Assembly (NCBI RefSeq): GCF_017301635.1
Contig: NZ_CP071091.1
Location: forward strand, 7,184,501 to 7,248,500
Reading direction: 5' to 3'
From: Myxococcus landrumus
GTDB taxonomy: Bacteria > Myxococcota > Myxococcia > Myxococcales > Myxococcaceae
DNA length: 64,000 nt
In this document: positions 1 through 64,000 of the stretch, piece after piece
Position numbering within the stretch: the stretch's first letter is position 1
Layout of the letters: the number at the start of each line of letters is the position of its first letter
Translations under genes and position numbers: made by a program
Notes under the pieces: model-generated
Database searches by the model: none
What the model was told of the DNA's origin: nothing
What the model saw: the letters and a program-made list of their open reading frames with translations, nothing else

Positions 1-1
1 C

Positions 2-931
2 GCGCCGAAGCGGCCGCCGCCCGAGCACGGCATCAAGTTGAAGAAGGCGGGCTCCACGTGGTGGGGGCAGGCCTGGCTGGAGGCGCTCGAGCGCGTGTTG
101 GGGGGAGACTCGGGGCGGCTTGCTCGAGGACGGACGTATGCGCGGGCGGGGCGGACGCATGACCTGGTCGTCGGTGGGAGCGGGGTCACCGCGAAGGTGA
201 CGGGCTCACGGCCTCGGCCCTATGTCATCTCGTTGAAGTTGGGGCGGTTTGGCGAGGCGGTCTGGGAGAAGGCGCTCGCTGGGATGGCGGGGCAGGCGCG
301 GTATGCTGCGGAGCTGCTGGATGGGAGGATGCCTCAGGACATCGACGTGGTGTTTCGCGCGGCGGGGGTGAGCCTGTTCCCCCAGAACCGCGAGGACCTG
401 ACGACGAGCTGCTCGTGTCCGGATTGGGGCGACCCGTGCAAGCACGTGGCCGCCACGCACTATGTGTTGGGTGAGGCGCTGGACGGTGACCCGTTCCTGT
501 TGTTCGAGCTGCGCGGCAGGACGAAGGCGCAGGTGCTGGAGGCGCTGCGGGCCGCGCGCGGGGGAGAGGCGGTGCGTGCACGGCGCCCGGCGGCACAGCG
601 GGCGAAGGCGCAAGAGGCTCGTGCCCGGCCCGAGGTGGTGGGGGTGAAGCCGGGGAAGCTGACCGAGGTGAACTATGACCAGCCGCGCGCGCCGCTGCCG
701 ACGATGAGCTTCTCGTTCGATGCGCCAGTGGTGCCTGGGGCGGTGCTGCGACAGTTGGGGGCGCCGGGGTCGTGGGGGGCGAAGGATTTGCCCGGGGAGG
801 TGCTGGCGCCCCATGTTCGCGCGGCGGCGGAGGTGGCGCGGCGCATCGCGCTCCAGGAGCCTGGCGGCCCGGTGGACGACGCGGGCGAGGAGAAGACGCG
901 GAGGCGTTCGAGGAAGCGGGGAGGGAGATGA
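2..931 (+). CDS. SWIM zinc-finger protein, 5' end outside the window
   Basis: The frame is open from base 2 with no convincing start, and the residues before the first possible start (TTG at 38) already match the family, so the gene begins upstream. Near residue 130 is a SWIM motif, CSCPDWGDPCKH (CxCx6CxH), which binds zinc and is linked to DNA or protein binding. The N-terminal STWWGQAWLEALE segment is typical of bacterial SWIM proteins found beside SNF2-type helicases. The C-terminus is a basic Arg/Lys-rich tail. The helicase partner, if present, would lie upstream. This protein is not related by context to the second SWIM protein at 53827-56709. Family assignment is firm; function is inferred. 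Confidence 0.85.
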   Translation, partial: APKRPPPEHGIKLKKAGSTWWGQAWLEALERVLGGDSGRLARGRTYARAGRTHDLVVGGSGVTAKVTGSRPRPYVISLKLGRFGEAVWEKALAGMAGQARYAAELLDGRMPQDIDVVFRAAGVSLFPQNREDLTTSCSCPDWGDPCKHVAATHYVLGEALDGDPFLLFELRGRTKAQVLEALRAARGGEAVRARRPAAQRAKAQEARARPEVVGVKPGKLTEVNYDQPRAPLPTMSFSFDAPVVPGAVLRQLGAPGSWGAKDLPGEVLAPHVRAAAEVARRIALQEPGGPVDDAGEEKTRRRSRKRGGR

Positions 932-1010
932 GCGGGGGGCAGCGTCGCGGTCAGGTGGTTTCGGCTCCTTGCCGCGAGTGGTTGCGACAGGTCCGCGAGA
1001 GAATCGTATG

Positions 1011-1043
1011 GGGCCGCGAGGGTTGCGCGCGGCGTTGGCGTCT
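1011..1043 (+). repeat. 33-bp repeated element, copy 1 (upstream of CRISPR leader 1)
   Basis: Bases 1011-1043 match 4599-4631 at 30 of 33 positions without gaps. The shared blocks are GGGCCGCGAGGG, TGCGCGCG and TTGGCGTCT. This copy lies about 70 bp before the start of the array 1 leader homology; the other lies upstream of cmr1. I see no gene in 932-1111 beyond this element. Confidence 0.6.
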
Positions 1044-1111
1044 CGCGGGTGGCGGTGTGTATGGGGACGTCCATGGGGACGTGCGGGGTGTTGAGGGGCG
1101 CGAGTGTTTGG

Positions 1112-1358
1112 AGTTGGACTTTCAAGCACCTCCGCGTGGCGGGGGCTTGGGAGGGGAATCGAGGTGAAAAGCCGAGCCCTGGCGCGGGGTTGCTGCTCTT
1201 TGACAGGTGAATAGGTGCGTGAATGGGGAAATGCGTTGGAGTTTCGAGGGGTTGTGAGGTGTGGGAGTTGGGGTGGGTGCGGGTTGGCGCAAGGAGCGTG
1301 GGGGTGCTTGAAAACAGGGGGACAAGCAGGCGGAATCGTTCGAGATTCCAGGGCGGCT
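1112..1358 (+). promoter_or_regulatory. CRISPR array 1 leader
   Basis: This segment is clearly homologous to 16188-16438 before array 2. Shared blocks include GGTGAAAAGC, GCGGGGTTG, CTCTTTGACAGGTGAATAGG and TGAATGGG. A TTGACA hexamer at 1200-1205 lies 153 bp before the first repeat; in leader 2 the corresponding distance is 155 bp. A shared leader on the left of both arrays fixes the direction of transcription and spacer acquisition as left to right. TTGACA could be a -35 box, but no good -10 box is visible. Confidence 0.85.
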
Positions 1359-1970
1359 CCGCCGCTCGCCGTGATGCCGGAAGGCGTTGAGCACTAGGGG
1401 ATCTGAGGCGTCTCCTTGAACCCGTGAGCCGCCGCTCGCCGTGATGCCGGAAGGCGTTGAGCACCATAGGTGTTCGTGCAGAGGGCGCCCCACACCGGGG
1501 CCGCCGCTCGCCGTGATGCCGGAAGGCGTTGAGCACCAGGTGGTGGACAGCGTGGAGGAGCTGGTGGCACCCGCCGCTCGCCGTGATGCCGGAAGGCGTT
1601 GAGCACACGTACTTGATCGCGTGGATCCGCAGGGGGTACTTGCCGCCGCTCGCCGTGATGCCGGAAGGCGTTGAGCACGCTTGACCGGACGAGTACGGGT
1701 GGAACGGAGCGACTCCGCCGCTCGCCGTGATGCCGGAAGGCGTTGAGCACTGTGCGCACGGGTCGATACGCCACGACTTCGCCGCCGCCGCTCGCCGTGA
1801 TGCCGGAAAGCGTTGAGCACCGGCACGTCCGCGCGGCGCGCGAGGCGCGGGCCACCCTCCGCCGCTCGCCGTGATGCCGGAAGGCGTTGAGCACTTCCGC
1901 GACTCGTAACTGAGGGGCCGAAGAGGCTTCGCGTCCGCCGCTCGCCGTGATGCCGGAAGGCGTTGAGCAC
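1359..1970 (+). CRISPR. CRISPR array 1, leader-proximal segment (9 repeats)
   Basis: Nine 36-nt repeats start at 1359, 1429, 1501, 1571, 1643, 1715, 1785, 1859 and 1935, with spacers of 34-40 nt. The repeat begins CCGCCGCTCGCCGTG and ends GGCGTTGAGCAC. Its core ATGCC-GGAA-GGCGT can form a 5-bp stem with a GNRA tetraloop, followed by TTGAGCAC, the expected 8-nt 5' handle after Cas6 cleavage. Only the repeat at 1785 carries a substitution. The array is interrupted in the spacer after 1970 by the IS element at 2010-3322 and resumes at 3328. Confidence 0.97.
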
Positions 1971-2064
1971 TCATAGTCACGTTTATCGCCGCGCAGCATG
2001 TAGTGCCATTGGTGTAGCCCCCATTTCAATCGGACAGGTCCCAACGCATAGGACCAGCCTAGGA

Positions 2065-2460
2065 ATGGAAGCGAAGACACACGAGGTCGAAGTCATCCCG
2101 CCAGCGCGACCAGGACGTCGACGACGATTCAGTGCGGACGAGAAGCGCCGGTTTCTGGAAGAGACACTGGTGCCTGGACAGAGCGTGTCCTCGGTGGCGC
2201 GCCGGTACGGGTTGTCGGCAAGCATGTTGTTCCACTGGAGGAGGCTGGTAGATGAAGGGACTATGTCCAGCCTAGGTGCAGAGGAAGCGGTGGTGCCCGA
2301 GTCCGAGGTGAAGCGACTCCAGGCGCAGGTGAGGGAGCTGGAGCGGCTGCTGGGCAAGAAGACGATGGAGAACGAGATTCTGAAGGACGCGTTGGAGCTG
2401 GCCCGCCCAAAAAAACATTCCTCGCAGCGCAGCTTGCCTCCCAAGGGCGGTATCCCTTGA
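2065..2460 (+). CDS. IS3-family transposase OrfA
   Basis: This 131-residue protein is the DNA-binding half of the transposase. It has a helix-turn-helix (FSADEKRRFLEE to GLSASMLFHWRRL, about residues 21-66) that contacts the IS ends. A leucine-zipper-like coiled coil follows (VKRLQAQVRELERLLGKKT, about residues 88-106). The ATG at 2065 lies just inside the left terminal repeat. Near the 3' end a ribosome can slip to the -1 frame on A7 (2409-2415) to make the OrfAB fusion; without slippage the frame ends at 2460 and overlaps orfB by 4 bp. Confidence 0.93.
   Translation: MEAKTHEVEVIPPARPGRRRRFSADEKRRFLEETLVPGQSVSSVARRYGLSASMLFHWRRLVDEGTMSSLGAEEAVVPESEVKRLQAQVRELERLLGKKTMENEILKDALELARPKKHSSQRSLPPKGGIP
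2409..2415 (+). other. A7 slippery site for programmed -1 frameshift (OrfAB)
   Basis: Seven adenines read as CCA AAA AAA CAT in the orfA frame. Slipping back one base reads AAA AAA ACA and continues KTFLAAQLASQGRYP without a stop into orfB. This is the usual arrangement by which IS3-family elements make the full-length transposase. Confidence 0.85.
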
Positions 2461-3293
2461 AGGCCGTGGCGGACGCCCTGGGTGTCTCCAGGAGCAACCT
2501 GGCGCGCAGGACAGCGGCTCCCGCGCCTGACAAGCCGCGCGGCGCATACCTGAAGACGGATGACGAGTGGCTGCTGCCCCTGGTCCGTGCTGTCACTCAC
2601 CAGCGGGCTACCTACGGGTACCGACGCGTCACGGTGCTGGTGAACAGGCAGTTGGTCTCCGAGGGCAAACCTCGGGTGAACCACAAGCGCGTCTACCGAG
2701 TGATGAAGGCCGCGGGCCTGCTGTTGGCGCGTCACACCGGCAAGCCCACTCGTACGCACGAGGGCACGATTGTGACGCTCAAGAGCAACCTGCGCTGGTG
2801 CTCCGACGGCTTCGAGATTCGCTGCTGGAACGGGGAGCGGGTCCAGGTGGCCTTCTCACTGGACTGCTGCGACCGCGAAGCCATGCGCTTCGTGGCCACC
2901 ACGGGTGCGCTGACAGGCGAACTGGTGCGGGACCTGATGGCCGAGACGCTGGAGTACCGGTTCGGAGCAGGGAGCCGAGTGACGCCGCACCCCATTGAAT
3001 GGCTGACCGACAACGGGCCCGCCTACACGGCCCTTGAGACGCGCGCATTCGGCGGCTGCCTGGGGCTGCTCATCCGAACGACACCTGCGTACTCACCCGA
3101 GAGCAACGGGATGGCGGAAGCCTTCGTGAAGACCTTCAAGCGCGACTACGTCTACCTGGCCCGCCTTGAAAGCGCTGAGGCAGTCCTCCGACAACTGCCC
3201 GCGTGGTTCGACGACTACAACCACGTGCATCCTCACAAGGGGTTGAAGATGCGGTCCCCTATCGAGCACCGGCGCGCAGCATCACCTCACTGA
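2457..3293 (+). CDS. IS3-family transposase OrfB (DDE catalytic subunit)
   Basis: This 278-residue frame carries the rve-type integrase core. The catalytic triad is complete: Asp117 in SDGFEI, Asp185 in TDNGPAY and Glu221 in GMAEAFVK. Exactly 35 residues separate the last two (DD(35)E). The N-terminal part (RATYGYRRVTVLVNRQL, then VNHKRVYRVMKAAGLL) is the HTH_21 region of this family. The active form is probably the OrfAB fusion made by frameshifting at 2409-2415. The stop codon lies just inside the right terminal repeat. Confidence 0.95.
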   Translation: MKAVADALGVSRSNLARRTAAPAPDKPRGAYLKTDDEWLLPLVRAVTHQRATYGYRRVTVLVNRQLVSEGKPRVNHKRVYRVMKAAGLLLARHTGKPTRTHEGTIVTLKSNLRWCSDGFEIRCWNGERVQVAFSLDCCDREAMRFVATTGALTGELVRDLMAETLEYRFGAGSRVTPHPIEWLTDNGPAYTALETRAFGGCLGLLIRTTPAYSPESNGMAEAFVKTFKRDYVYLARLESAEAVLRQLPAWFDDYNHVHPHKGLKMRSPIEHRRAASPH

Positions 3294-3327
3294 CCGTGTC
3301 CGATTTGACGGGGGCAACTCCAGCCAT

Positions 3328-4378
3328 CCGCCGCTCGCCGTGATGCCGGAAGGCGTTGAGCACTTCACGACCCAGACATCATCTTCGAGAATCGAGTCCC
3401 GCCGCTCGCCGTGATGCCGGAAGGCGTTGAGCACCGAAGGCCGCCGAGGAAGGCGAGCGCCACCCACGGCCGCCGCTCGCCGTGATGCCGGAAGGCGGTG
3501 AGCACGGAAGGTAGAGCCACGTCACTCCCCCTCCAGCGGCAGCGCCCGCCGCTCGCCGTGATGCCGGAAGGCGTTGAGCACATGCCCTGGATGTGGAAGT
3601 TCCACGTGACGACTGGCTTCTCCGCCGCTCGCAGTGATGCCGGAAGGCATTGAGCACCCCGGGTCTGTGTCAGACTCGGACGTCTCCAGGGCAGGAGCCG
3701 CCGCTCGTCGTGATGCCGGGAGGCGTTGAGCACCTGACGACCTTGCTGAAGGCCACCAGCTTCTCACCGCCCTTGCCGCCGCTCGCCGTGATGCCGGAAG
3801 GCGTTGAGCACCGCTTGGCGGACTCCAATGTCGCTTGGTGGAGCCCACGCACCGCCGCTCGCCGTGATGCCGGAAGGCGTTGAGCACTGTCTCCAGGGTG
3901 CAAGGGAGCCAGATGGGGTAACGACCGCCGCTCGCCGTGATACCGGAAGGCGTTGAGCACAACTTGTCGCCGTAGATTTCCTTGGAGTTGGCGAAGCCGC
4001 CGCTCGTCGCGATGCCGGAAGGCATTGAGCACCCATCCAGCGACTTCGTCTCGGAGCGGATGACCCCGCCGCTCGCCGTGATGCCGGAAGGCGTTGAGCA
4101 ATTGTAGACGATACCGTTGGGGTACGTGGTGGCCGCCGCTCGCCGTGATGCCGGAAGGCGTTGAGCACTCATCAGCCAGGACACGACGGACCTCGGTTCC
4201 CTCCGCCGCTCGCCGTGATGCAGGAAGGCGTTGAGCACAGGTGGCGGGTGGGGCCAATCTTCAAAAGGTGGTCACCGCCGCTCGCCGTGATGCCGGAAGG
4301 CGTTGAGCACGTCTCGCGGCCCCGCATATTCGCGGTAGCCATCCGCCGCTCGCCGTGATGCCGGAAGGCGGCGATCAC
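3328..4378 (+). CRISPR. CRISPR array 1, leader-distal segment (15 repeats)
   Basis: Fifteen 36-nt repeats start at 3328, 3399, 3470, 3546, 3622, 3698, 3776, 3852, 3925, 3997, 4066, 4133, 4203, 4275 and 4343; spacers are 31-42 nt. With the proximal segment this makes 24 repeats and 23 spacers. Degeneracy rises to the right: substitutions at 3470, 3622, 3698, 3925, 3997, 4066 and 4203, and a last repeat (4343-4378) whose end is GGCGGCGATCAC instead of GGCGTTGAGCAC. A degenerate terminal repeat at the right end agrees with a leader on the left. Confidence 0.96.
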
Positions 4379-4924
4379 CGCTGAACAACTGGGAAAGGGA
4401 TGGGCACGCCGCTGCTTCGAGGCCCTCTCCACTGCGCCCGATGCTCGTGACGCCCCGGGCTTCATCATCGCCCTCTTCCGCGTAGCGGCATGGGACGCAG
4501 GCGCAGTGGGCATGACCACCCACCGGAAACCACGTCAGGCGCACAGCTCCACTGTCGCCACATCCCTGTCCGGACGGGACCCCCGAAGAAAAATCACAGG
4601 GCCGCGAGGGATGCGCGCGCGGTTGGCGTCTTCCTCGGTGGACATGTGGAACACCGAACCTCCATTCATCGAGCGTGACCCACCCGAGAGCCTCGGGCCT
4701 GGCGCTTCACGGGCGCGAGATGCCCGCGTTGTCCATCCCCTCGGGGTGGCATCGGCTTTCCGCGCGCGTTGTCGCTCAATGACCTTCCAGCCCGAGGGTT
4801 CTGTCCGCCTCGCGCGACGACGTGTCCTCCGTCATTTCCAGCGCCTCCTCGGTGAGGCCGTCGCACGCCCCTGCCGTCATCACTGCCCCGCCGACGCGGG
4901 CCGAGGAGGAGTCGAGGTGAGTCC
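4379..4924. other. Non-coding interval between CRISPR array 1 and the cmr operon
   Basis: This 546-bp stretch has no frame resembling a known protein. It should hold the promoter of the cmr operon, but no clear -35/-10 or sigma-54 site is visible. It contains the second copy of the 33-bp element (4599-4631). A purine-rich GAGGTGAG lies just before the cmr1 ATG and is its likely ribosome-binding site. Confidence 0.6.
4599..4631 (+). repeat. 33-bp repeated element, copy 2 (upstream of cmr1)
   Basis: This is the partner of 1011-1043 (30 of 33 identical, ungapped), located 294 bp before the cmr1 start. Both copies are in the same orientation and flank array 1. The element could be a regulatory site for CRISPR functions or an old duplication edge; the sequence does not decide. 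Confidence 0.55.
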
Positions 4925-6328
4925 ATGTCACCGCTAAACCTGCCCACGCCATCCAAGGAAGCGCCACGCCCTCTGCGCCTCCCGGGTGGACCGAAGCTGG
5001 AGTCGTTCTCCCTGGAGCTGAGGACCGTCACGCCCATCCTTGGTGGCGCGCCTGTTCCGCGTCAGTTGCCCACCGTGGATGTCATCCGCGCTCCCTCCCT
5101 GCGAGGCCACCTGCGCTTCTGGTGGCGCGCACTCCACGGCCATGCCTACAGCGATGCATCCCGGCTCGACTTCGCGAAACGTGAGCGAGACCTGTGGGGC
5201 GGGATGAGCCTGGGCAAGGAGGAGCCTCGGCGCTCCCTGGTGTCGCTCTGTGTGAGTGGCGTCAGCGATGCGAGCCCAGACCGCGCTTCCATCCATCCGA
5301 GCGAACCCTCGTTCTACGCACTCTGGCCCACGCGAAATGGCGACGGAGACGCACCCTCGCCGAGGTGGAACCCAGGGCTCCGGTTCACCCTCGAAGTCCG
5401 CGCCCCGGAGGGTGTGCTCATGCAGGAGGTTCGCAACGCCTTCCGCGCATGGGTCCTCTTCGGCGGCTACGGCTCGCGGACTCGCAGGGGCTGTGGCTCG
5501 GTGACACTGGTCGACCCGAAGGAGCGCGAATCGTGGCTGCCCAAGGACGCGTCCCGAGCCGAGCTGTGCCGCCTCTTTGGTGACCTGCCGTTCCTGCGCC
5601 CCGACCTCGCCGGCGAGCCGCGAGACCTGCCGCTGTTGCGAGGTGCTCGGCTCTATCGCGGCCATCGCGGTGAGTCGAACTCCAGCGGCAACGAAGCCTG
5701 GCTGCAGGCGTTGGGCTGGCTGCGTGACTTTCGCCAGGGCACCGCGGGCGCGCCCGATGACCGTCCGAGGAACCCTGCTCCCGACGACGACAAGAAGCGG
5801 GCGCGGCGCTCCAATTGGCCGGAGGCGGACAAGATTCGCCACCACGCGAGGCCGGGTCCGCGCGCCTACCCCGAGGAGCATGTGCCTCGTGAGCAGTACA
5901 CGCGGAGCCCCGCGTGGCCTCGCGCGGGTTTCGGACTGCCCATCGTCTTCCACTTCCAACAAAAGAAGAGGGGCACGGCCAAGGAGTTCTACAAACCGGC
6001 CGAGCCCGAGGGTGTCCAGCTCCAGTGGGTCATGGACCAGGAGCGGGAGGCTCGGGACAGGCTCGCCTCTCCGCTCATCGTCAAGGCGATGCCGCTCGCC
6101 AACGGGCGCTTCGAGCCCATCGCGCTGTGGCTCGAGCGTGGCTATCCCCAGGGGGGCAAGGTCGTCATGGTGCAGTCGAACCGTCTCATCGAGGCGACGC
6201 GCGCGTCGTTCGACACGCTTCACGCCAGCGACGACAAGCCCCTCTTCAAACGCTTGCGAGACGCGAAGTCGCTGCGCGACGTGTTCTTCACCTGGCTGAG
6301 TGACACGCGAAAGGCGCGGGAGGTCTAG
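4925..6328 (+). CDS. cmr1: Cmr1, type III-B RAMP (Cas7-group) protein
   Basis: Cmr1 is a Cas7-like subunit near the 3' end of the crRNA in the Cmr effector complex, which binds target RNA. The N-terminus (LELRTVTPILGGA, residues 27-39, then RAPSLRGHLRFWWRALHG) is the family signature. A glycine-rich loop LFGGYGSRTRRGCGSV follows near residue 180. At 467 residues it is longer than many Cmr1 proteins, with extra sequence in a charged middle region (about residues 270-320). It is the first gene of cmr1-cas10-cmr3-cmr4-cmr5-cmr6, spaced 3 bp from cas10. The ATG at 4925 follows GAGGTGAG. Confidence 0.95.
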   Translation: MSPLNLPTPSKEAPRPLRLPGGPKLESFSLELRTVTPILGGAPVPRQLPTVDVIRAPSLRGHLRFWWRALHGHAYSDASRLDFAKRERDLWGGMSLGKEEPRRSLVSLCVSGVSDASPDRASIHPSEPSFYALWPTRNGDGDAPSPRWNPGLRFTLEVRAPEGVLMQEVRNAFRAWVLFGGYGSRTRRGCGSVTLVDPKERESWLPKDASRAELCRLFGDLPFLRPDLAGEPRDLPLLRGARLYRGHRGESNSSGNEAWLQALGWLRDFRQGTAGAPDDRPRNPAPDDDKKRARRSNWPEADKIRHHARPGPRAYPEEHVPREQYTRSPAWPRAGFGLPIVFHFQQKKRGTAKEFYKPAEPEGVQLQWVMDQEREARDRLASPLIVKAMPLANGRFEPIALWLERGYPQGGKVVMVQSNRLIEATRASFDTLHASDDKPLFKRLRDAKSLRDVFFTWLSDTRKAREV

Positions 6329-6331
6329 GTC

Positions 6332-8173
6332 ATGGCAACACAATCCCAAGTGCTTGTCCTCAAGGTGGGCCCCGTGCAGGGCTTCATCAGCCAGTCCCGC
6401 CGCACGCGAGACCTCTGGTTCGGCAGCCATCTGCTCTCCCAGGTGAGTCGCGCGATGGCGCGCTCCCTCCAGGCGTCAGGCGCCGAGCTCATCTTTCCTC
6501 ACCCGGAGCAGCTCCAGGGGCCGACGTCCGGACCTGAGTGTGTCGGGAAGGAGGACGCCGACACGCCGAAGGGATTTCCCAACAAGGTGCTCGCCGTCGT
6601 GACAGGCGACCCGGAGTCCATCGCGAGGGCTGCACGCACGGCCGCGAGGGACGCCTTGTTCAAGGCCTGGGAACGGGTGCGCGACAAATGCGGGGGCCTG
6701 TTCGCCGAGGGCGCCGACGCCTGGGCCAACGAGCAGCTCGAGACCTTCCTGGAGTTTCACGCGGCTTGGGTGCCTCAAGGAGAAGGTGGTTACGCGGTGG
6801 CACTCGAAGAGGCCGAGGCGCTGCTGGAGGCACGCCGGGCGCTGCGTGAGTTCAAGGCTTGGGCGCAGCTTGTTCCCGCTGGCACTCACAAGTCGAGCCT
6901 CGATGGAGGCCGACCCTCGGTGCTGCGCGGAAAGCGGTCCAAGGGCGGTGAGTGGAAGGGGCTGCGAATCGGCGAGCGCGAGGAATTGGATGCGCTCGGC
7001 TTGCTCAAGCGCGCGGGGGGAGACCCGGGGCAGTTCGTCCCCGTGCCGAGCATCGGGCTGGCGGCATGGCTGGAGACGGCGAGCAAGGAGCACAACCGGG
7101 AGCTCTCCAACCTTCGTGGGGCCTGCTCGGATGGCGGGTTCACCAAGGTCCATCGGACGGACCTGTCGTGGGTCAACGCCTTCCCCTTCGACGGACAGGT
7201 CCTTTTTCCCGAGCGAGTGCTGCCCTGCTTCGAGGAGTGGAGCGACGGGGGAGACCGCAAGAGCGTCCAGCGCGAGTCCGAGCGCTTCACGGCGGGCGCC
7301 GTTCAACCGCTGCTCGATGTCATGGGCGTCGCGCCCTATCCCTATGTGGCGTGTCTCTGCGCGGACGGCGACAACATGGGGCAGGCCCTGCGCGAGCTCG
7401 CGGTCCACGGAGGCATCGAGGCTCACAGGAGCGTCTCCAGGGCCCTCGCGAACTTCACTTCGGAGGCGAAGGACATCGTTCAGTCCCGGTTCCGAGGGAT
7501 GCTCGTCTACGCGGGCGGTGACGATGTGCTCGCCTTCGTGTGTCCGCCGGATGCCGTCGCGTGTGCTCGCGAGCTGGCGTCTGCCTTTCAGCGCCACCTG
7601 AAGCCCGCCATCAACGGCGCCGTCAAGGAGCTGCCGACGCTCTCGGTGGGACTTGGGATTGGCCATGTGCTGGAGAGCCTGGGGCAGCTCCTGAGTCTGG
7701 GGCGACAGGCGGAGAAGGCCGCGAAGAACGCGGGACGCAACGCGCTGGCCATCCTCCTGGCGAAACACGCGGGCCGTGAGCGGCTGTGGACCTCGAGCTG
7801 GGTGAATCCCGTTGAGCCCGTGGGGCGGCTCGCACAGGACATGGCGTTGCTGTCCTCCGGCCGTCTGCCTTTGAGCAAGGTGCACGAGGTCGAGGCGATG
7901 TCGCGCCGATTCGCCGCGGACGTCGCGGACTCGCACTCGAAGGAACAGGCGGAAGTTCTCGTGGACGAGGTGCGGCGCATCCTGTCGCGAGCTGAAGCGG
8001 GGCGGCGGGAGGACCCGATGTCACTTGCTGACGTGGGACTGGAGGACCTGTCGACGTCGGATGGGCGAAAGGCTCACGCGAAGCTTCAGGAGTGGGTGTC
8101 TCGAGTGCTCGTGGCGGAGACGTTGGAGCGCGCCGGTCGGAAGTTGGAGCCCAGGAAGGGTGGTGAGGGATGA
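6332..8173 (+). CDS. cas10: Cas10/Cmr2 lacking the HD nuclease domain
   Basis: This is the large subunit of the type III-B complex. On target RNA binding, the palm domains of Cas10 make cyclic oligoadenylate messengers. The protein starts directly with the palm-1 entry motif VLKVGPVQGFISQSRRTRDLWFG-type sequence at residues 9-30, so the N-terminal HD DNase domain of many Cas10 proteins is absent. Two acidic motifs are intact: DGDNMGQ (345-351) and GGDD (395-398). At 613 residues it fits an HD-less architecture. DNA cleavage by Cas10 is therefore unlikely, whereas signalling should be possible. A GGGAGG lies before the ATG, and the gene overlaps cmr3 by 4 bp. Confidence 0.95.
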   Translation: MATQSQVLVLKVGPVQGFISQSRRTRDLWFGSHLLSQVSRAMARSLQASGAELIFPHPEQLQGPTSGPECVGKEDADTPKGFPNKVLAVVTGDPESIARAARTAARDALFKAWERVRDKCGGLFAEGADAWANEQLETFLEFHAAWVPQGEGGYAVALEEAEALLEARRALREFKAWAQLVPAGTHKSSLDGGRPSVLRGKRSKGGEWKGLRIGEREELDALGLLKRAGGDPGQFVPVPSIGLAAWLETASKEHNRELSNLRGACSDGGFTKVHRTDLSWVNAFPFDGQVLFPERVLPCFEEWSDGGDRKSVQRESERFTAGAVQPLLDVMGVAPYPYVACLCADGDNMGQALRELAVHGGIEAHRSVSRALANFTSEAKDIVQSRFRGMLVYAGGDDVLAFVCPPDAVACARELASAFQRHLKPAINGAVKELPTLSVGLGIGHVLESLGQLLSLGRQAEKAAKNAGRNALAILLAKHAGRERLWTSSWVNPVEPVGRLAQDMALLSSGRLPLSKVHEVEAMSRRFAADVADSHSKEQAEVLVDEVRRILSRAEAGRREDPMSLADVGLEDLSTSDGRKAHAKLQEWVSRVLVAETLERAGRKLEPRKGGEG

Positions 8174-9390
8174 GTCAGGAATGCTTCGTACTGCTGCCTC
8201 GCGACGGGTTGTCCGTGAAGGACGGGCGCGGCTGGTACACGAGTGAGGTGGGGCGGGGGTACTCCCATCCGTGGCCGTTGCCCACGACGGTGAGGGGAGC
8301 TCTGCGCGCGGCTTGGGGGCAGGACCTCATGACCACTCAGCCTGGCGTGAGGATGACGCCCGAGGAGTGGGAACAGCGCTCGGCCGGCGTGAAGCTGACG
8401 CGCTTCGTTGCCCTGCGGCGCTCCTTGGCCGAGTCCTCGTTCAAACAAGCGCACCGGATGTGGCCGTTCCCCGCCGATGCGGTGTTGGTGGGGGGCGAGA
8501 AGGGGGCTGTCGGGCGGGTGGAGCAGCTGTTGCCTCGTCGTCCCGCGACGGGGCGGGCCGCGACCACCCTGGGGCCCGATGAGGACGCGGCGCGCGAGGG
8601 GCTATGGCACCCGCGCTGGGCCTCGAAGGGAAAGCCCGCCCCGGCACCTCGCTTCTGGTCCGAGGCGGAGATGGTCCGCTGGCTCTTGGGCCACGACGTC
8701 GCCATCCCGAGAGAGCTCAGTCCCGAGCAACGCACGGACGTGCACGTCTCCATCCACCCCGACCGACAGACGGCGGAGGACACGATGCTGCACTCGCGCC
8801 AGGTCGTGGAGTTGCTGCGACTGGAGCGCGAGGGAGAGACCGCGCCGCGTGCCGTGGAGTGGGCGCTGGGCCTGTGCTGCGAGCAGCCGACGCGAGATTC
8901 GGTTCGTGGCTTCCCTTCGGGCGTGTTGGGCCTGGGTGGACGCAGGCGCCTGACGAACGTGGAGCCTGTGACGCCAGACCTGTTCGCCTGCCCTCCGGAG
9001 TTCCAGCCGAAGGGGACGAAGGGGCTCCGGTTGGTGTTGGCGACGCCCGCGAGCTTCGTGCGGGGCTGGCTCCCGGACGGCTTCGAGCAGGACGGTGCGG
9101 TGTACGTGGGCACGCTGCCTGGAGTCACGGGGCCGGTGGTGCTGCGGGCCGCGCTGGTGCCTCGGGCTCAGGACGTGTCCGCGTGGGACATGGTGAAGCG
9201 GGAGCCTCGGCGGACGCGGCGATGGGTGCCCGCGGGTGCTGTCTATTTCTTCGAGAAGCAGCGCGGTGAGGACTTCACCGCGGAAGAGCTGCGCGCGTTG
9301 TGGCTGGCCTCGTGGGGCGGCGGCCATGAGGAAGCGCTCGGGCAGGTGCTGCCCGGTGTCTGGACACCGCCCCCTGCGTCTGGAGCCTGA
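8170..9390 (+). CDS. cmr3: Cmr3, type III-B Cas5-group protein
   Basis: Cmr3 is the Cas5-like subunit that holds the 5' handle of the crRNA and contacts Cas10. The N-terminus (PRDGLSVKDGRGWYTSEV, residues 10-27) and the following PWPLPTTVRGALRAAWG are the Cmr3 signature, similar to PRDPLFFRDG-type starts in homologues. The C-terminal third (PAGAVYFFEK near 350) is the second RRM-like half. The length, 406 residues, is normal. Its ATG overlaps the cas10 stop as ATGA, implying translational coupling. Confidence 0.93.
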   Translation: MSQECFVLLPRDGLSVKDGRGWYTSEVGRGYSHPWPLPTTVRGALRAAWGQDLMTTQPGVRMTPEEWEQRSAGVKLTRFVALRRSLAESSFKQAHRMWPFPADAVLVGGEKGAVGRVEQLLPRRPATGRAATTLGPDEDAAREGLWHPRWASKGKPAPAPRFWSEAEMVRWLLGHDVAIPRELSPEQRTDVHVSIHPDRQTAEDTMLHSRQVVELLRLEREGETAPRAVEWALGLCCEQPTRDSVRGFPSGVLGLGGRRRLTNVEPVTPDLFACPPEFQPKGTKGLRLVLATPASFVRGWLPDGFEQDGAVYVGTLPGVTGPVVLRAALVPRAQDVSAWDMVKREPRRTRRWVPAGAVYFFEKQRGEDFTAEELRALWLASWGGGHEEALGQVLPGVWTPPPASGA

Positions 9391-9393
9391 GCC

Positions 9394-10329
9394 ATGGAAA
9401 GCCGAGCCTATCTGCTGCAAGCCCTGTCGCCCCTGCACGTGGGGACAGGTCGGAGTGTGGGAGTCATCGACCTGCCGCTGATGCGGATGCGCGCCACGGG
9501 CATCCCCATCGTTCCCGGCTCATCGCTCAAGGGCGTGCTGCGTGACTCGCGCAAGCACGACTCGGACAAGGCGCGGAGTGATGCCATCTTCGGACCTCGG
9601 CGCGAGAAGCCCGGTCCCGAAGGGGACCAGCCTGGTGAGTACGCGGGGGCGCTGGTGGTGGGGGATGCGCGACTGCTCGCGCTCCCCGTGCGCGGCTTCG
9701 TGGGCACGTTCGCGATGGTGACGTCGCCGCTGCTGCTGGCGCTCGCCCGTCGGGACTGGGGCGGTCGCATGGGTGGCGGCGAGGTGCCGGGGCCGGTGGC
9801 CCCACTTGCGAAGTACCAGGCGCGTGTCGCCTCGCTGAAGAACAGCGCCTGTCTCTATCGCCACGATGGGCAGCCTCGGGTCTACCTGGAGGACCTGGAC
9901 CTGGAAGTGGAGAACAAGGACGACAGCGTGCTCGCCTCCTGGGCCGAGGTGCTCGGTCGCGCGCTTCCCTCGGAGGAGCGCGACATGCTCATGCGCCGGC
10001 TGGTGCTCGTGGACGACGAGACGATGTCCTTCCTCTGGGAGACGGCGACGCAGGTGGACACCCGCGTGAGCATCAACCCCGAGACGGGCACCGCCGCGCA
10101 GGGACAGCTCTGGACCGAGGAGAGCCTGCCCGCGGAGACGCTGCTGATGGGCGTGATGGCCGCCACGCGGGCCTGGCACCCCGAGCGCAAGTTGGAGGCA
10201 GGGGAGGTGCTCTCCGAGGCCCTGGGTGGGCCCGGGACGATGCTGCAGCTCGGTGGCAAGGCGACGGTGGGACGTGGCTGGTGCCGGCTCCTGTCGTGGC
10301 AGAGCGGTGGTTCGGAGGGGCGGCGATGA
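9394..10329 (+). CDS. cmr4: Cmr4, type III-B Cas7 backbone RNase
   Basis: Cmr4 forms the helical backbone along the crRNA and cuts bound target RNA at 6-nt intervals. The protein (311 residues) has the signature LSPLHVGTGRSVGVIDLPLM, then GIPIVPGSSLKGVLRD. Asp26 in the VGVIDLP motif corresponds to the known catalytic aspartate (Asp26 in Pyrococcus furiosus). The segment FATVTSPLLL-like (FAMVTSPLLLALARRDW) and the C-terminal LQLGGKATVGRGWC glycine loop are also typical. Target RNA slicing should be functional. It lies 3 bp after cmr3 and overlaps cmr5 by 4 bp. Confidence 0.95.
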   Translation: MESRAYLLQALSPLHVGTGRSVGVIDLPLMRMRATGIPIVPGSSLKGVLRDSRKHDSDKARSDAIFGPRREKPGPEGDQPGEYAGALVVGDARLLALPVRGFVGTFAMVTSPLLLALARRDWGGRMGGGEVPGPVAPLAKYQARVASLKNSACLYRHDGQPRVYLEDLDLEVENKDDSVLASWAEVLGRALPSEERDMLMRRLVLVDDETMSFLWETATQVDTRVSINPETGTAAQGQLWTEESLPAETLLMGVMAATRAWHPERKLEAGEVLSEALGGPGTMLQLGGKATVGRGWCRLLSWQSGGSEGRR

Positions 10330-10748
10330 ACGGCCAGACGCGAGAGCAGCTTCGGGCGATTCATGCGTATCAGTGTGTGAGGGCTGTCCCGCCGGGGATT
10401 CGCGCGGACTACAAGCCACGCGTGCATGGATTGGGTGCCTCGGTCCTTCGGGATGGGTTGGCCGCGGCGCTCACGTTCCTCGAGCGGGAGAAGAAGGCGG
10501 ATGAGCGGGCGCCGCTGGAGACGAACGCCGCGATGCGGCTGTTGAGCGACCTCGCGAAGTCGCTCGAGAAGGCGCCCATCCCCGAGCTGAAGCGGCGGTT
10601 GGCCACGATGTCCCTTCCGGACGCCGTGAGGGAGTTGAAGCTGGAGGAATACATGCTGGCCACGCGCGAGACGCTGCGGCTGGTGGTGTGGTTCCGCCGC
10701 GCGGTGCAGGCCACGTTCAAGGACTCGGAGCAGACTCGTGCGCAATGA
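10326..10748 (+). CDS. cmr5: Cmr5, type III-B small subunit
   Basis: Cmr5 is the small alpha-helical subunit that lines the target RNA inside the Cmr filament. The ATG at 10326 overlaps the cmr4 stop (ATGA), so the longer frame from 10281 is not used. The 140-residue product is mostly helical (RAIHAYQCVRAV, GLGASVLRDGLAAALTFLERE) and has the gene position and size of Cmr5. Sequence conservation in this family is low, so the call rests partly on position between cmr4 and cmr6. Confidence 0.88.
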   Translation: MNGQTREQLRAIHAYQCVRAVPPGIRADYKPRVHGLGASVLRDGLAAALTFLEREKKADERAPLETNAAMRLLSDLAKSLEKAPIPELKRRLATMSLPDAVRELKLEEYMLATRETLRLVVWFRRAVQATFKDSEQTRAQ

Positions 10749-11817
10749 CCTGAGGGGACTGTCGCAGGCGCTCGAGGATGGCCCCGCGCACGCGGGGCTG
10801 GCCCATGAGCGCTACGCTCCCGTGAAGGACGACCTCGAAGAGAAGGAGTCTCCTTGGCGCAAGTGGTTGCAGTGGATGGAGGAGGCCCGCGTCCCCCGGG
10901 ACTACACCGTTGCCTTCTCCCGCTGGCGCGAGTCCCTTCGGCAGTGGCACACCGCCTCCGTCACGGTGCGAGCGGCGAGCCGCCTTCTCGTGGGCCACGG
11001 GAATGCCTCGCCCACGGGGGTGGGGTTGACGCTGCACCACACGTGGGGCGTGCCGGTGATTCCGGGCTCCTCGCTGAAGGGCGTGCTGGCGGCCTATCTG
11101 CGCGCGGCCTTCGAGCCCGCGGAGGTGGAGGTCGCGTGTCGAAGGCTGTTCGGCGTGCCGGGAGACAGGCTCACGGGACAGGGCGCGACCACGGGAGAGG
11201 TCATCTTCCACGATGCGCTCTGGGTGGCATCTCCCGTCAAGAAGGAGGAGAAGACTCCGTTGATGCTGGCGCGCGACGTGCTGACCGTGCATCAGAAGAC
11301 CTGGTACGGCGGCGCCACGGCCTGGCCGAATGACTACGACTCTCCGAACCCCGTGGCCTTCCTGTCGGTCCGGCCCGAGGGGCGTTTCCTCCTGGCGTTG
11401 AGCGTGGCCCCGGGTGCGGATGCGGAGTCCGTCACGTTGCTGCGCTGGGCCGGGGACCGGCTCTGTGAGGCTTTGAGTCAGTGCGGCGTGGGGGGCAAGA
11501 CGTCCGCGGGGTACGGGCGGCTGACTGCCGAGGGTGAGGTGGTGGTCAATCCTCCTCGTGCGGTGTCTCGACCTTCGCCGGTGCGGGATGAGTTCAAGAC
11601 GTGGTTGGACGCGCAGCGTGAGGCGAAGACGGAGCAGCGCAAGGTCCTCGAGGACTTCGAGTCGGAGTGGCTGAGGCGGTTGTCCACGCTACCGCTCGGG
11701 GCTCGCGAGGAGTGTGCGCAGGCGATGCGCACGTTGGTGAAGAAGAACCCCAAGCTCCAGGAGCGCCGTGATGACTTGCTTGCGCGACTGCTCGCCCCTT
11801 CGACGAGCAATCACTGA
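10738..11817 (+). CDS. cmr6: Cmr6, type III-B Cas7-group protein
   Basis: Cmr6 is a Cas7-like subunit that joins the backbone near the 3' end of the crRNA, next to Cmr1. The 359-residue product has NASPTGVGLTLHHTWGVPVIPGSSLKGVL (residues about 87-115), close to the PGSSLKG motif shared with Cmr4, and a C-terminal VGGKTSAGYGRL glycine-rich loop. The start is GTG at 10738, overlapping cmr5 by 11 bp. The C-terminal 100 residues are charged and probably helical. It is the last gene of the operon; its end overlaps the opposite-strand gene at 11811. Confidence 0.93.
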   Translation: MRNDLRGLSQALEDGPAHAGLAHERYAPVKDDLEEKESPWRKWLQWMEEARVPRDYTVAFSRWRESLRQWHTASVTVRAASRLLVGHGNASPTGVGLTLHHTWGVPVIPGSSLKGVLAAYLRAAFEPAEVEVACRRLFGVPGDRLTGQGATTGEVIFHDALWVASPVKKEEKTPLMLARDVLTVHQKTWYGGATAWPNDYDSPNPVAFLSVRPEGRFLLALSVAPGADAESVTLLRWAGDRLCEALSQCGVGGKTSAGYGRLTAEGEVVVNPPRAVSRPSPVRDEFKTWLDAQREAKTEQRKVLEDFESEWLRRLSTLPLGAREECAQAMRTLVKKNPKLQERRDDLLARLLAPSTSNH

Positions 11818-12683
11818 GGTGTCGAGGAATCGTCGGGGGGCCCGGAGAGGAGGGCCTCGAAGAGCGCCTCCTGCGCGGCATCCGGGTGGGTGAAGGCGAG
11901 GGTGTGAATCTGCTTCAGCGCCGATTCCCCCTTGGCGATGAGGTGCTCCTCTGCCTCGCGAGGCACGGTGAGTCCCCGGGTGGCGGCGAAGGTCATCAGC
12001 GCCTGGGCGTGAAAGCGCGTCCGAGCGAAGGCAATCAGTTCATCCCAGAAAGCGGACTCCGTCATGATGTTCCTCAAGGAAGGGGTGAGCCGCTGGATTC
12101 CGAAGCGGCGTGACGTCAGGGTACCGAGGACCACGAGCAAATCCATCTGCTCGTCGGCGGAAAGCTCCTTGGCTTCTCGAATCCGAGCCTCCGCCCAATC
12201 CGCCCGCTCGGGCCCCGCTCGTGCATCCAGGACGGAGAGGGGCAGTAATCCCGTGGCGGACTGGAGCGCTGGCTGGGTGAAGTCGACTTCCCAAAGCCTG
12301 ACCACCAAGAAATCCAAGGTGAGCACTGGCTGCCCACGACAGCGCATGACGTAGGGCGGGCGTACACCTTCTGCTTCGGGGACCACCAGGACAACCACAG
12401 GCAGCACAGGGAGACCTTCACGCAGATGGACCCGCACCGTGTAGTCCAGGAGCCTCCGCATGAAATGCGGGTCTGACTGCGCTTGGAGCTCGACTTCCAG
12501 CACGAAGCGCTCCGAGGACGTCTCCACGACGAGCACCGCGTCCGCGCGGCGCTCCGACTGAGGAAGGCTGGTATCGGCCGCACGGACAAAAGTGGGGGCA
12601 TCCGAGCCGAAGAGCAGACGCAGCAGGTGTGCCGGATGCGCCTGCACCAGACGGCGGAGAACGAGGTCGAAGATGGAACCCAT
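11811..12683 (-). CDS. Rpn/PDDEXK_2-like nuclease-fold protein
   Basis: This 290-residue protein resembles the Rpn / PD-(D/E)XK transposase-derived family. Visible parts are ADAVLVVETSSERFVLEVELQ (residues about 47-67, the acidic beta-strand pair with a final Gln as in Rpn proteins), then RRLLDYTVRVH and a hydrophobic strand PVLPVVVLVVPE. The C-terminal third is helical, as in DUF4351-like relatives. It lies between the cmr operon and the cas6 cluster but on the opposite strand, overlapping the cmr6 end by 7 bp, so it is not part of either operon. It may be a passenger gene or an accessory nuclease; no CARF domain is visible. Confidence 0.55.
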   Translation of the reverse strand: MGSIFDLVLRRLVQAHPAHLLRLLFGSDAPTFVRAADTSLPQSERRADAVLVVETSSERFVLEVELQAQSDPHFMRRLLDYTVRVHLREGLPVLPVVVLVVPEAEGVRPPYVMRCRGQPVLTLDFLVVRLWEVDFTQPALQSATGLLPLSVLDARAGPERADWAEARIREAKELSADEQMDLLVVLGTLTSRRFGIQRLTPSLRNIMTESAFWDELIAFARTRFHAQALMTFAATRGLTVPREAEEHLIAKGESALKQIHTLAFTHPDAAQEALFEALLSGPPDDSSTPQ

Positions 12684-12787
12684 GGAGGATGCGCAAGGTA
12701 GTCAGTGGGTCTGACATCCATGGGGTAGGGAAGTCATCACAGGGAAACAAGAGCGGCGGTGGTCGCCGCGATGATTTGAGGATGAAT

Positions 12788-13417
12788 ATGTCTATGATTG
12801 ATCTTGTCTTCCCCGCGCGTGGCGGCGGGGTTCCGCTGGACCATGGCTATGTCCTGTTCTCCGCGCTCTCCCACCGGCTCCCGGGATTGCACGAGCGCAA
12901 GGATGTCGGAATCTTCAACCTGCGCGGCACCCAGGCGCGTGGGAAGTCACTCCACGTGGGGAATGGGACGCTGCGCATCCGCTGCCCCACGGAGGCCTTG
13001 CCTCTGTTCCTGCCGCTCAACGGCGCGGCCCTCACCGTCGCCGATGGTGAGGTCACCTTGGGGATTCCTCGCGTCTTCCCGTTGGATGCACCCGTGTCGC
13101 TCTCCTCACGGCTCGTCACCTTCAAGCACGCCATCGACGACGCGACGTTCCGCGCGTCCGTGCGGAGAGCCCTCGCGGAGCTGGGCTGCGAAGGGACGAT
13201 GCATGTGGGCCGTAGGCGTGTGCTGGCCATCGCGGGAAAGAAGGTCATCGGATACGCCCTCACGCTGAGCCACCTGTCCGCGCGCTCGTCCTTGCTCATC
13301 CAGGAGCACGGGCTCGGCGGCCGGCGTCACATGGGTTGCGGACTCTTCCTGCCCACGCGTCTGCGGGTGGCGGCGGGACTGCGGATGGAGGACGCACAGC
13401 CGGAGTGCTTCGCGTGA
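12788..13417 (+). CDS. cas6: Cas6, MYXAN-type (Cmx6) crRNA endoribonuclease
   Basis: Cas6 cuts the repeat RNA and leaves the 8-nt 5' handle on the crRNA. The 209-residue product matches the MYXAN Cas6 family: DLVFPARGGGVPLDHGYVLF at the N-terminus, SRLVTFKHAID in the middle and the glycine-rich C-terminal loop LGGRRHMGCGLF. Three in-frame ATGs lie at 12782, 12788 and 12794. GAGG at 12778-12781 sits six bases before 12788, so that start is preferred. There is no other cas6 in the window, so this enzyme probably matures crRNA for the type III-B complex. Its GTGA overlap with the next frame indicates an operon. Confidence 0.88.
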   Translation: MSMIDLVFPARGGGVPLDHGYVLFSALSHRLPGLHERKDVGIFNLRGTQARGKSLHVGNGTLRIRCPTEALPLFLPLNGAALTVADGEVTLGIPRVFPLDAPVSLSSRLVTFKHAIDDATFRASVRRALAELGCEGTMHVGRRRVLAIAGKKVIGYALTLSHLSARSSLLIQEHGLGGRRHMGCGLFLPTRLRVAAGLRMEDAQPECFA

Positions 13418-14117
13418 GCACCCCCTCCCGCCTCCTCGCCAAGAACGCATGGGCGGGAGCTGCGCCCGTGTCGCTCGAGGCGCATCTGCTCGATACCGAG
13501 GCCACCGCTGTCGCGCTGTTCGCGGGCGTGGAGACTCGGAGGGCGTCGTCATGCGAGGCGGCGACGCGCATGCGTGAGGACGTTCCTTGCCTGCGGATCG
13601 CGGTGGGGCGCGTGGGGGCTCCACCGGAGCTGGCCAGTCTCTATCAGCAACTGCACACATATCCGGTGGGGCCCTATGGCAAGACGCTCAAGGCTCGTAC
13701 CCATGGGGCGAAGCACTGGATTGTCGCGAGCTGCTCGTGGACCTGCGGGCTGTCATCGGCGTGGAGTGCGCGGAGACGGAGCTGCTGGAGGCGGTTCGCT
13801 TGGGGCTTCGTGGCGCGGGGAGTGGAGGCCGGTATGGACTGCCCTTCGCTGGGGACAACAACCTCTTGTTCGACTCGGTGGAGGTGGTGGCGGCTCCTCC
13901 GCTGGCTTATTGGTACTCGCGGCTGGAGCCGGGGGAGGAGACTCGGGCAGGGTCGTATCGGATGACCGTGGGGATTGACCGCGAGGATTCAAGCCGCACG
14001 CGTCGCGAGTTGATGGCCCCGCTGGAGGCTCCGACGCTCGAACCCCCTGAGTCCGCGTGGAACTGGACACCCGGGTCCCCACGGGCTCGGGTTGGTGCGG
14101 TGGATTCGGTTCATTGA
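13414..14117 (+). pseudogene. Fused remnants of cas3 (start) and MYXAN cas5/devS (end)
   Basis: A GTG at 13414 overlaps the cas6 stop. The first residues (SRLLAKNAWAG, VSLEAHLLDTEATAVALF) resemble the N-terminus of a Cas3 HD domain, with the HxxxD start of the domain. From about 13590 the same frame turns into Cas5/DevS-like sequence (APPELASLYQQLHTYPVG, then THGAKHWI). It loses frame near 13730 and continues in the next frame as RELLVDLRAVIGVE, YGLPFAGDNNLLFDSVEV and IDREDSSRTRRELMAPL to 14117. The rest of cas3, cas8, cas7 and the start of cas5 appear deleted, followed by a one-base frame change. Family matches are from memory of these proteins. Confidence 0.6.
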
Positions 14118-14226
14118 GAGGGAAAGGGTAGAGCGCTGCAGTGGGAATCGAGAGTCTGGAATTGCGCTCACTCCGGTTGTGTCTGTTGTTTGCTGAGGCG
14201 GGAGCCTTTCATTGGGGGGCGGTTCC

Positions 14227-15888
14227 ATGAGTCCTGAAACCATGAGTCCTCGACCTGTTGTGGTCGAGCCGACGCTGCGTGTCCATGCGCTGCATGCGCT
14301 CGCGTACTGCGAGCGGCTGTTCTACCTGGAGGAAGTCGAGGAGGTGCGGGTGGCGGATGCGGCCATCTTCGCCGGCAGACGCCTGCATGCGCGGCTGGAA
14401 CAAGAGGGCGAGCGGGTGGAGGTGGAGGTCTCCAGCGAGGTGTTGGGCCTGCATGGCAAGGTCGATGCCGTGCGCGAGCGCGCGGGGACCTTGGTGGTTC
14501 ATGAGCACAAGCGCGGTCGACATGCGTCTGGGGAAGGTGGACCGGAGGCGTGGCCGGGAGATCGGCTTCAAGTCGGGGCGTATGCGCTGTTGGTGGAGGA
14601 GTGTTTTCCGGGGACCGAGGTGGAGTGCCGGGTCCGTTATCATCAGACCGAGACGACGGTTTGCTTTCCGTTGGATGAGCCGCTTCGCCAGGACGTGGTG
14701 GCGGCGGTTGCTCGGGCTCGGCTCTTGCGTGCCTCGGGGATGCGCCCTCCCGTGACGACGGAGGAGCGTAAGTGTGCTCGCTGCTCTTTGGCACCGGTGT
14801 GCCTGCCGGAGGAGGAGCGGATAGGGAGTGGCGCGGAGCGGCCTCGGTTGTTTCCGGAGGATGATGTTCGACAGGTCCTGCATGTGACGACGGCGGGGAG
14901 TCGGGTGGGGCGGGCCTCCGATGAGTTGGTGGTGACGCCGCCTGAAGGGGAGGGCGAGCCCGTGCGGCTCCCTGTGCGGACGGTGTCGGCGCTGGTCTCG
15001 CATGGCGCGGTGCAGGTCAGCTCGCAGGTGTTGGCGCTCTGCGTGGAGAGGGACGTGGGGGTGCATTGGTTCACTTCGGGAGGGCGTTACCTGGGGGGAC
15101 TTGGAGGAGGGGGAGGAAATGTGCAGCGGCGGCTGCGCCAGTTCGAGGCGTTGCGCCAGGAGGCTGTGTGCCTGGGGTTGGCTCGGCGGCTGGTGGCCGC
15201 GAAGCTGGAGGGGCAGCTCCGGTTCCTGCTGCGAGCTTCTCGTGGGGATGTGGACGCTCGCGAGGTGATGGGTTCGGCGGTGCGTGACTTGCGTGCGCTG
15301 TTGCCTGGCTGCGCGGAGGCGGCGTCACTCGACGTGCTGCGGGGCCTGGAGGGGGCCGGGGCCGCGCGCTACTTCGGGGTGCTGCCGTATCTGCTGGGGG
15401 ATGATGTGGATCCTCGGCTGCGCTTCGATGGGCGGAACCGGCGTCCTCCGCGGGACAGGTTCAATGCGGTCCTCGGGTTTTTGTATGGGTTGGTGCACCG
15501 CGAGGTGGAGGCGGCGATTCGTTCGGTGGGGCTGGATGTGGCGTTTGGGTTCTTTCATCAGCCGAGGAGCTCGGCGGGGCCGCTGGGATTGGATGTGATG
15601 GAGCAGTTCCGTGTGCCCCTGGCGGACATGCCGCTGGTGGCGTCGTTGAATCGTCGGGCATGGGATGCGGAGGCGGACTTCGAGGTGACGCCCGAGCATG
15701 TATGGCTCAGCAAGGCGGGGCGCGCGAAGGCGATTGAGCTGTATGAGCGACGGATGCGGGAGACGTGGAAGCACAACGTCCTGGGGTACTCGCTCAGCTA
15801 TGCGCGCCTGGTGGAGCTGGAGGTGCGGCTCCTGGAGAAGGAGTGGACGGGGACGCCGGGGCTGTTCGCGACGTTCCGCCTGAGGTGA
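14227..15888 (+). CDS. cas4-cas1: Cas4-Cas1 fusion, spacer integrase with prespacer nuclease
   Basis: The N-terminal 195 residues are Cas4: four iron-sulfur cysteines (Cys28, Cys183, Cys186, Cys192), the RecB nuclease residues Asp80 and Glu93-x-Lys95, and QVGAY. Residues about 205-553 are Cas1, the integrase that inserts new spacers beside the leader. Its metal ligands are Glu375 (GLEGAGAARYF), His444 (GFFHQPR) and Glu459 (LDVMEQF). All key residues are present, so adaptation should work. The fusion is typical of MYXAN and some other type I loci. ATG 14227 is preferred over the TTG at 14212. The gene lies 3 bp upstream of cas2. Confidence 0.95.
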   Translation: MSPETMSPRPVVVEPTLRVHALHALAYCERLFYLEEVEEVRVADAAIFAGRRLHARLEQEGERVEVEVSSEVLGLHGKVDAVRERAGTLVVHEHKRGRHASGEGGPEAWPGDRLQVGAYALLVEECFPGTEVECRVRYHQTETTVCFPLDEPLRQDVVAAVARARLLRASGMRPPVTTEERKCARCSLAPVCLPEEERIGSGAERPRLFPEDDVRQVLHVTTAGSRVGRASDELVVTPPEGEGEPVRLPVRTVSALVSHGAVQVSSQVLALCVERDVGVHWFTSGGRYLGGLGGGGGNVQRRLRQFEALRQEAVCLGLARRLVAAKLEGQLRFLLRASRGDVDAREVMGSAVRDLRALLPGCAEAASLDVLRGLEGAGAARYFGVLPYLLGDDVDPRLRFDGRNRRPPRDRFNAVLGFLYGLVHREVEAAIRSVGLDVAFGFFHQPRSSAGPLGLDVMEQFRVPLADMPLVASLNRRAWDAEADFEVTPEHVWLSKAGRAKAIELYERRMRETWKHNVLGYSLSYARLVELEVRLLEKEWTGTPGLFATFRLR

Positions 15889-15891
15889 GCC

Positions 15892-16185
15892 ATGGCCGAG
15901 CCGAGACGGTGGTACTTGATTACCTATGACATCCGGGACCCGAAGCGATGGCGCAAGGTGTATGCGTTGTTGAAGGGGTACGGAGAGTGGTTGCAGCTCT
16001 CCGTGTTCCGGTGCTTGTTGACGGACCGGGACCGGGAGCAGCTCCGGTGGGAGCTGGCACGGCGGATGGACCCCGTGGATACCTTGTTGGTGATTGGATT
16101 GTGCGGTGGCTGTGTGGAGCGGGTGCGGGCTATCAACCCCGGGGAGGACTGGCCGGAGGAGCCACCGCCGTTCCGCGTGCTGTGA
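15892..16185 (+). CDS. cas2: Cas2, structural partner of Cas1
   Basis: Cas2 dimers bridge two Cas1 dimers in the spacer-integration complex. The 97-residue protein has the ferredoxin-like fold signature [18 protein letters not shown], with the conserved Asp13, then [13 protein letters not shown] and the terminal [12 protein letters not shown] strand. The start follows the cas4-cas1 stop by 3 bp, so the two are cotranscribed. The leader of array 2 begins directly after the stop codon. Confidence 0.96.
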
Positions 16186-16187
16186 GG

Positions 16188-16438
16188 CGCTGGACATTCA
16201 TGCACCTGCGCCTGGCGGAGGGGGCTTCAGTCGGAATCGGGTGAAAAGCTGAGGTCCGACGCGGGGTTGAGAGCTCTTTGACAGGTGAATAGGTGCTTGA
16301 ATGGGTAAAAGCCTTGGGATTTCAGGCAGTTGGAGAGGCGAGGACGCGTGGAGGATGCGGGAGATGGTTCGTAGGGTGGGGGTGCTTGAAAAGGGGGGGA
16401 CGTAAGTGGCTGGAGTTCCTTGCGAATTGAGCGGGGCT
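16188..16438 (+). promoter_or_regulatory. CRISPR array 2 leader
   Basis: This 251-bp segment runs from the cas2 stop to the first repeat and is homologous to 1112-1358. TTGACA at 16278-16283 lies 155 bp before the first repeat. The homology reaches back to the base pairs beside the cas2 stop codon. Leader 1 therefore looks like a copy of the post-cas2 leader that has lost its cas genes. Confidence 0.87.
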
Positions 16439-19400
16439 CCATGGCTCGCCCTGATGCCGGAAGGCGTTGAGCACTCAAGTCTTCTTTCTGTAGAAAATCG
16501 TGAGCGGGCCTCCATGGCTCGCCGTGATGCCGGAAGGCGTTGAGCACCGGTCGTTGTCCGTGAAGAATTCCCGCCAGTACTCCCATGGCTCGCCCTGATG
16601 CCGGAAGGCGTTGAGCACGCCGCAGAGCCCCCGGATACACCGGCCGCAATCAACCATGGCTCGCCCTGATGCCGGAAGGCGTTGAGCACCTGACGCGGGT
16701 GATGTCGCCAATCTTCGCTCCGACCATGGCTCGCCCTGATGCCGGAAGGCGTTGAGCACGCGGAGGGCGCGGCAATACGGCCTGCGCGAGGGCCCATGGC
16801 TCGCCCTGATGCCGGAAGGCGTTGAGCACAACAGGTACACGGGACTGAGTAAGGAGGAGATGGCCGGGACCATGGCTCGCCCTGATGCCGGAAGGCGTTG
16901 AGCACCAGGGCGGTTTTCAGGTCCGTCCGCATCTCTAGCCGTGGCTCGCCGTGATGCCGGAAGGCGTTGAGCACCGGCGGGCCGCTTCATCGACCGCTTG
17001 GACCCATCCATCCGTGGCTCGCCGTGATGCCGGAAGGCGTTGAGCACCGCTGCAATTGCGGCTGTCGTTCCATGCGCAGGTCGACCGTGGCTCGCCGTGA
17101 TGCCGGAAGGCGTTGAGCACCGTCGGCGTGGTCGGCAGCATGTTCTGGTACCTGAGCCGTGGCTCGCCGTGATGCCGGAAGGCGTTGAGCACTGGAGGCT
17201 GGTGACGGAGTGGGTGCCGCTGCGCTGGCCGTGGCTCGCCGTGATGCCGGAAGGCGTTGAGCACAGCAGAACGTCCATCACCGCGATCACCGCAAGGAAG
17301 ACCGTGGCTCGCCGTGATGCCGGAAGGCGTTGAGCACATGAGCGTCCAGTTCATCGTGCTGTCTCCCGAAGCCGTGGCTCGCCGTGATGGCCGGAAGGCG
17401 TTGAGCACAGCCGAGAGAGGACAGCTTCCTTCCCTTCGGTGACGACCCGTGGCTCGCCGTGATGCCGGAAGGCGTTGAGCACCGCCGAGAGCCGGAGCCA
17501 GTGCTCACCGCAGACGACCGTGGCTCGCCGTGATGCCGGAAGGCGTTGAGCACCACGAGCAGGCCAATCCAATCGTCGCTCTGCGGATCCGTGGCTCGCC
17601 GTGATGCCGGAAGGCGTTGAGCACGGCCGGGGGCTTTTTCGTGTCCGGAATTATAGGTAGCCCGTGGCTCGCCGTGATGCCGGAAGGCGTTGAGCACCCC
17701 AGGCCCGGGTCGGTGTGAGCGGCGAGCCAACGCCGTGGCTCGCCGTGATGCCGGAAGGCGTTGAGCACGAGGCGGAAGCCAGCGGCACGGCGCGCCGGCA
17801 TTCCGTGGCTCGCAGTGATGCCGGAAGGCGTTGAGCACTCACACATGAGCGCCCAGTTCCAGGCCGCGTCCTCCGCCGTGGCTCGCCGTGATGCCGGAAG
17901 GCGTTGAGCACGTCATTCGCTGGGTCAGAGGCCCCAACGCGAAGCCCGTGTGGCTCGCCGTGATGCCGGAAGGCGTTGAGCACTAGTAGAACTTGCCCTG
18001 GGGGCTGGACATGGTGAGGAGCGCCGCGGCGCGCCGTGATGCCGGAAGGCGTTGAGCACAAGAACTGTAGACTCATCATCCGAGGTGACGAAGCGCCCCC
18101 GTGGCTCGCCGTGATGCCGGAAGGCGTTGAGCACATGACCCGGCGCGCGGTGAGCTTGCGGTCGTACCGCTCCGTGGCTCGCCGTGATGCCGGAAGGCGT
18201 TGAGCACTTCATCATCCCGACGATGCGCTGAACGTTGCTCCTCCGTGGCTCGCCGTGATGCCGGAAGGCGTTGAGCACCATCCCTCCCTTCACGGGGGAG
18301 GTTCACGGCGAGCCCCGTGGCTCGCCGTGATGCCGGAAGGCGTTGAGCACCCATCTCCAGCTCCGGGTGCTTCTTGAGGAGGCTGCCGTGGCTCGCCGTG
18401 ATGCCGGAAGGCGTTGAGCACTGACTCCCACTCCGGCGCACTCACCGCGGATATCCGCCGTGGCTCGCCGTGATGCCGGAAGGCGTTGAGCACCCGTGCC
18501 CTCTTGGCCTTCTTGCTCCGAGTTTCTTTCCGTGGCTCGCCGTGATGCCGGAAGGCGTTGAGCACCGTTGAGGGTTGCTTGTCGTGCGCGCTGCCGACGG
18601 CGCCGTGGCTCGCCGTGATGCCGGAAGGCGTTGAGCACTACCCTTCGTACCGGCCTTGGGAGAGGGCACTCTGCCCGTGGCTCGCCGTGATGCCGGAAGG
18701 CGTTGAGCACCCCGCGCAGCACTTCAAGGACGTCCGCCAGGCTGATTCCGTGGCTCGCCGTGATGCCGGAAGGCGTTGAGCACTTGCCAGCAATCCCCAG
18801 GATGCTTGACGTAATGCCGTGGCTCGCCGTGATGCCGGAAGGCGTTGAGCACTCCTACTTGACCGCCACCTTGAAGCTCATCGTGGGCCGTGGCTCGCCG
18901 TGATGCCGGAAGGCGTTGAGCACGTGGTCCACCTGCTGCAGCACGGGACGGTCCCCGCTGAACCGTGGCTCGCCGTGATGCCGGAAGGCGTTGAGCACGA
19001 GCAGGGACTCATCCGCGAGTACATGGGGCCAGATGCGGTCCGTGGCTCGCCGTGATGCCGGAAGGCGTTGAGCACCTGGCGACGGCGCTCGGCATCCCGC
19101 TGCCCCCGAGCCCGGACCGTGGCTCGCCGTGATGCCGGAAGGCGTTGAGCACACGGGCGGAGACGGCAGGGTGTGAAACGACTGCATTCCCGTGGCTCGC
19201 CGTGATGCCGGAAGGCGTTGAGCACACGAGGAGGGGCCTCCCCACCCAGCCGTCCGTCGCCCGTGGCTCGCCGTGATGCCGGAAGGCGTTGAGCACCATC
19301 ACGTCTCCCCGAGAGCAACCTGAGAGTGTTTCCGTGGCTCGCCGTGATGCCGGAAGGCGTTGAGCACCTCTGAGCGGCCAAGACGCGCCACAGCCCTTCG

Positions 19401-21085
19401 GCCGTGGCTCGCCGTGATGCCGGAAGGCGTTGAGCACACGCGCGTACTGGTGGGCATCATCTGCCCGGTGCCGTGGCTCGCCGTGATGCCGGAAGGAGTT
19501 GAGCACGGCAGCACGTCGTAGCCGCTGTACCACCCCCCGTTGCCCGTGGCTCGCCGTGATGCCGGAAGGCGTTGGGCACATGTGGCTCTTGTTGGTGGAC
19601 TGCAGGGTTGGACTACCCGTGGCTCGCCGTGATGCCGGAAGGCGTTGAGCACTTGTGTTCTGCATGAGTACGAATTCCCAGACGCGCGCCGTGGCTCGCC
19701 GTGATGCCGGAAGGCGTTGAGCACCCCGAGTGGGCGTTTGCGACGGCCGGCTGGTTCTGCCGTGGCTCGCCGTGATGCCGGAAGGCGTTGAGCACAGGCC
19801 CTTGTAGCCGGTCACCCACTGCGCCGACTTCCCGTGGCTCGCCGTGATGCCGGAAGGCGTTGAGCACAGGCCCTTGTAGCCGGTCACCCACTGCGCCGAC
19901 TTCCCGTGGATCGCCGTGATGCCGGAAGGCGTTGAGCACGGGGTCTTCGGCGTCGACGTGCGGAGCTCCTGGATTCCCGTGGCTCGCCGTGATGCCGGAA
20001 GGCGTTGAGCACACGCCGAAGAGCCGGAGGTCCACGCCAGCGGCCGCCGTGGCTCGCCGTGATGCCGGAAGGCGTTGAGCACCCAGCACGCGCGGCCTTG
20101 TAGAGCGCCAGATGGACCGTAGCTCGCCGTGATGCCGGAAGGCGTTGAGCACTTGACGTGCGCGACCTGGTGCTCCGCAGTGATCTGCTCCGTGGCTCGC
20201 CGTGATGCCGGAAGTCGTTGAGCACGACAGGGAGCATGTGGGCCACGTTGTCCGTGAGCACCCGTGGCTCGCCGTGATGCCGGAAGGCGTTGAGCACAAG
20301 CGCCACATGCTCACCAAGGCGCTCGAGCTGACCGTGGCTCGCCGTGATGCCGGAAGTCGTTGAGCACTCAATCTGTTGCTGGCGCCCCTGGTTGACGCGG
20401 TCCACGTCGTGGCTCGCCGTGATGCCGGAAGGCGTTGAGCACTGGTCAGGGAGGGTAGGGCTACTCGGACGTGCACCGTGGCTCGCCGTGATGCCGGAAG
20501 GCGTTGAGCACCAGCCCGCGGCGTCCGGTGGGTCGGTTCGCTGGGCCGTGGCTCGCCGTGATGCCGGGAGGCGTTGAGCACCAGCCCGCGGCGTCCGGTG
20601 GGTCGGTTCGCTGGGCCGTGGCTCGCCGTGATGCCGGAAGGCGTTGAGCACCAGCCCGCGGCGTCCGGTGGGTCGGTTCGCTGGGCCGTGGCTCGCCGTG
20701 ATGCCGGGAGGCGTTGAGCACCAGCCCGCGGCGTCCGGTGGGTCGGTTCGCTGGGCCGTGGCTCGCCGTGATGCCGGGAGGCGTTGAGCACCGAGTGAAC
20801 GAGAGGGGGACGCCTTCGTGGTTGGAGTTGAACCGTGGCTCGCCGTGATGCCGGAAGGCGTTGAGCACCGCTTCTTGTGGTGTTCCACCACCGCCTTCGC
20901 ATCCGTGGCTCGTCGTGATGCCGGAAGGCGTTGAGCACCCTCCCAGGCCGGCAGACACGGGGAGAAGGCTCGCGGACCCCGTGGCTCGCCGTGATGCCGG
21001 AAGGCGTTGAGCACACGATGCCGATGGTGGCGCAGATGACCGAGGTTCGCCGTGGCTCGCCGTGATGCCGAAAGGCGTTGAGCAC
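16439..21085 (+). CRISPR. CRISPR array 2 (65 repeats, 64 spacers)
   Basis: I counted 65 repeats of 36 nt (one of 37 nt near 17373 with an extra G), with spacers mostly 33-38 nt. The first seven repeats begin CCATGG; six of them also have CCCTGATG. From the eighth on they begin CCGTGG with GCCGTGATG. The 3' half (GCCGGAAGGCGTTGAGCAC) is the same as array 1. Repeat substitutions cluster at the right end (for example near 20117, 20215, 20356, 20915 and 21071). One spacer occurs in two adjacent copies (19795-19900) and one in four adjacent copies (20510-20755). Direction is left to right. Confidence 0.97.
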
Positions 21086-21118
21086 GAGGAGCTTCGGGTC
21101 CCCCACGTACTCGGCCAT

Positions 21119-21149
21119 GGGTGTGTCTCCCATTTCAAACGGGCAGGCC
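21119..21149 (+). mobile_element. Relic of an IS3-family left end beyond array 2
   Basis: Directly after GCCAT (21114-21118), 31 bases match the left end of the IS in array 1 at about 24 of 31 positions, including the block CCCATTTCAA and the CGG.CAGG that follows. No transposase frame follows. It looks like the decayed or recombined end of a related element that inserted at the distal edge of array 2. Between this relic and the gene at 21317 I see only about 165 bp without recognisable content. Confidence 0.6.
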
Positions 21150-21316
21150 TCGTCGCAGGGGCAACCAACCAACGGGGCGTTGGGCATTCCAACGAGAAAC
21201 CACGATGCGGCGAGTCGTGCAGCGAGCGGAGAATATGGAATTGCCACTGAAATGGTCAGACCCCAAGGCCAGCATGCTGCGCCTCCCAACTCCTGGGCGG
21301 CGTTGGTGAGGATTCC

Positions 21317-22609
21317 ATGCGGTTGATGATGGTCGTTCTTGTGAGCCTTTGGGCAGTAGGGTGCGCTACCACCCGCGTGGTTCATCTGGATAGGGGGAAT
21401 GGTCAGCAAGTCGTTCACGAGTCGGTGGACGTCAAGCCCGTGGAGGTGAGCGAAGGGGAGTTCAAGTCGGCCCTCACGCGCCTCATTCTCGACCTGCGGA
21501 TGGATGTCGCGTTCCGGGAAGAGGAAGACGCGGACGCACGAGGTTGGGTGCGGTCCAGGACACTGCTCGCATCCTCGAAAGGGCTCGCGGCATCGGGTTC
21601 AGGGGGCTCTCCCGAGTCGCTGTCCGCGCGCATCTGCCCCGACGCGGATGACTGCTTGTCCTTGGTGGGTGGAACGGGGCTGACGTTCTCGCGAAAAGAT
21701 CGGACCTTGATGGCGCTTTCGTTCGCGCTCGACACGGTATGGGAGAGTGTCGAGGTGGAGGTGGGCAAAGTGCTGAACCCGGCGGCGCTCAAGGCGATGG
21801 TGACCTCGGCGGCGCTGGCGGTGTTCCTGACCATCACCCTACCCGAGCCCATCACCAAGGGCATCGCCGTGGCGCTGACAGCGGCGATGGTGGCCTACCT
21901 CGGCGTCGTGCCGGTCTGGGAGATAGGGCGCGGATTCATCCAGTTGTGGGATGACGCGGGAACGGCGATGAGCGTCATCGAACTACAAGACATTGGGCAT
22001 CGGTTCGGCCGGGTGTTGGGCGCGAACGGCACTCGTGTCCTGGTGTTGCTCGTGACGATGGCACTGGGAGGTAAAGGGGCGATGGCAGCCCAGGGCCCCA
22101 AGCTCCCTGGATTCGCTCAGGCTGCTGGCCGCGCCCAGGCCGAATCGGGATTCCAGCTCGGAGCGGCGATGACTGGTGGCATTACCTCCATCGCGTTGCC
22201 CGCCGCCGGAGTGCTCAACGTCGCGCTTGCTCCGGGAGCTGCCGCAGCTCTTGCAATGTACGGAGAGGGGCGGTATCCGGGTGACGCTGAAGGCCCGGTT
22301 CACCACATCTGCACAAACAAGAATCCCGTCTCTGATGCGACCGGCGGTCCTTGGACACCTGCTTGTGAGGAAATTTTCGAGAAGGCCGGTATGTCGCTGG
22401 AGGATGCCGCAAACAAGGTGCGGCTCAAGGGGCATGAGGGCCCTCATCCCGAATTCTATCACAATCAGGTCGTGACTCGCTTGCAGGCGGCTGTGCGCAC
22501 TTGCAGAACCACGGAGGCTTGTCGCATCAGGTTGCTGAATGAGCTCGCGAAGATTGCGGACGAATTGCTTTCGCCGGGCGCGGAGTTACGTGGCTTCATC
22601 GTGAAGTAG
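21317..22609 (+). CDS. SitA-like polymorphic lipoprotein toxin with AHH-type nuclease C-terminus
   Basis: SitA proteins are myxobacterial lipoprotein toxins passed between cells by outer-membrane exchange. This 430-residue protein has a lipoprotein signal ending AVGC (lipidated Cys16), a variable middle with hydrophobic helices (about 155-205 and 270-315), and a C-terminal toxin-like domain. The domain contains HHICTNKN, then GPWTPACEEIFEKAG and GHEGPHPEFYHNQV, the His-rich pattern of AHH/HNH-superfamily nucleases. The gene 9 bp downstream encodes a probable immunity protein. Lipidation and domain are read from sequence; transfer and toxicity are inferred. Confidence 0.72.
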   Translation: MRLMMVVLVSLWAVGCATTRVVHLDRGNGQQVVHESVDVKPVEVSEGEFKSALTRLILDLRMDVAFREEEDADARGWVRSRTLLASSKGLAASGSGGSPESLSARICPDADDCLSLVGGTGLTFSRKDRTLMALSFALDTVWESVEVEVGKVLNPAALKAMVTSAALAVFLTITLPEPITKGIAVALTAAMVAYLGVVPVWEIGRGFIQLWDDAGTAMSVIELQDIGHRFGRVLGANGTRVLVLLVTMALGGKGAMAAQGPKLPGFAQAAGRAQAESGFQLGAAMTGGITSIALPAAGVLNVALAPGAAAALAMYGEGRYPGDAEGPVHHICTNKNPVSDATGGPWTPACEEIFEKAGMSLEDAANKVRLKGHEGPHPEFYHNQVVTRLQAAVRTCRTTEACRIRLLNELAKIADELLSPGAELRGFIVK

Positions 22610-22618
22610 GAGGGGCGG

Positions 22619-23206
22619 GTGGAACGGAACTTCTATTGGGTGAACATAGGTGATGTACCCCAGTGGTACCTCTCGACACCGGTGCCTGCTTCTGGTGGAG
22701 CATTTGAGGAGCCATGGATGTTCGGAGAAGGGCAGTCCCTTCCTGTCCCTGGCGCCACCAAGGTTCGGGTGAGGAGTCCAGGCCCGAAACGCGCCTTCGT
22801 GTTTGCCGGAGTTGAACGCACACCCATCGTCAGCGAAGCCGTCGCGAACGTCTTCATGTCGCGTGCTCCCGACGATGTTCAGCTGTTTCCGCTGTCGGTC
22901 GAGGCGGAGTCCGAGCTGTACTTCATCGTCAATGCGGTCAAGGCCCCTGACTGTATTGATGAAGCCCGTTGCCGAGAGATTCAGCGGTATGCCGAGGACG
23001 ACCCCTTCCCTGAATATGCAGGGCAGTTCCGCTGGATTCAGGGCCTGCGCATTGACCCCGAGAAGACCGAGGGCGCGAATGTCCTGCGGCCCTTGAAGTT
23101 CAAGACTGCGTTCATCGTCTCGGAGGTGGTCAAGACCGCGCTCGAAGCGGTGGGGAATCTAGGCGTGTCGTTCGAGCGTGTGACCGAGCCCCCCGAGCTT
23201 CACTGA
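22619..23206 (+). CDS. imm11-like immunity protein (SitI-like)
   Basis: This 195-residue acidic protein has no signal peptide and begins with GTG after a strong AGGAGGGG. It lies 9 bp after the SitA-like toxin, the position of SitI immunity genes. Features such as FYWVNIGDVPQWYL at the start, RIDPEKTEGANVLRP and the C-terminal FKTAFIVSEVVKTALEAVG resemble the imm11 family common in myxobacteria. It probably binds and neutralises the toxin domain in the cytoplasm. The 3' end overlaps the convergent oxidoreductase gene by 7 bp. Confidence 0.65.
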   Translation: MERNFYWVNIGDVPQWYLSTPVPASGGAFEEPWMFGEGQSLPVPGATKVRVRSPGPKRAFVFAGVERTPIVSEAVANVFMSRAPDDVQLFPLSVEAESELYFIVNAVKAPDCIDEARCREIQRYAEDDPFPEYAGQFRWIQGLRIDPEKTEGANVLRPLKFKTAFIVSEVVKTALEAVGNLGVSFERVTEPPELH

Positions 23207-24216
23207 CGTTCGGCGCGGGGATGGACTGGCGCGGGGCTCACGTCGAGCACGACACTCCCGCGCTTCCGCTTGCTCTCGACGCGGGTGTACGCGTCCCGGA
23301 TTCTCTCGAGAGGAAACGCGCTGTCGATGACCGGGCGGTACTTTCCCTGTGCCGCCAGCTCCGCCAGATAGCGCATGTCCTCGGTGCGCTCCGTGCCGAC
23401 TCCCGCGATGACGCGGTGTCCGGAGAGTCGGCCCTGGAAGGGGGCGGTGAGCTGTCCCGCGAGACTCGACACGATTCGGAGCAGCCTCCCTCCCTGCTTC
23501 AACAGAGGTCGCACGCTCCCGTACTCAACGCTCCCCACGCAGTCGAGAATCACGTCGTACTGCTCGCTCCGCGCCGTGAGGTCCTCTCGCGTGTAGTCGA
23601 TGACGTGCCGTGCCCCCAGCCGCCGCACCAGCTCCGCGTTCCCTCCACTGCACACCGCCGTCGCCTCCACACCGAACTCCCGCGCGAGCTGAAGGGCCGC
23701 GATTCCGACCGCGCCCGAGGCCCCGATGACCAGGAGCTTCTCCCCGCTCCGCACCTTCGCCAGCGCTCGCAGATAGTGCAGCGCGGTCAGCCCTCCGAAG
23801 CAGAGCGCGCTCGCTTCCTGGAAGCTCAGGGACGCCGGCTTCGCGATGACTCGCTCCGAGGCGGACATGACCTTGAACTCCGCATGTGCCCCCATGCTCA
23901 TCCCGGCCACCGCAATCACCGCATCGCCCACCCGGAAGCCCTCGACGCCGTCCCCGAGCTCCTCGACCACTCCCGCCAGCTCCGACCCCAGCACTGGCTG
24001 CCTGGGCGCCGAGAACCCCATGGCCAATCGCATCAGCGTTCCATAGCCCCTCGGCACTTCGAGCGAGCGGATGCGCCAGTCCGCGGAGTTGACCGTCGTG
24101 TTGACCACGCGGATGAGCAGCTCTCCTTTCTTCGGGCGGGGCCTCTCGACCTCTCGCAGTTGAACCACCTCGGGGCCTCCATACCGTTCGACACAGGCGG
24201 CGCGCATCGTGGCCAT
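23200..24216 (-). CDS. NAD(P)-dependent MDR oxidoreductase (quinone reductase-like)
   Basis: This 338-residue enzyme is a zinc-free medium-chain dehydrogenase/reductase. It has the GroES-like N-terminal domain (GELLIRVVNTTVNSADWRIRS) and the Rossmann motif VIGASGAVGIAALQLAREFG near residue 155. The zinc-binding cysteines of alcohol dehydrogenases are missing, as in quinone oxidoreductases. The ATG at 24216 has AGGAG upstream; the long open frame further upstream is antisense to the TetR gene. The divergent TetR-type gene and two operators between them imply repression until an electrophile or similar ligand appears. Confidence 0.9.
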   Translation of the reverse strand: MATMRAACVERYGGPEVVQLREVERPRPKKGELLIRVVNTTVNSADWRIRSLEVPRGYGTLMRLAMGFSAPRQPVLGSELAGVVEELGDGVEGFRVGDAVIAVAGMSMGAHAEFKVMSASERVIAKPASLSFQEASALCFGGLTALHYLRALAKVRSGEKLLVIGASGAVGIAALQLAREFGVEATAVCSGGNAELVRRLGARHVIDYTREDLTARSEQYDVILDCVGSVEYGSVRPLLKQGGRLLRIVSSLAGQLTAPFQGRLSGHRVIAGVGTERTEDMRYLAELAAQGKYRPVIDSAFPLERIRDAYTRVESKRKRGSVVLDVSPAPVHPRAERQ

Positions 24217-24233
24217 GGTGCGGACTCTCCTTT

Positions 24234-24250
24234 GGCTTACAAGGTAAGCC
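24234..24250. promoter_or_regulatory. TetR-type operator 1
   Basis: GGCTTACAAGGTAAGCC is a perfect inverted repeat with 7-bp arms and a 3-bp centre, in the divergent intergenic region 17 bp before the oxidoreductase start. It probably binds the product of the gene at 24304. Confidence 0.8.
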
Positions 24251-24256
24251 ATGTTT

Positions 24257-24273
24257 AGCTTGCGTTGTAAGCC
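24257..24273. promoter_or_regulatory. TetR-type operator 2
   Basis: AGCTTGCGTTGTAAGCC has the same arm and spacing pattern as operator 1, with an identical right arm (GTAAGCC) and two changes in the left arm. Its centre lies 23 bp from that of operator 1, near two turns of the helix, suggesting paired binding. Confidence 0.72.
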
Positions 24274-24303
24274 ACCGTCAAATCGACCCCCGGAGCCGCA
24301 CCC

Positions 24304-25014
24304 GTGAAGAGAAATGCAGGAGGTCGTGCCGCGAAGCGGCTCCCCGTGACCCGCGAGAGAATCTTCGCCGCCGCGCGCACCCTCGCTGACCGCTCCGGCA
24401 TCGAGGCCGTCACCATGCGCGCCGTGGCCTCGCGCCTCGACGTGGAGGCGATGTCCCTCTACAAGCACGTGCGCAACAAGGACGACCTGCTGGATGGGCT
24501 CATCGAGCTCGTGATGCAGGAGCTCGAACCCCCTCCGGTCTCCGCGGACTGGCGCTCGGGCCTCCGGCTCCGTGCACGCAGCATGCGCACCGTCCTCCTC
24601 CGGCACCGCTGGGCCTCCATGCTCATCGAGTCCCGCACGACGCCCACTCCCGCGCGGCTCCGTCACCATGAAGCCTCGCTGCGCCTGCTGCGCGATGCCG
24701 GGTTCTCCGTGGAGCTCGCCTACAACGCCATCCTGTCGCTCGACAGCTACATCTACGGCTTTGTCGCCCAGGAGGTCTGGTGGCCGTTCGAACCGGACGA
24801 ACGCCCCGAGCTCGGCGCCTCGCTTGCTCCCCACATCAGCCCCGCCGAATACCCTCACCTCATCGAGATGATTTCCTTCGTCATGGGCCGCGCCACGAAG
24901 AAGGAGGGGAGGGCGAGCAGCACCGCCGCGGGCTACCAGGCGGACTTCGACTTCGGACTCGAGCTCCTCATCGACGGCCTCGCTCGCGCGGCCTCCCCCA
25001 GGAAGAAGCGATAG
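24304..25014 (+). CDS. TetR-family transcriptional repressor
   Basis: This 236-residue regulator has an N-terminal helix-turn-helix (TRERIFAAARTLADRSG, VTMRAVASRLDVEAMSLYKHV, residues about 16-58) and an all-helical ligand-binding domain of the TetR_C_1 type. It starts with GTG at 24304 and is divergent from the oxidoreductase gene. The two palindromes between them are likely operators for both genes. The ligand is unknown. The C-terminus ends in a short basic tail. Confidence 0.92.
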   Translation: MKRNAGGRAAKRLPVTRERIFAAARTLADRSGIEAVTMRAVASRLDVEAMSLYKHVRNKDDLLDGLIELVMQELEPPPVSADWRSGLRLRARSMRTVLLRHRWASMLIESRTTPTPARLRHHEASLRLLRDAGFSVELAYNAILSLDSYIYGFVAQEVWWPFEPDERPELGASLAPHISPAEYPHLIEMISFVMGRATKKEGRASSTAAGYQADFDFGLELLIDGLARAASPRKKR

Positions 25015-25055
25015 CGGAGATTCGAGGTCCTCCCTCGAACCACAGTCGCCCCCAT

Positions 25056-25110
25056 CGCAATCCCTGCCGGGATTGGCAGTCATTGCCTCCGGACTCCCGC
25101 AATCCTTACC
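25056..25110. promoter_or_regulatory. Three 13-bp candidate enhancer sites upstream of lipoprotein gene 1
   Basis: CGCAATCCCTGCC (25056), GGCAGTCATTGCC (25075) and CGCAATCCTTACC (25098) fit the palindromic consensus GGCAANCCTTGCC. They end 31 bp before the sigma-54 promoter. A matching set lies upstream of the paralogue. They could be sites for a bacterial enhancer-binding protein. Confidence 0.6.
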
Positions 25111-25141
25111 GTTCCGCCATGCCTCTCGCCGAGAGAGTCTT

Positions 25142-25157
25142 TGGCACTCCAATTGCT
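25142..25157 (+). promoter_or_regulatory. Sigma-54 promoter (-24/-12) of lipoprotein gene 1
   Basis: TGGCACTCCAATTGCT is an exact match to the consensus TGGCAC-N5-TTGCW. It lies about 130 bp before the ATG at 25285. Confidence 0.78.
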
Positions 25158-25284
25158 CTGCCTGGACTCACTCCGTGACCCGGACCTGCATGGTGCGGTG
25201 TTCCGGCACGGAGCCCCCTCGGCCCCGCTCGGTGCGGTCCCCTCCGCTCGCGCGTGGCTGTCATTGAAAGGCCCAGGTCTCTCC

Positions 25285-26145
25285 ATGCAATCCCCCCGTC
25301 ACCTCGGAGCCCCTTGGCCCTCCCTGCGCAACCTCCTCTTCGCCCTCCCGCTCGCGACCTTCACCGTCGCTTGTGGTGTCGAGGAACTCGAGGCCGATGC
25401 TCCGCGGGCCGAAGCCCCCGTCGTCGCCGATGAGGCCATCGGCCAGGCCGAGCAACAGGTCTCCATCTACGGCCCCTACACGTGGCGCACGAACCAGCCC
25501 GAATACATCTCCACGTCCCTCGGCGCCTCCTCCAACCGCACCTGCTTCCTCACCGCCCTCGGCGGCAACCTCCAGTCCACCCCCAACGACCTCGGCTGGG
25601 GGATGGCCGGTGTCCTCCTTTCCGGGAGCGAGTGGAGGGTCTTCGTCAACCAGACGCTCAACACGGCCCTGTCCACCACCGTCCAGTGCGTCAACGCCGT
25701 CGCCAACCGCACCTCCGAAGTCGCCTGGTACACCGGAGAGGCCGCCAAGCTCCTCGGCGCCGTGACGGCCGACCGTCGCTGCTTCCTCACCAGCATCGTG
25801 GGCGCCGGCGGCTTCGACTCCACCGCCGAGTACGTCCGCGTCTGGAATGACGGCCTCAACTGGTACCTCGGAGGGGACCTCGTCGGCGATGGCGGTGCCA
25901 AGGCCCTGTGCGTCGACATCCCCGAGGACCATGGCGCCTGGCAGTGGAGCACCGGCGCGAACACCAAGACCGTGAACCTCGCCTACAACCCCGATGGCAT
26001 CGGCTGCTTCCTCCACGGCCTCGGCGGCAACTTCAACCAGAACAGCTACAGTGACGGCGTGAGCGTCGACTACAACGCCGGCACCCGCACCTGGGAGATG
26101 AACCTCTCCGCCTACAAGCGCGGCTGGGCGAGCTGCGTCAAGTAA
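25285..26145 (+). CDS. Secreted lipoprotein of unknown function, tandem paralogue 1
   Basis: The 286-residue product has a lipoprotein signal peptide (RNLLFALPLATFTVAC) with the lipidated Cys in VAC near residue 32. The mature part has repeated motifs, NRTCFLTALGGN, RRCFLTSIVGAG and IGCFLHGLGGNF, each placing a Cys before FL and a glycine-rich turn. The three copies suggest a beta-type repeat fold with a conserved W-Y-LGGDL segment. I do not recognise a named family. It is about 65-70% identical by eye to the product of 26440-27270, and the 5' and 3' flanks are also similar. The ATG at 25285 is chosen because the signal peptide starts there. Confidence 0.8.
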   Translation: MQSPRHLGAPWPSLRNLLFALPLATFTVACGVEELEADAPRAEAPVVADEAIGQAEQQVSIYGPYTWRTNQPEYISTSLGASSNRTCFLTALGGNLQSTPNDLGWGMAGVLLSGSEWRVFVNQTLNTALSTTVQCVNAVANRTSEVAWYTGEAAKLLGAVTADRRCFLTSIVGAGGFDSTAEYVRVWNDGLNWYLGGDLVGDGGAKALCVDIPEDHGAWQWSTGANTKTVNLAYNPDGIGCFLHGLGGNFNQNSYSDGVSVDYNAGTRTWEMNLSAYKRGWASCVK

Positions 26146-26160
26146 TCCCTTTCAACCCAA

Positions 26161-26191
26161 GACCTGGGCTCGTCTCCCGAGGGCCCAGGTC
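26161..26191 (+). terminator. Intrinsic-type hairpin after lipoprotein gene 1
   Basis: GACCTGGGC (26161-26169) pairs with GCCCAGGTC (26183-26191), nine perfect base pairs with a 13-nt loop. No T-tract follows. It lies 16 bp after the stop codon and is duplicated after the paralogue. Confidence 0.65.
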
Positions 26192-26204
26192 CCGCTCAGC
26201 GCAC

Positions 26205-26270
26205 CGCAAGCCCTGCCGCGACCGGCAAGCCTTGCCCGCGTCCTCCCCCCGCATTCCGGCAACCCTTGCC
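26205..26270. promoter_or_regulatory. Three 13-bp candidate enhancer sites upstream of lipoprotein gene 2
   Basis: CGCAAGCCCTGCC (26205), GGCAAGCCTTGCC (26224) and GGCAACCCTTGCC (26258). The second and third are near-perfect palindromes (GGCAA-N3-TTGCC). The first two are 19 bp apart, as in the upstream set, and the last ends 32 bp before the -24 element. Confidence 0.62.
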
Positions 26271-26302
26271 GTCCTCCCCCTCGCTTCCCTCCGAGGACCC
26301 GT

Positions 26303-26318
26303 TGGCATTCCGGTTGCT
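26303..26318 (+). promoter_or_regulatory. Sigma-54 promoter (-24/-12) of lipoprotein gene 2
   Basis: TGGCATTCCGGTTGCT differs from the consensus only at the last base of the -24 box (T for C). It is positioned like the promoter of the first paralogue. Confidence 0.72.
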
Positions 26319-26439
26319 CTACCCGGGCTCACTCCGAGACCCGGACCCGCATGGCGCGGTGTCCCGGCCCGGAGCTCCCATCTGGCGCGCGGTTGCTCCG
26401 CTCGCGCCTGGCTGTCTTTCAAAGGACCGGGTTCTCTCC

Positions 26440-27270
26440 ATGCCTTCCATGCGCAATCTCCTGTTCGCCCTGCCGCTGGCCACCTTCACCGTCGCTTGTG
26501 GCGGTGAGCCCCTCGAGCCCACCTCGCCCGAGGCCGCGTCCCCCGTCGTCGCCGACGAGGCCGTGGACCAGGTCGAGCAGGGCGTGGGCCTCCATGGCCC
26601 GTACAACTGGCACACCAGCGCGAACGGCTACGTCTCCACGTCCATCGGCACCGCGACCAACCGCACCTGCTTCCTCACGGGCGTGTCCGGCAACCTCCAG
26701 CCGCCCTCGGGCAGCAGCAGCTGGGGCAACACCGGGACGTTCATCTTCGCGGGCGAGTGGTACATCTTCGTCAACCACAACTTCAGCAAGATGCTGGGCA
26801 GCACCGTCGAGTGTGTGACCACGAGCGCCAACCGGACCACGGAGGTCTCCTGGTACAACGGCCAGCCCGCCAAGCTCCTCGGCGCCGTGACGGCCGACCG
26901 CCGCTGCTTCCTCACCATGGTCGAGGGCGCTGGCGCCTTCGACTCCACCTCCGAGTATGTCCGCGTCTGGAATGACGGCCTCAACTGGTACCTCGGCGGC
27001 GACCTCGCCGGTGAGGGTGGTGGCCGCGCGCTGTGCGTCGACGTCCCGGAGAGCCACGGCGGCTGGCAGTGGATCTCCGCCGGGAGCGGCTTCAGCAAGG
27101 ACCTGGCCTACGACCCGGGTGGCGTCGGCTGCTTCCTCTCCGGCCTCGGTGGTCGCTTCAACCAGAACAGCCTCACGGACGGCCTGAGCATCGACTACAA
27201 CTCCGGCACCCGGACGTGGGAGATGACGCTCTCGCCCGCGAAGCGCGGCTGGGCCAACTGCGTCAAGTAA
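26440..27270 (+). CDS. Secreted lipoprotein of unknown function, tandem paralogue 2
   Basis: The 276-residue product begins MPSMRNLLFALPLATFTVACGG, a lipoprotein signal with the modified Cys at residue 20. The mature part repeats the pattern of the upstream paralogue: NRTCFLTGVSGN, RRCFLTMVEGAG and VGCFLSGLGGRF, with a conserved EYVRVWNDGLNWYLGGDL segment. The divergent part is the linker after the signal (about residues 21-55). The gene pair with its promoters and hairpins looks like a tandem duplication of about 1.15 kb. No enzyme motif is seen; a cell-surface or extracellular-matrix role is possible but unproven. Confidence 0.8.
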   Translation: MPSMRNLLFALPLATFTVACGGEPLEPTSPEAASPVVADEAVDQVEQGVGLHGPYNWHTSANGYVSTSIGTATNRTCFLTGVSGNLQPPSGSSSWGNTGTFIFAGEWYIFVNHNFSKMLGSTVECVTTSANRTTEVSWYNGQPAKLLGAVTADRRCFLTMVEGAGAFDSTSEYVRVWNDGLNWYLGGDLAGEGGGRALCVDVPESHGGWQWISAGSGFSKDLAYDPGGVGCFLSGLGGRFNQNSLTDGLSIDYNSGTRTWEMTLSPAKRGWANCVK

Positions 27271-27283
27271 TCCCTCTCACCCC

Positions 27284-27316
27284 AGACCTGGGCTCGTCTA
27301 CAGCGGGCCCAGGTCT
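27284..27316. terminator. Hairpin between lipoprotein gene 2 and the convergent esterase gene
   Basis: AGACCTGGGC (27284-27293) and GCCCAGGTCT (27307-27316) form ten perfect base pairs with a 13-nt loop. The right arm lies in the last codons of the opposite-strand gene, so the hairpin could stop transcription from both sides. Confidence 0.65.
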
Positions 27317-28227
27317 CTCTCCCAGATGTCCCTCACCGCGCCCAGGTCGTCGAAGCCACAGCCCGACGCCCCCGCGATGACCGTCTCACCCACCGGAATC
27401 GAATACCCCCGGTACGCCGCGATGCTCGCCTGGATATCCGCCAGCGCTGGGTCCCTGTCTCCGTAGACATAGAACAGACGTGTCGAGCCCCGCTGGTCAG
27501 GCCGGTTCCCGTCCCACTCCAGCGCTCCGCTCCACGACACCGTTCCTCCGCACCCCAGGGCATGGATGCCTCGGAACCGGTTCCCATACCGAGGCAGGAA
27601 GCTCCCCGTCAGGAACACCGAGCCCCCCGCGGAGCCTCCGAACAAGATGGGCTCGTTCACGATGTCCCAGCGCTTGCGCAGGGCGTCGATGACGTCCGCC
27701 AGCGCGCTCGCGTTCTCTCCCGACACGTCCCGGTCCGTCTCCGTCGGTGTCCCCGTGCACGTCGTGAGCGACGGCCTTGTCCACCAGGAGCACCGGTTGG
27801 GCGCCAGCGCCGACACGTAGAGCGTCTCGCTCACGTAGGCCCACGGTGCATGCGCGCGCGGAGCATCGTCCCTCGTGTGCGCGCGCGCCCCGTCCCCGTG
27901 CAGGTAGATGGCCAGTCGCACGGGCCGCGGCACGATGCCGCCTCGCGGCTCCACAATCTTCAGCTCCACCCCCGCCACCCGCGCCACACAGTACGCATAG
28001 CTCTGGTTGTTCGACGTCACCGCACCCGTGCTGTCACACGGCAACTTCCCCGCACCTCCCGAGCTCGTCGAGCCTCCATCGTCCGGGCCCGCATCGACTC
28101 CTCCATCGGTGCCCGCGTCCGTGCCCGCATCCACGCCGCCGTCTGGCGGGATGTTGGGGGGCTCCGGGTCCTCGGAACACGCAGCGAGCGACAACACGAG
28201 CACGGCTGCGAGGAGAGGTCGGTTCAT
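27298..28227 (-). CDS. Secreted lipoprotein alpha/beta hydrolase (esterase-like)
   Basis: This 309-residue protein starts at ATG 28227 after GGAGG, with a lipoprotein signal (LLAAVLVLSLAAC, Cys19). An Asp/Gly-rich linker (DGGVDAGTDAGTDGGVDAG), typical of myxobacterial surface lipoproteins, separates the anchor from the enzyme. The hydrolase has YLHGDG (oxyanion region), FGGSAGG with the nucleophilic serine, and YGDRDPA as a possible acid residue region. It resembles PHB-depolymerase/feruloyl-esterase-type hydrolases that act on extracellular polymers. The substrate cannot be told from sequence. Confidence 0.8.
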   Translation of the reverse strand: MNRPLLAAVLVLSLAACSEDPEPPNIPPDGGVDAGTDAGTDGGVDAGPDDGGSTSSGGAGKLPCDSTGAVTSNNQSYAYCVARVAGVELKIVEPRGGIVPRPVRLAIYLHGDGARAHTRDDAPRAHAPWAYVSETLYVSALAPNRCSWWTRPSLTTCTGTPTETDRDVSGENASALADVIDALRKRWDIVNEPILFGGSAGGSVFLTGSFLPRYGNRFRGIHALGCGGTVSWSGALEWDGNRPDQRGSTRLFYVYGDRDPALADIQASIAAYRGYSIPVGETVIAGASGCGFDDLGAVRDIWERDLGPL

Positions 28228-28395
28228 GGCTTGCCTCCGGGGCCCCAGATGTATGTCGCTCCTGGCCACCGCGCTCCCCGGGCAGGGCCTTCTCGAGGCA
28301 CGCTGTCCTGTGGCGCACTTTTCAGCGGCGGAGCAACTCACGAAGCGCGGGGAGCGATAACCCAGCAAGTCGTTTGCTTGCCTTGGAGACGCTCC

Positions 28396-29166
28396 ATGGT
28401 CGCTCCCCTTCAGCGGTCCTCGCAGAACACGGTGGTGCGCCCCCTCTCGTCCGAGGAGCCGCGTCCTCAGCCCAAGCCGACCCCCGGCCTGACGCCCCGG
28501 CCCGACACGTTCGAGCCCTCCGTCGCCCAGCTCACGCCGACGCCCAGCCCGGGCAAGTCACCGACGCCGCCTCCGGTGAAGCCGCCGCCCGCGCCGCTGA
28601 CGCCCGTGTCGACGGACCCCACCAACCCGACGCCGGCGATGGTCGTCCGCCCCTCGGAGAACTTCAATGACAGACCCAATGGCGTCCAGAGCATCGACTC
28701 CATCGTCCTGCACCACACCGCGGACCCCTCGGACCAGAGCAGCCTGGAGACGCTGACGGGCAAGCCCGAGTCCTTCATGGGTTGGCTCAAGGACAAGTAC
28801 AAGAAGCTCACCGGGAGCGGCGACGTCAGCTCGCACTACCTCATTGGCAAGGATGGCACCATCTACCAGCTCGTCGCCGACGAGAAGCGCGCGTGGCACG
28901 CGGGTGAAGGCTCCCTGCCCGGCAAGCCGGGGGATGTGAATGACCGCTCGATTGGCATTGAAATCGTCAACGAGGGCGACGGGAAGGACGGCTACACGGA
29001 GGCGCAATACAAGGCGCTCGAGCAGCTCGTCCCGTATCTGTCCAAGCGCTACAGCATCCCCGGCGAGAACCTGGTCGGCCACAAGGACGTCAGTGACCGG
29101 AAGCAGGACCCCTCGACGAACTTCGACTTCGACCGCATCCGCCGCGCCAACGACTCCTGGCGTTGA
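28396..29166 (+). CDS. N-acetylmuramoyl-L-alanine amidase (amidase_2 / PGRP fold)
   Basis: The enzyme cuts the bond between muramic acid and the stem peptide of peptidoglycan. Residues about 20-75 form a Pro-rich linker. The catalytic domain has the zinc ligands in VLHHTAD, WHAG and VGHKDVSDRKQDP, the full amidase_2 set. The 256-residue product has no obvious signal peptide at the chosen ATG (28396), so it may be cytoplasmic or exported another way. The longer open frame upstream is antisense to the esterase gene and was not used. Confidence 0.9.
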   Translation: MVAPLQRSSQNTVVRPLSSEEPRPQPKPTPGLTPRPDTFEPSVAQLTPTPSPGKSPTPPPVKPPPAPLTPVSTDPTNPTPAMVVRPSENFNDRPNGVQSIDSIVLHHTADPSDQSSLETLTGKPESFMGWLKDKYKKLTGSGDVSSHYLIGKDGTIYQLVADEKRAWHAGEGSLPGKPGDVNDRSIGIEIVNEGDGKDGYTEAQYKALEQLVPYLSKRYSIPGENLVGHKDVSDRKQDPSTNFDFDRIRRANDSWR

Positions 29167-29196
29167 GCGGAGCGCGTGTCTGGCTTTGGCCCGCGC

Positions 29197-29850
29197 TCAC
29201 ACGCCCGTCGCGGCGACTTCGCTCCACAGGCTGTCGCCTTCGAGCACCGCGTTCAGCGGGGCGCGCTTCTCGGCCACGCGCAGCAGCACCGAGGCGAGCT
29301 GGTCGATGTGGATGGGGCGCAGCCCGCCCAAGAGCGGCAGCTTCGCGAGCAGCCCCAAGAGCGCGGGCGGCTGGTGGTACTCGCCTTCGAACGCGGGCGG
29401 ACGCACCACCGTCCAGGGGATGCCGCTCTCGCGCACCAAGCGCTCCGCCTCCGCCTTCGCCTTCAGGTACGCCCCCACCGGTCGCCCCGCGCCCATCGAG
29501 CTGAGCAGCACCAGGTGGTCCACGCCCACGCGCTTCGCCGCCTCCACGAGCTGTCGCGTGGTGCCGATGTCGCTCGACTCGTACGTGTCTCCCGCCGCGA
29601 AGCGCTTGCGCATCGTCCCGATGAGCTGAAGCACCGTCGTGCTGCCCTTCATCGCCTCCGCCAGCGACTCACCACTGGCCAGCTCCACCACCGCCGTGCG
29701 CGGCCAGCTCTTCGCGGGCTCCGTGTCCGCGCTCTTCGGCCGCACATGCGCCATCAGCGGCACGCCGCGCGCCAGGGCCTGTTTCACCACGTTGCGTCCT
29801 GTCGCCCCCGTGGCTCCAGCGACGAAGAGAAGGCGGGCTGGCTGCGTCAT
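29197..29850 (-). CDS. NAD(P)-binding NmrA/SDR-like protein
   Basis: This 217-residue protein has the atypical SDR Rossmann motif VAGATGATGRNVVKQAL at its N-terminus (Gly-x-x-Gly-x-x-Gly) and the strand VDHLVLLSSMGAG. A YLKAKAEAERLV segment occupies the place of the YxxxK catalytic pair. It resembles NAD(P)H-binding NmrA-like proteins, which often act as redox sensors or reductases. The ATG at 29850 is chosen because the Rossmann strand begins eight residues later. It is convergent with the amidase gene, 30 bp apart. Confidence 0.85.
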   Translation of the reverse strand: MTQPARLLFVAGATGATGRNVVKQALARGVPLMAHVRPKSADTEPAKSWPRTAVVELASGESLAEAMKGSTTVLQLIGTMRKRFAAGDTYESSDIGTTRQLVEAAKRVGVDHLVLLSSMGAGRPVGAYLKAKAEAERLVRESGIPWTVVRPPAFEGEYHQPPALLGLLAKLPLLGGLRPIHIDQLASVLLRVAEKRAPLNAVLEGDSLWSEVAATGV

Positions 29851-30041
29851 GGCGGAGGCTCCCTCGGGGGACGGACGGCAATGAGGGCCCCTCTTCAGCA
29901 CACCGGCGAGGAGCTGCCCAGTCCGACCCTCACCCCGCGTGCGCGGCTTCCACCACGGGACAGATGTTCACGAGAGGATGTCGCGAGTCACACCGATTCT
30001 CTCAACCAGGTGGGTGTGAACCTCGCGGCGCTGGGGCTACC

Positions 30042-30596
30042 ATGACGCGCGCCTTGGACATCCGCGAGCCTCTCGTCTTCCCCCAAAGTTTCGAAGGACT
30101 CCTCCGTGCGCTGGGAGACCAGCTCGATGAGCGCTGCGTGGGCCGGCTCAAGCAGGTCGGCGTCGACGTGAAGGGGAAGCTCGCTCCCGCCTACCCCCTG
30201 GAGGTGTGGCTGGGTGCGCTCAAGGTGGCCGCCGACACCCTGGCCCCGCAGCTCCCGCTGGAGGAGGGCGCCGCCGTCGTGGGCCGCCGCTTCGTCGAGG
30301 GCTTCGGCTCCACTCTCATCGGCGGGGCGCTGCTCACCTCCGTGCGACTGTTGGGTCCTGAACGGATGCTGGCGCGCATGACGCGAAACCTGCGCACGGG
30401 CACCAACTATCTGGAGGCCACGTTGGAGGCCCAAGGGCCCGGGCGGTATGTGCTCACCTGCCGGCCCGTGGTGGTGGCGGGCTTCTATGTAGGTCTCTTC
30501 CTCGCGGGGCTGGAGGCCAGCGGCGCGCGTCACCCCTCTGTCCAGGTCGTTCGTCGGGCGGGCGAGGAAGCCGTGTACGACATCTCCTGGACCTGA
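30042..30596 (+). CDS. TIGR02265/DUF2378 family protein
   Basis: This 184-residue protein belongs to a paralogous family largely confined to myxobacteria; its function is unknown. Recognisable parts are FPQSFEGLLRALGDQL, the central GRRFVEGFGSTLIGGALL and the C-terminal VTC-type strand RYVLTCRPVVVAGFYVGLFLAGLEASGA. No catalytic motif or membrane signal stands out. The ATG at 30042 is the first plausible start after the intergenic gap. Its presence supports a myxobacterial source. Confidence 0.8.
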   Translation: MTRALDIREPLVFPQSFEGLLRALGDQLDERCVGRLKQVGVDVKGKLAPAYPLEVWLGALKVAADTLAPQLPLEEGAAVVGRRFVEGFGSTLIGGALLTSVRLLGPERMLARMTRNLRTGTNYLEATLEAQGPGRYVLTCRPVVVAGFYVGLFLAGLEASGARHPSVQVVRRAGEEAVYDISWT

Positions 30597-30634
30597 GCAC
30601 CCGGCCCCTGGCCGTGGTAGTCAACGGCCCGCCT

Positions 30635-31294
30635 ATGTCCACACCGTCGCCCTCCGTGACCTCCACTCCGCTGCCCGAACCCCAGTCTCAGCTGTCCGCC
30701 ACGCTGCGCGACCTGGCCACCCGGCTTCCCGAGTCCCTCACGGTGCGCGAGTTGATGCAGGCGTGTGGCGAGCAGGGCCTGCTGCTCTTCTGCTGCATCC
30801 TCACCTTTCCATTCCTCCTGCCCGTGTCGATTCCGGGTGTCTCCACGGTGTTCGGCGCGCTCATCGTCTTCATCGGCGTGGGCGTGATGTTCAACCGGGG
30901 GCCCTGGCTGCCGCGGAAGATGATGGAGAAGAAGCTCTCGCGCGCCTCGCTCCTGCCCGCGCTGGAGAAGGGCGCCAGCGTCTTCACGAAGGTGGACCGC
31001 CTGAGCAAGCCCCGGCTGCTGGTGCTCACGCACGGCGCCAGCACCAACCGCTTCAACGGCTTCATGTTGTTCGTGGCGGGCGTGCTGTTGATGGCGCCGT
31101 TCGGCCTGGTGCCCTTCAGCAACACCCTGCCGGCGCTGGCGGTGTTGTTCTTCGCCATCGGCATCCTCCAGCGCGACGGCTACGCCATCCTGATGGGGCA
31201 CGGCATGACGGTGGGGACCATCGCCTACTTCAGCGTCCTCATCTTCGGAGCCATCCAGGGTGGCAAGGGACTGGCGGGCCTCATCGGCCGCTGA
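30635..31294 (+). CDS. ExoD-like exopolysaccharide synthesis membrane protein
   Basis: The 219-residue product has the ExoD family pattern: an amphipathic N-terminal region (SLTVRELMQACGEQG), then hydrophobic helices (LLLFCCILTFPFLLPVSIPG, FGALIVFIGVGVMF) and two more near the C-terminus (FMLFVAGVLLMAPFGLVPF, TVGTIAYFSVLIFGAIQGG). ExoD of rhizobia affects exopolysaccharide production; the biochemical role is unknown. The start at 30635 is preferred because the product then begins MSTPSPSV close to the family start. Confidence 0.82.
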   Translation: MSTPSPSVTSTPLPEPQSQLSATLRDLATRLPESLTVRELMQACGEQGLLLFCCILTFPFLLPVSIPGVSTVFGALIVFIGVGVMFNRGPWLPRKMMEKKLSRASLLPALEKGASVFTKVDRLSKPRLLVLTHGASTNRFNGFMLFVAGVLLMAPFGLVPFSNTLPALAVLFFAIGILQRDGYAILMGHGMTVGTIAYFSVLIFGAIQGGKGLAGLIGR

Positions 31295-31430
31295 ACACTC
31301 CGGACGGCGTCCCTGTCAATCCAGTGGGCGCCGGGTGCCGGGTGTGTAACAACCCGTGTATCACCGGGGGAAACCCGTCCCCCGGATGACTTGAATCTTC
31401 GTTATCATCCCAGCGGGCGGCCCCCCGCAC

Positions 31431-34973
<3,543 letters not shown>

Positions 34974-35025
34974 CGTGGCGGGTGCCAGCACCCCCAGTCC
35001 CGAGTGACGGTGCTACAACGCGCCG

Positions 35026-35910
35026 GTGCCTAGCGGATTGAGAGTGGAGGATGTCGCGCTGCTGTCCTGTCCGGCCTGTCGTGGGACCTTGGTGTTCCAC
35101 GGCCAGGAGGACGAAGGCTGCGTGGCCTGGGGCTGGCTGCGGTGTGGTGGTTGCGCCGAGGCGTGGCCGGTGAAGCACGGCCTCGCGCGGCTGTTCCGCG
35201 AGGACGCCGTGCGCGGCACGGACCGCTTGATGCGTGTCATCTACGATGGGCTGCCCGCGCTGCATGACCCGCTCACCACCGTGCTCACGCCCCTGCTCCA
35301 GTTCGTCTCCGAGGCGAAGATGCGCGCGGCCTACCTGCGCCGGCTGGAGCTGGGCACCCTGCGTCCCTCTCCGGACGGCACGCCCTTGCGCGTCCTCGAG
35401 GTCGGCGTCGGCGCGGGCGCGAACCTCCCGCTCATCCGCCGCGAGCTCGTCTCCGGCCAGGAGGTCGAGGTCTGGGGCGTGGACCTGAGCGAGGGAATGC
35501 TGGGCCGCTGCCAGGCGCGACTCCGCAAGGGCAGCTATCCCGGCGTGCGCCTGATGATGGCGGATGGGCACTCGCTGCCGTTTCCCGAGGGCATGTTCGA
35601 CCGCGTGCTCAGCGTGGGCGGCATCGGCGCGTATCGCGACCCGGCCAAGGGCCTGCGAGAGCTGGCCCGCGTCGCGAAGCCGGGGACGCCCGTGGTCGTG
35701 GTCGACGAGCAGCTCGACAGGGCCCGCCAGCCCTCGCTCCTCCAGCGCGCCGCGTTCCGCGCCATCACCTTCTACACCCGCGACGCGCGCTGCCCCCGGG
35801 AGCTGCTCCCATCGCTCGCCACCGACGTGCTGGAAGAGCAGGTGTCCACGTTCTTCTACTGCCTGCGCTTCCGGATGCAGGAGCCGCGGGCCGCGTCCGT
35901 CACGGGTTGA
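35026..35910 (+). CDS. Class I methyltransferase with N-terminal Trm112-like zinc ribbon
   Basis: The N-terminal 60 residues contain CPACRGTLVF and LRCGGCAEAWPV, a Trm112p-like zinc ribbon. They are followed by an S-adenosylmethionine-binding domain: VLEVGVGAGANLPLI (motif I), VDLSEGML (motif II) and a Methyltransf_11-like core with MADGHSLPFPEGMFDRVLSVGGIG. The fold is close to UbiE/MenG-type methyltransferases, but the substrate is unknown. The start is GTG 35026. The 3' end overlaps the convergent SDR gene by 11 bp. Confidence 0.88.
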   Translation: MPSGLRVEDVALLSCPACRGTLVFHGQEDEGCVAWGWLRCGGCAEAWPVKHGLARLFREDAVRGTDRLMRVIYDGLPALHDPLTTVLTPLLQFVSEAKMRAAYLRRLELGTLRPSPDGTPLRVLEVGVGAGANLPLIRRELVSGQEVEVWGVDLSEGMLGRCQARLRKGSYPGVRLMMADGHSLPFPEGMFDRVLSVGGIGAYRDPAKGLRELARVAKPGTPVVVVDEQLDRARQPSLLQRAAFRAITFYTRDARCPRELLPSLATDVLEEQVSTFFYCLRFRMQEPRAASVTG

Positions 35911-36736
35911 GCACCAGGTCCAACAGGCGCAGCGTCATGCCGCCCGTGTAGTCGATGGTCGCGCCGTTGAACCAACCGGCCTCCTCGCCGCACAGCACGC
36001 CCACGAAGCGCGCGACCTCCTCCACCGTGCACATGCGCCCGGCGGGGTTCATGCGCGCGTGCGCCTCCTCCAGTCGCTCCAGCGCCTCGGGCGTGTAGAC
36101 GTGCTTCAGCGCGGGCGTCATCACCGTGCCGAACTTGAGCAGGTTCACCCGGTGCCCCAGCCCGCCCAGCTCCATGGCGAGGTAGCGCACGTACATCTCC
36201 AGCGCGGCCTTCGACGCGCTGATGAGCGCCGTGTTCGACAGGTGCGTCTCCTTCAGCGTGTTCTGCAACCCGAGCAGCCGCGCCTCTGGCGCCAGCATGT
36301 CGGAGGCCACCAGCGCCTGCGTCCAGTACACGAACGAGTGCGCCATCGTGTCGAACGTCCTGCGCACCCGCTTCGCGTGGAGCCGGTCCTCACCCTCCGA
36401 CAGGAAGCGCCCCACGGACGCTCCCGCAATCGAGTGGACGAACAGCTTCACCGAGCGGGGCCCCGCCACCTCTCGCAGCGCGCGGACGCCGGCCTCCGCG
36501 GACTCGGGTGAGGAGGCATCCGCCTGCCACATGAGGATTCGGCGCCCCGCGTCCTTCGCCTGCCGCTCCACCTGCGCGGCGCTGTCCAGATAGCGTCCCC
36601 GGTGCACACCAAAGACATTCAGCCCGGGCTTGTTCGCCACCGCGTGCGCAATCGCCGCGCCCGTGCCCGATGAGGCCCCGAGGATGAGCGCCCATTGTCG
36701 CTCTCCCATGCCTCGTTCCTCCCCCGAGTCGCTCAT
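35900..36736 (-). CDS. Short-chain dehydrogenase, enoyl-ACP-reductase-like
   Basis: The 278-residue protein has the SDR Rossmann start LILGASSGTGAAIA, WQADAS, and a FabI-like layout with ISASKAALEMYVRYLAMELG, in which Lys is present but the usual Tyr of YxxxK is replaced by Ser. The C-terminus NGATIDYTGGMTLR matches the binding-pocket end of the family. It is the last gene of a four-gene operon with patatin, KAS III-like and acyltransferase genes, spaced 21 bp from the acyltransferase gene. A role in reducing a fatty acyl chain is inferred from this company. Confidence 0.8.
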   Translation of the reverse strand: MSDSGEERGMGERQWALILGASSGTGAAIAHAVANKPGLNVFGVHRGRYLDSAAQVERQAKDAGRRILMWQADASSPESAEAGVRALREVAGPRSVKLFVHSIAGASVGRFLSEGEDRLHAKRVRRTFDTMAHSFVYWTQALVASDMLAPEARLLGLQNTLKETHLSNTALISASKAALEMYVRYLAMELGGLGHRVNLLKFGTVMTPALKHVYTPEALERLEEAHARMNPAGRMCTVEEVARFVGVLCGEEAGWFNGATIDYTGGMTLRLLDLVLNP

Positions 36737-36757
36737 CTGCCTTCCTGTTCATTGCCT

Positions 36758-37516
36758 TCATGCCATCGACTCGGGCCGCGGTCCGCGTGCCCGGTCCAGC
36801 AGTGCCTGCACGGCGCCTGCCACTTCCCGGTGCGCTTCCAACATCGCTTCCCGGTCACCCACGTCGAAGCCCGGCGCCAGGTGCCGCGTCAGCGGCTCTC
36901 CCACCCACTGCGTCATCCTCACCGGAAACGGCAACGAGAAAGGCCACACGCCCGTGGCGCCCACCCCCAGCCAGAGCGGCAGCCGCGCGGGCATTCCCAC
37001 GCGTCGTCCCAGCGCATACCCGTCATTGAGCCCCAGATATGCGTCGTCCATGCCGCGGCCCGCCACGGGAACGATGGGCAGTCCGTGCCGTATCGCCAGG
37101 CGCAGGTAGCCCAGCCGCTCTCCCCAGCTCACCTCATAGCGATGCCGGAAGCTCCGGCATCCCTCGCGAGTTCCTCCCGGCTGCACCAGCACGTGCTCGC
37201 CGCGCGCCACCGCCGCCTCCAGCCGAGGGTCATCTCCCGTCACGAAGCCCAGCCCGTCCGCCACCGCGCGCATCCCGGGGAGGTGGTCGAACGCGCCATG
37301 CGCCACGCCATGCGGCAGGTAGCCCAGTTGCTCATGCAATGTGACGGTCAGCATGCACAGGTCCACCGCGAGGGGACGCCCGTGATAGCCCACGATGAGC
37401 TTGGCCCCGGGGCGCAAGAGCGGCTCCAGGTTCACCACCTCGTAGCGATGGTAGCGGCGCAGCAGTCCGAAGAAGCTCAGCCATGCGGCCAGGGGCAGAC
37501 CGCTCGCGCGCATCAT
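36758..37516 (-). CDS. Lysophospholipid acyltransferase-like (DGAT/PlsC-type) protein
   Basis: This 252-residue protein has VGYHGRPLAVDL in place of the HxxxxD acyltransferase motif, then HGVAHGAFDH, QPGGTREGCRSF (a GGxxE/R-type motif) and GLPIVPVAGRG. These are the blocks of the DGAT-like acyltransferases that esterify lipids. ATG 37516 overlaps the upstream KAS III stop (ATGA), so the longer upstream frame is not the real N-terminus. The operon company suggests it attaches a fatty acyl chain to a lipid acceptor. Confidence 0.8.
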   Translation of the reverse strand: MMRASGLPLAAWLSFFGLLRRYHRYEVVNLEPLLRPGAKLIVGYHGRPLAVDLCMLTVTLHEQLGYLPHGVAHGAFDHLPGMRAVADGLGFVTGDDPRLEAAVARGEHVLVQPGGTREGCRSFRHRYEVSWGERLGYLRLAIRHGLPIVPVAGRGMDDAYLGLNDGYALGRRVGMPARLPLWLGVGATGVWPFSLPFPVRMTQWVGEPLTRHLAPGFDVGDREAMLEAHREVAGAVQALLDRARGPRPESMA

Positions 37517-38481
37517 CCTCCCACCCGGTACAGCACCGCGCCGTGCGCGACGCCCGCGCCCACTCCCACCATCAGGATGCGGTCCCCCGCCTTGACGGGC
37601 CGCGTGCGCAACAGCCGGTCCAACGCCGTGGGCAGCGACGCGGAGCCCACGCTGCCCACCGTGTCCACCACGCGCACGCCGCGCTCGGCGCGCATGCCCA
37701 GGGCATCCATCACCGCGTCCAGCATCCGCCCGTTGGGTTGATGCGTCAGCACCCACTCCACTTCACCCAAGGACACCTGCGCCTCGTCCAGCACCGAGCG
37801 CGCCGCGCGCATCAGCGCCTCCAGCGCCACGCGCGTCATCGCCTTGCTGGGCGTCAAGAAGCGCATTCGCTCGGGCTTCCCCGTCGCGTGTGGATTCTCC
37901 AGCACCACGTCCGGCGGCAGCGTGCCGTCATTGCCCAGCGCCACCCCCAGCACCCCTTCGCCCGGGCGCGCCGCTCCTAAGACCGCCGCCGCCGCCGCGT
38001 CTCCCAGCACCAGGTAGGGCCGAGGGTCCTCCGGCGTCGTGGTGCGCGACAGCAGCTCCACCGACACGATGCCCACCGGGCCCAGCCCCGTGGCCACCGA
38101 GCGCGCGCCCACGTCGAACGCGCTCAAGAAGCCCATGCACGCGTTGCTCAGGTCCATGGCGTCGCAGCTTCCCGCGAGCCCCAGCGCCGCGGCCACCCGG
38201 TTCGCCGTAGCCGGCGTGGTGACGTCTCCGCCCATGGACGTGACGCAAATGATGCGCCTCAGCGCCCGCGCCTCCAGCCCCGCCGCCTCCAGCGCGCCGC
38301 GCAAGGCTTGCGCCGCCACGTCCGCCGTCTTCACCCCCGGCGGCGCGAAGTGGCGCGTGAGGATGCCCGTCTTGCGCAGCACCTCCTGGGCGTCGCGGCC
38401 CACGCGGGCGCACAGCGCCTCGGTCGTCACGGGTGGACCCGGCTGCAGGCTCGCCGTCCCCAGGATTCGCACGGGAATCAT
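37513..38481 (-). CDS. KAS III (FabH)-like 3-oxoacyl-ACP synthase
   Basis: KAS III enzymes condense an acyl starter with malonyl-ACP. The 322-residue product has the nucleophile Cys115 in DLSNACMGF, His in LTHQPNGRM and a glycine-rich VGVGAGVAHG at the C-terminus. Where FabH has Asn in GNTSAAS, this protein reads VGSVGSASLP, so the third residue of the Cys-His-Asn triad appears to be Ser. It may therefore not decarboxylate malonyl-ACP but transfer an acyl group. ATG 38481 overlaps the patatin gene by 4 bp, and the downstream acyltransferase overlaps it by 4 bp. Confidence 0.85.
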   Translation of the reverse strand: MIPVRILGTASLQPGPPVTTEALCARVGRDAQEVLRKTGILTRHFAPPGVKTADVAAQALRGALEAAGLEARALRRIICVTSMGGDVTTPATANRVAAALGLAGSCDAMDLSNACMGFLSAFDVGARSVATGLGPVGIVSVELLSRTTTPEDPRPYLVLGDAAAAAVLGAARPGEGVLGVALGNDGTLPPDVVLENPHATGKPERMRFLTPSKAMTRVALEALMRAARSVLDEAQVSLGEVEWVLTHQPNGRMLDAVMDALGMRAERGVRVVDTVGSVGSASLPTALDRLLRTRPVKAGDRILMVGVGAGVAHGAVLYRVGG

Positions 38482-40409
38482 GCGGCCTGCTGTCCTCCGC
38501 ACCGCCGTCCATGGGGGCCGCAGTGCACGCGCATCTGCTCCCAGTGCCCGTGCAGCTCCGCCAGCTTCCACGCCAGCGCTTCATCCGAGGCCGCGCGCTC
38601 CAGGATGTCGCGCGCCTTGGTGAACTCCATGGCCGTTCTCAGCGGCGTGTCCGCTGACTGGATGTCGTAGCTCACGTCCGCCATCAAGCTCTCCGCGTCA
38701 CCGCTGCGGTGCAAGAGCAACACACCGCTGGCAACCAGGTCCAGGGCCCTGGAGACCGGATTGAGCCCCGCCAGGAAGCGCCCCACGCGAGACGCCGGCA
38801 TCCAGGCCGTCTCTCGCAGCCCGAAGGGAAAGATGTTGCTGGAGAAGACCAGGTCCGCTCCCGCGCTCACCAACACGCTCGCGGGCACCATGCTGGTGAA
38901 GGCGCCATCCACATACCGTGCGGGCGGCACCAGGGTGGGCGCCCACAGTCCCGGCGCGGAGCCACTGGCGCGCACGCCTCGGGCCACCGGTCCCCGCTCC
39001 AGCGCCACGCACTCCCCGCTCGTCAGGTCCGTGGCCACCGGGAGGAAGCGGATGGGCAGTTCCTCCAGCCGCACCTCGCCCAGGTCCCTGGAGATGAGGT
39101 GTTCGAACGAATAGGTGCTGAGCACGGCCGCCATCGCCGCCAGCGAGAGCTGGTGGCTCATGGCCCGCTCCTCCAGGCGGTGCAGTCCCTCCAGGCCGCT
39201 GCGCCCATCCAGCGCGGTGCCGCAGAAGTACGCCCCCACCAGCGAGCCCATGCTGGAGCTGCTGATGAAGTCCACCGGCACGCGGTGCTCTATCAACCAG
39301 CGCAGGATGTGCACATGGTAGAAACCCCATACCCCACCGCCGCTGAGCGCCAGCCCCACGCGCCGGTGGGTGATGGCTCGCGCCCAGCGCGACATCGCGT
39401 CGCGCTCCGCGGGGCACAGCCCCACTTCCATCAGCGGACGCGCGTCCACGTCGAGCACGTCCAGCCGCGTTGGATTCAGCCGCAGCCTGCACGGCGGCAA
39501 CACGCGGGAGCTCACGCCCGGCCCGTCATGCGGCCGTCCCTCCAGCAGGCTGTCCCGAGGCGGCCGTCGCGGGTCGATGACCACCGTGGGCAGCACGCGG
39601 CCCTCGCTCGAGCCGGGGGAGGGCGCGTCCTCCGGATGCTCGACCAGGACGACGTGCTTGTCGACGAGCGGCTCGCCCTCCACCGCCTGGCACCCGTCGA
39701 GGAAGACGTAGTGGGGGTCGTGCTTCTGGGTGAGCTCGCGCAGCCGGGCGAGGGTGAGCAGGCCCGGCGCTCCGGAGTCGAGCGCCGCCACCGTGGCGCG
39801 CAGCACTCCGTCCGCGCCCTTCATGGGCAGCTCCGAGGAGCCGGGCTCCGCGGTGCGCACCAGCAGCACCCGGTCCTTGAAGTCGTGGGTGATGACCTTG
39901 GCCACCAGCTCGATGAGCCGTGACAAGGGCATGCCCTGCACCTGGCTGGAGAAGGACACCACCTCCACTTGAGGCAGCGGGTCCTCCCGCCTGGGTGGCG
40001 CCGCGTGGGCGAGCAGCCGCTTGAGGTCCTGTCGCAAGCCCGCGCTGGCTTGAACGAGCGTCCAGACATCGTCGCGGGGAAAGAACAGTCCCTTGCACGA
40101 GGTCGTCGCGCGCGCGGTGACGGAGTAGCGCCCGCCCATCAGGGCCTCGAAGCCCAGCGGTGTTCCGGGCCTCAAGGTGAGCAGTGATTCACCATCGCGA
40201 AGCGCCTCCAACTCTCCCTCCAACAGGAGGAAGAAGCCGTGGGCTTCCTGGCCTTCCTCACACAACACCGTGTCCCGAGCCCAGGTGACATCCCAGGCCA
40301 CGTCCAACAGCTGGAGGAGGACGGTGTTGCTGGTGTGCCGCAATGCGGGAGCGCGTTTGAGCGCGTACAGCCGACGACGCTGGACGTCGAGGGGCATGGA
40401 ACGGGCCAT
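38478..40409 (-). CDS. Patatin-like phospholipase with cyclic-nucleotide-binding-type domain
   Basis: The 643-residue protein is first in its operon. Residues about 25-140 form a cNMP-binding-type domain (FFLLLEGELEAL, LRPGTPLGFEALMGGRYSVTARA). A middle region of about 150 residues resembles the linker of NTE-like esterases. The patatin domain has the oxyanion loop LALSGGGVWGFYHVHIL, the nucleophile serine in ISSSSMGSLVGAYF and the dyad Asp in YVDGAFTSMVP. It resembles NTE/RssA-type lysophospholipases, hydrolysing acyl chains from phospholipids; its coupling to the three downstream lipid genes is inferred. Confidence 0.87.
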   Translation of the reverse strand: MARSMPLDVQRRRLYALKRAPALRHTSNTVLLQLLDVAWDVTWARDTVLCEEGQEAHGFFLLLEGELEALRDGESLLTLRPGTPLGFEALMGGRYSVTARATTSCKGLFFPRDDVWTLVQASAGLRQDLKRLLAHAAPPRREDPLPQVEVVSFSSQVQGMPLSRLIELVAKVITHDFKDRVLLVRTAEPGSSELPMKGADGVLRATVAALDSGAPGLLTLARLRELTQKHDPHYVFLDGCQAVEGEPLVDKHVVLVEHPEDAPSPGSSEGRVLPTVVIDPRRPPRDSLLEGRPHDGPGVSSRVLPPCRLRLNPTRLDVLDVDARPLMEVGLCPAERDAMSRWARAITHRRVGLALSGGGVWGFYHVHILRWLIEHRVPVDFISSSSMGSLVGAYFCGTALDGRSGLEGLHRLEERAMSHQLSLAAMAAVLSTYSFEHLISRDLGEVRLEELPIRFLPVATDLTSGECVALERGPVARGVRASGSAPGLWAPTLVPPARYVDGAFTSMVPASVLVSAGADLVFSSNIFPFGLRETAWMPASRVGRFLAGLNPVSRALDLVASGVLLLHRSGDAESLMADVSYDIQSADTPLRTAMEFTKARDILERAASDEALAWKLAELHGHWEQMRVHCGPHGRRCGGQQAA

Positions 40410-40475
40410 GAAACGCGGGAGGATAGCGAACCCTCCGGCGTCGGATATGGGGTCGTATCAGCCCCGCCAATAAAC

Positions 40476-43400
40476 TCAGGCGGGCTGCGGTCGAGGAGGC
40501 TCGCCACCGGGAGGAGGTGTTCCTCCGCCACCGGGCCGGGCGTGCTCGTGGCGCTTGAGGACTCGGGAGCGCGCCGCTTCCACCACCGCGTACAGCACGG
40601 GGATGAAGATGAGATTGACGAACGTGGACAACAACATGCCGCCGAAGACGGTGGTGCCCAGGGACTTGCGGGCCGCCGCGCCCGCGCCCGAGGCAATCAC
40701 CAGCGGAATCACGCCCATGAGGAACGCGAAGGACGTCATCAAGATGGGACGCAAGCGCGTGCGGGCTGCCTCGACGGCGCTTTCCATCACGCTGTAACCC
40801 TCGTGACGCAGTTGCTCCGCGAACTCCACGATGAGGATGGCATTCTTGCTGGAGAGGCCCACGAGCATCACCAGCCCCACCTGGCAGAAGACGTCATTCT
40901 GCAACCCGCGCAGGTTCTGGAACCCGAGCGCCCCCAACATGGCCACCGGCACGCCCAGCAAGATGACGAAGGGCAGCGCGAAGCTCTCATACTGCGCCGA
41001 GAGGACGAGGAACACGAAGATGATGCCCAGCGCGAAGATGAGCAGCACCTTGCCGCCCGCCTCCTGCTGCTCCAGGGACAAGCCCGTCCACTCGTAGGTG
41101 TAGCCCTCCGGCAGCACCTCCCGCGCCGCCGCCGCCATGGCCTCCAGCGCCTGTCCGCTGCTGACGCCGGGCGCCGCCTGCCCGTTCACCTCGGCGGAAC
41201 GATACAGATTGTAATGTGAAATGTTCTGCGCGCTGGTGACGGGGACCACCCGGACCAGGGACTCCATCGGCACCATGTCGCCCCCGACGGTTCGCACATA
41301 GAGCGCGCCGACGTCCTTGGGCTGGCTCCGGAAGGGCATGGCCGCCTGGACGAACACCCGATACACGCGGTTGGCGAATGTGAAGTCGTTAACATATTGG
41401 CTGCCCAGGTAGACCTGGAGCGTCGCGAACAGCGACTCCATGGGCACGCCCAGGGATAGCGCCTTCTCCCGGTCCACCTCCACGTCGAGCAGGGGCGTGT
41501 TGGCGGTGAAGGACGAAAAGACGCCGCGCAGCTGCGGGTTCTGGTTCGCCTTGCCCACCAGCGCCTCGGTCGTCTGCGCAATCTGCGCGAGCGTGCGCGT
41601 GCCCTGCTGGTCCTCCAGCACGAACTCGAAGCCGCCCACGCTGCCCACGCCGCGGATGGCGGGAGGCTGGAAGGGCAGCACCCGCGCGCCGCCGATGGCG
41701 AGCAGCGGGCCTCGCAGCCGCTCGATGATGCCCGCCACGCTGTGCTCGGTGCCCTTGCGCTCGCTCCACGGGCGCAGGTTGGCGAAGAGCACGCCGTAGT
41801 TGGCGCCGGTGCCCAGGAGCGAGAAGCCGCCGACCGTGAAGATTTCCGTCACCTCCTCCTGCTTCCGGAGCACCTCCTCCGTCTGGAGCAGCACCCGACG
41901 CGTGTAGTCCAGCGACGTGCCCTCCGGGCCCTGCACCGCGACGATGATGTAGCCCTGGTCCTCGTCGGGGATGAAGCCGGAGGGCGTGGCCCGATACACC
42001 CAGACCGTCGCGAGCAGGCACAGGCCGAAGACCATCACCACCGGCCACTTCAGCGGACCGATGAGCCGCCGCAGCAGACGGCCGTAGGCGTCGCGGAAGC
42101 GGTCCATGCCCCGGTCGAACTGGCGGAACACCTTCCACTTCTGGCCCTCGTGCGGACGCAGCAGCCGCGAGCACAGGGCGGGCGACAGCGTCAGCGCCAC
42201 CAGCGCGGAGAGGCTGATGGAGAAGGCGAGGGTGAGCGCGAACTGGCGGTAGATGGCGCCAGTGGTGCCGGGGAAGAAGGACACGGGGACGAACACCGCG
42301 GAGAGCACCAGGGCGATGGCCACCACGGCGCCGGCCACCTGGCGCATGCCTCGCTGCGTGGCCTCGCGGGGCGCGAAGCCCTCTTCCATGGTGCGCTCCA
42401 CGTTCTCGATGACGACGATGGCGTCGTCCACGACCAGGCCGGTGGCCAGCGTGAGGCCGAAGAGCGTGAGGGTGTTGAGCGAGAAGCCGAACGCGCTGAC
42501 GAAGAGGAAGGTGCCAATCAGTGACACCGGCAGCGTGGTGGCGACCACCAGCACGCTGCGCCAGCCGTGCAGGAAGATGAAGATGACCAGCACCACCAGG
42601 ATGATGGCCTCGCCCAGGGTGCGCAGCACCTCCTCGATGGAGGAGCGCACCGCCACGGTGGTGTCGAAGGCATCCTGGTACTTCACGCCCGGCGGGAAGC
42701 TCTTCTGGAGCCGGTCCAGCTCCTTGATGACGCCGTTGCGCACCTCCAGCGCGTTGGAGCCCGGGAGCTGGAAGATGCCCAGGCCCACCGCTTCCGTGCC
42801 GTTGAAGCGCAAGAGCTGCGCGTAGTTCTCCGCGCCCAGCTCCACCTTGCCCACGTCCCGGATGCGCACCAGCGAGCCGTCCTGCCCCCGCTGCACGACG
42901 ATGGCCCCGAACTGTTCCGCGGTGACGAGCTGGCTCTGCACCCGCAACGTGAACAGGTAGTTCTGCCCCGGGGGCGCGGGCTCCTGGCCCACCTGTCCCG
43001 CGCCCACCTGGACGTTCTGCGCCTGGAGGGCACCCACCACGTCCGACGCCGTCAGCTTGCGCCGCGCCAGCTCCGTGGGGTTGAGCCACAGGCGCATGGC
43101 GAAGCGCCGCTCACCGAAGATGGTGACGTTGCCCACGCCCTTCACGCGCAGGAGCGCGTCGCGGATGTAGACGTCCGCGTAGTTGCTCAAGAACTCCGTG
43201 TCGTAGTGGCCGCCCTTGGAGAAGAGGCCGAAGGCCATGAGCAGCTGCGTCTGGGCCTTGGTGATGGTGATGCCCAGCGCGTTGACCGCGGCCGGCAACT
43301 GCGCGGACGCGGTGGCCACGCGGTTCTGCACGTCCACCGCGGCGATGTCCAAGTCCCGCCCCTGGTCGAAGGTGACGGTGATGGTGCTCACGCCCGTGTT

Positions 43401-43652
43401 GCTGCTGGAGGAGGAGATGTAGCGCATGCCCTGCACGCCGTTGAGCTGCCGCTCCAGCACCGTGGTGACGGCGCTCTCCACCGTCTCCGCGGACGCGCCG
43501 ATGTACGTCGCCGTCACCTGCACCTCGGGCAGGGACAAGTCAGGGTATTGCTCGATGGGGAGCGAGGGGATGCTGATGGCCCCCGCCAGCGTGATGATGA
43601 TGGACAGGACGATGGCGAAGATGAGCCTGCGGATGAAGAAGTCGGTGAACAT
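40476..43652 (-). CDS. RND multidrug efflux transporter, inner-membrane pump
   Basis: The 1058-residue HAE1-type pump resembles AcrB/MexB. The signature N-terminus FFIRRLIFAIVLSIIITLAG is followed by a large periplasmic loop (about residues 35-335). The proton relay Asp-Asp pair is present in GLVVDDAIVVIENVERT of TM4; the Lys of TM10 should be in the second half. Substrates of such pumps are drugs, detergents and solvents. It is the third gene of a TolC-adaptor-pump operon on the minus strand. The C-terminal tail is Pro/Gly-rich. Confidence 0.93.
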   Translation of the reverse strand: MFTDFFIRRLIFAIVLSIIITLAGAISIPSLPIEQYPDLSLPEVQVTATYIGASAETVESAVTTVLERQLNGVQGMRYISSSSSNTGVSTITVTFDQGRDLDIAAVDVQNRVATASAQLPAAVNALGITITKAQTQLLMAFGLFSKGGHYDTEFLSNYADVYIRDALLRVKGVGNVTIFGERRFAMRLWLNPTELARRKLTASDVVGALQAQNVQVGAGQVGQEPAPPGQNYLFTLRVQSQLVTAEQFGAIVVQRGQDGSLVRIRDVGKVELGAENYAQLLRFNGTEAVGLGIFQLPGSNALEVRNGVIKELDRLQKSFPPGVKYQDAFDTTVAVRSSIEEVLRTLGEAIILVVLVIFIFLHGWRSVLVVATTLPVSLIGTFLFVSAFGFSLNTLTLFGLTLATGLVVDDAIVVIENVERTMEEGFAPREATQRGMRQVAGAVVAIALVLSAVFVPVSFFPGTTGAIYRQFALTLAFSISLSALVALTLSPALCSRLLRPHEGQKWKVFRQFDRGMDRFRDAYGRLLRRLIGPLKWPVVMVFGLCLLATVWVYRATPSGFIPDEDQGYIIVAVQGPEGTSLDYTRRVLLQTEEVLRKQEEVTEIFTVGGFSLLGTGANYGVLFANLRPWSERKGTEHSVAGIIERLRGPLLAIGGARVLPFQPPAIRGVGSVGGFEFVLEDQQGTRTLAQIAQTTEALVGKANQNPQLRGVFSSFTANTPLLDVEVDREKALSLGVPMESLFATLQVYLGSQYVNDFTFANRVYRVFVQAAMPFRSQPKDVGALYVRTVGGDMVPMESLVRVVPVTSAQNISHYNLYRSAEVNGQAAPGVSSGQALEAMAAAAREVLPEGYTYEWTGLSLEQQEAGGKVLLIFALGIIFVFLVLSAQYESFALPFVILLGVPVAMLGALGFQNLRGLQNDVFCQVGLVMLVGLSSKNAILIVEFAEQLRHEGYSVMESAVEAARTRLRPILMTSFAFLMGVIPLVIASGAGAAARKSLGTTVFGGMLLSTFVNLIFIPVLYAVVEAARSRVLKRHEHARPGGGGTPPPGGEPPRPQPA

Positions 43653-43664
43653 GGTGCCGTCCCC

Positions 43665-44804
43665 TCACTGGCCCGCGTCGGAGGCGCCACCCACGCCCTG
43701 GCCCTGCGGGGGCTTGGCGGGCATGGGCTTGATGGGCTGGCCATCGCGCAGCAGTTGCAGTCCGCTCACCACCACTTGCACGCCCGCGTCGGCGCCGCCC
43801 GTCACCTCGTAGTCATTGCCTGTCACCTCGCCCAAGGACAGCGGCGCCCGGCGGGCCACGGTGCCGCCGTCCACGGTGGCCACCTCGTACACGAAGGACT
43901 GGCCACTGATTTGCGTCACCGCGACGGTGGGCACGGTGAGCGCTTCCCGGACCTGGTACACCACGCGCGTGCGCACCATCTCTCCGGCGCGCAGGCCCGC
44001 CTTATTCTCGAAGGCGGCCCGGACCTCCACCAACTGCGTCGTGGCGCTGGGCGTGGGGGCCACGAAGAAGACGGGCGCGGCCACCACGACCTTGTCCTCT
44101 TCGTTCAGCACCTCCACGGGCGTCTTGCCAATCTGGATGGCGCGCGCGCGGTCCACCGGCACCTGCACGGAGACCTCCAGCATGCGGCTCTGGTCCAGCG
44201 TGGTGAGCTCCGTCTGCTGCGTCACGTAGTCGCCCACCTTCACCGGGAAGTCGCCCACCATTCCCGCGAAGGGCGCGCTCACCTCGTAGAAGCCGAGCTG
44301 CACGCGCTGCGACTGGATTTGCGCTTCAATCGCTCGCGCGCTCGCCTCCGCCTGCCGCGCCTGCGCCACCGCCTGCTCGTAGTCCTGGCGGCTCTGGAGT
44401 CCTTCCTTGAGGAGCTGCGCGCTGCGCTCCTGGGTGCGCCGGGCGAACTCGCGCTGCGCCAGCGCGGAGGCCCGCTGTGCCTGGGTGGCGCGCAGTCCCG
44501 CTTGCTCGCGGCGGGGGTCCACCACCAGCAGGACCTCCTGGTCCTTCACCCACGTGCCCGGCTTCACGGGAATCGCTTGGACGTAACCGGCCACCTGCGG
44601 ATACACGATGATGCTGGTGCGGGAGATGAGCGTGCCCACGTAGTCGGCCGCGTCGCGCACCTCTCCAGGCGATAGGGAGATGACTTGCACGGGCATCGCC
44701 ATGCCCGCGCCGGCCGCTCCTCCTTGAGGGCCTTCCTGGCTCTTGCAGCTCATCCACGCCAGGGCCGCCGCACACACGGCGCCCACCGTCCTCACCAGTC
44801 GCAT
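43665..44804 (-). CDS. RND efflux periplasmic adaptor (MFP) lipoprotein
   Basis: The adaptor (379 residues) joins the inner-membrane pump to the outer-membrane channel. It has a lipoprotein signal peptide (CAAALAWMSC), a lipoyl/barrel-sandwich part with VKDQEVLLVVD, a long coiled-coil hairpin (about 95-165, AQRASALAQREFARR and ALARQAEASARAIEAQI-like) and a beta-barrel region. It lies between tolC-like and pump genes, overlapping the former by 13 bp and ending 12 bp before the latter, so one transcript is likely. Confidence 0.92.
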   Translation of the reverse strand: MRLVRTVGAVCAAALAWMSCKSQEGPQGGAAGAGMAMPVQVISLSPGEVRDAADYVGTLISRTSIIVYPQVAGYVQAIPVKPGTWVKDQEVLLVVDPRREQAGLRATQAQRASALAQREFARRTQERSAQLLKEGLQSRQDYEQAVAQARQAEASARAIEAQIQSQRVQLGFYEVSAPFAGMVGDFPVKVGDYVTQQTELTTLDQSRMLEVSVQVPVDRARAIQIGKTPVEVLNEEDKVVVAAPVFFVAPTPSATTQLVEVRAAFENKAGLRAGEMVRTRVVYQVREALTVPTVAVTQISGQSFVYEVATVDGGTVARRAPLSLGEVTGNDYEVTGGADAGVQVVVSGLQLLRDGQPIKPMPAKPPQGQGVGGASDAGQ

Positions 44805-46411
44805 GCCGCCTCCGCCAGGAATGCCTCGACCTTGGCCCGCTCGAGCTGAAACTCCCGCACCACCAACGCCAGCTCCGCCTGCCGCAGCGCCGCCGCGGTC
44901 TGGATGAGCTCCAGGCTGGTGCCCGTGCCCACCTCGAAGCTGCGCCGGGTCAGCCGGTCGTTCTCCTCGGCCAGCTTCTGCTCTCGCGAGGAGATGTCGC
45001 GCGAGTCCTGCGCCACCTTCACGCCACGCCGCGCCTGCACCACCTCGATGGTGGCCGAGCGCTCCAGTGACAGCGATTGCTGCCGCGCGGTGGTCGCCTG
45101 CGCGCGGGATTGCCTCAGCAGGCCCTCGCGCACGCCGCCGTCCCAGAAGGGCAGGCTCAGCGTGGCGCCGATGTTCCAGAAGGGCACGTTCACCGCGTCC
45201 TCCTTCACCGTGAGGGCCACGGTGGTGCTGCTCAGCGAAATCGAAGGCACGTACTGCGCCTTCACCGACGAGATTTGCCGCTCGGCCACGGTGATGCGAG
45301 AGCGCGCCGCGGCCAGGTCCGAGCGGCCCTCCAGGTTCTCCAGCGGGTGACAGTCCTTCTGCGCCCGCTCCATCAGCGACTCCACCTTCACCCCGGGCGC
45401 CAGCCCCACTGCTTCGGGGGTGCCCAGCGCCAGCCCCAGGGCCTCGCGCGCCTTGCGCAGGTCCTCGTCGCCCACGACGACCAACGCGCGCGCCGTCTCC
45501 GTGTCCTGCTGCACGCGCACCACGTCCAGCCGCGTGCCCGCGCCCAATTCCAACCGCCGCTGCGCGAGGGCGAGCCGCTCCAGCGCCGAGCGCAGGTTCA
45601 CGCGGTTGACCTCGGCCAGTCGCTCCTGCGCGGCCACGGCGACCAGGGCGCGGGCGAGCGCGAGGCTCAGTTGTCGGCGCGTCTCCGCCAGGGACAGGGT
45701 CGCGGTGCGCTGGCCCTCGCGCGCCGTGCGCAGCGTCGTGATGGCCTGGTAGTTGAAGAGCGCCATCGAGGCCGTGAGCAGTCCCGCGACGGGCGGCTTG
45801 GTGGGTGTCTTGACGTTCGCCTCACCGGGCAGGGGCTGGTCCGTGGTCTGGAAGCCCGTCGTCCCACCGCCGAGGCCCCCGCCGCCGCCGCTGCCTCCTC
45901 CGAAGAAGAGCGACGTGTTGTCGGTGTCCAGGATGTTCAGCTGCGTGAGCACGGTGCCGTTGAGGCTGGGCAGGAGCCCCGCCAGCGCGACGCGCGCCTG
46001 TCCCCCAGCGGACTCCACCTGCGCCCGCGCCGTGCTCAGGTCCGTGGAGCGCTGGCGCACCAGCTCCAGGGCCTCATCCCAGGAGCGCATCTGGATGGGC
46101 GCGGGAGGCACGGGCGTCAGCAGCGGGTCGGAGACCTCCGGCGTGGGAGGCTCGGGCGGGGCCTGGTCCTCGGCGCCCTCCGGGGGAATGCCCTGGGGCT
46201 TCGCGCTGGCATCCGGCGAGGCGTCGGGTGTGGGTGGGGCCTGGGTGGCCTTCACCTTGCGCACGGTGGGCTTCGCGCGGGCTCGAGCCGCGGGCATCGC
46301 GACGCCGGAGACCCGCTGCCGCACAGGGGCGCGCGGCCCGGCCTGGGCGAGCAGCACCTCCGGCCGGGGGCCGAGGTGCGAGAGCAGGAGGGCGAGCAAC
46401 AGGGCGTTCAT
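44792..46411 (-). CDS. TolC-family outer-membrane efflux channel
   Basis: The 539-residue protein has a signal peptide (MNALLLALLLSHLG) and two OEP repeats of coiled helices (about residues 110-300 and 315-520, such as TARQQSLSLERSATIEVVQARRG and RAREGLALALGTPEAVG-type segments). An unusual Ala/Pro-rich linker of about 70 residues follows the signal. It makes the outer-membrane channel of the tripartite pump encoded downstream. It is the first gene of this operon. Confidence 0.9.
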   Translation of the reverse strand: MNALLLALLLSHLGPRPEVLLAQAGPRAPVRQRVSGVAMPAARARAKPTVRKVKATQAPPTPDASPDASAKPQGIPPEGAEDQAPPEPPTPEVSDPLLTPVPPAPIQMRSWDEALELVRQRSTDLSTARAQVESAGGQARVALAGLLPSLNGTVLTQLNILDTDNTSLFFGGGSGGGGGLGGGTTGFQTTDQPLPGEANVKTPTKPPVAGLLTASMALFNYQAITTLRTAREGQRTATLSLAETRRQLSLALARALVAVAAQERLAEVNRVNLRSALERLALAQRRLELGAGTRLDVVRVQQDTETARALVVVGDEDLRKAREALGLALGTPEAVGLAPGVKVESLMERAQKDCHPLENLEGRSDLAAARSRITVAERQISSVKAQYVPSISLSSTTVALTVKEDAVNVPFWNIGATLSLPFWDGGVREGLLRQSRAQATTARQQSLSLERSATIEVVQARRGVKVAQDSRDISSREQKLAEENDRLTRRSFEVGTGTSLELIQTAAALRQAELALVVREFQLERAKVEAFLAEAACDW

Positions 46412-46553
46412 AGCGGGTGCCCTGAGGTAGGGGAGTCACCCGATACCGGCCACGTACCCTGGGGCCAGGGCGCGCCTGTTGGACAGACGCGACGCCTGCC
46501 TGCTCAACAGTGGATGGAGTCCCGGGAGGGTGTGTTCTCCCGTCGAGGGGGGC

Positions 46554-48587
46554 TCAGCGGCCCTGTTTGAGCATGGACAGACGCTGGCGGGCCGCGCGGC
46601 TCTGCGGGTCGAAACGCAGCGCTTCCGACAGCCGCTCCTGGCCCTGCTGCACGTTCCCCTGGACGACGTAGATGTCGGCCAGTCGGATGAGGGCATCGAC
46701 GTTGTAGGGTTGGAGGTCCAACGCGCGCTCGTACTCGCGTGCCGCGGTGGCCAGGTCCTTGCGGCGCACGGCGAGCTGCGCCAGCAGGATGTGCGGCTGG
46801 ACCAGCGCCGACGTCTCCGGCCGCGAGGCGAGCTGCTCCAGGGCCGAGACACCTCGCGCATCCCCCAGGCTCGCGAGCGTCAGCGCGGACGCCTGTCGCA
46901 CCCACGTGGAGCTGTCCTGGAGCAGCGCCGCCAGGTCCTCGCTGGCGTCCTTGCCTCCGCCCGCCAGGCCCAGCGACTCGATGAGGTCCAGGCGCAGCCG
47001 GCTGTCTTGTGCCCCCTTCAGCGCGGTGTGCAGCGCCGTCACCGCCTCCTGCTTGTGGCGCTGGGCGAGCAGCCTCGCCGCGGCGCCGCGCAGCGACGGC
47101 ACCTCCTGGGTGTCCGCGAGCACGGCCTCCAGCGCGGGGCGGGCGGTGCTCGCCGTCTTCTCGTCGAAGGCCTCCGCCAGGCGCAGCCTGCGCTCCTGCC
47201 GCTTCGCGGCCTTGGGCCACCACTTCACCAGGGCCTTCGTCATGGCCTCCGGCGTCTGCTTCGTGTGGCAGGTGTTGCAGGCATTGGGGATGCCGTGGCG
47301 CGGGGTGTTCTGGGGCGCGGGCACGTCCATCGCGTGGTCCGCGAACTTGTCCAGCACACCGGAGACGACGGGCGGCATGTGGCAGGCCACGCAGTCCTGC
47401 GCCTCGCGCGCGCTGTGGCGCGTGTGGCGCGAGCCCGCGGCGAAGAGGTCCGCGTGGCATTGCTGGCACGTGGCCGAGCCCGCGGAGACGGTGGCGGAGG
47501 GCTTCTGGGGAAGGTGCAGCTCGTTGGGCGCCTGCGGGTCGTGCGGCGCGGTGTGACAGGTGAGGCAGGTGGCGCCGCCCTGCGTGTGGCAGCGGGACTG
47601 GATGAGGGCCTGGTACTCGAAGCTGGAGGTGCTGGGGCGGCCGTCGGTGAAGTAGTCGCCGGAGCGCTCGGTGCCGACGAAGAGGACGATGGGTTGGTAG
47701 AAGTCCTCGTAGCGCTGGCCCGGCTGGAAGCGATGCGCGCCATCCAGGATGGGGAAGAGTGGACGGCGCGGGCCATGGCACTGCGCGCACACCGCGAAGC
47801 CCAGCTCCGCGGACAGCTTCGCGGGCTGGATGATGTCCTGGGGGGCCTGCGTGTCCGCGTGCTTCGCGCCGGGGCCGTGGCAGCTCTCGCACGCGACGCC
47901 CGCGTCGGTGAAGCTTGTGGACCACGTGCGCGTGTCGCGGTCATAGCGCGCGTCGAGTCCGGTGACGTGGCAGTCCAGGCACGCGTGCTGGGCGCTGCGG
48001 CGGAAGTTGGCCCAGAAGAAGGGATGCTCCGGCGTGAGCGCGCCCTGCTTCGCCTCCGAGTAGTCCACCCACTCGCCCTTGCCGGTGACGTGGAAGTAGA
48101 CGGGCAGCACCTGCCAGCGGCCGTCGGACAACACGGTGACGGGGTCCTGCATCCGCTTGCCGCCCACCACCCACCGCACCGGGAACTCCGCGAGCTGCCC
48201 GTCCGCGCCCTTGGTGCGCATGAAGTGGGTGTCTGCCTCGCGACGCATCCACGCCTCGCTGGAGTCTCCCTTGAAGTGGGTGTCCTGGCCGTAGTCGCCC
48301 ACCACGAACTCGGGCGTCGCGGGAGACAAGGCGCGCGCGTGCCAGTCCTTGCTCCAGCCAGCGTGCTGGTCTTCGTGGCACTCGCCGCAGGCCTTGGCTC
48401 CGACCTGGGCGGCGCGCAGCGAAGAGACGGTCTGCTTCGCGGGCGTCGGTGTTGCCTTGGGGGCTGGAGCGGTGGCCACGGGCGGTGGCTCGTCGCTCTT
48501 TCCGCGCAGCGCGAACGTGACTCCCGCGGCCGTGCCAAGCAGTGCGAAGAAGACCAGGGCGAGCAGGGCAGGGCGGACGGGGCGCAT
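46554..48587 (-). CDS. Octaheme c-type cytochrome with HEAT/TPR-like C-terminus
   Basis: Eight CxxCH heme-binding motifs lie in order in the N-terminal 400 residues: CGECH, CLDCH, CESCH, CAQCH, CLTCH, CQQCH, CVACH and CNTCH. The N-terminus is a single hydrophobic anchor (LALVFFALLGTAAG). About residues 430-677 are HEAT-like and TPR-like helical repeats. The heme part resembles multiheme cytochromes of the c554/NrfA-like redox families. Multiheme cytochromes move electrons across periplasm or outer membrane or reduce nitrogen or sulfur species; the substrate is not predictable. It starts at ATG 48587. Confidence 0.85.
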   Translation of the reverse strand: MRPVRPALLALVFFALLGTAAGVTFALRGKSDEPPPVATAPAPKATPTPAKQTVSSLRAAQVGAKACGECHEDQHAGWSKDWHARALSPATPEFVVGDYGQDTHFKGDSSEAWMRREADTHFMRTKGADGQLAEFPVRWVVGGKRMQDPVTVLSDGRWQVLPVYFHVTGKGEWVDYSEAKQGALTPEHPFFWANFRRSAQHACLDCHVTGLDARYDRDTRTWSTSFTDAGVACESCHGPGAKHADTQAPQDIIQPAKLSAELGFAVCAQCHGPRRPLFPILDGAHRFQPGQRYEDFYQPIVLFVGTERSGDYFTDGRPSTSSFEYQALIQSRCHTQGGATCLTCHTAPHDPQAPNELHLPQKPSATVSAGSATCQQCHADLFAAGSRHTRHSAREAQDCVACHMPPVVSGVLDKFADHAMDVPAPQNTPRHGIPNACNTCHTKQTPEAMTKALVKWWPKAAKRQERRLRLAEAFDEKTASTARPALEAVLADTQEVPSLRGAAARLLAQRHKQEAVTALHTALKGAQDSRLRLDLIESLGLAGGGKDASEDLAALLQDSSTWVRQASALTLASLGDARGVSALEQLASRPETSALVQPHILLAQLAVRRKDLATAAREYERALDLQPYNVDALIRLADIYVVQGNVQQGQERLSEALRFDPQSRAARQRLSMLKQGR

Positions 48588-48610
48588 GTCGGAAGTGCCT
48601 GGATGCTGCC

Positions 48611-48630
48611 TGTCACGCCCGGGCGTGACA
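48611..48630. promoter_or_regulatory. Perfect 20-bp palindrome upstream of the octaheme gene
   Basis: TGTCACGCCCGGGCGTGACA is a perfect palindrome with two 10-bp arms and no loop, 24 bp upstream of the ATG of the octaheme gene. A perfect 20-bp palindrome is very unlikely by chance in a short intergenic gap and is a good candidate operator for a dimeric regulator. Confidence 0.6.
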
Positions 48631-48641
48631 AGCGTGGCTCA

Positions 48642-48672
48642 CCAGGATGACCGTTTATGTCGGTCATCCTGG
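48642..48672. terminator. Strong hairpin between the secreted-protein and octaheme genes
   Basis: CCAGGATGACCG (48642-48653) pairs with CGGTCATCCTGG (48661-48672), twelve perfect base pairs with a 7-nt loop. It lies downstream of the minus-strand gene at 48698 and probably ends its transcript. No T-tract follows on the minus strand. Confidence 0.65.
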
Positions 48673-48697
48673 GTTGGGGCCCGAGGCCCCGTTCCGC

Positions 48698-49720
48698 TCA
48701 CTCCTTGGGGCTGTAGAACGCGGGCGGACCCGAGAGCCACACGGAGGTTCCCTGGGTCTGCTCGAGGAGGTCGTCCACCAGCTTGCCCCAGTCCTCCGTG
48801 GGGCCGATGGGCTCCACGCGGGAGGGGATGTAGCCCATGAACTGCATCGGGCCCACGGCCAGCACGGTGGCGGAAGGCGCGAGCGCACCCTCGCTCTCGG
48901 AGGCGCCCGCGACGCCCAACGTCCGCCACTGCTGTCTCAGGGCGTTGTAGCGAAGGGGCGCGCACGTCGTCTCGGCGATGAGGCGCGCGTCCTCCTCGTC
49001 CGTGTTCGAGCAGGCCTGGACGCTGTCACCCAGCTTCACGTCCTCGAGGGGGCACGCCTGCTGGACGGAGAAGCCACACGGGCCAAGCGGCCTGGGTGCA
49101 CCCTCCTTGCTCCAGAACGCTTGCACGAAGGCCACCGAGCCCCTCGGGTCCTCCCAGGGCGTGGTCTCCTTGCCGGGCTCGAACCAGAGCCAGGGCGCCT
49201 GGGTCTGCTCGACGAGCCACTGCCCGACCTTCTCCTTCTCCGCCAGGGGACCCAGGACCTCACCCGTGCGGGGGACGAAGCCCACGTAGCCCCCCTGCTC
49301 TCGCGGGAGGACGGTGCCCACGCCGTCGAGCGACACGCCCTTGCCCGGCGTGCGCACCGGGCTGAGCACATTGCCTCCGCCGCCGAAGCCCCCCGCGTCC
49401 CGCTCCGCGTTCATGCAGAGCATCGTGCAGGCGATTTCCGCGTTCTTCAGTGCCTGGGCGTCGCTCACGTCGGAGCAGCCGCTGATCATGTTGAAGGACA
49501 CGTTGGTGCCCGCCCTGCACGAACACGGGTACTTCGCCGTGTGCTTGCAGACGCGCTCAATCACAGGGGGCGGGTCGCGATAGTCGTAGTGCGCGAAGCC
49601 GATGATGCCGGTGATGCCCCGCGCCTGGGCGGGCGCGCTCCAGGTGGCGAGGCCCAGGAGGGCGAGGACGACGAGCGAAGACACCTGCGACGACGGGGCG
49701 GGGGCCCGGTGCGGTTGCAT
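48698..49720 (-). CDS. Secreted Cys-rich protein of unknown function
   Basis: The 340-residue protein has an N-terminal signal peptide (VSSLVVLALLGLATWSAPAQA, cleavage near AQA). The mature part has about twelve cysteines, several in pairs (YPCSCRAG, ACTMLCMN, CPLEDV, QACSNTD). The rest shows repeated segments of the form GYVGFVPRTGEVLGPLAEKEKVGQWLVEQTQ and MGYIPSRVEPIGPTEDWGKLVDDLLEQTQ. These suggest an internal duplication. I do not recognise the family; a periplasmic or surface location is likely. Confidence 0.6.
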   Translation of the reverse strand: MQPHRAPAPSSQVSSLVVLALLGLATWSAPAQARGITGIIGFAHYDYRDPPPVIERVCKHTAKYPCSCRAGTNVSFNMISGCSDVSDAQALKNAEIACTMLCMNAERDAGGFGGGGNVLSPVRTPGKGVSLDGVGTVLPREQGGYVGFVPRTGEVLGPLAEKEKVGQWLVEQTQAPWLWFEPGKETTPWEDPRGSVAFVQAFWSKEGAPRPLGPCGFSVQQACPLEDVKLGDSVQACSNTDEEDARLIAETTCAPLRYNALRQQWRTLGVAGASESEGALAPSATVLAVGPMQFMGYIPSRVEPIGPTEDWGKLVDDLLEQTQGTSVWLSGPPAFYSPKE

Positions 49721-49865
49721 GTGAAACCTCCGTTATGGGATTGCAATCGCACCCTGGCTGTTATTGCGTGTGTTCACAATGGGTGTTGTGTGACTTCACT
49801 TTTGTAGCGGGCGATGTCACAAGTGGGGTTGACCCTGGCGCACCCTGGAGAGGAGGCTGGCGGCG

Positions 49866-51092
49866 ATGCTCAAGCTCCAGTGGCTCCAGGTTCACCACTT
49901 CCGCACCGTGAAGCCCGGGACGCGGCTGTCCTTCAGCCCGTCCTTCAACGTCCTCGTCGGCTTCAACGGCACGGGGAAGACGCTGCTGTTGGACCTGGTC
50001 GCCGCGGTGGCCAGCTCCGACTTCACGTCGCTGGCCGAGGAGCCGTTGGATTTGGAGTACGCGCTGGCCGCGGACACCGGACGCATCACCGTGCGGGTTC
50101 GCAACGTGCCGGGCACCGGGCTCTCCATGGACATCGTCGTCGCGCCGCGCGACATGGCCTGGCCCCTGGTCATCCGGCGCGAGGGACTCCAGGTCACCGT
50201 CTCACGCCAGGATGATGCGTCGCTGGTGGTGCAGGAGCGCATCGCCCCGGAGGTCGCCGGCCGGCTGTGGCTGGTGCTCATGTCGGGTGGCATCGCCTGG
50301 GTGGAGAAGACGGGCGAGGGCACCGCCACCGTCGAGCCGCTCCTCGCCATGGCCCGCGAGGTGTCCGCGCTGGCCGGGCTGAGCCGCTTCGACGAGGGCC
50401 TGACGTACTTCGAGCAGCTCTATCAAGTGGAGCTGCGGCTCTCTCGGCGCGCGGAGGGCGTGCTCGCCACGGGCACGGGGCTGGCCTCGGAGGCGCTGCT
50501 GGACGGACTGCGCCGGCTGGCGGCCTCTCAGTGGGGCGGCTCGCGCTATGTCGTCCCGTCCGACTCCGTCCCCTTCCTGCGGGACACCGCGCGGCTGTTG
50601 GGCTTCAGCGCGGCGGAGGCCAGCCTGGTCCCCGTGGAGGCGCCGCTCGAGGGGAAGTACGAGGCGCTGACGCTGGGGGGGCTGGAGCTGGACTTCGTGG
50701 GCTCGGATGGGACGCGGGTCTCCGCGCGCCACCTGGGCCACGGGCAGAAGCGCGTGCTCGCGCTCCAGCACTACCTGTCGCGGGCTCGCGCGGTGGTCGT
50801 CGCCGACGAGGTGGCGCACTCACTGCATCCCCGGCTGGTGCGGGCCACCCTGGAGCCGCTGGGGGCGCGGCAGAGCTTCCTCACCAGCCAGAGCCCCGTG
50901 CTGTTGGACCTGCTCACCTTCACGTCCGCCGAGCACGTGCGCGAGAGCCTGGTGTGGTGCAGGCGCGATGAAGGCTCGGGAGTCCTCATCTGGGAGGACC
51001 CCTCCCCCGAGGCCGCCGAGCGCCTGTTCGCCGCCAGCACCGCGACGCCCGGGCAGTTGGGCGCGCTGCTCCAAGCGCAAGGGCTCTGGTAA
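49866..51092 (+). CDS. AAA-family ATPase of RecF/OLD-like type
   Basis: The 408-residue ATPase has Walker A GFNGTGKT (residues about 33-40), ABC-signature-like LGHGQKRVLAL and Walker B VVVADEVAHSLHP. The overall layout (an N-terminal beta strand with FRTVKPGTRL, signature and a late D-loop) is that of RecF, OLD and other SMC-like ATPases. No nuclease (TOPRIM) domain is apparent. Such ATPases work in repair or phage defence, but alone this one has no clear role. RBS GGAGAGGAGG precedes the ATG. Confidence 0.82.
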   Translation: MLKLQWLQVHHFRTVKPGTRLSFSPSFNVLVGFNGTGKTLLLDLVAAVASSDFTSLAEEPLDLEYALAADTGRITVRVRNVPGTGLSMDIVVAPRDMAWPLVIRREGLQVTVSRQDDASLVVQERIAPEVAGRLWLVLMSGGIAWVEKTGEGTATVEPLLAMAREVSALAGLSRFDEGLTYFEQLYQVELRLSRRAEGVLATGTGLASEALLDGLRRLAASQWGGSRYVVPSDSVPFLRDTARLLGFSAAEASLVPVEAPLEGKYEALTLGGLELDFVGSDGTRVSARHLGHGQKRVLALQHYLSRARAVVVADEVAHSLHPRLVRATLEPLGARQSFLTSQSPVLLDLLTFTSAEHVRESLVWCRRDEGSGVLIWEDPSPEAAERLFAASTATPGQLGALLQAQGLW

Positions 51093-51213
51093 TCCCAGGG
51101 CGCACATCCGGTGGCGGGCGTCCGCGAGTCGACAGCTCGCGCGCTGTGTCACGACTGTTGTCATGCCGCGTCACGAGGTGGCCTATCCTGCGCACCGTGG
51201 GAGGGGAACCGCC

Positions 51214-52050
51214 ATGCCGATGTTGTCCGTGAATGGTACCGAGCTGCACTACGAGGACTCCGAAGGCCCGGGCGAGCCCATCCTCTTCAGCCATGGCCTG
51301 TTGTGGAGTTCGCGACTGTTCGACCCGCAGGTGGACGCGCTGAGAGGCCGTTACCGGTGCATCGCGTATGACCACCGGGGGCAGGGACGCAGCGCGGTGC
51401 CCGACGTGAACTCCATCGACATGGAGACGCTGTACCTGGACACGGTGGGGTTGATTGAGAAGCTCGGCGCCCGGCCGTGCCACTTCGTCGGCCTGTCCAT
51501 GGGCGGCTTCATCGGGATGCGCATCGCGGCGCGGCGGCCGGAGCTCTTGCGCTCGCTCTGCCTGCTGGAGACGTCCCCGGACCCGGAGCCTGTCCTCAAC
51601 GTGCCGCGCTACACCTTGCTCAACTTCATCGCGCGGCTGGCCGGACTGCGGCCGGTGGTGGACCCGGTGATGCGCATCATGTTCGGGCGCACGTTCCTCA
51701 CGGACCCGAACCGCGCGGAGGAGCGGGCGCTCTGGCGGGCGCGCCTGCTGGAGAACCGCCGGGACATCTGGCGCGCCGTCAACGGTGTCATCCGCCGCAA
51801 CACCGTGGCGCATGAAGTGCCGAACATCCGCGTGCCCACGCTCGTCGTCGTGGGCGAGGAGGACGTGGCCACCGTCCCCGAGAAGGCGGAGCGGCTCCAC
51901 CACCTCATCCCGGGCTCGCGACTGGTGCGGCTGCCTCGCGCGGGACACTCGTCGTCGGTGGAGGAGCCCGCGCTCGTCAACGCCGCGCTGGGCTCCTTCC
52001 TGGAGTCGCTGAGCCACACGCCCGTGTCCCCTCGGGCGGGGTTCGGATGA
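51214..52050 (+). CDS. Alpha/beta-fold hydrolase
   Basis: This 278-residue enzyme has the HG oxyanion motif (FSHGLLWSS), nucleophile serine in VGLSMGGFIG, an acidic residue in VGEEDVATVPEK and catalytic His in AGHSSSVEEP. The triad is complete. Family members hydrolyse esters, lactones or epoxides; the substrate is open. The ATG at 51214 is preceded by GGGAGGGG. It lies 121 bp after the ATPase gene. Confidence 0.9.
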   Translation: MPMLSVNGTELHYEDSEGPGEPILFSHGLLWSSRLFDPQVDALRGRYRCIAYDHRGQGRSAVPDVNSIDMETLYLDTVGLIEKLGARPCHFVGLSMGGFIGMRIAARRPELLRSLCLLETSPDPEPVLNVPRYTLLNFIARLAGLRPVVDPVMRIMFGRTFLTDPNRAEERALWRARLLENRRDIWRAVNGVIRRNTVAHEVPNIRVPTLVVVGEEDVATVPEKAERLHHLIPGSRLVRLPRAGHSSSVEEPALVNAALGSFLESLSHTPVSPRAGFG

Positions 52051-52157
52051 CGAGGGGTCGGCGGTTCACCGCCTGAAACGCGCGGCTCACCGACGCCTGA
52101 GGGGGCTTCGCAGATGGGGCGCTCGAACGGAGGGATGCCTCGGGAATCCTCCCGTGC

Positions 52158-53837
52158 ATGCGACTTCCCCATCCCCTCCTTCTGCTGGCCCTCGTCGCTC
52201 TGTGGGTCCTTCCAGGAAGCAGCGCCAGTGCCCAGACGCCGCGCGGCTCACGGGCCTCGCGTCACTCCCGCGTTGACGCCCTCTTCGCGCCCTGGAGTGG
52301 CAAGGCCACGCCCGGCTGCGCGGTGAGTGTCGCGCGCAACGGCGTGCAGGACTACGTGCGGGGCCATGGCCTGGCGAACCTGGAGGACGGCCTCCCCATC
52401 ACGCCGAAGTCCGTCTTCCACATGGCCTCCGTCACCAAGCAGTTCGTCGCGTTCTCCATCGGGCTGTTGGCGCGGGAGGGCAAGCTGTCGCTGGACGACG
52501 ACGTCCACAAGCACGTGCCGGAGCTGCCCGACTTCGGAAAGACCGTCACCGTCGCGCACTTGATGCACCACCTCAGTGGATTGCGCGAGCAGGGCCAGTT
52601 GCTGAGCCTGGCGGGCTGGCGCGGCGACGACATGACCGTCGAGGCGGACAACCTTGAAGTCCTGACGCGGCAGCGCGGTGTGAACTTCGAGCCGGGCTCG
52701 GAGGTCCTGTACACCAATGCGGCGTACACGCTGCTGGCCGTCATCGTGCGGCGCGTGTCCGGCCAGTCGCTGCGGGCGTTCACCGACGAGCGGTTCTTCA
52801 AGCCACTCGGAATGAGCGACACCCAGTTCCAGGATGGCCCCCACGCGGTCATTCCCCGTCGCGCCATCGGCTACTCACCCCAGGAGGGTGGCTGGCGAAT
52901 CAGCATGCCTCACTCGGATGGGTCCTCCAGCCTGCTCAGCACGGTGGGGGACATGCTGAAGTGGCAGCAGAACCTGCTCGATGGGCGCGTCGGCGGGCCC
53001 GAGCTGGTCTCGATGATGCAGACGTCCGGCAAGCTGAACGATGGCACCGTGACGGGCTATGGCGGGGGCTTGCGGCTGATGGAGCATCGCGGCCTGCGCA
53101 CGGTGGGACACGACGGAATGATGGGCGGGTTCCGAACGGAGACCGTGCTCTTTCCGGAGCAGCGGGTGGCCATCGCCGTGCTGTGCAACAGCGGCTCGAT
53201 TCCCTCTTCGGAACTCGTGTGGAAGGTGGCCGAGGTGTACCTGGGGGACCTCATGAGGGACACGATGCCTCCCGCCGTTGCGTTGCCCGAGGCGGAGCTG
53301 GCCGCGCTCGCTGGCAACTACTGGAGTCCCTTGACGGACGAAGTCGTCCGGCTGGAGGTCAAGGGCGGAGCGCTGCGCGAGGTCGGTGGGGCCAAGGACT
53401 TCGTCCACATCGGAGAGGGCGCGTTCCGCCCGGGTGAGTCGCCCCATGTCTGGCGCTTCGTGGCGCCGAAGCCTGGGGCTCCGCGCGAGCTGCGCATCCG
53501 GGATGCCTGGCCCACGACCCGGGACTTCATCCGGATTGTCGCGCCGCTGCCCACGAGAGCGGACTTGATGGCGTTCGTCGGCCAGTACCGCAACGAGGAG
53601 GTCGACATGACCTATGCGGTGCGCCTCGTGGACGGCAAGCTGGCCTTGAGCTGGCCTCGTCGGGGCGAGGTCCTGCTGGAGCCCGTGGGGGGGGACCGGT
53701 TCGTCGGCTCGCCCGGCGCGGTGAGCTTCACGCGGGCGGCCACCGGAGGTGTCGATGGGGTGCTGGTGAGCAGCCGCCGCCTGCGTCGGTTCCGCGCGGA
53801 GCGGATGGGCCAGGACGCCCGTCTCGCTAGGCCTTGA
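52158..53837 (+). CDS. Class C beta-lactamase-fold serine hydrolase, secreted
   Basis: The 559-residue protein has a signal peptide (LLLLALVALWVLPGSSASA) and the three motifs of the penicillin-binding / beta-lactamase class C fold: ASVTK (SxxK), YTNAAYTLL (YxN) and GHDGMMGG (HxG-like). The extra C-terminal part (about 380-559) is a lipocalin-like / DUF3471-type domain found in many esterase-like members. Most such proteins are D-aminopeptidases or esterases rather than antibiotic-destroying enzymes. The 3' end overlaps the convergent SWIM-HEAT gene by 11 bp. Confidence 0.88.
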   Translation: MRLPHPLLLLALVALWVLPGSSASAQTPRGSRASRHSRVDALFAPWSGKATPGCAVSVARNGVQDYVRGHGLANLEDGLPITPKSVFHMASVTKQFVAFSIGLLAREGKLSLDDDVHKHVPELPDFGKTVTVAHLMHHLSGLREQGQLLSLAGWRGDDMTVEADNLEVLTRQRGVNFEPGSEVLYTNAAYTLLAVIVRRVSGQSLRAFTDERFFKPLGMSDTQFQDGPHAVIPRRAIGYSPQEGGWRISMPHSDGSSSLLSTVGDMLKWQQNLLDGRVGGPELVSMMQTSGKLNDGTVTGYGGGLRLMEHRGLRTVGHDGMMGGFRTETVLFPEQRVAIAVLCNSGSIPSSELVWKVAEVYLGDLMRDTMPPAVALPEAELAALAGNYWSPLTDEVVRLEVKGGALREVGGAKDFVHIGEGAFRPGESPHVWRFVAPKPGAPRELRIRDAWPTTRDFIRIVAPLPTRADLMAFVGQYRNEEVDMTYAVRLVDGKLALSWPRRGEVLLEPVGGDRFVGSPGAVSFTRAATGGVDGVLVSSRRLRRFRAERMGQDARLARP

Positions 53838-56709
53838 TGCCCAGCAGCTTCTTGGCCACGCGCACGAGCTGCTTGTCCTTGGCCGCGTCGGGAATGTCGA
53901 GCAGCGCCGCCGCCACGACCTTCCCGGCCCCGTGCGTGTTCTCGCCCGCGAGCTTGAGATAGGTCGAGAAGAGCTCGAGCCGCTCGGGCTTCTCCCGCGC
54001 CGCCTCGACATGGGCGAGCAGCACCTTCGTGAGTGCCTCGCGCGGCCACGTCCGGAACAGCGCGCGCAGGCCCTCGCGCTCCACGGCTTCCGGGCGGGTC
54101 TCCGCCAGATGCACCGCGGGCTCCAGCATGGCCAGCCCGAAGGCGCGCAGGGACTCGGCCACGAGGGTGCTCTTCCACCCGTCGACGAACGCCCTCAGCA
54201 GGGCCTGGGCTCCGCGCATGTCTCCCAGCACGCCGAGCGCGTAGATGGACGCCTTCGCATCGGTGTCGCCGCGCGACTCCACGCGTTGCAGGTAGCGGTC
54301 CAGCATCTCCGAATCGCCCAGCCACGCCAGCGCCATGGCCGCGCGGTGCCGCACCTCATAGGCGGGGTCTCCGTAGAACACCTGCCGCAACGCGGGCCAC
54401 GCCTGCGTCAGCCCCAGCGCCTCCAGCTCATTCACCGCGCCCATCCGCGCATCCCGCGCGGGCTCGGTCAGGGCCTGATGGACGAAGGGGCGGATGCGCT
54501 CCTCGCGCTCCCGGCTCAGTGCCGCCACGGCCTCCGGGCCCTTCTCCCGCGCCTGCACGTCATTCAGCGTCTCGCGCGCGAAGAGGCGCAGGCCCGCGTC
54601 ATGTCCCTTGCGCGTCAGCCCATCGAGGAGCACGCGAGCATCGCGTCCACCCAACTGCCCCAGCACCTGGATGGCGGTGCGCCGCACCATGCGGCTGTGG
54701 TGCTCGGACAGGGCCTGCTTCACCACCTCCAGCACCTGCTCTCGCGGACGGCGGGCCACGGCCTTCGCGATGAAGCCGCTGGCCATGCCGTCGCTCCACG
54801 CGGGATACAGCGACTCCAGCAGCGCGCTGTCCTCCAGCGTCTCGTAGTAGCGCGAGACGTGCGCGGTGGCCTCGTGGCGCGTCAGCTCCCCCTGCACCCG
54901 CTTCTGGAGGACCTCGGCGGGAGTCAGGGGCTGCGGGGGGATGCGCACGTGGATGCTGGGGTGCGTGGCCACGGGCGTCAGCGCTTCACCCTCCACCTGG
55001 ACCGACCCCGCCAGCCGGACCAGGGCGATGCCCAGCACCTGATACACCTTGATGAAGTCATCCAGCCGCTCCGCCACGTCGGGCCGCTGCGCCAGCGTCG
55101 CCAGCAGGACGGCGGGCTTCTCCAACCCCAGCTCCTTGAGCCGGGCCACCAGCGGCTCCACCGCGCGCGGCGACACCGCGGACAGGCCCTGGGAGAACTT
55201 GTCCGCCAGCTCGTCCCGCACCTCGGCCAGGGCGATGGCGGCGCGCGAGGCTCCCGCGTCGCGGGCCGCGTCCGCCCAGCCCGTGCGCGACGAGGACGAA
55301 GCCGCGGTGGCCACCGTCCGCCGGCGTCCGCGCCGCGACGTCTCCTCCATCTCCAGGCGGGACAGGCCCCGCAGCCTCAAGCCCTCGGCGGTCTCCACCA
55401 CCATCGCCAGGGGGAACAGCGTGGGCAGCGCGGCCTCCAGCGCCATGTCCCCCAGCACCACCTTGAGCGTCGCGCCCTCGAGCGCCGCGGAGATGGACTC
55501 ATCGAGCGAGTCGTCCGACGGAAGGAACAATCCCTGGCCCTTCGCGTCCACGAGCTGCGAGCGCTTGCCGCTGGCGAGCAGCGTCTGCACGCGCAGCGCC
55601 ACCGGCAGCCGCTCCGGCGCGAAGACGTCCTTGCGGTGCTCCTGGAAGGCGGAGAGCGCGGCCCCCACGTCGGGGAGCGACTTCTCCACAAGTTGGACCA
55701 GTGCCGCGTCGTCCAGGGGATGCCGCTTCAGCTCCGCGTCCAGGTCCAGGCGGAAGGGCGCGAAGCCCGGATACTGGCCGCCCTGGGCCTTCTCCAGCAC
55801 CTCGCCCGAGTGGCTCCGCTTGGGCTCCACGCTCTTGAGGAAGGCGGGGAGGATCTGCTTCTCCGCGTAGTGCTTGCCGGAGACGAGCTCCACGAAGCGG
55901 CTCTCGCGGACGATGAAGTTGTCGGGGGTGACGCGCGCGGAGAACGCATACTCCATCAGCGTCAGCCCCTCGACGGGGGCGCGGTCCTTCTTGGTCCACG
56001 TCTTGCCGATGAGCTCCTCGACGTAGCGGTCCTCGAGCGCCTCGCCGCCCAGGTGCTTCTCCACCTTGCGCGTGGTGAGCAGCATGTCCGCCACCAGGTC
56101 GGTGAAGGCGGGGGGCTCGAACTCACCGGTGCGCTCGGCGGCCTTCTCCAGGAGGTTCGCCACCTCCACCGTGCTGGCCGCGAGCCTGCGCAGCCCGTTG
56201 GCGCGCAGCGTCTCTCCCAGGGCGCGGACCTGGCTGGCGCGGTCCTCGGAGAGGGACATCACACCCGACAACCCCAGCTCCCGCACCAGCGTGGAGACCT
56301 GGGCCACGCCCGCCTTCATCAGGTCCGCGGTCTCCGTCTTGCCCTTCTTCACGCTCTTCTTCGCGGGGCCTCCCGCGCCCGCCGGAGGCGCGTCGGCGGT
56401 GACGAAGGACTCCGGCGCGCGAGACCACGCCACCAGCAGCGCCGCCGCGTGCTTGCAGAAGGGGCGCGAGCGCGCCGCCATGCACGAGCACCGCCCCTTC
56501 ACCTCGCGGCCCTCTCCGAACACCAGGGAAACTTTGTAGGGCGTCGCCCCGGAGCCGAGCGCGTCCGCGAACAGCCGGTTCTCGAAGCGCGACAGGTGGG
56601 TGATGTGCTTGTCGTCGAAGATGCGCGCGCCCTTGGCCAGCTCGTCGCGGTCGTTGATGACTTCCGTCAGGGCGCTCATGCCCGGGGCCAGCTTTCGCAA
56701 CTCAGCCAT
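53827..56709 (-). CDS. SWIM zinc-finger protein with HEAT repeats (YehQ-like)
   Basis: The 960-residue protein has a SWIM motif near residue 75: CSCMAARSRPFCKHAAALL (CxCx7CxH-type). A long helical region follows; the C-terminal half contains HEAT-like repeats (VRRTAIQVLGQLGGRDARVLL, EVRHRAAMALAWLGD and similar). The order of genes, MoxR ATPase, DUF5682, VWA, SWIM, is that of E. coli yehL-yehM-yehP-yehQ, although the E. coli SWIM protein is shorter as I recall. It overlaps the VWA gene by 8 bp. Role: probably substrate or nucleic-acid recognition in an ATPase complex. Confidence 0.82.
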   Translation of the reverse strand: MAELRKLAPGMSALTEVINDRDELAKGARIFDDKHITHLSRFENRLFADALGSGATPYKVSLVFGEGREVKGRCSCMAARSRPFCKHAAALLVAWSRAPESFVTADAPPAGAGGPAKKSVKKGKTETADLMKAGVAQVSTLVRELGLSGVMSLSEDRASQVRALGETLRANGLRRLAASTVEVANLLEKAAERTGEFEPPAFTDLVADMLLTTRKVEKHLGGEALEDRYVEELIGKTWTKKDRAPVEGLTLMEYAFSARVTPDNFIVRESRFVELVSGKHYAEKQILPAFLKSVEPKRSHSGEVLEKAQGGQYPGFAPFRLDLDAELKRHPLDDAALVQLVEKSLPDVGAALSAFQEHRKDVFAPERLPVALRVQTLLASGKRSQLVDAKGQGLFLPSDDSLDESISAALEGATLKVVLGDMALEAALPTLFPLAMVVETAEGLRLRGLSRLEMEETSRRGRRRTVATAASSSSRTGWADAARDAGASRAAIALAEVRDELADKFSQGLSAVSPRAVEPLVARLKELGLEKPAVLLATLAQRPDVAERLDDFIKVYQVLGIALVRLAGSVQVEGEALTPVATHPSIHVRIPPQPLTPAEVLQKRVQGELTRHEATAHVSRYYETLEDSALLESLYPAWSDGMASGFIAKAVARRPREQVLEVVKQALSEHHSRMVRRTAIQVLGQLGGRDARVLLDGLTRKGHDAGLRLFARETLNDVQAREKGPEAVAALSREREERIRPFVHQALTEPARDARMGAVNELEALGLTQAWPALRQVFYGDPAYEVRHRAAMALAWLGDSEMLDRYLQRVESRGDTDAKASIYALGVLGDMRGAQALLRAFVDGWKSTLVAESLRAFGLAMLEPAVHLAETRPEAVEREGLRALFRTWPREALTKVLLAHVEAAREKPERLELFSTYLKLAGENTHGAGKVVAAALLDIPDAAKDKQLVRVAKKLLGIKA

Positions 56710-57913
56710 GGGACAGCTCCTTCTCGGAGGACAGCAGCGGCGTCAGGTCCTGGTTGCGCATCACTCGCTCCACCACGTCCACCAGCTTGCGCGGCGTACA
56801 CCCGAAGCACGGGATGCCCATCGCGGTGAGCTCCTTCGCCATGGCCTGGTCGTAGGAGGGCTTGCCTCCGTCCGACAGCGCCAGCAGGCACAGCACCTTC
56901 GCGCGCGAGTCCACGAGCTGCCGCAGCCGCGCGAGCAGCTCCTGCGCGTTGCCGCCCTCGTAGAGGTCGGTAATCAGCAGGAAGAGTGTCTTCTCCGGCC
57001 GCTGCACATGGTGGGCCTGCGCGTAGGCCACCGCCCGGTTGATGTCCGTGCCGCCGCCGAGCTGCGTGGAGAACAGCACCTCCACCGGGTCCGACAGGAG
57101 GGGCGTCATGTCCACCACCTCGGTGTCGAACAGGACCAGCCGCGTGCGCAGCACGTCCAGCGACGCGAAGATGGCGGCCATGACGGAGCTGTAGACCACG
57201 CTCTCCGCCATGGAGCCGGACTGGTCCACCACCAGCGTCACGTCCCACTCATGGTGCCGCCGCTGGTTGGGCCAGAAGTAGAAGCGCTCGGGCACCAGGC
57301 GCTGGTTCTCCGCGTCCCAGCCCTTGAGGTTGTGGCGAATCGTGCGCTTCCAGTCGATGTTGCGCGCGATGGGCAGCGGGCTCGTCCTGTCGCGGCGCAG
57401 GGCGCCGATGACCGCCGTGCGGACGGTGGACTCCAGCTTCTTGCGCAGCTCGTCCACCACCTCGCGGACAATCGTCCGGGCCAGGGACTTCGCCTCGTCG
57501 GGGATGAGCCCGCGCGCGCTCACCAGCGTCGTCACCAGCTCCACGTTCTTCTCGAGGAAGGGCAGCGTCTCCGGCTCGAACAGGAGCTGCGTGAGGCCCT
57601 TCTTCTCGATGGCGTCCTTCTGGACGAGCGCAATCACGTCGTCGCGGAAGAAGCTGCGCAGCGCGCCCAGCCACTCGGGGATGTAGGGTTTGGGGCCCTC
57701 GCGCCCTCCGCTGCGCTCGCCGTAGACGAACGAGAGCGCGTCATCCAGCGGCTCCAGGTCTCCACCCGCCAGGCCCACCGAGCCCGAAGAGGCCGTCAGT
57801 GACCGCAGCGAGGGACACGCCCCCGTCTTCTCCGCCGCGGGGCCCAGCGCCAGCCGCCAGCGCAGGAGCGCGTCGCGGTCCTTCTCAGACAGACTCTTCG
57901 GGTCCACGCTCAT
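56702..57913 (-). CDS. VWA-domain protein of a MoxR-VWA system (YehP-like)
   Basis: The 403-residue protein has a C-terminal von Willebrand A domain with the metal-ion site DQSGSM (MIDAS), then GGTD and ITDLYEGG. The N-terminal part is helical and not recognised. VWA proteins of this class bind a partner protein under control of a MoxR-type ATPase. It lies between DUF5682 (4-bp ATGA overlap) and the SWIM-HEAT gene (8-bp overlap), so the four are translationally coupled. Confidence 0.88.
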   Translation of the reverse strand: MSVDPKSLSEKDRDALLRWRLALGPAAEKTGACPSLRSLTASSGSVGLAGGDLEPLDDALSFVYGERSGGREGPKPYIPEWLGALRSFFRDDVIALVQKDAIEKKGLTQLLFEPETLPFLEKNVELVTTLVSARGLIPDEAKSLARTIVREVVDELRKKLESTVRTAVIGALRRDRTSPLPIARNIDWKRTIRHNLKGWDAENQRLVPERFYFWPNQRRHHEWDVTLVVDQSGSMAESVVYSSVMAAIFASLDVLRTRLVLFDTEVVDMTPLLSDPVEVLFSTQLGGGTDINRAVAYAQAHHVQRPEKTLFLLITDLYEGGNAQELLARLRQLVDSRAKVLCLLALSDGGKPSYDQAMAKELTAMGIPCFGCTPRKLVDVVERVMRNQDLTPLLSSEKELSHG

Positions 57914-60210
57914 AGCAGGTCATCCAAGTCATCGAGCGCCTTGCCCAGCTCCGCGCTCATGTCCTTGAGCTTCTCTTTGTCCTTTTCCTCGAGCACCGTC
58001 TTCACCGCGCGGCCCTGCTCTCCGAGCCGCCGCACGGCCACGATGTTCTCCATGAGGTAGCGCCGCTCGGTGCTACCGAGCACGCCCAGTGCCCTTCTCA
58101 ATACCGGGAGGGTCTGACGGAAGCGCTCGGGCTCGATGCCCGCCAGGAACTCATCGAGCGCCTTCACCACGTCGCGGTTCTTCACCAGCACCAGCGCGTT
58201 GACCCGCAGGAAGCCCTCCAGCCACGACGCGCTCACCTCCGGGTCCACCGCGAGCGACAGCCGCAGCCCCACCTCCTTCGCGACCTCCTCCTCGGTCAGC
58301 TCCTGCGACAGATAGAGCAGGCCCGTCGCCAGCCCCGACGCGGAAGGATGCACGGTGCCGCTGTGCATCAGTCCCCGGGCCGCGACGAGCCACCCGGCCT
58401 TGTCCGCGAGCGGCTGCGCCAGCGCCACCTCATGCAACGTCCGCAGCGCATCCATGACCTCGGGTACGGCGTCGGGCGCGCAGGCACAGGCCTCGCTCAC
58501 TCGCAGCAGCGCGCGAGAGAAGGTCTTCTGGCAGAGCACGGCCACGGCCTCGTCGCCCATCGCCGTATGCGCGCGGGAGGTGCCATACGCGACCAGGCCA
58601 GACAGGGCCCGCGCCGCCGAGGCGAGCGAGGGCAGGGCCACGTCCGTGGAGGCATGGGCATCACACGCACGCAGCGCGGCGCCCAGCGTCTGCGCACAGC
58701 CCGTAATCACAGACTCCAGCAGCACCTCCGCGGCGTCACCCGTGCTCCGCGCCGCGTCCAGTTGCTCCTGGAGGACCCGCGTCGTCACCGCCTCCAGCGA
58801 GTCACCCAGGACAATCTTCTCCACCAGCGCCACGTCGGTGGACGGCGTCCACTGGGCCTGCCACGACTCCCGCACGCGTGTGAGCGCGGCCTGGGCTCCC
58901 GCCTCCTTGGGGGTGACCTTCTGTTGGGCGGTGCCCGCGAGCGTGGCGTAGGGAATGCCCGTCACCCGCAGCCGGTGCAGGAACACCGACGAGCCGACCT
59001 CCACCTCGTTGCTCAACCGCAGCGTGAAGGTCTCCGGGCTGTCGGTGCGCGGCAGGCGGCGCGAGTCCACCTCCCGCCAGAACTCCGCCTGGAGCGAGTT
59101 CTTCCCGATGCGGCTGGCCACGCGGCCCACCTGATGGCCCACCACGCTCTTCCACAGGAAGGAGTCGACGTGGGTCGCATCCCCTCGGCACAGCGTCGCG
59201 ATGGTGGCCTCACGCAGCTCGTCCAGCCCCGGCGCGCTCTTCTCGCGCAGGTCCGAGAGCGTCACCGCGAGGCGATAGGCCTCCAGCACGTCGGACAGCG
59301 ACGCGGTGAAGCCTCGCATGCGCAGGTGCCCGGCGAAGTCGATGAGCACCTCCAGCGTCGCGCGCCGGAAGTCACACTTCGCCTCATGGGCCTTCTGGTA
59401 GAAGTGCGGCGCGCGGTTGCCGGCGCCGTAGCCGAGCTGCTCGGACAGGCGGGGAAAGCTGTACGGAATCACCGTCACCGCGCAGGGCACTGCCGCCGGA
59501 AGCCGGGCCTCCAGCGCGGCCTCCACGTCCTTCGCGACGAAGGCGGCCACGTGCGCGGCGCCCGCCACGACGGCGATCTTCTCGGGCGGGACGCCGCTGG
59601 CCACCACCTCCAGCACCCGCCTTGCCATGAAGGCATCGCGCCAGCGGTGATGGTCCTGGCGAGGCCCCGCGTTGAGCACGTCCGCCCACGCGAGCAGCAC
59701 GCCCCGGAAGCCCTCGGGAGTCCAGTCCGGTGCCTCGAACAGCGCCTCCCACAGCTCCTCGAAGGAGCGGTAGCCTCGCTCGCGAGCGAACCGCTCGGTG
59801 ATGGGCTCCTCTTCCTCTGGAGGGGACTGCGTCTGTGGCGCGGTCTCCTGGACCTCGGCCTCGGCGGGAGGCACCAGGGCGAGGCTGACGCCCACGGGGA
59901 TGTCGATGAAGAGCGCGCGGGCGGCGTTCGCCTGGGCCCAGCGCACCGCCGCGTATTCGGGGGAGTACTCCGCGAAGGGCCACAGCGCGGAGCCCGGCGT
60001 GTCATCCGTGCGATAGCCGAGCAGGGCGATGGGAGGGCGGGTGTCCGCGTCGCACAGGACGTCCACGAGCGCGGAGGCATCGCAGGGGCCCTCGATGAGC
60101 ACCACCTCTGGCTTCACGTGCTCCAGCCAGCGTCCGAGCACCGCCGTGGTGCGCGGCGAGTGGTGGCGCACCGGGAACAGGTGCACCCGGGTGAGCAGGT
60201 CGAGGTCCAT
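57910..60210 (-). CDS. DUF5682 family protein (YehM-like)
   Basis: The 766-residue protein has the family N-terminus HLFPVRHHSPRTTAV, followed by PEVVLIEGPCDA and PVALLGYRTDD-like segments. ATG 60210 overlaps the MoxR stop by one base (TGATG), so the frame from further upstream is not used. An Ala/Glu-rich insert (about 130-165) is loop-like. Later parts are helical. The function is unknown. Its conserved company (MoxR ATPase, VWA, SWIM) suggests a dedicated component of that complex. Confidence 0.82.
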   Translation of the reverse strand: MDLDLLTRVHLFPVRHHSPRTTAVLGRWLEHVKPEVVLIEGPCDASALVDVLCDADTRPPIALLGYRTDDTPGSALWPFAEYSPEYAAVRWAQANAARALFIDIPVGVSLALVPPAEAEVQETAPQTQSPPEEEEPITERFARERGYRSFEELWEALFEAPDWTPEGFRGVLLAWADVLNAGPRQDHHRWRDAFMARRVLEVVASGVPPEKIAVVAGAAHVAAFVAKDVEAALEARLPAAVPCAVTVIPYSFPRLSEQLGYGAGNRAPHFYQKAHEAKCDFRRATLEVLIDFAGHLRMRGFTASLSDVLEAYRLAVTLSDLREKSAPGLDELREATIATLCRGDATHVDSFLWKSVVGHQVGRVASRIGKNSLQAEFWREVDSRRLPRTDSPETFTLRLSNEVEVGSSVFLHRLRVTGIPYATLAGTAQQKVTPKEAGAQAALTRVRESWQAQWTPSTDVALVEKIVLGDSLEAVTTRVLQEQLDAARSTGDAAEVLLESVITGCAQTLGAALRACDAHASTDVALPSLASAARALSGLVAYGTSRAHTAMGDEAVAVLCQKTFSRALLRVSEACACAPDAVPEVMDALRTLHEVALAQPLADKAGWLVAARGLMHSGTVHPSASGLATGLLYLSQELTEEEVAKEVGLRLSLAVDPEVSASWLEGFLRVNALVLVKNRDVVKALDEFLAGIEPERFRQTLPVLRRALGVLGSTERRYLMENIVAVRRLGEQGRAVKTVLEEKDKEKLKDMSAELGKALDDLDDLL

Positions 60211-61295
60211 CAGCCCCTCAGGAGCTTCTTGCTCGCGGAGTACAGCTCCTTCCACGCGCCGGAGCGGCTCTTGGCCACCGTCTCCATGTACTCGCGCAGG
60301 GCCTTCACGTCGTCCTCCTGCTCCTTCACCACCGCGCCCACCAGCGAGGCGGCCAGCTCCTGCGGCGTCACCTTCCCGCCGCCGAACTGCTGCGCGAGGA
60401 TGGAGCTGTTGAACAACACGCTGATGGCCTCGGCCGTGGAGAGCACCGCGCCCGGCGTGCGCACCTTCGTCTTCCCATCCTTCGTCACGCCCTGGCGCAG
60501 CTCCTGGAAGAGCGTGAGCAGCATGCGAGACAGCTCCTCGGTCGGCGGGACACCGACCTGATAGTCATTGCGCAGCTCCGCCTCGCGCCTCGTCACGATT
60601 TGAATCTCCTGCTCCAGGTCATCCACCACCGGGACGGTGACGAAGTTGAAGCGGCGCTTGAGGGCGGCGCTCATCTCGTTGACGCCGCGGTCGCGGGTGT
60701 TGGCGGTGGCGATGAGGTTGAAGCCGCGCTGCGCGCTCACCACCTCGCCCAGCTCCGGGATGGAGACCTGCTTCTCCGAGAGGATGGAGATGAGCGCGTC
60801 TTGAATCTCCGGTGAGGTGCGCGTCACCTCTTCGAAGCGGGCGAACTTGCCGCCGCGCATGGCGCGCAGCACGGGGGAGGGAACGAGGGCGTCCGGCGTG
60901 GGGCCCTTCGCGAGCAGCAGCGCGTAGTTCCACGAGTACTTGAGGTGGTCCTCGCTGGTGCCCGCGGTGCCCTGGACGATGAGGGCGGAGGTGCCACTGA
61001 TGGCGGCGGAGAGGTGTTCGGAGAGCCAGCTCTTCGCGGTGCCCGGCTCGCCCACGAGCATCAGGGCCCGGTCCGACGCCAGGGTGGCGATGCAGACCTG
61101 CACGAGCCCCTTGTCACCCACGTACTTGGGGGTGATGGGAACGCCGCCCACGGGCTTTGTGCTCCCGAGGATGTAGGTCTCGACGGCGCGAGGCGAGAGC
61201 GCCCACCCAGGAGGGCGAGGCTTGTCGTCATGGGCGGCGAGGGCGTCCAGCTCAGTCTTGAACTTCGCTTCGGCGGGCAGTCGGATGTCCGGCAT
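60210..61295 (-). CDS. MoxR-family AAA+ ATPase (YehL-like)
   Basis: The 361-residue ATPase has Walker A VGEPGTAKSW (residues about 77-86), a Walker B-like region near FARFEEVTR (residues about 150-158, with a Glu), sensor-1 ATANTRDRGVNEMSAALKRRF, and a helical lid. These are features of MoxR-type AAA+ proteins. It starts the operon MoxR-DUF5682-VWA-SWIM/HEAT. Such ATPases drive metal insertion or assembly of VWA-bound targets. The upstream intergenic region (61296-61475) also serves the divergent ATPase-HNH pair; it contains a small palindrome, CAGTCAGGACTG, at 61309-61320. Confidence 0.9.
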   Translation of the reverse strand: MPDIRLPAEAKFKTELDALAAHDDKPRPPGWALSPRAVETYILGSTKPVGGVPITPKYVGDKGLVQVCIATLASDRALMLVGEPGTAKSWLSEHLSAAISGTSALIVQGTAGTSEDHLKYSWNYALLLAKGPTPDALVPSPVLRAMRGGKFARFEEVTRTSPEIQDALISILSEKQVSIPELGEVVSAQRGFNLIATANTRDRGVNEMSAALKRRFNFVTVPVVDDLEQEIQIVTRREAELRNDYQVGVPPTEELSRMLLTLFQELRQGVTKDGKTKVRTPGAVLSTAEAISVLFNSSILAQQFGGGKVTPQELAASLVGAVVKEQEDDVKALREYMETVAKSRSGAWKELYSASKKLLRG

Positions 61296-61475
61296 GCGTG
61301 AAAGCTACCAGTCAGGACTGACACGCGGCGATTCAGGGGGTTGTCTTGCTTACCACCCGGCGGCCCACCTCCGAGGGGGCCTGCGATGGATGGGTTCGAG
61401 ACGATTCCTCATCGCTTCACACTGTGGCCGCGAGGCGATTGACCCCTGGGTCTGATTCGGGCGTCCTGCGTCTCC

Positions 61476-62756
61476 ATGTATCTGAAGAAAGTCGTCCTCG
61501 AGAACATCCGGTCGATGGCTGAGCTGGAGTGGGAGCCGCCCTCGCTTCCGGGGTGGCACGTCGTCATCGGAGACAACGGCGCGGGCAAGAGCTCCTTCCT
61601 GCGCGCCATCTCGCTCGCGATGGTGGGGCGCGACGCGGCGATGGCGCTTCGTCAGGATTGGGGTGAATGGCTTCGCGTGGGAACGCCCTCTGGTTCGATT
61701 CAGTTGTCCTTGAGTGGGGACTCGCGCTGGGACCAGGTCGCGGGCTCCGCGTCGTCGGATGTCCCGGCGGACCTGCGGCTCCAGCGCGCGGGGAGTGGCA
61801 CCCAGCTCGTGCCAGGGGCGGCGAGCATGGTCGCCGCACCGGGGCTGTGGGGCCTGGGCCCGGGCTGGTTCAGCGCGGCGTATGGTGCGTTCAGGCGCTT
61901 CACGGGCGGCGACGCGGAGCAGGAGACGCTCTTCTCCTCGCAGCCCCGGCTCGCGCGCCATCTGTCGATGTTCGACGCGTCCGTGTCCCTGCGCGCGAGC
62001 CTGGAGTGGCTCAAGCTGCTCGAGTTCAAGCGGCTGGAGAAGAGCCCCGAAGGCGGCTTGGTGGAGCCGCTCAAGGCGTTCATCAACCAGCCCGACTTCC
62101 TGCCGCACCAGACGCAGCTCGACTCCATCTCCTCGCGAGGCGTGCGCTTCGTGGACGGCCAGGGCAGCGAGGTCTCCGTCGAGAATCTGGGCGACGGCTT
62201 CCAGTCCCTGCTGAGCCTCGCGTTCGAGTTGATCCGCCAGCTCGCGAGCACCTATGGCGCGAAGCACCTCTTCGCCCCGGGCGACACGACGACGCTCCAG
62301 ACGCCGGGCGTCGTCCTCATCGACGAAGTCGAAGCCCACCTGCATCCGACGTGGCAGCGCCGCGTGGGGTTCTGGTTCCGAAAGCACTTCCCCAACATCC
62401 AGTTCATCGTCACGACGCACAGCCCGCTCATCTGCCAGGCCGCCGCGGAGGGGAGCATCTTCTGGCTGCCGCGTCCCGGCAGTGACGAACCGTCGAGCAT
62501 GGTGACCGGCATCGCGCGCGAGCGGCTCCTCTACGGAAGCGTGGTGGATGCGTACGGCACGGGCGCCTTCGGAGACATGTCGACGCGCTCCCCCGAGGCC
62601 CTCGTGCAGTTGGAGCGCCTGGCCCTCCTCAACCAGAAGGAGCTGGCCGGAGGGCTGAGCGAGGAGGAGCGCCAGGAGCAGGAGCGTCTGCGCATGCGCA
62701 CGCCGACCGCCGCGAGCGTGCTGCCGTCCCCCGCGGTGGAGCGCCTGCTCAAATGA
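61476..62756 (+). CDS. PtuA-like ATPase of a Septu-type defence pair
   Basis: The 426-residue ATPase has Walker A VIGDNGAGKSS (residues about 30-40), signature-like ENLGDGFQSLLSL and Walker B VVLIDEVEAHLHP, followed by TTHSPLICQ. It is an AAA_15/21-type ABC-like ATPase. The gene overlaps the HNH gene as ATGA. An ATPase next to this type of HNH protein is the composition of the Septu system (PtuA-PtuB), which blocks phage. PtuA senses invasion; PtuB is the nuclease. No reverse transcriptase is seen, so a retron form is not supported. Confidence 0.68.
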   Translation: MYLKKVVLENIRSMAELEWEPPSLPGWHVVIGDNGAGKSSFLRAISLAMVGRDAAMALRQDWGEWLRVGTPSGSIQLSLSGDSRWDQVAGSASSDVPADLRLQRAGSGTQLVPGAASMVAAPGLWGLGPGWFSAAYGAFRRFTGGDAEQETLFSSQPRLARHLSMFDASVSLRASLEWLKLLEFKRLEKSPEGGLVEPLKAFINQPDFLPHQTQLDSISSRGVRFVDGQGSEVSVENLGDGFQSLLSLAFELIRQLASTYGAKHLFAPGDTTTLQTPGVVLIDEVEAHLHPTWQRRVGFWFRKHFPNIQFIVTTHSPLICQAAAEGSIFWLPRPGSDEPSSMVTGIARERLLYGSVVDAYGTGAFGDMSTRSPEALVQLERLALLNQKELAGGLSEEERQEQERLRMRTPTAASVLPSPAVERLLK

Positions 62757-63562
62757 TTCGCCTGCCCGAGAAGCCGTTGCCCGCGGAGGCACGCGAGGGG
62801 CTGGTGAAGTACCAGCGGGAGCTGGACGCGGTCGCGGACTACGCGGAGCGGGTGGCGCAGGCGAAGAAGCGCTTCTCCGTGTTCAACAAGATTGGCAACC
62901 CCGTCTTCGACCACGTCAAGGCGACGCTGTCGGACATGTGCGCGGGCGCGCGCCGCTGCGCCTATTGCGAGGACTCCGTCGCGGACGAGGTGGAGCACAT
63001 CCGCCCCAAGACGCTCTACCCGGAGGTCGCCTTCGCGTGGGCGAACTACCTGTATGCGTGTGGCGTCTGCAACCCGCGCAAGAATGACCACTTCGCGGTC
63101 TTCGCCGAGGGGACGAATGTCCTGACGGACGTGCGGCGCGAGCGCGGTGCCCCGGTGGAGCCGCCCGTTGCTGGCAGGCCGGTGTTCCTGGACCCTCGCG
63201 TGGAGGACCCCACGGAGTTCCTCGAACTGGACCTGCGCGACACGTTCTATTTCGTCCCGAAGGGGCGCTCGGGGACGGAGGCGTACCAGCGCGCGGAGTA
63301 CACGATAACGGTGCTCCAGTTGAACGTGCGCGAGGTGCTGCCGCAGTCGCGCCGCGCCGCGTACTGGGACTACATGGCGCACCTGGGGAACTATCTCCGG
63401 GCGAAGACCCAAGGTTTCTCGCAGGAGGCGCTGGACGCGTTGGTGGCGCGAGTGCGGACGCGGCAGCACCCCACGGTCTGGGCGGAGATGAAGCGACAGC
63501 ATGCCCGGCTTCCGGAGGTGCTGCGCATGTTCGAGCAGGTGCCCGAGGCCCTGAAGTGGTGA
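62753..63562 (+). CDS. PtuB-like HNH endonuclease of a Septu-type defence pair
   Basis: The 269-residue protein has an HNH nuclease centre: CAYCED (CxxC), DEVEHIRPKTLYPE (the EH of HNH) and YACGVCNPRKNDHF (CxxC with NxxK). These match the PtuB/TIGR02646-type HNH nucleases. It is translationally coupled to the upstream ATPase by a 4-bp overlap. The expected action is cutting of nucleic acid when the ATPase complex is triggered. All catalytic residues appear intact. Confidence 0.75.
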   Translation: MIRLPEKPLPAEAREGLVKYQRELDAVADYAERVAQAKKRFSVFNKIGNPVFDHVKATLSDMCAGARRCAYCEDSVADEVEHIRPKTLYPEVAFAWANYLYACGVCNPRKNDHFAVFAEGTNVLTDVRRERGAPVEPPVAGRPVFLDPRVEDPTEFLELDLRDTFYFVPKGRSGTEAYQRAEYTITVLQLNVREVLPQSRRAAYWDYMAHLGNYLRAKTQGFSQEALDALVARVRTRQHPTVWAEMKRQHARLPEVLRMFEQVPEALKW

Positions 63563-63793
63563 GCCTCCGTCCGGCTCACTCCGCGCAGGGAAACGCGGTG
63601 TCCTGCTGCTTGCTGTCCAGGGTGCCGATGAGGGTGGCCATCGCCTAGGGCGTCGCCCGTGCCCGGGTGGCGGCCGTGAGGGCGGGCCCTGGCTCGGCCC
63701 TGCTCGGGCCCTCTTGCGCCGCCTGGGCTCGTGAGCAGCGTGCGGAGAAACCCTGTCCGTCGCGGGAGACCTGCGCCCGCGAGGAGCCCACCC
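63563..63793. other. Intergenic region after the defence pair
   Basis: This 231-bp stretch has no gene I can support. On the minus strand a 21-codon frame from 63641 could be a relic but has no family match. A GC-rich segment at 63661-63720 shows no clear terminator. Confidence 0.4.
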
Positions 63794-64000
63794 ATGAAGA
63801 CCTCGATTCCTTCCCAGATGAAGGCCATCGCCATCGACCGGTTTGGCGGTCCCGAGCTGCTCGGGATGAAGACGCTCCCCGTTCCACCGCTGGGGCCCGA
63901 TGACGTGCTCATCAAGGTGGAGACCGCGGGCATCGGCCAGTGGGACCCCGAAGAGCGCGAAGGCGGAATGGAGATCCTCAAGCAGAGCAAGTCAACCTTC
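63794..64000 (+). CDS. MDR-family oxidoreductase, 3' end outside the window
   Basis: The frame from ATG 63794 runs to the window end without a stop (69 codons). It starts MKAIAIDRFGGPELL-like after a short extension, then LGPDDVLIKVETAGIGQWDPEERE, the GroES-like N-terminus of medium-chain dehydrogenase/reductases such as quinone oxidoreductases. The cofactor domain would lie beyond the window. It resembles the protein at 23200-24216 in this N-terminal part. Confidence 0.8.
   Translation, partial: MKTSIPSQMKAIAIDRFGGPELLGMKTLPVPPLGPDDVLIKVETAGIGQWDPEEREGGMEILKQSKSTF

Follow-up and report, generated by a model that had tools for sequence, protein, structure and literature searches.

Organization of the locus

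The locus described here raises the question of how a type III-B effector came to share a CRISPR cluster with the processing and adaptation genes of a type I-MYXAN system whose own effector is represented just by a broken segment. It lies in what we call the window, namely the whole stretch of 64,000 nucleotides that was analyzed and whose positions serve as coordinates, which belongs to a closed genome of 10.37 Mb (G000). On the plus strand the order is a split array, cmr1 to cmr6, a gene on the opposite strand, cas6, the scar, cas4-cas1, cas2, a leader-like sequence and an array of 65 repeats; scar remnants apart, every cas and cmr gene left in the window is full length. The effector operon, cmr1-cmr2(cas10)-cmr3-cmr4-cmr5-cmr6 (4925–11817, plus strand), belongs to type III-B, as all six genes, Cas10/Cmr2 included, have open frames and are recognized either by NCBIfam (TIGR01894, TIGR02577, TIGR01888, TIGR02580 and TIGR01898) or, in the case of cmr5, by Pfam (Cas_Cmr5, 1.4e-17), and cmr2 has a GGDD motif (YAGGDD). 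No DevS or type I cas3 is found elsewhere in the G000 genome, and among the families searched Cmr is the only CRISPR effector found in it, as the first-pass annotation had supposed.

The genes on either side of the scar are intact, again as had been described: cas6 (cmx6; 12788–13417, plus strand), coding for the crRNA-processing endonuclease, matches TIGR02807 over its full length and above the cut-off (2.9e-64), and the MYXAN-type cas4-cas1 fusion (14227–15888, plus strand) matches TIGR03983 (1.4e-162, above the cut-off) and TIGR00372 (2.1e-21). An intact cas2 follows (15892–16185, plus strand; TIGR01573, 1.5e-11). The gene between cmr6 and cas6 (11811–12683, minus strand) has weak Rpn/DUF2887 similarity; since just 108 bp of its end are left in the related genome G014, this gene was lost there, and a reading of 11918–12740 as an insertion was rejected on the same grounds. 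Directly past the downstream array lie an AHH-type nuclease gene and then an Imm11 immunity gene (21317–23203).

The scar between cas6 and cas4-cas1

The segment 13414–14117 had been read at first as a cas3 start joined to a cas5/devS end, and this reading is borne out by comparison with G014. The cas3 remnant comprises the first ~38 codons of the gene (13414–13528, plus strand), its start codon sharing the sequence GTGA with the stop codon of cas6, and is collinear with the intact cas3 of G014: the DNA from 12740 to 13525 is 92% identical to that of G014 and continuous into that gene. It is through this collinearity that the cas3 end was identified, because the proximal 37 amino acids of the scar are too short for an HMM and give no match. 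The cas5/devS remnant (13520–14117, plus strand; codons ~42–243) matches TIGR02586, the profile of type I-MYXAN Cas5/DevS (4.1e-17, profile positions 91–183 of 183), below the curated cut-off as befits a truncated gene, whereas the intact cas5 of G014 scores above it with 113.5 bits; from 13520 onward the DNA is 97% identical to this intact cas5, and thus the match is far beyond chance.

The two remnants meet in frame at 13520–13528 (plus strand), where 4,942 bp are missing in respect to G014, and most of the 13414–14117 segment is therefore Cas5. Compared with G014 the junction has a microhomology of 6 bp (TCGCGG), the chance of at least 6 bp being ~0.0025 at the local base composition; a length of 9 bp, TCGCGGGCG, is reached only with an ancestral left side like that of G008, another relative. 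The codon phases of cas3 and cas5 agree, and the first product of the deletion was therefore an in-frame fusion. The one-base frame change that had been placed near 13730 proved to be partly correct: the frame does shift there, into the +3 frame, but it does so through a separate deletion of 10 bp at ~13723 and not at the cas3/cas5 junction. Pairwise alignment with G014, which carries an extra GTCCCCGTGC at this point, places the site at 13722–13726 (plus strand), flanked by a GTC repeat. This was a second event, which broke the frame of the cas3'-cas5' fusion. The window thus holds a type I-MYXAN remnant, with Cas5/DevS sequence, a MYXAN-type cas6 and the cas4-cas1 fusion, and not a functional type I-MYXAN system, of whose effector there remain just the beginning of cas3 and a broken cas5.

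An intact relative with both effectors

In G014 the same cas6 and cas4-cas1 enclose an intact cas3-cmx8-cas7-cas5 operon. The matches found by DNA search of relatives, up to 13528 and from 13520 onward, lie ~4.9 kb apart in this genome, and the intervening genes are recognized as cas3_core (158 bits), Cmx8 (665 bits), DevR-like Cas7 (70 bits) and the DevS mentioned above. The fact that remnants of both end genes persist in the window indicates a loss rather than an insertion in G014, and the base-level alignment supports the earlier proposal of a single internal deletion that removed the type I-MYXAN effector and kept cas6 and cas4-cas1. G014 also carries a complete Cmr operon at the same position, 97% identical to that of the window, beside the intact type I effector: the ancestor therefore had both effectors, the DNA-targeting type I and the RNA-targeting III-B, and lost the former. 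The suggestion that the cluster is "now paired with Cmr" after a switch of effector type finds no support in this.

The rpoB tree, (G008,(G000,(G009,G014))), places G014 nearer to G000 than G008 is, with modest branch support inside the G000/G014/G008 group (0.76–0.82). The dS of cas6 to G014 (0.24, against 0.04–0.14 for neighbouring genes) hints at recombination across the locus.

Repeated loss of the type I effector

Comparison of the locus across related genomes, a check set beforehand, yielded the intact operon of G014 and no conserved chimera. A distinct deletion is found in G008 (Myxococcus), with both breakpoints elsewhere and cas3 joined out of frame to the final 46 codons of cas5, and a third one in G016 (Myxococcus), with other breakpoints again and a further internal loss within cas3; Cmr is intact in both genomes. 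As the breakpoints differ among G000, G008 and G016, the losses are independent even without the support of the tree, and relatives have separately lost the same type I effector at least twice more. In a genome of another genus, G095, the gene after cmr1-6 and cas6 is a cas4-cas1 whose Cas4 part is truncated, and cas3-8-7-5 are absent.

In a survey of 96 genomes of the family, MYXAN Cas1 was found above the cut-off in 17. Cmr is present in each of the four among them that have no intact type I effector (G000, G008, G016 and G095); in one, G113, the type I effector was found and Cmr2 gave no match. G009, sister to G014 in the rpoB tree, has no Cmr2 match and no MYXAN Cas1 or DevS above the cut-off. 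A tentative generalization, to which we give less than an even chance, would be that dual I/III loci of the Myxococcaceae repeatedly and selectively shed the type I effector, leaving an autonomous III-B system whose spacers are chosen by a type I-style Cas4-Cas1.

Affiliation of Cas6

In the Cas6 tree the protein of the window groups with the copies of G016, G011, G005, G004, G013, G008 and G014 in a Cmr-linked clade (bootstrap 100), and the genome survey gave no DevS match at all in G011, G005 and G004. Moreover, cmr1-6 plus cas6 form a conserved unit in several genera, and in G011, G019a and G033 cas6 comes directly after cmr6 with no type I-MYXAN module adjoining. The existence of this unit away from type I-MYXAN, together with the position of the protein in the tree, means that Cas6 is not a leftover of type I alone: it is a Cmr gene as much as a type I gene.

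In G016 and G011 (L037-L038, L044-L045) the Cmr proteins are ~41–58% identical to those of the window and Cas6 71–78%, and the Cas4-Cas1 of G016 is 82% identical; these values suggest that in both genomes the type III module was exchanged for another, next to a cas6 that remained stable. In G006 (L066-L067) the cas6 beside cmr6 has decayed to a fragment and that of the dev-type locus is intact, as one would expect were a single Cas6 to serve the two systems.

Arrays and selection on the remaining genes

The downstream array (16439–21085, plus strand) has 65 repeats of 36 nt ending in TTGAGCAC. The upstream one (1359–4378, plus strand; 9 + 15 repeats with the same core) is split in two by an IS3-type transposase pair (1963–3293; HTH_Tnp_1 and rve). 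In all arrays of the window the repeats share this core, the same ending and the same predicted hairpin, the latter being no more stable than that of shuffled sequence. The leader-like sequence before the downstream array (16273–16332, plus strand) is 83% identical to 1195–1254, before the upstream array. Within the downstream array four identical spacer-repeat units stand in tandem (20512–20755), and another spacer-repeat pair is duplicated (19796–19903).

No two of the window, G014, G008 and G016 have a spacer in common, despite the 97% identity of Cmr in G014; the arrays have thus turned over, be it before or after the deletion. Self-targeting as a trigger of the deletion was rejected, as no spacer of the window or of these three relatives matches the deleted operon well, and the search for phage targets gave weak matches only (best E = 8e-4). 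A spacer at the trailer end (21015–21051) is similar (89% over 37 nt; E = 0.01) to the Myxococcus phage Mx4.

Between G000 and G008, both of which have lost the type I effector, the dN/dS values are 0.15 for cas6, 0.08 for cas4-cas1, 0.02 for cas2 and 0.17–0.22 for the cmr genes, averages over the time before and after the deletions. These values point to continued purifying selection on cas6, cas4-cas1, cas2 and cmr1-6. Given this selection on the genes that were kept and the complete turnover of spacers, the likely surviving system is Cmr supplied by the shared Cas6 and arrays, in which Cmr would load crRNAs from the local arrays, as the shared repeat core, the linkage to cas6 and experiments in M. 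xanthus suggest. Adaptation may still be working in G000.

Proposed history and alternatives

Taking together the observed deletion and its polarity, the dual-effector locus of G014, the independent losses, the conserved remaining genes and the shared repeat core, we propose that a dual-effector ancestor underwent one 4.9-kb deletion of type I genes and later the 10-bp break, what remains being most likely a type III-B system; we assign to this reading a probability of about 0.87. The ancestral order would have been cmr1-6, cas6, cas3-cmx8-cas7-cas5, cas4-cas1, cas2 and array, with a single Cas6, a single adaptation module and repeats shared by both effectors. After the split from G014, a single deletion with 6–9 bp of microhomology at its ends, which probably arose by end joining or slippage, would have removed the type I interference genes and produced the in-frame cas3'-cas5' fusion, which the 10-bp deletion would then have broken. 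In the resulting system Cas4-Cas1 and Cas2 would add spacers, Cas6 would cut array transcripts so as to leave the 5' tag TTGAGCAC, and Cmr would take the guides so processed against transcribed targets.

A type I-only locus that lost its effector and gained Cmr in its place would also account for a window in which Cmr is found today but a type I effector is not. This is very improbable, considering that both effectors stand in the same order in the closest intact relative, G014, that the cmr1-6 and cas6 unit is conserved in several genera, and that the Cas6 of the window is found among Cmr-linked copies. An even smaller chance is given to the fusion being a functional small protein instead of debris. 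Indeed, its junction is in frame and the frame from 13414 stays open for 183 codons, but past ~13723 the codons no longer follow the Cas5 frame, and 5 of the 8 codon differences between the remnant and G014 are non-synonymous. Furthermore, as G008 joins the two genes out of frame and G016 does so at other points, no chimera is conserved.

The loss of type I might also have been the first step in the decay of the whole locus, the other CRISPR genes being neutral leftovers. Losses are common in the genus, where G009 has neither the Cmr2 match nor the above-cutoff MYXAN Cas1 and DevS, they are termed stochastic in passages of PMC11237760, and the upstream array is interrupted by an IS element. 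We nevertheless regard such a decay as rather unlikely: all cas and cmr frames that were kept are open, their dN/dS values lying well below 1, arrays of 65 and 24 repeats are present along with the leader-like sequence, and in four separate genomes the type I effector alone is missing. The history of a dual-effector ancestor that lost one effector is thus preferred, and under it sister species that differ in carrying the type I effector, but have Cmr, Cas6 and adaptation genes in common, constitute a natural experiment on whether III-B can live on spacers picked by a type I-style Cas4-Cas1, and on the burden that the type I effector places on its host. It also means that genes labelled with a type I subtype, such as cas6 and cas1, can be part of a type III system.

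Comparison with known systems

The M. xanthus dev (MYXAN) operon shares with the ancestral locus the order cas6, cas3, cas8, cas7, cas5, cas4-cas1, cas2 and array. The likeness to dev that had been invoked at first thus stands for the genes of the interval, as found in G014, but not for the module itself, which has the Cmx8 version of the large subunit and a Cas3 that is ~33% identical to those of dev-type loci.

Passages of Hu et al. (2024, PMC11237760) already report the independent loss of III-B modules and of myxobacterial type I modules, as well as the repair of CRISPR cuts in M. xanthus by deletions at microhomologies; they also show that III-B immunity in strain DK1622 of this species depends on transcription, and infer that it draws on the B-type array. 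In passages of Silas et al. (2017, PMC5576922), III-B is described as able to use type I-F crRNAs and a chimeric III-B/Cas6f locus is mentioned. Neither the type of event nor the sharing of guides is therefore new. The Marinomonas sp. MWYL1 locus of the latter work, with III-B, Cas6f and a I-F array, likewise places III-B beside a type I processing enzyme and array without a type I effector; in those passages neither a scar nor an intact ancestor is mentioned, and its parts look as if brought together by transfer, whereas the window lost its type I effector from a dual locus and has a Cas6 and repeats that were already linked to Cmr in relatives. In the MxI-B (type I-MYXAN)/III-B loci of Hu et al. 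the losses described in those passages, as judged from context, are of whole subtypes; in contrast, here one effector was cut out from inside a shared operon, leaving a scar resolved at base level, and this recurred with different breakpoints. It is this base-level scar, together with the recurrent excision of a single effector from within a shared operon, that is new.
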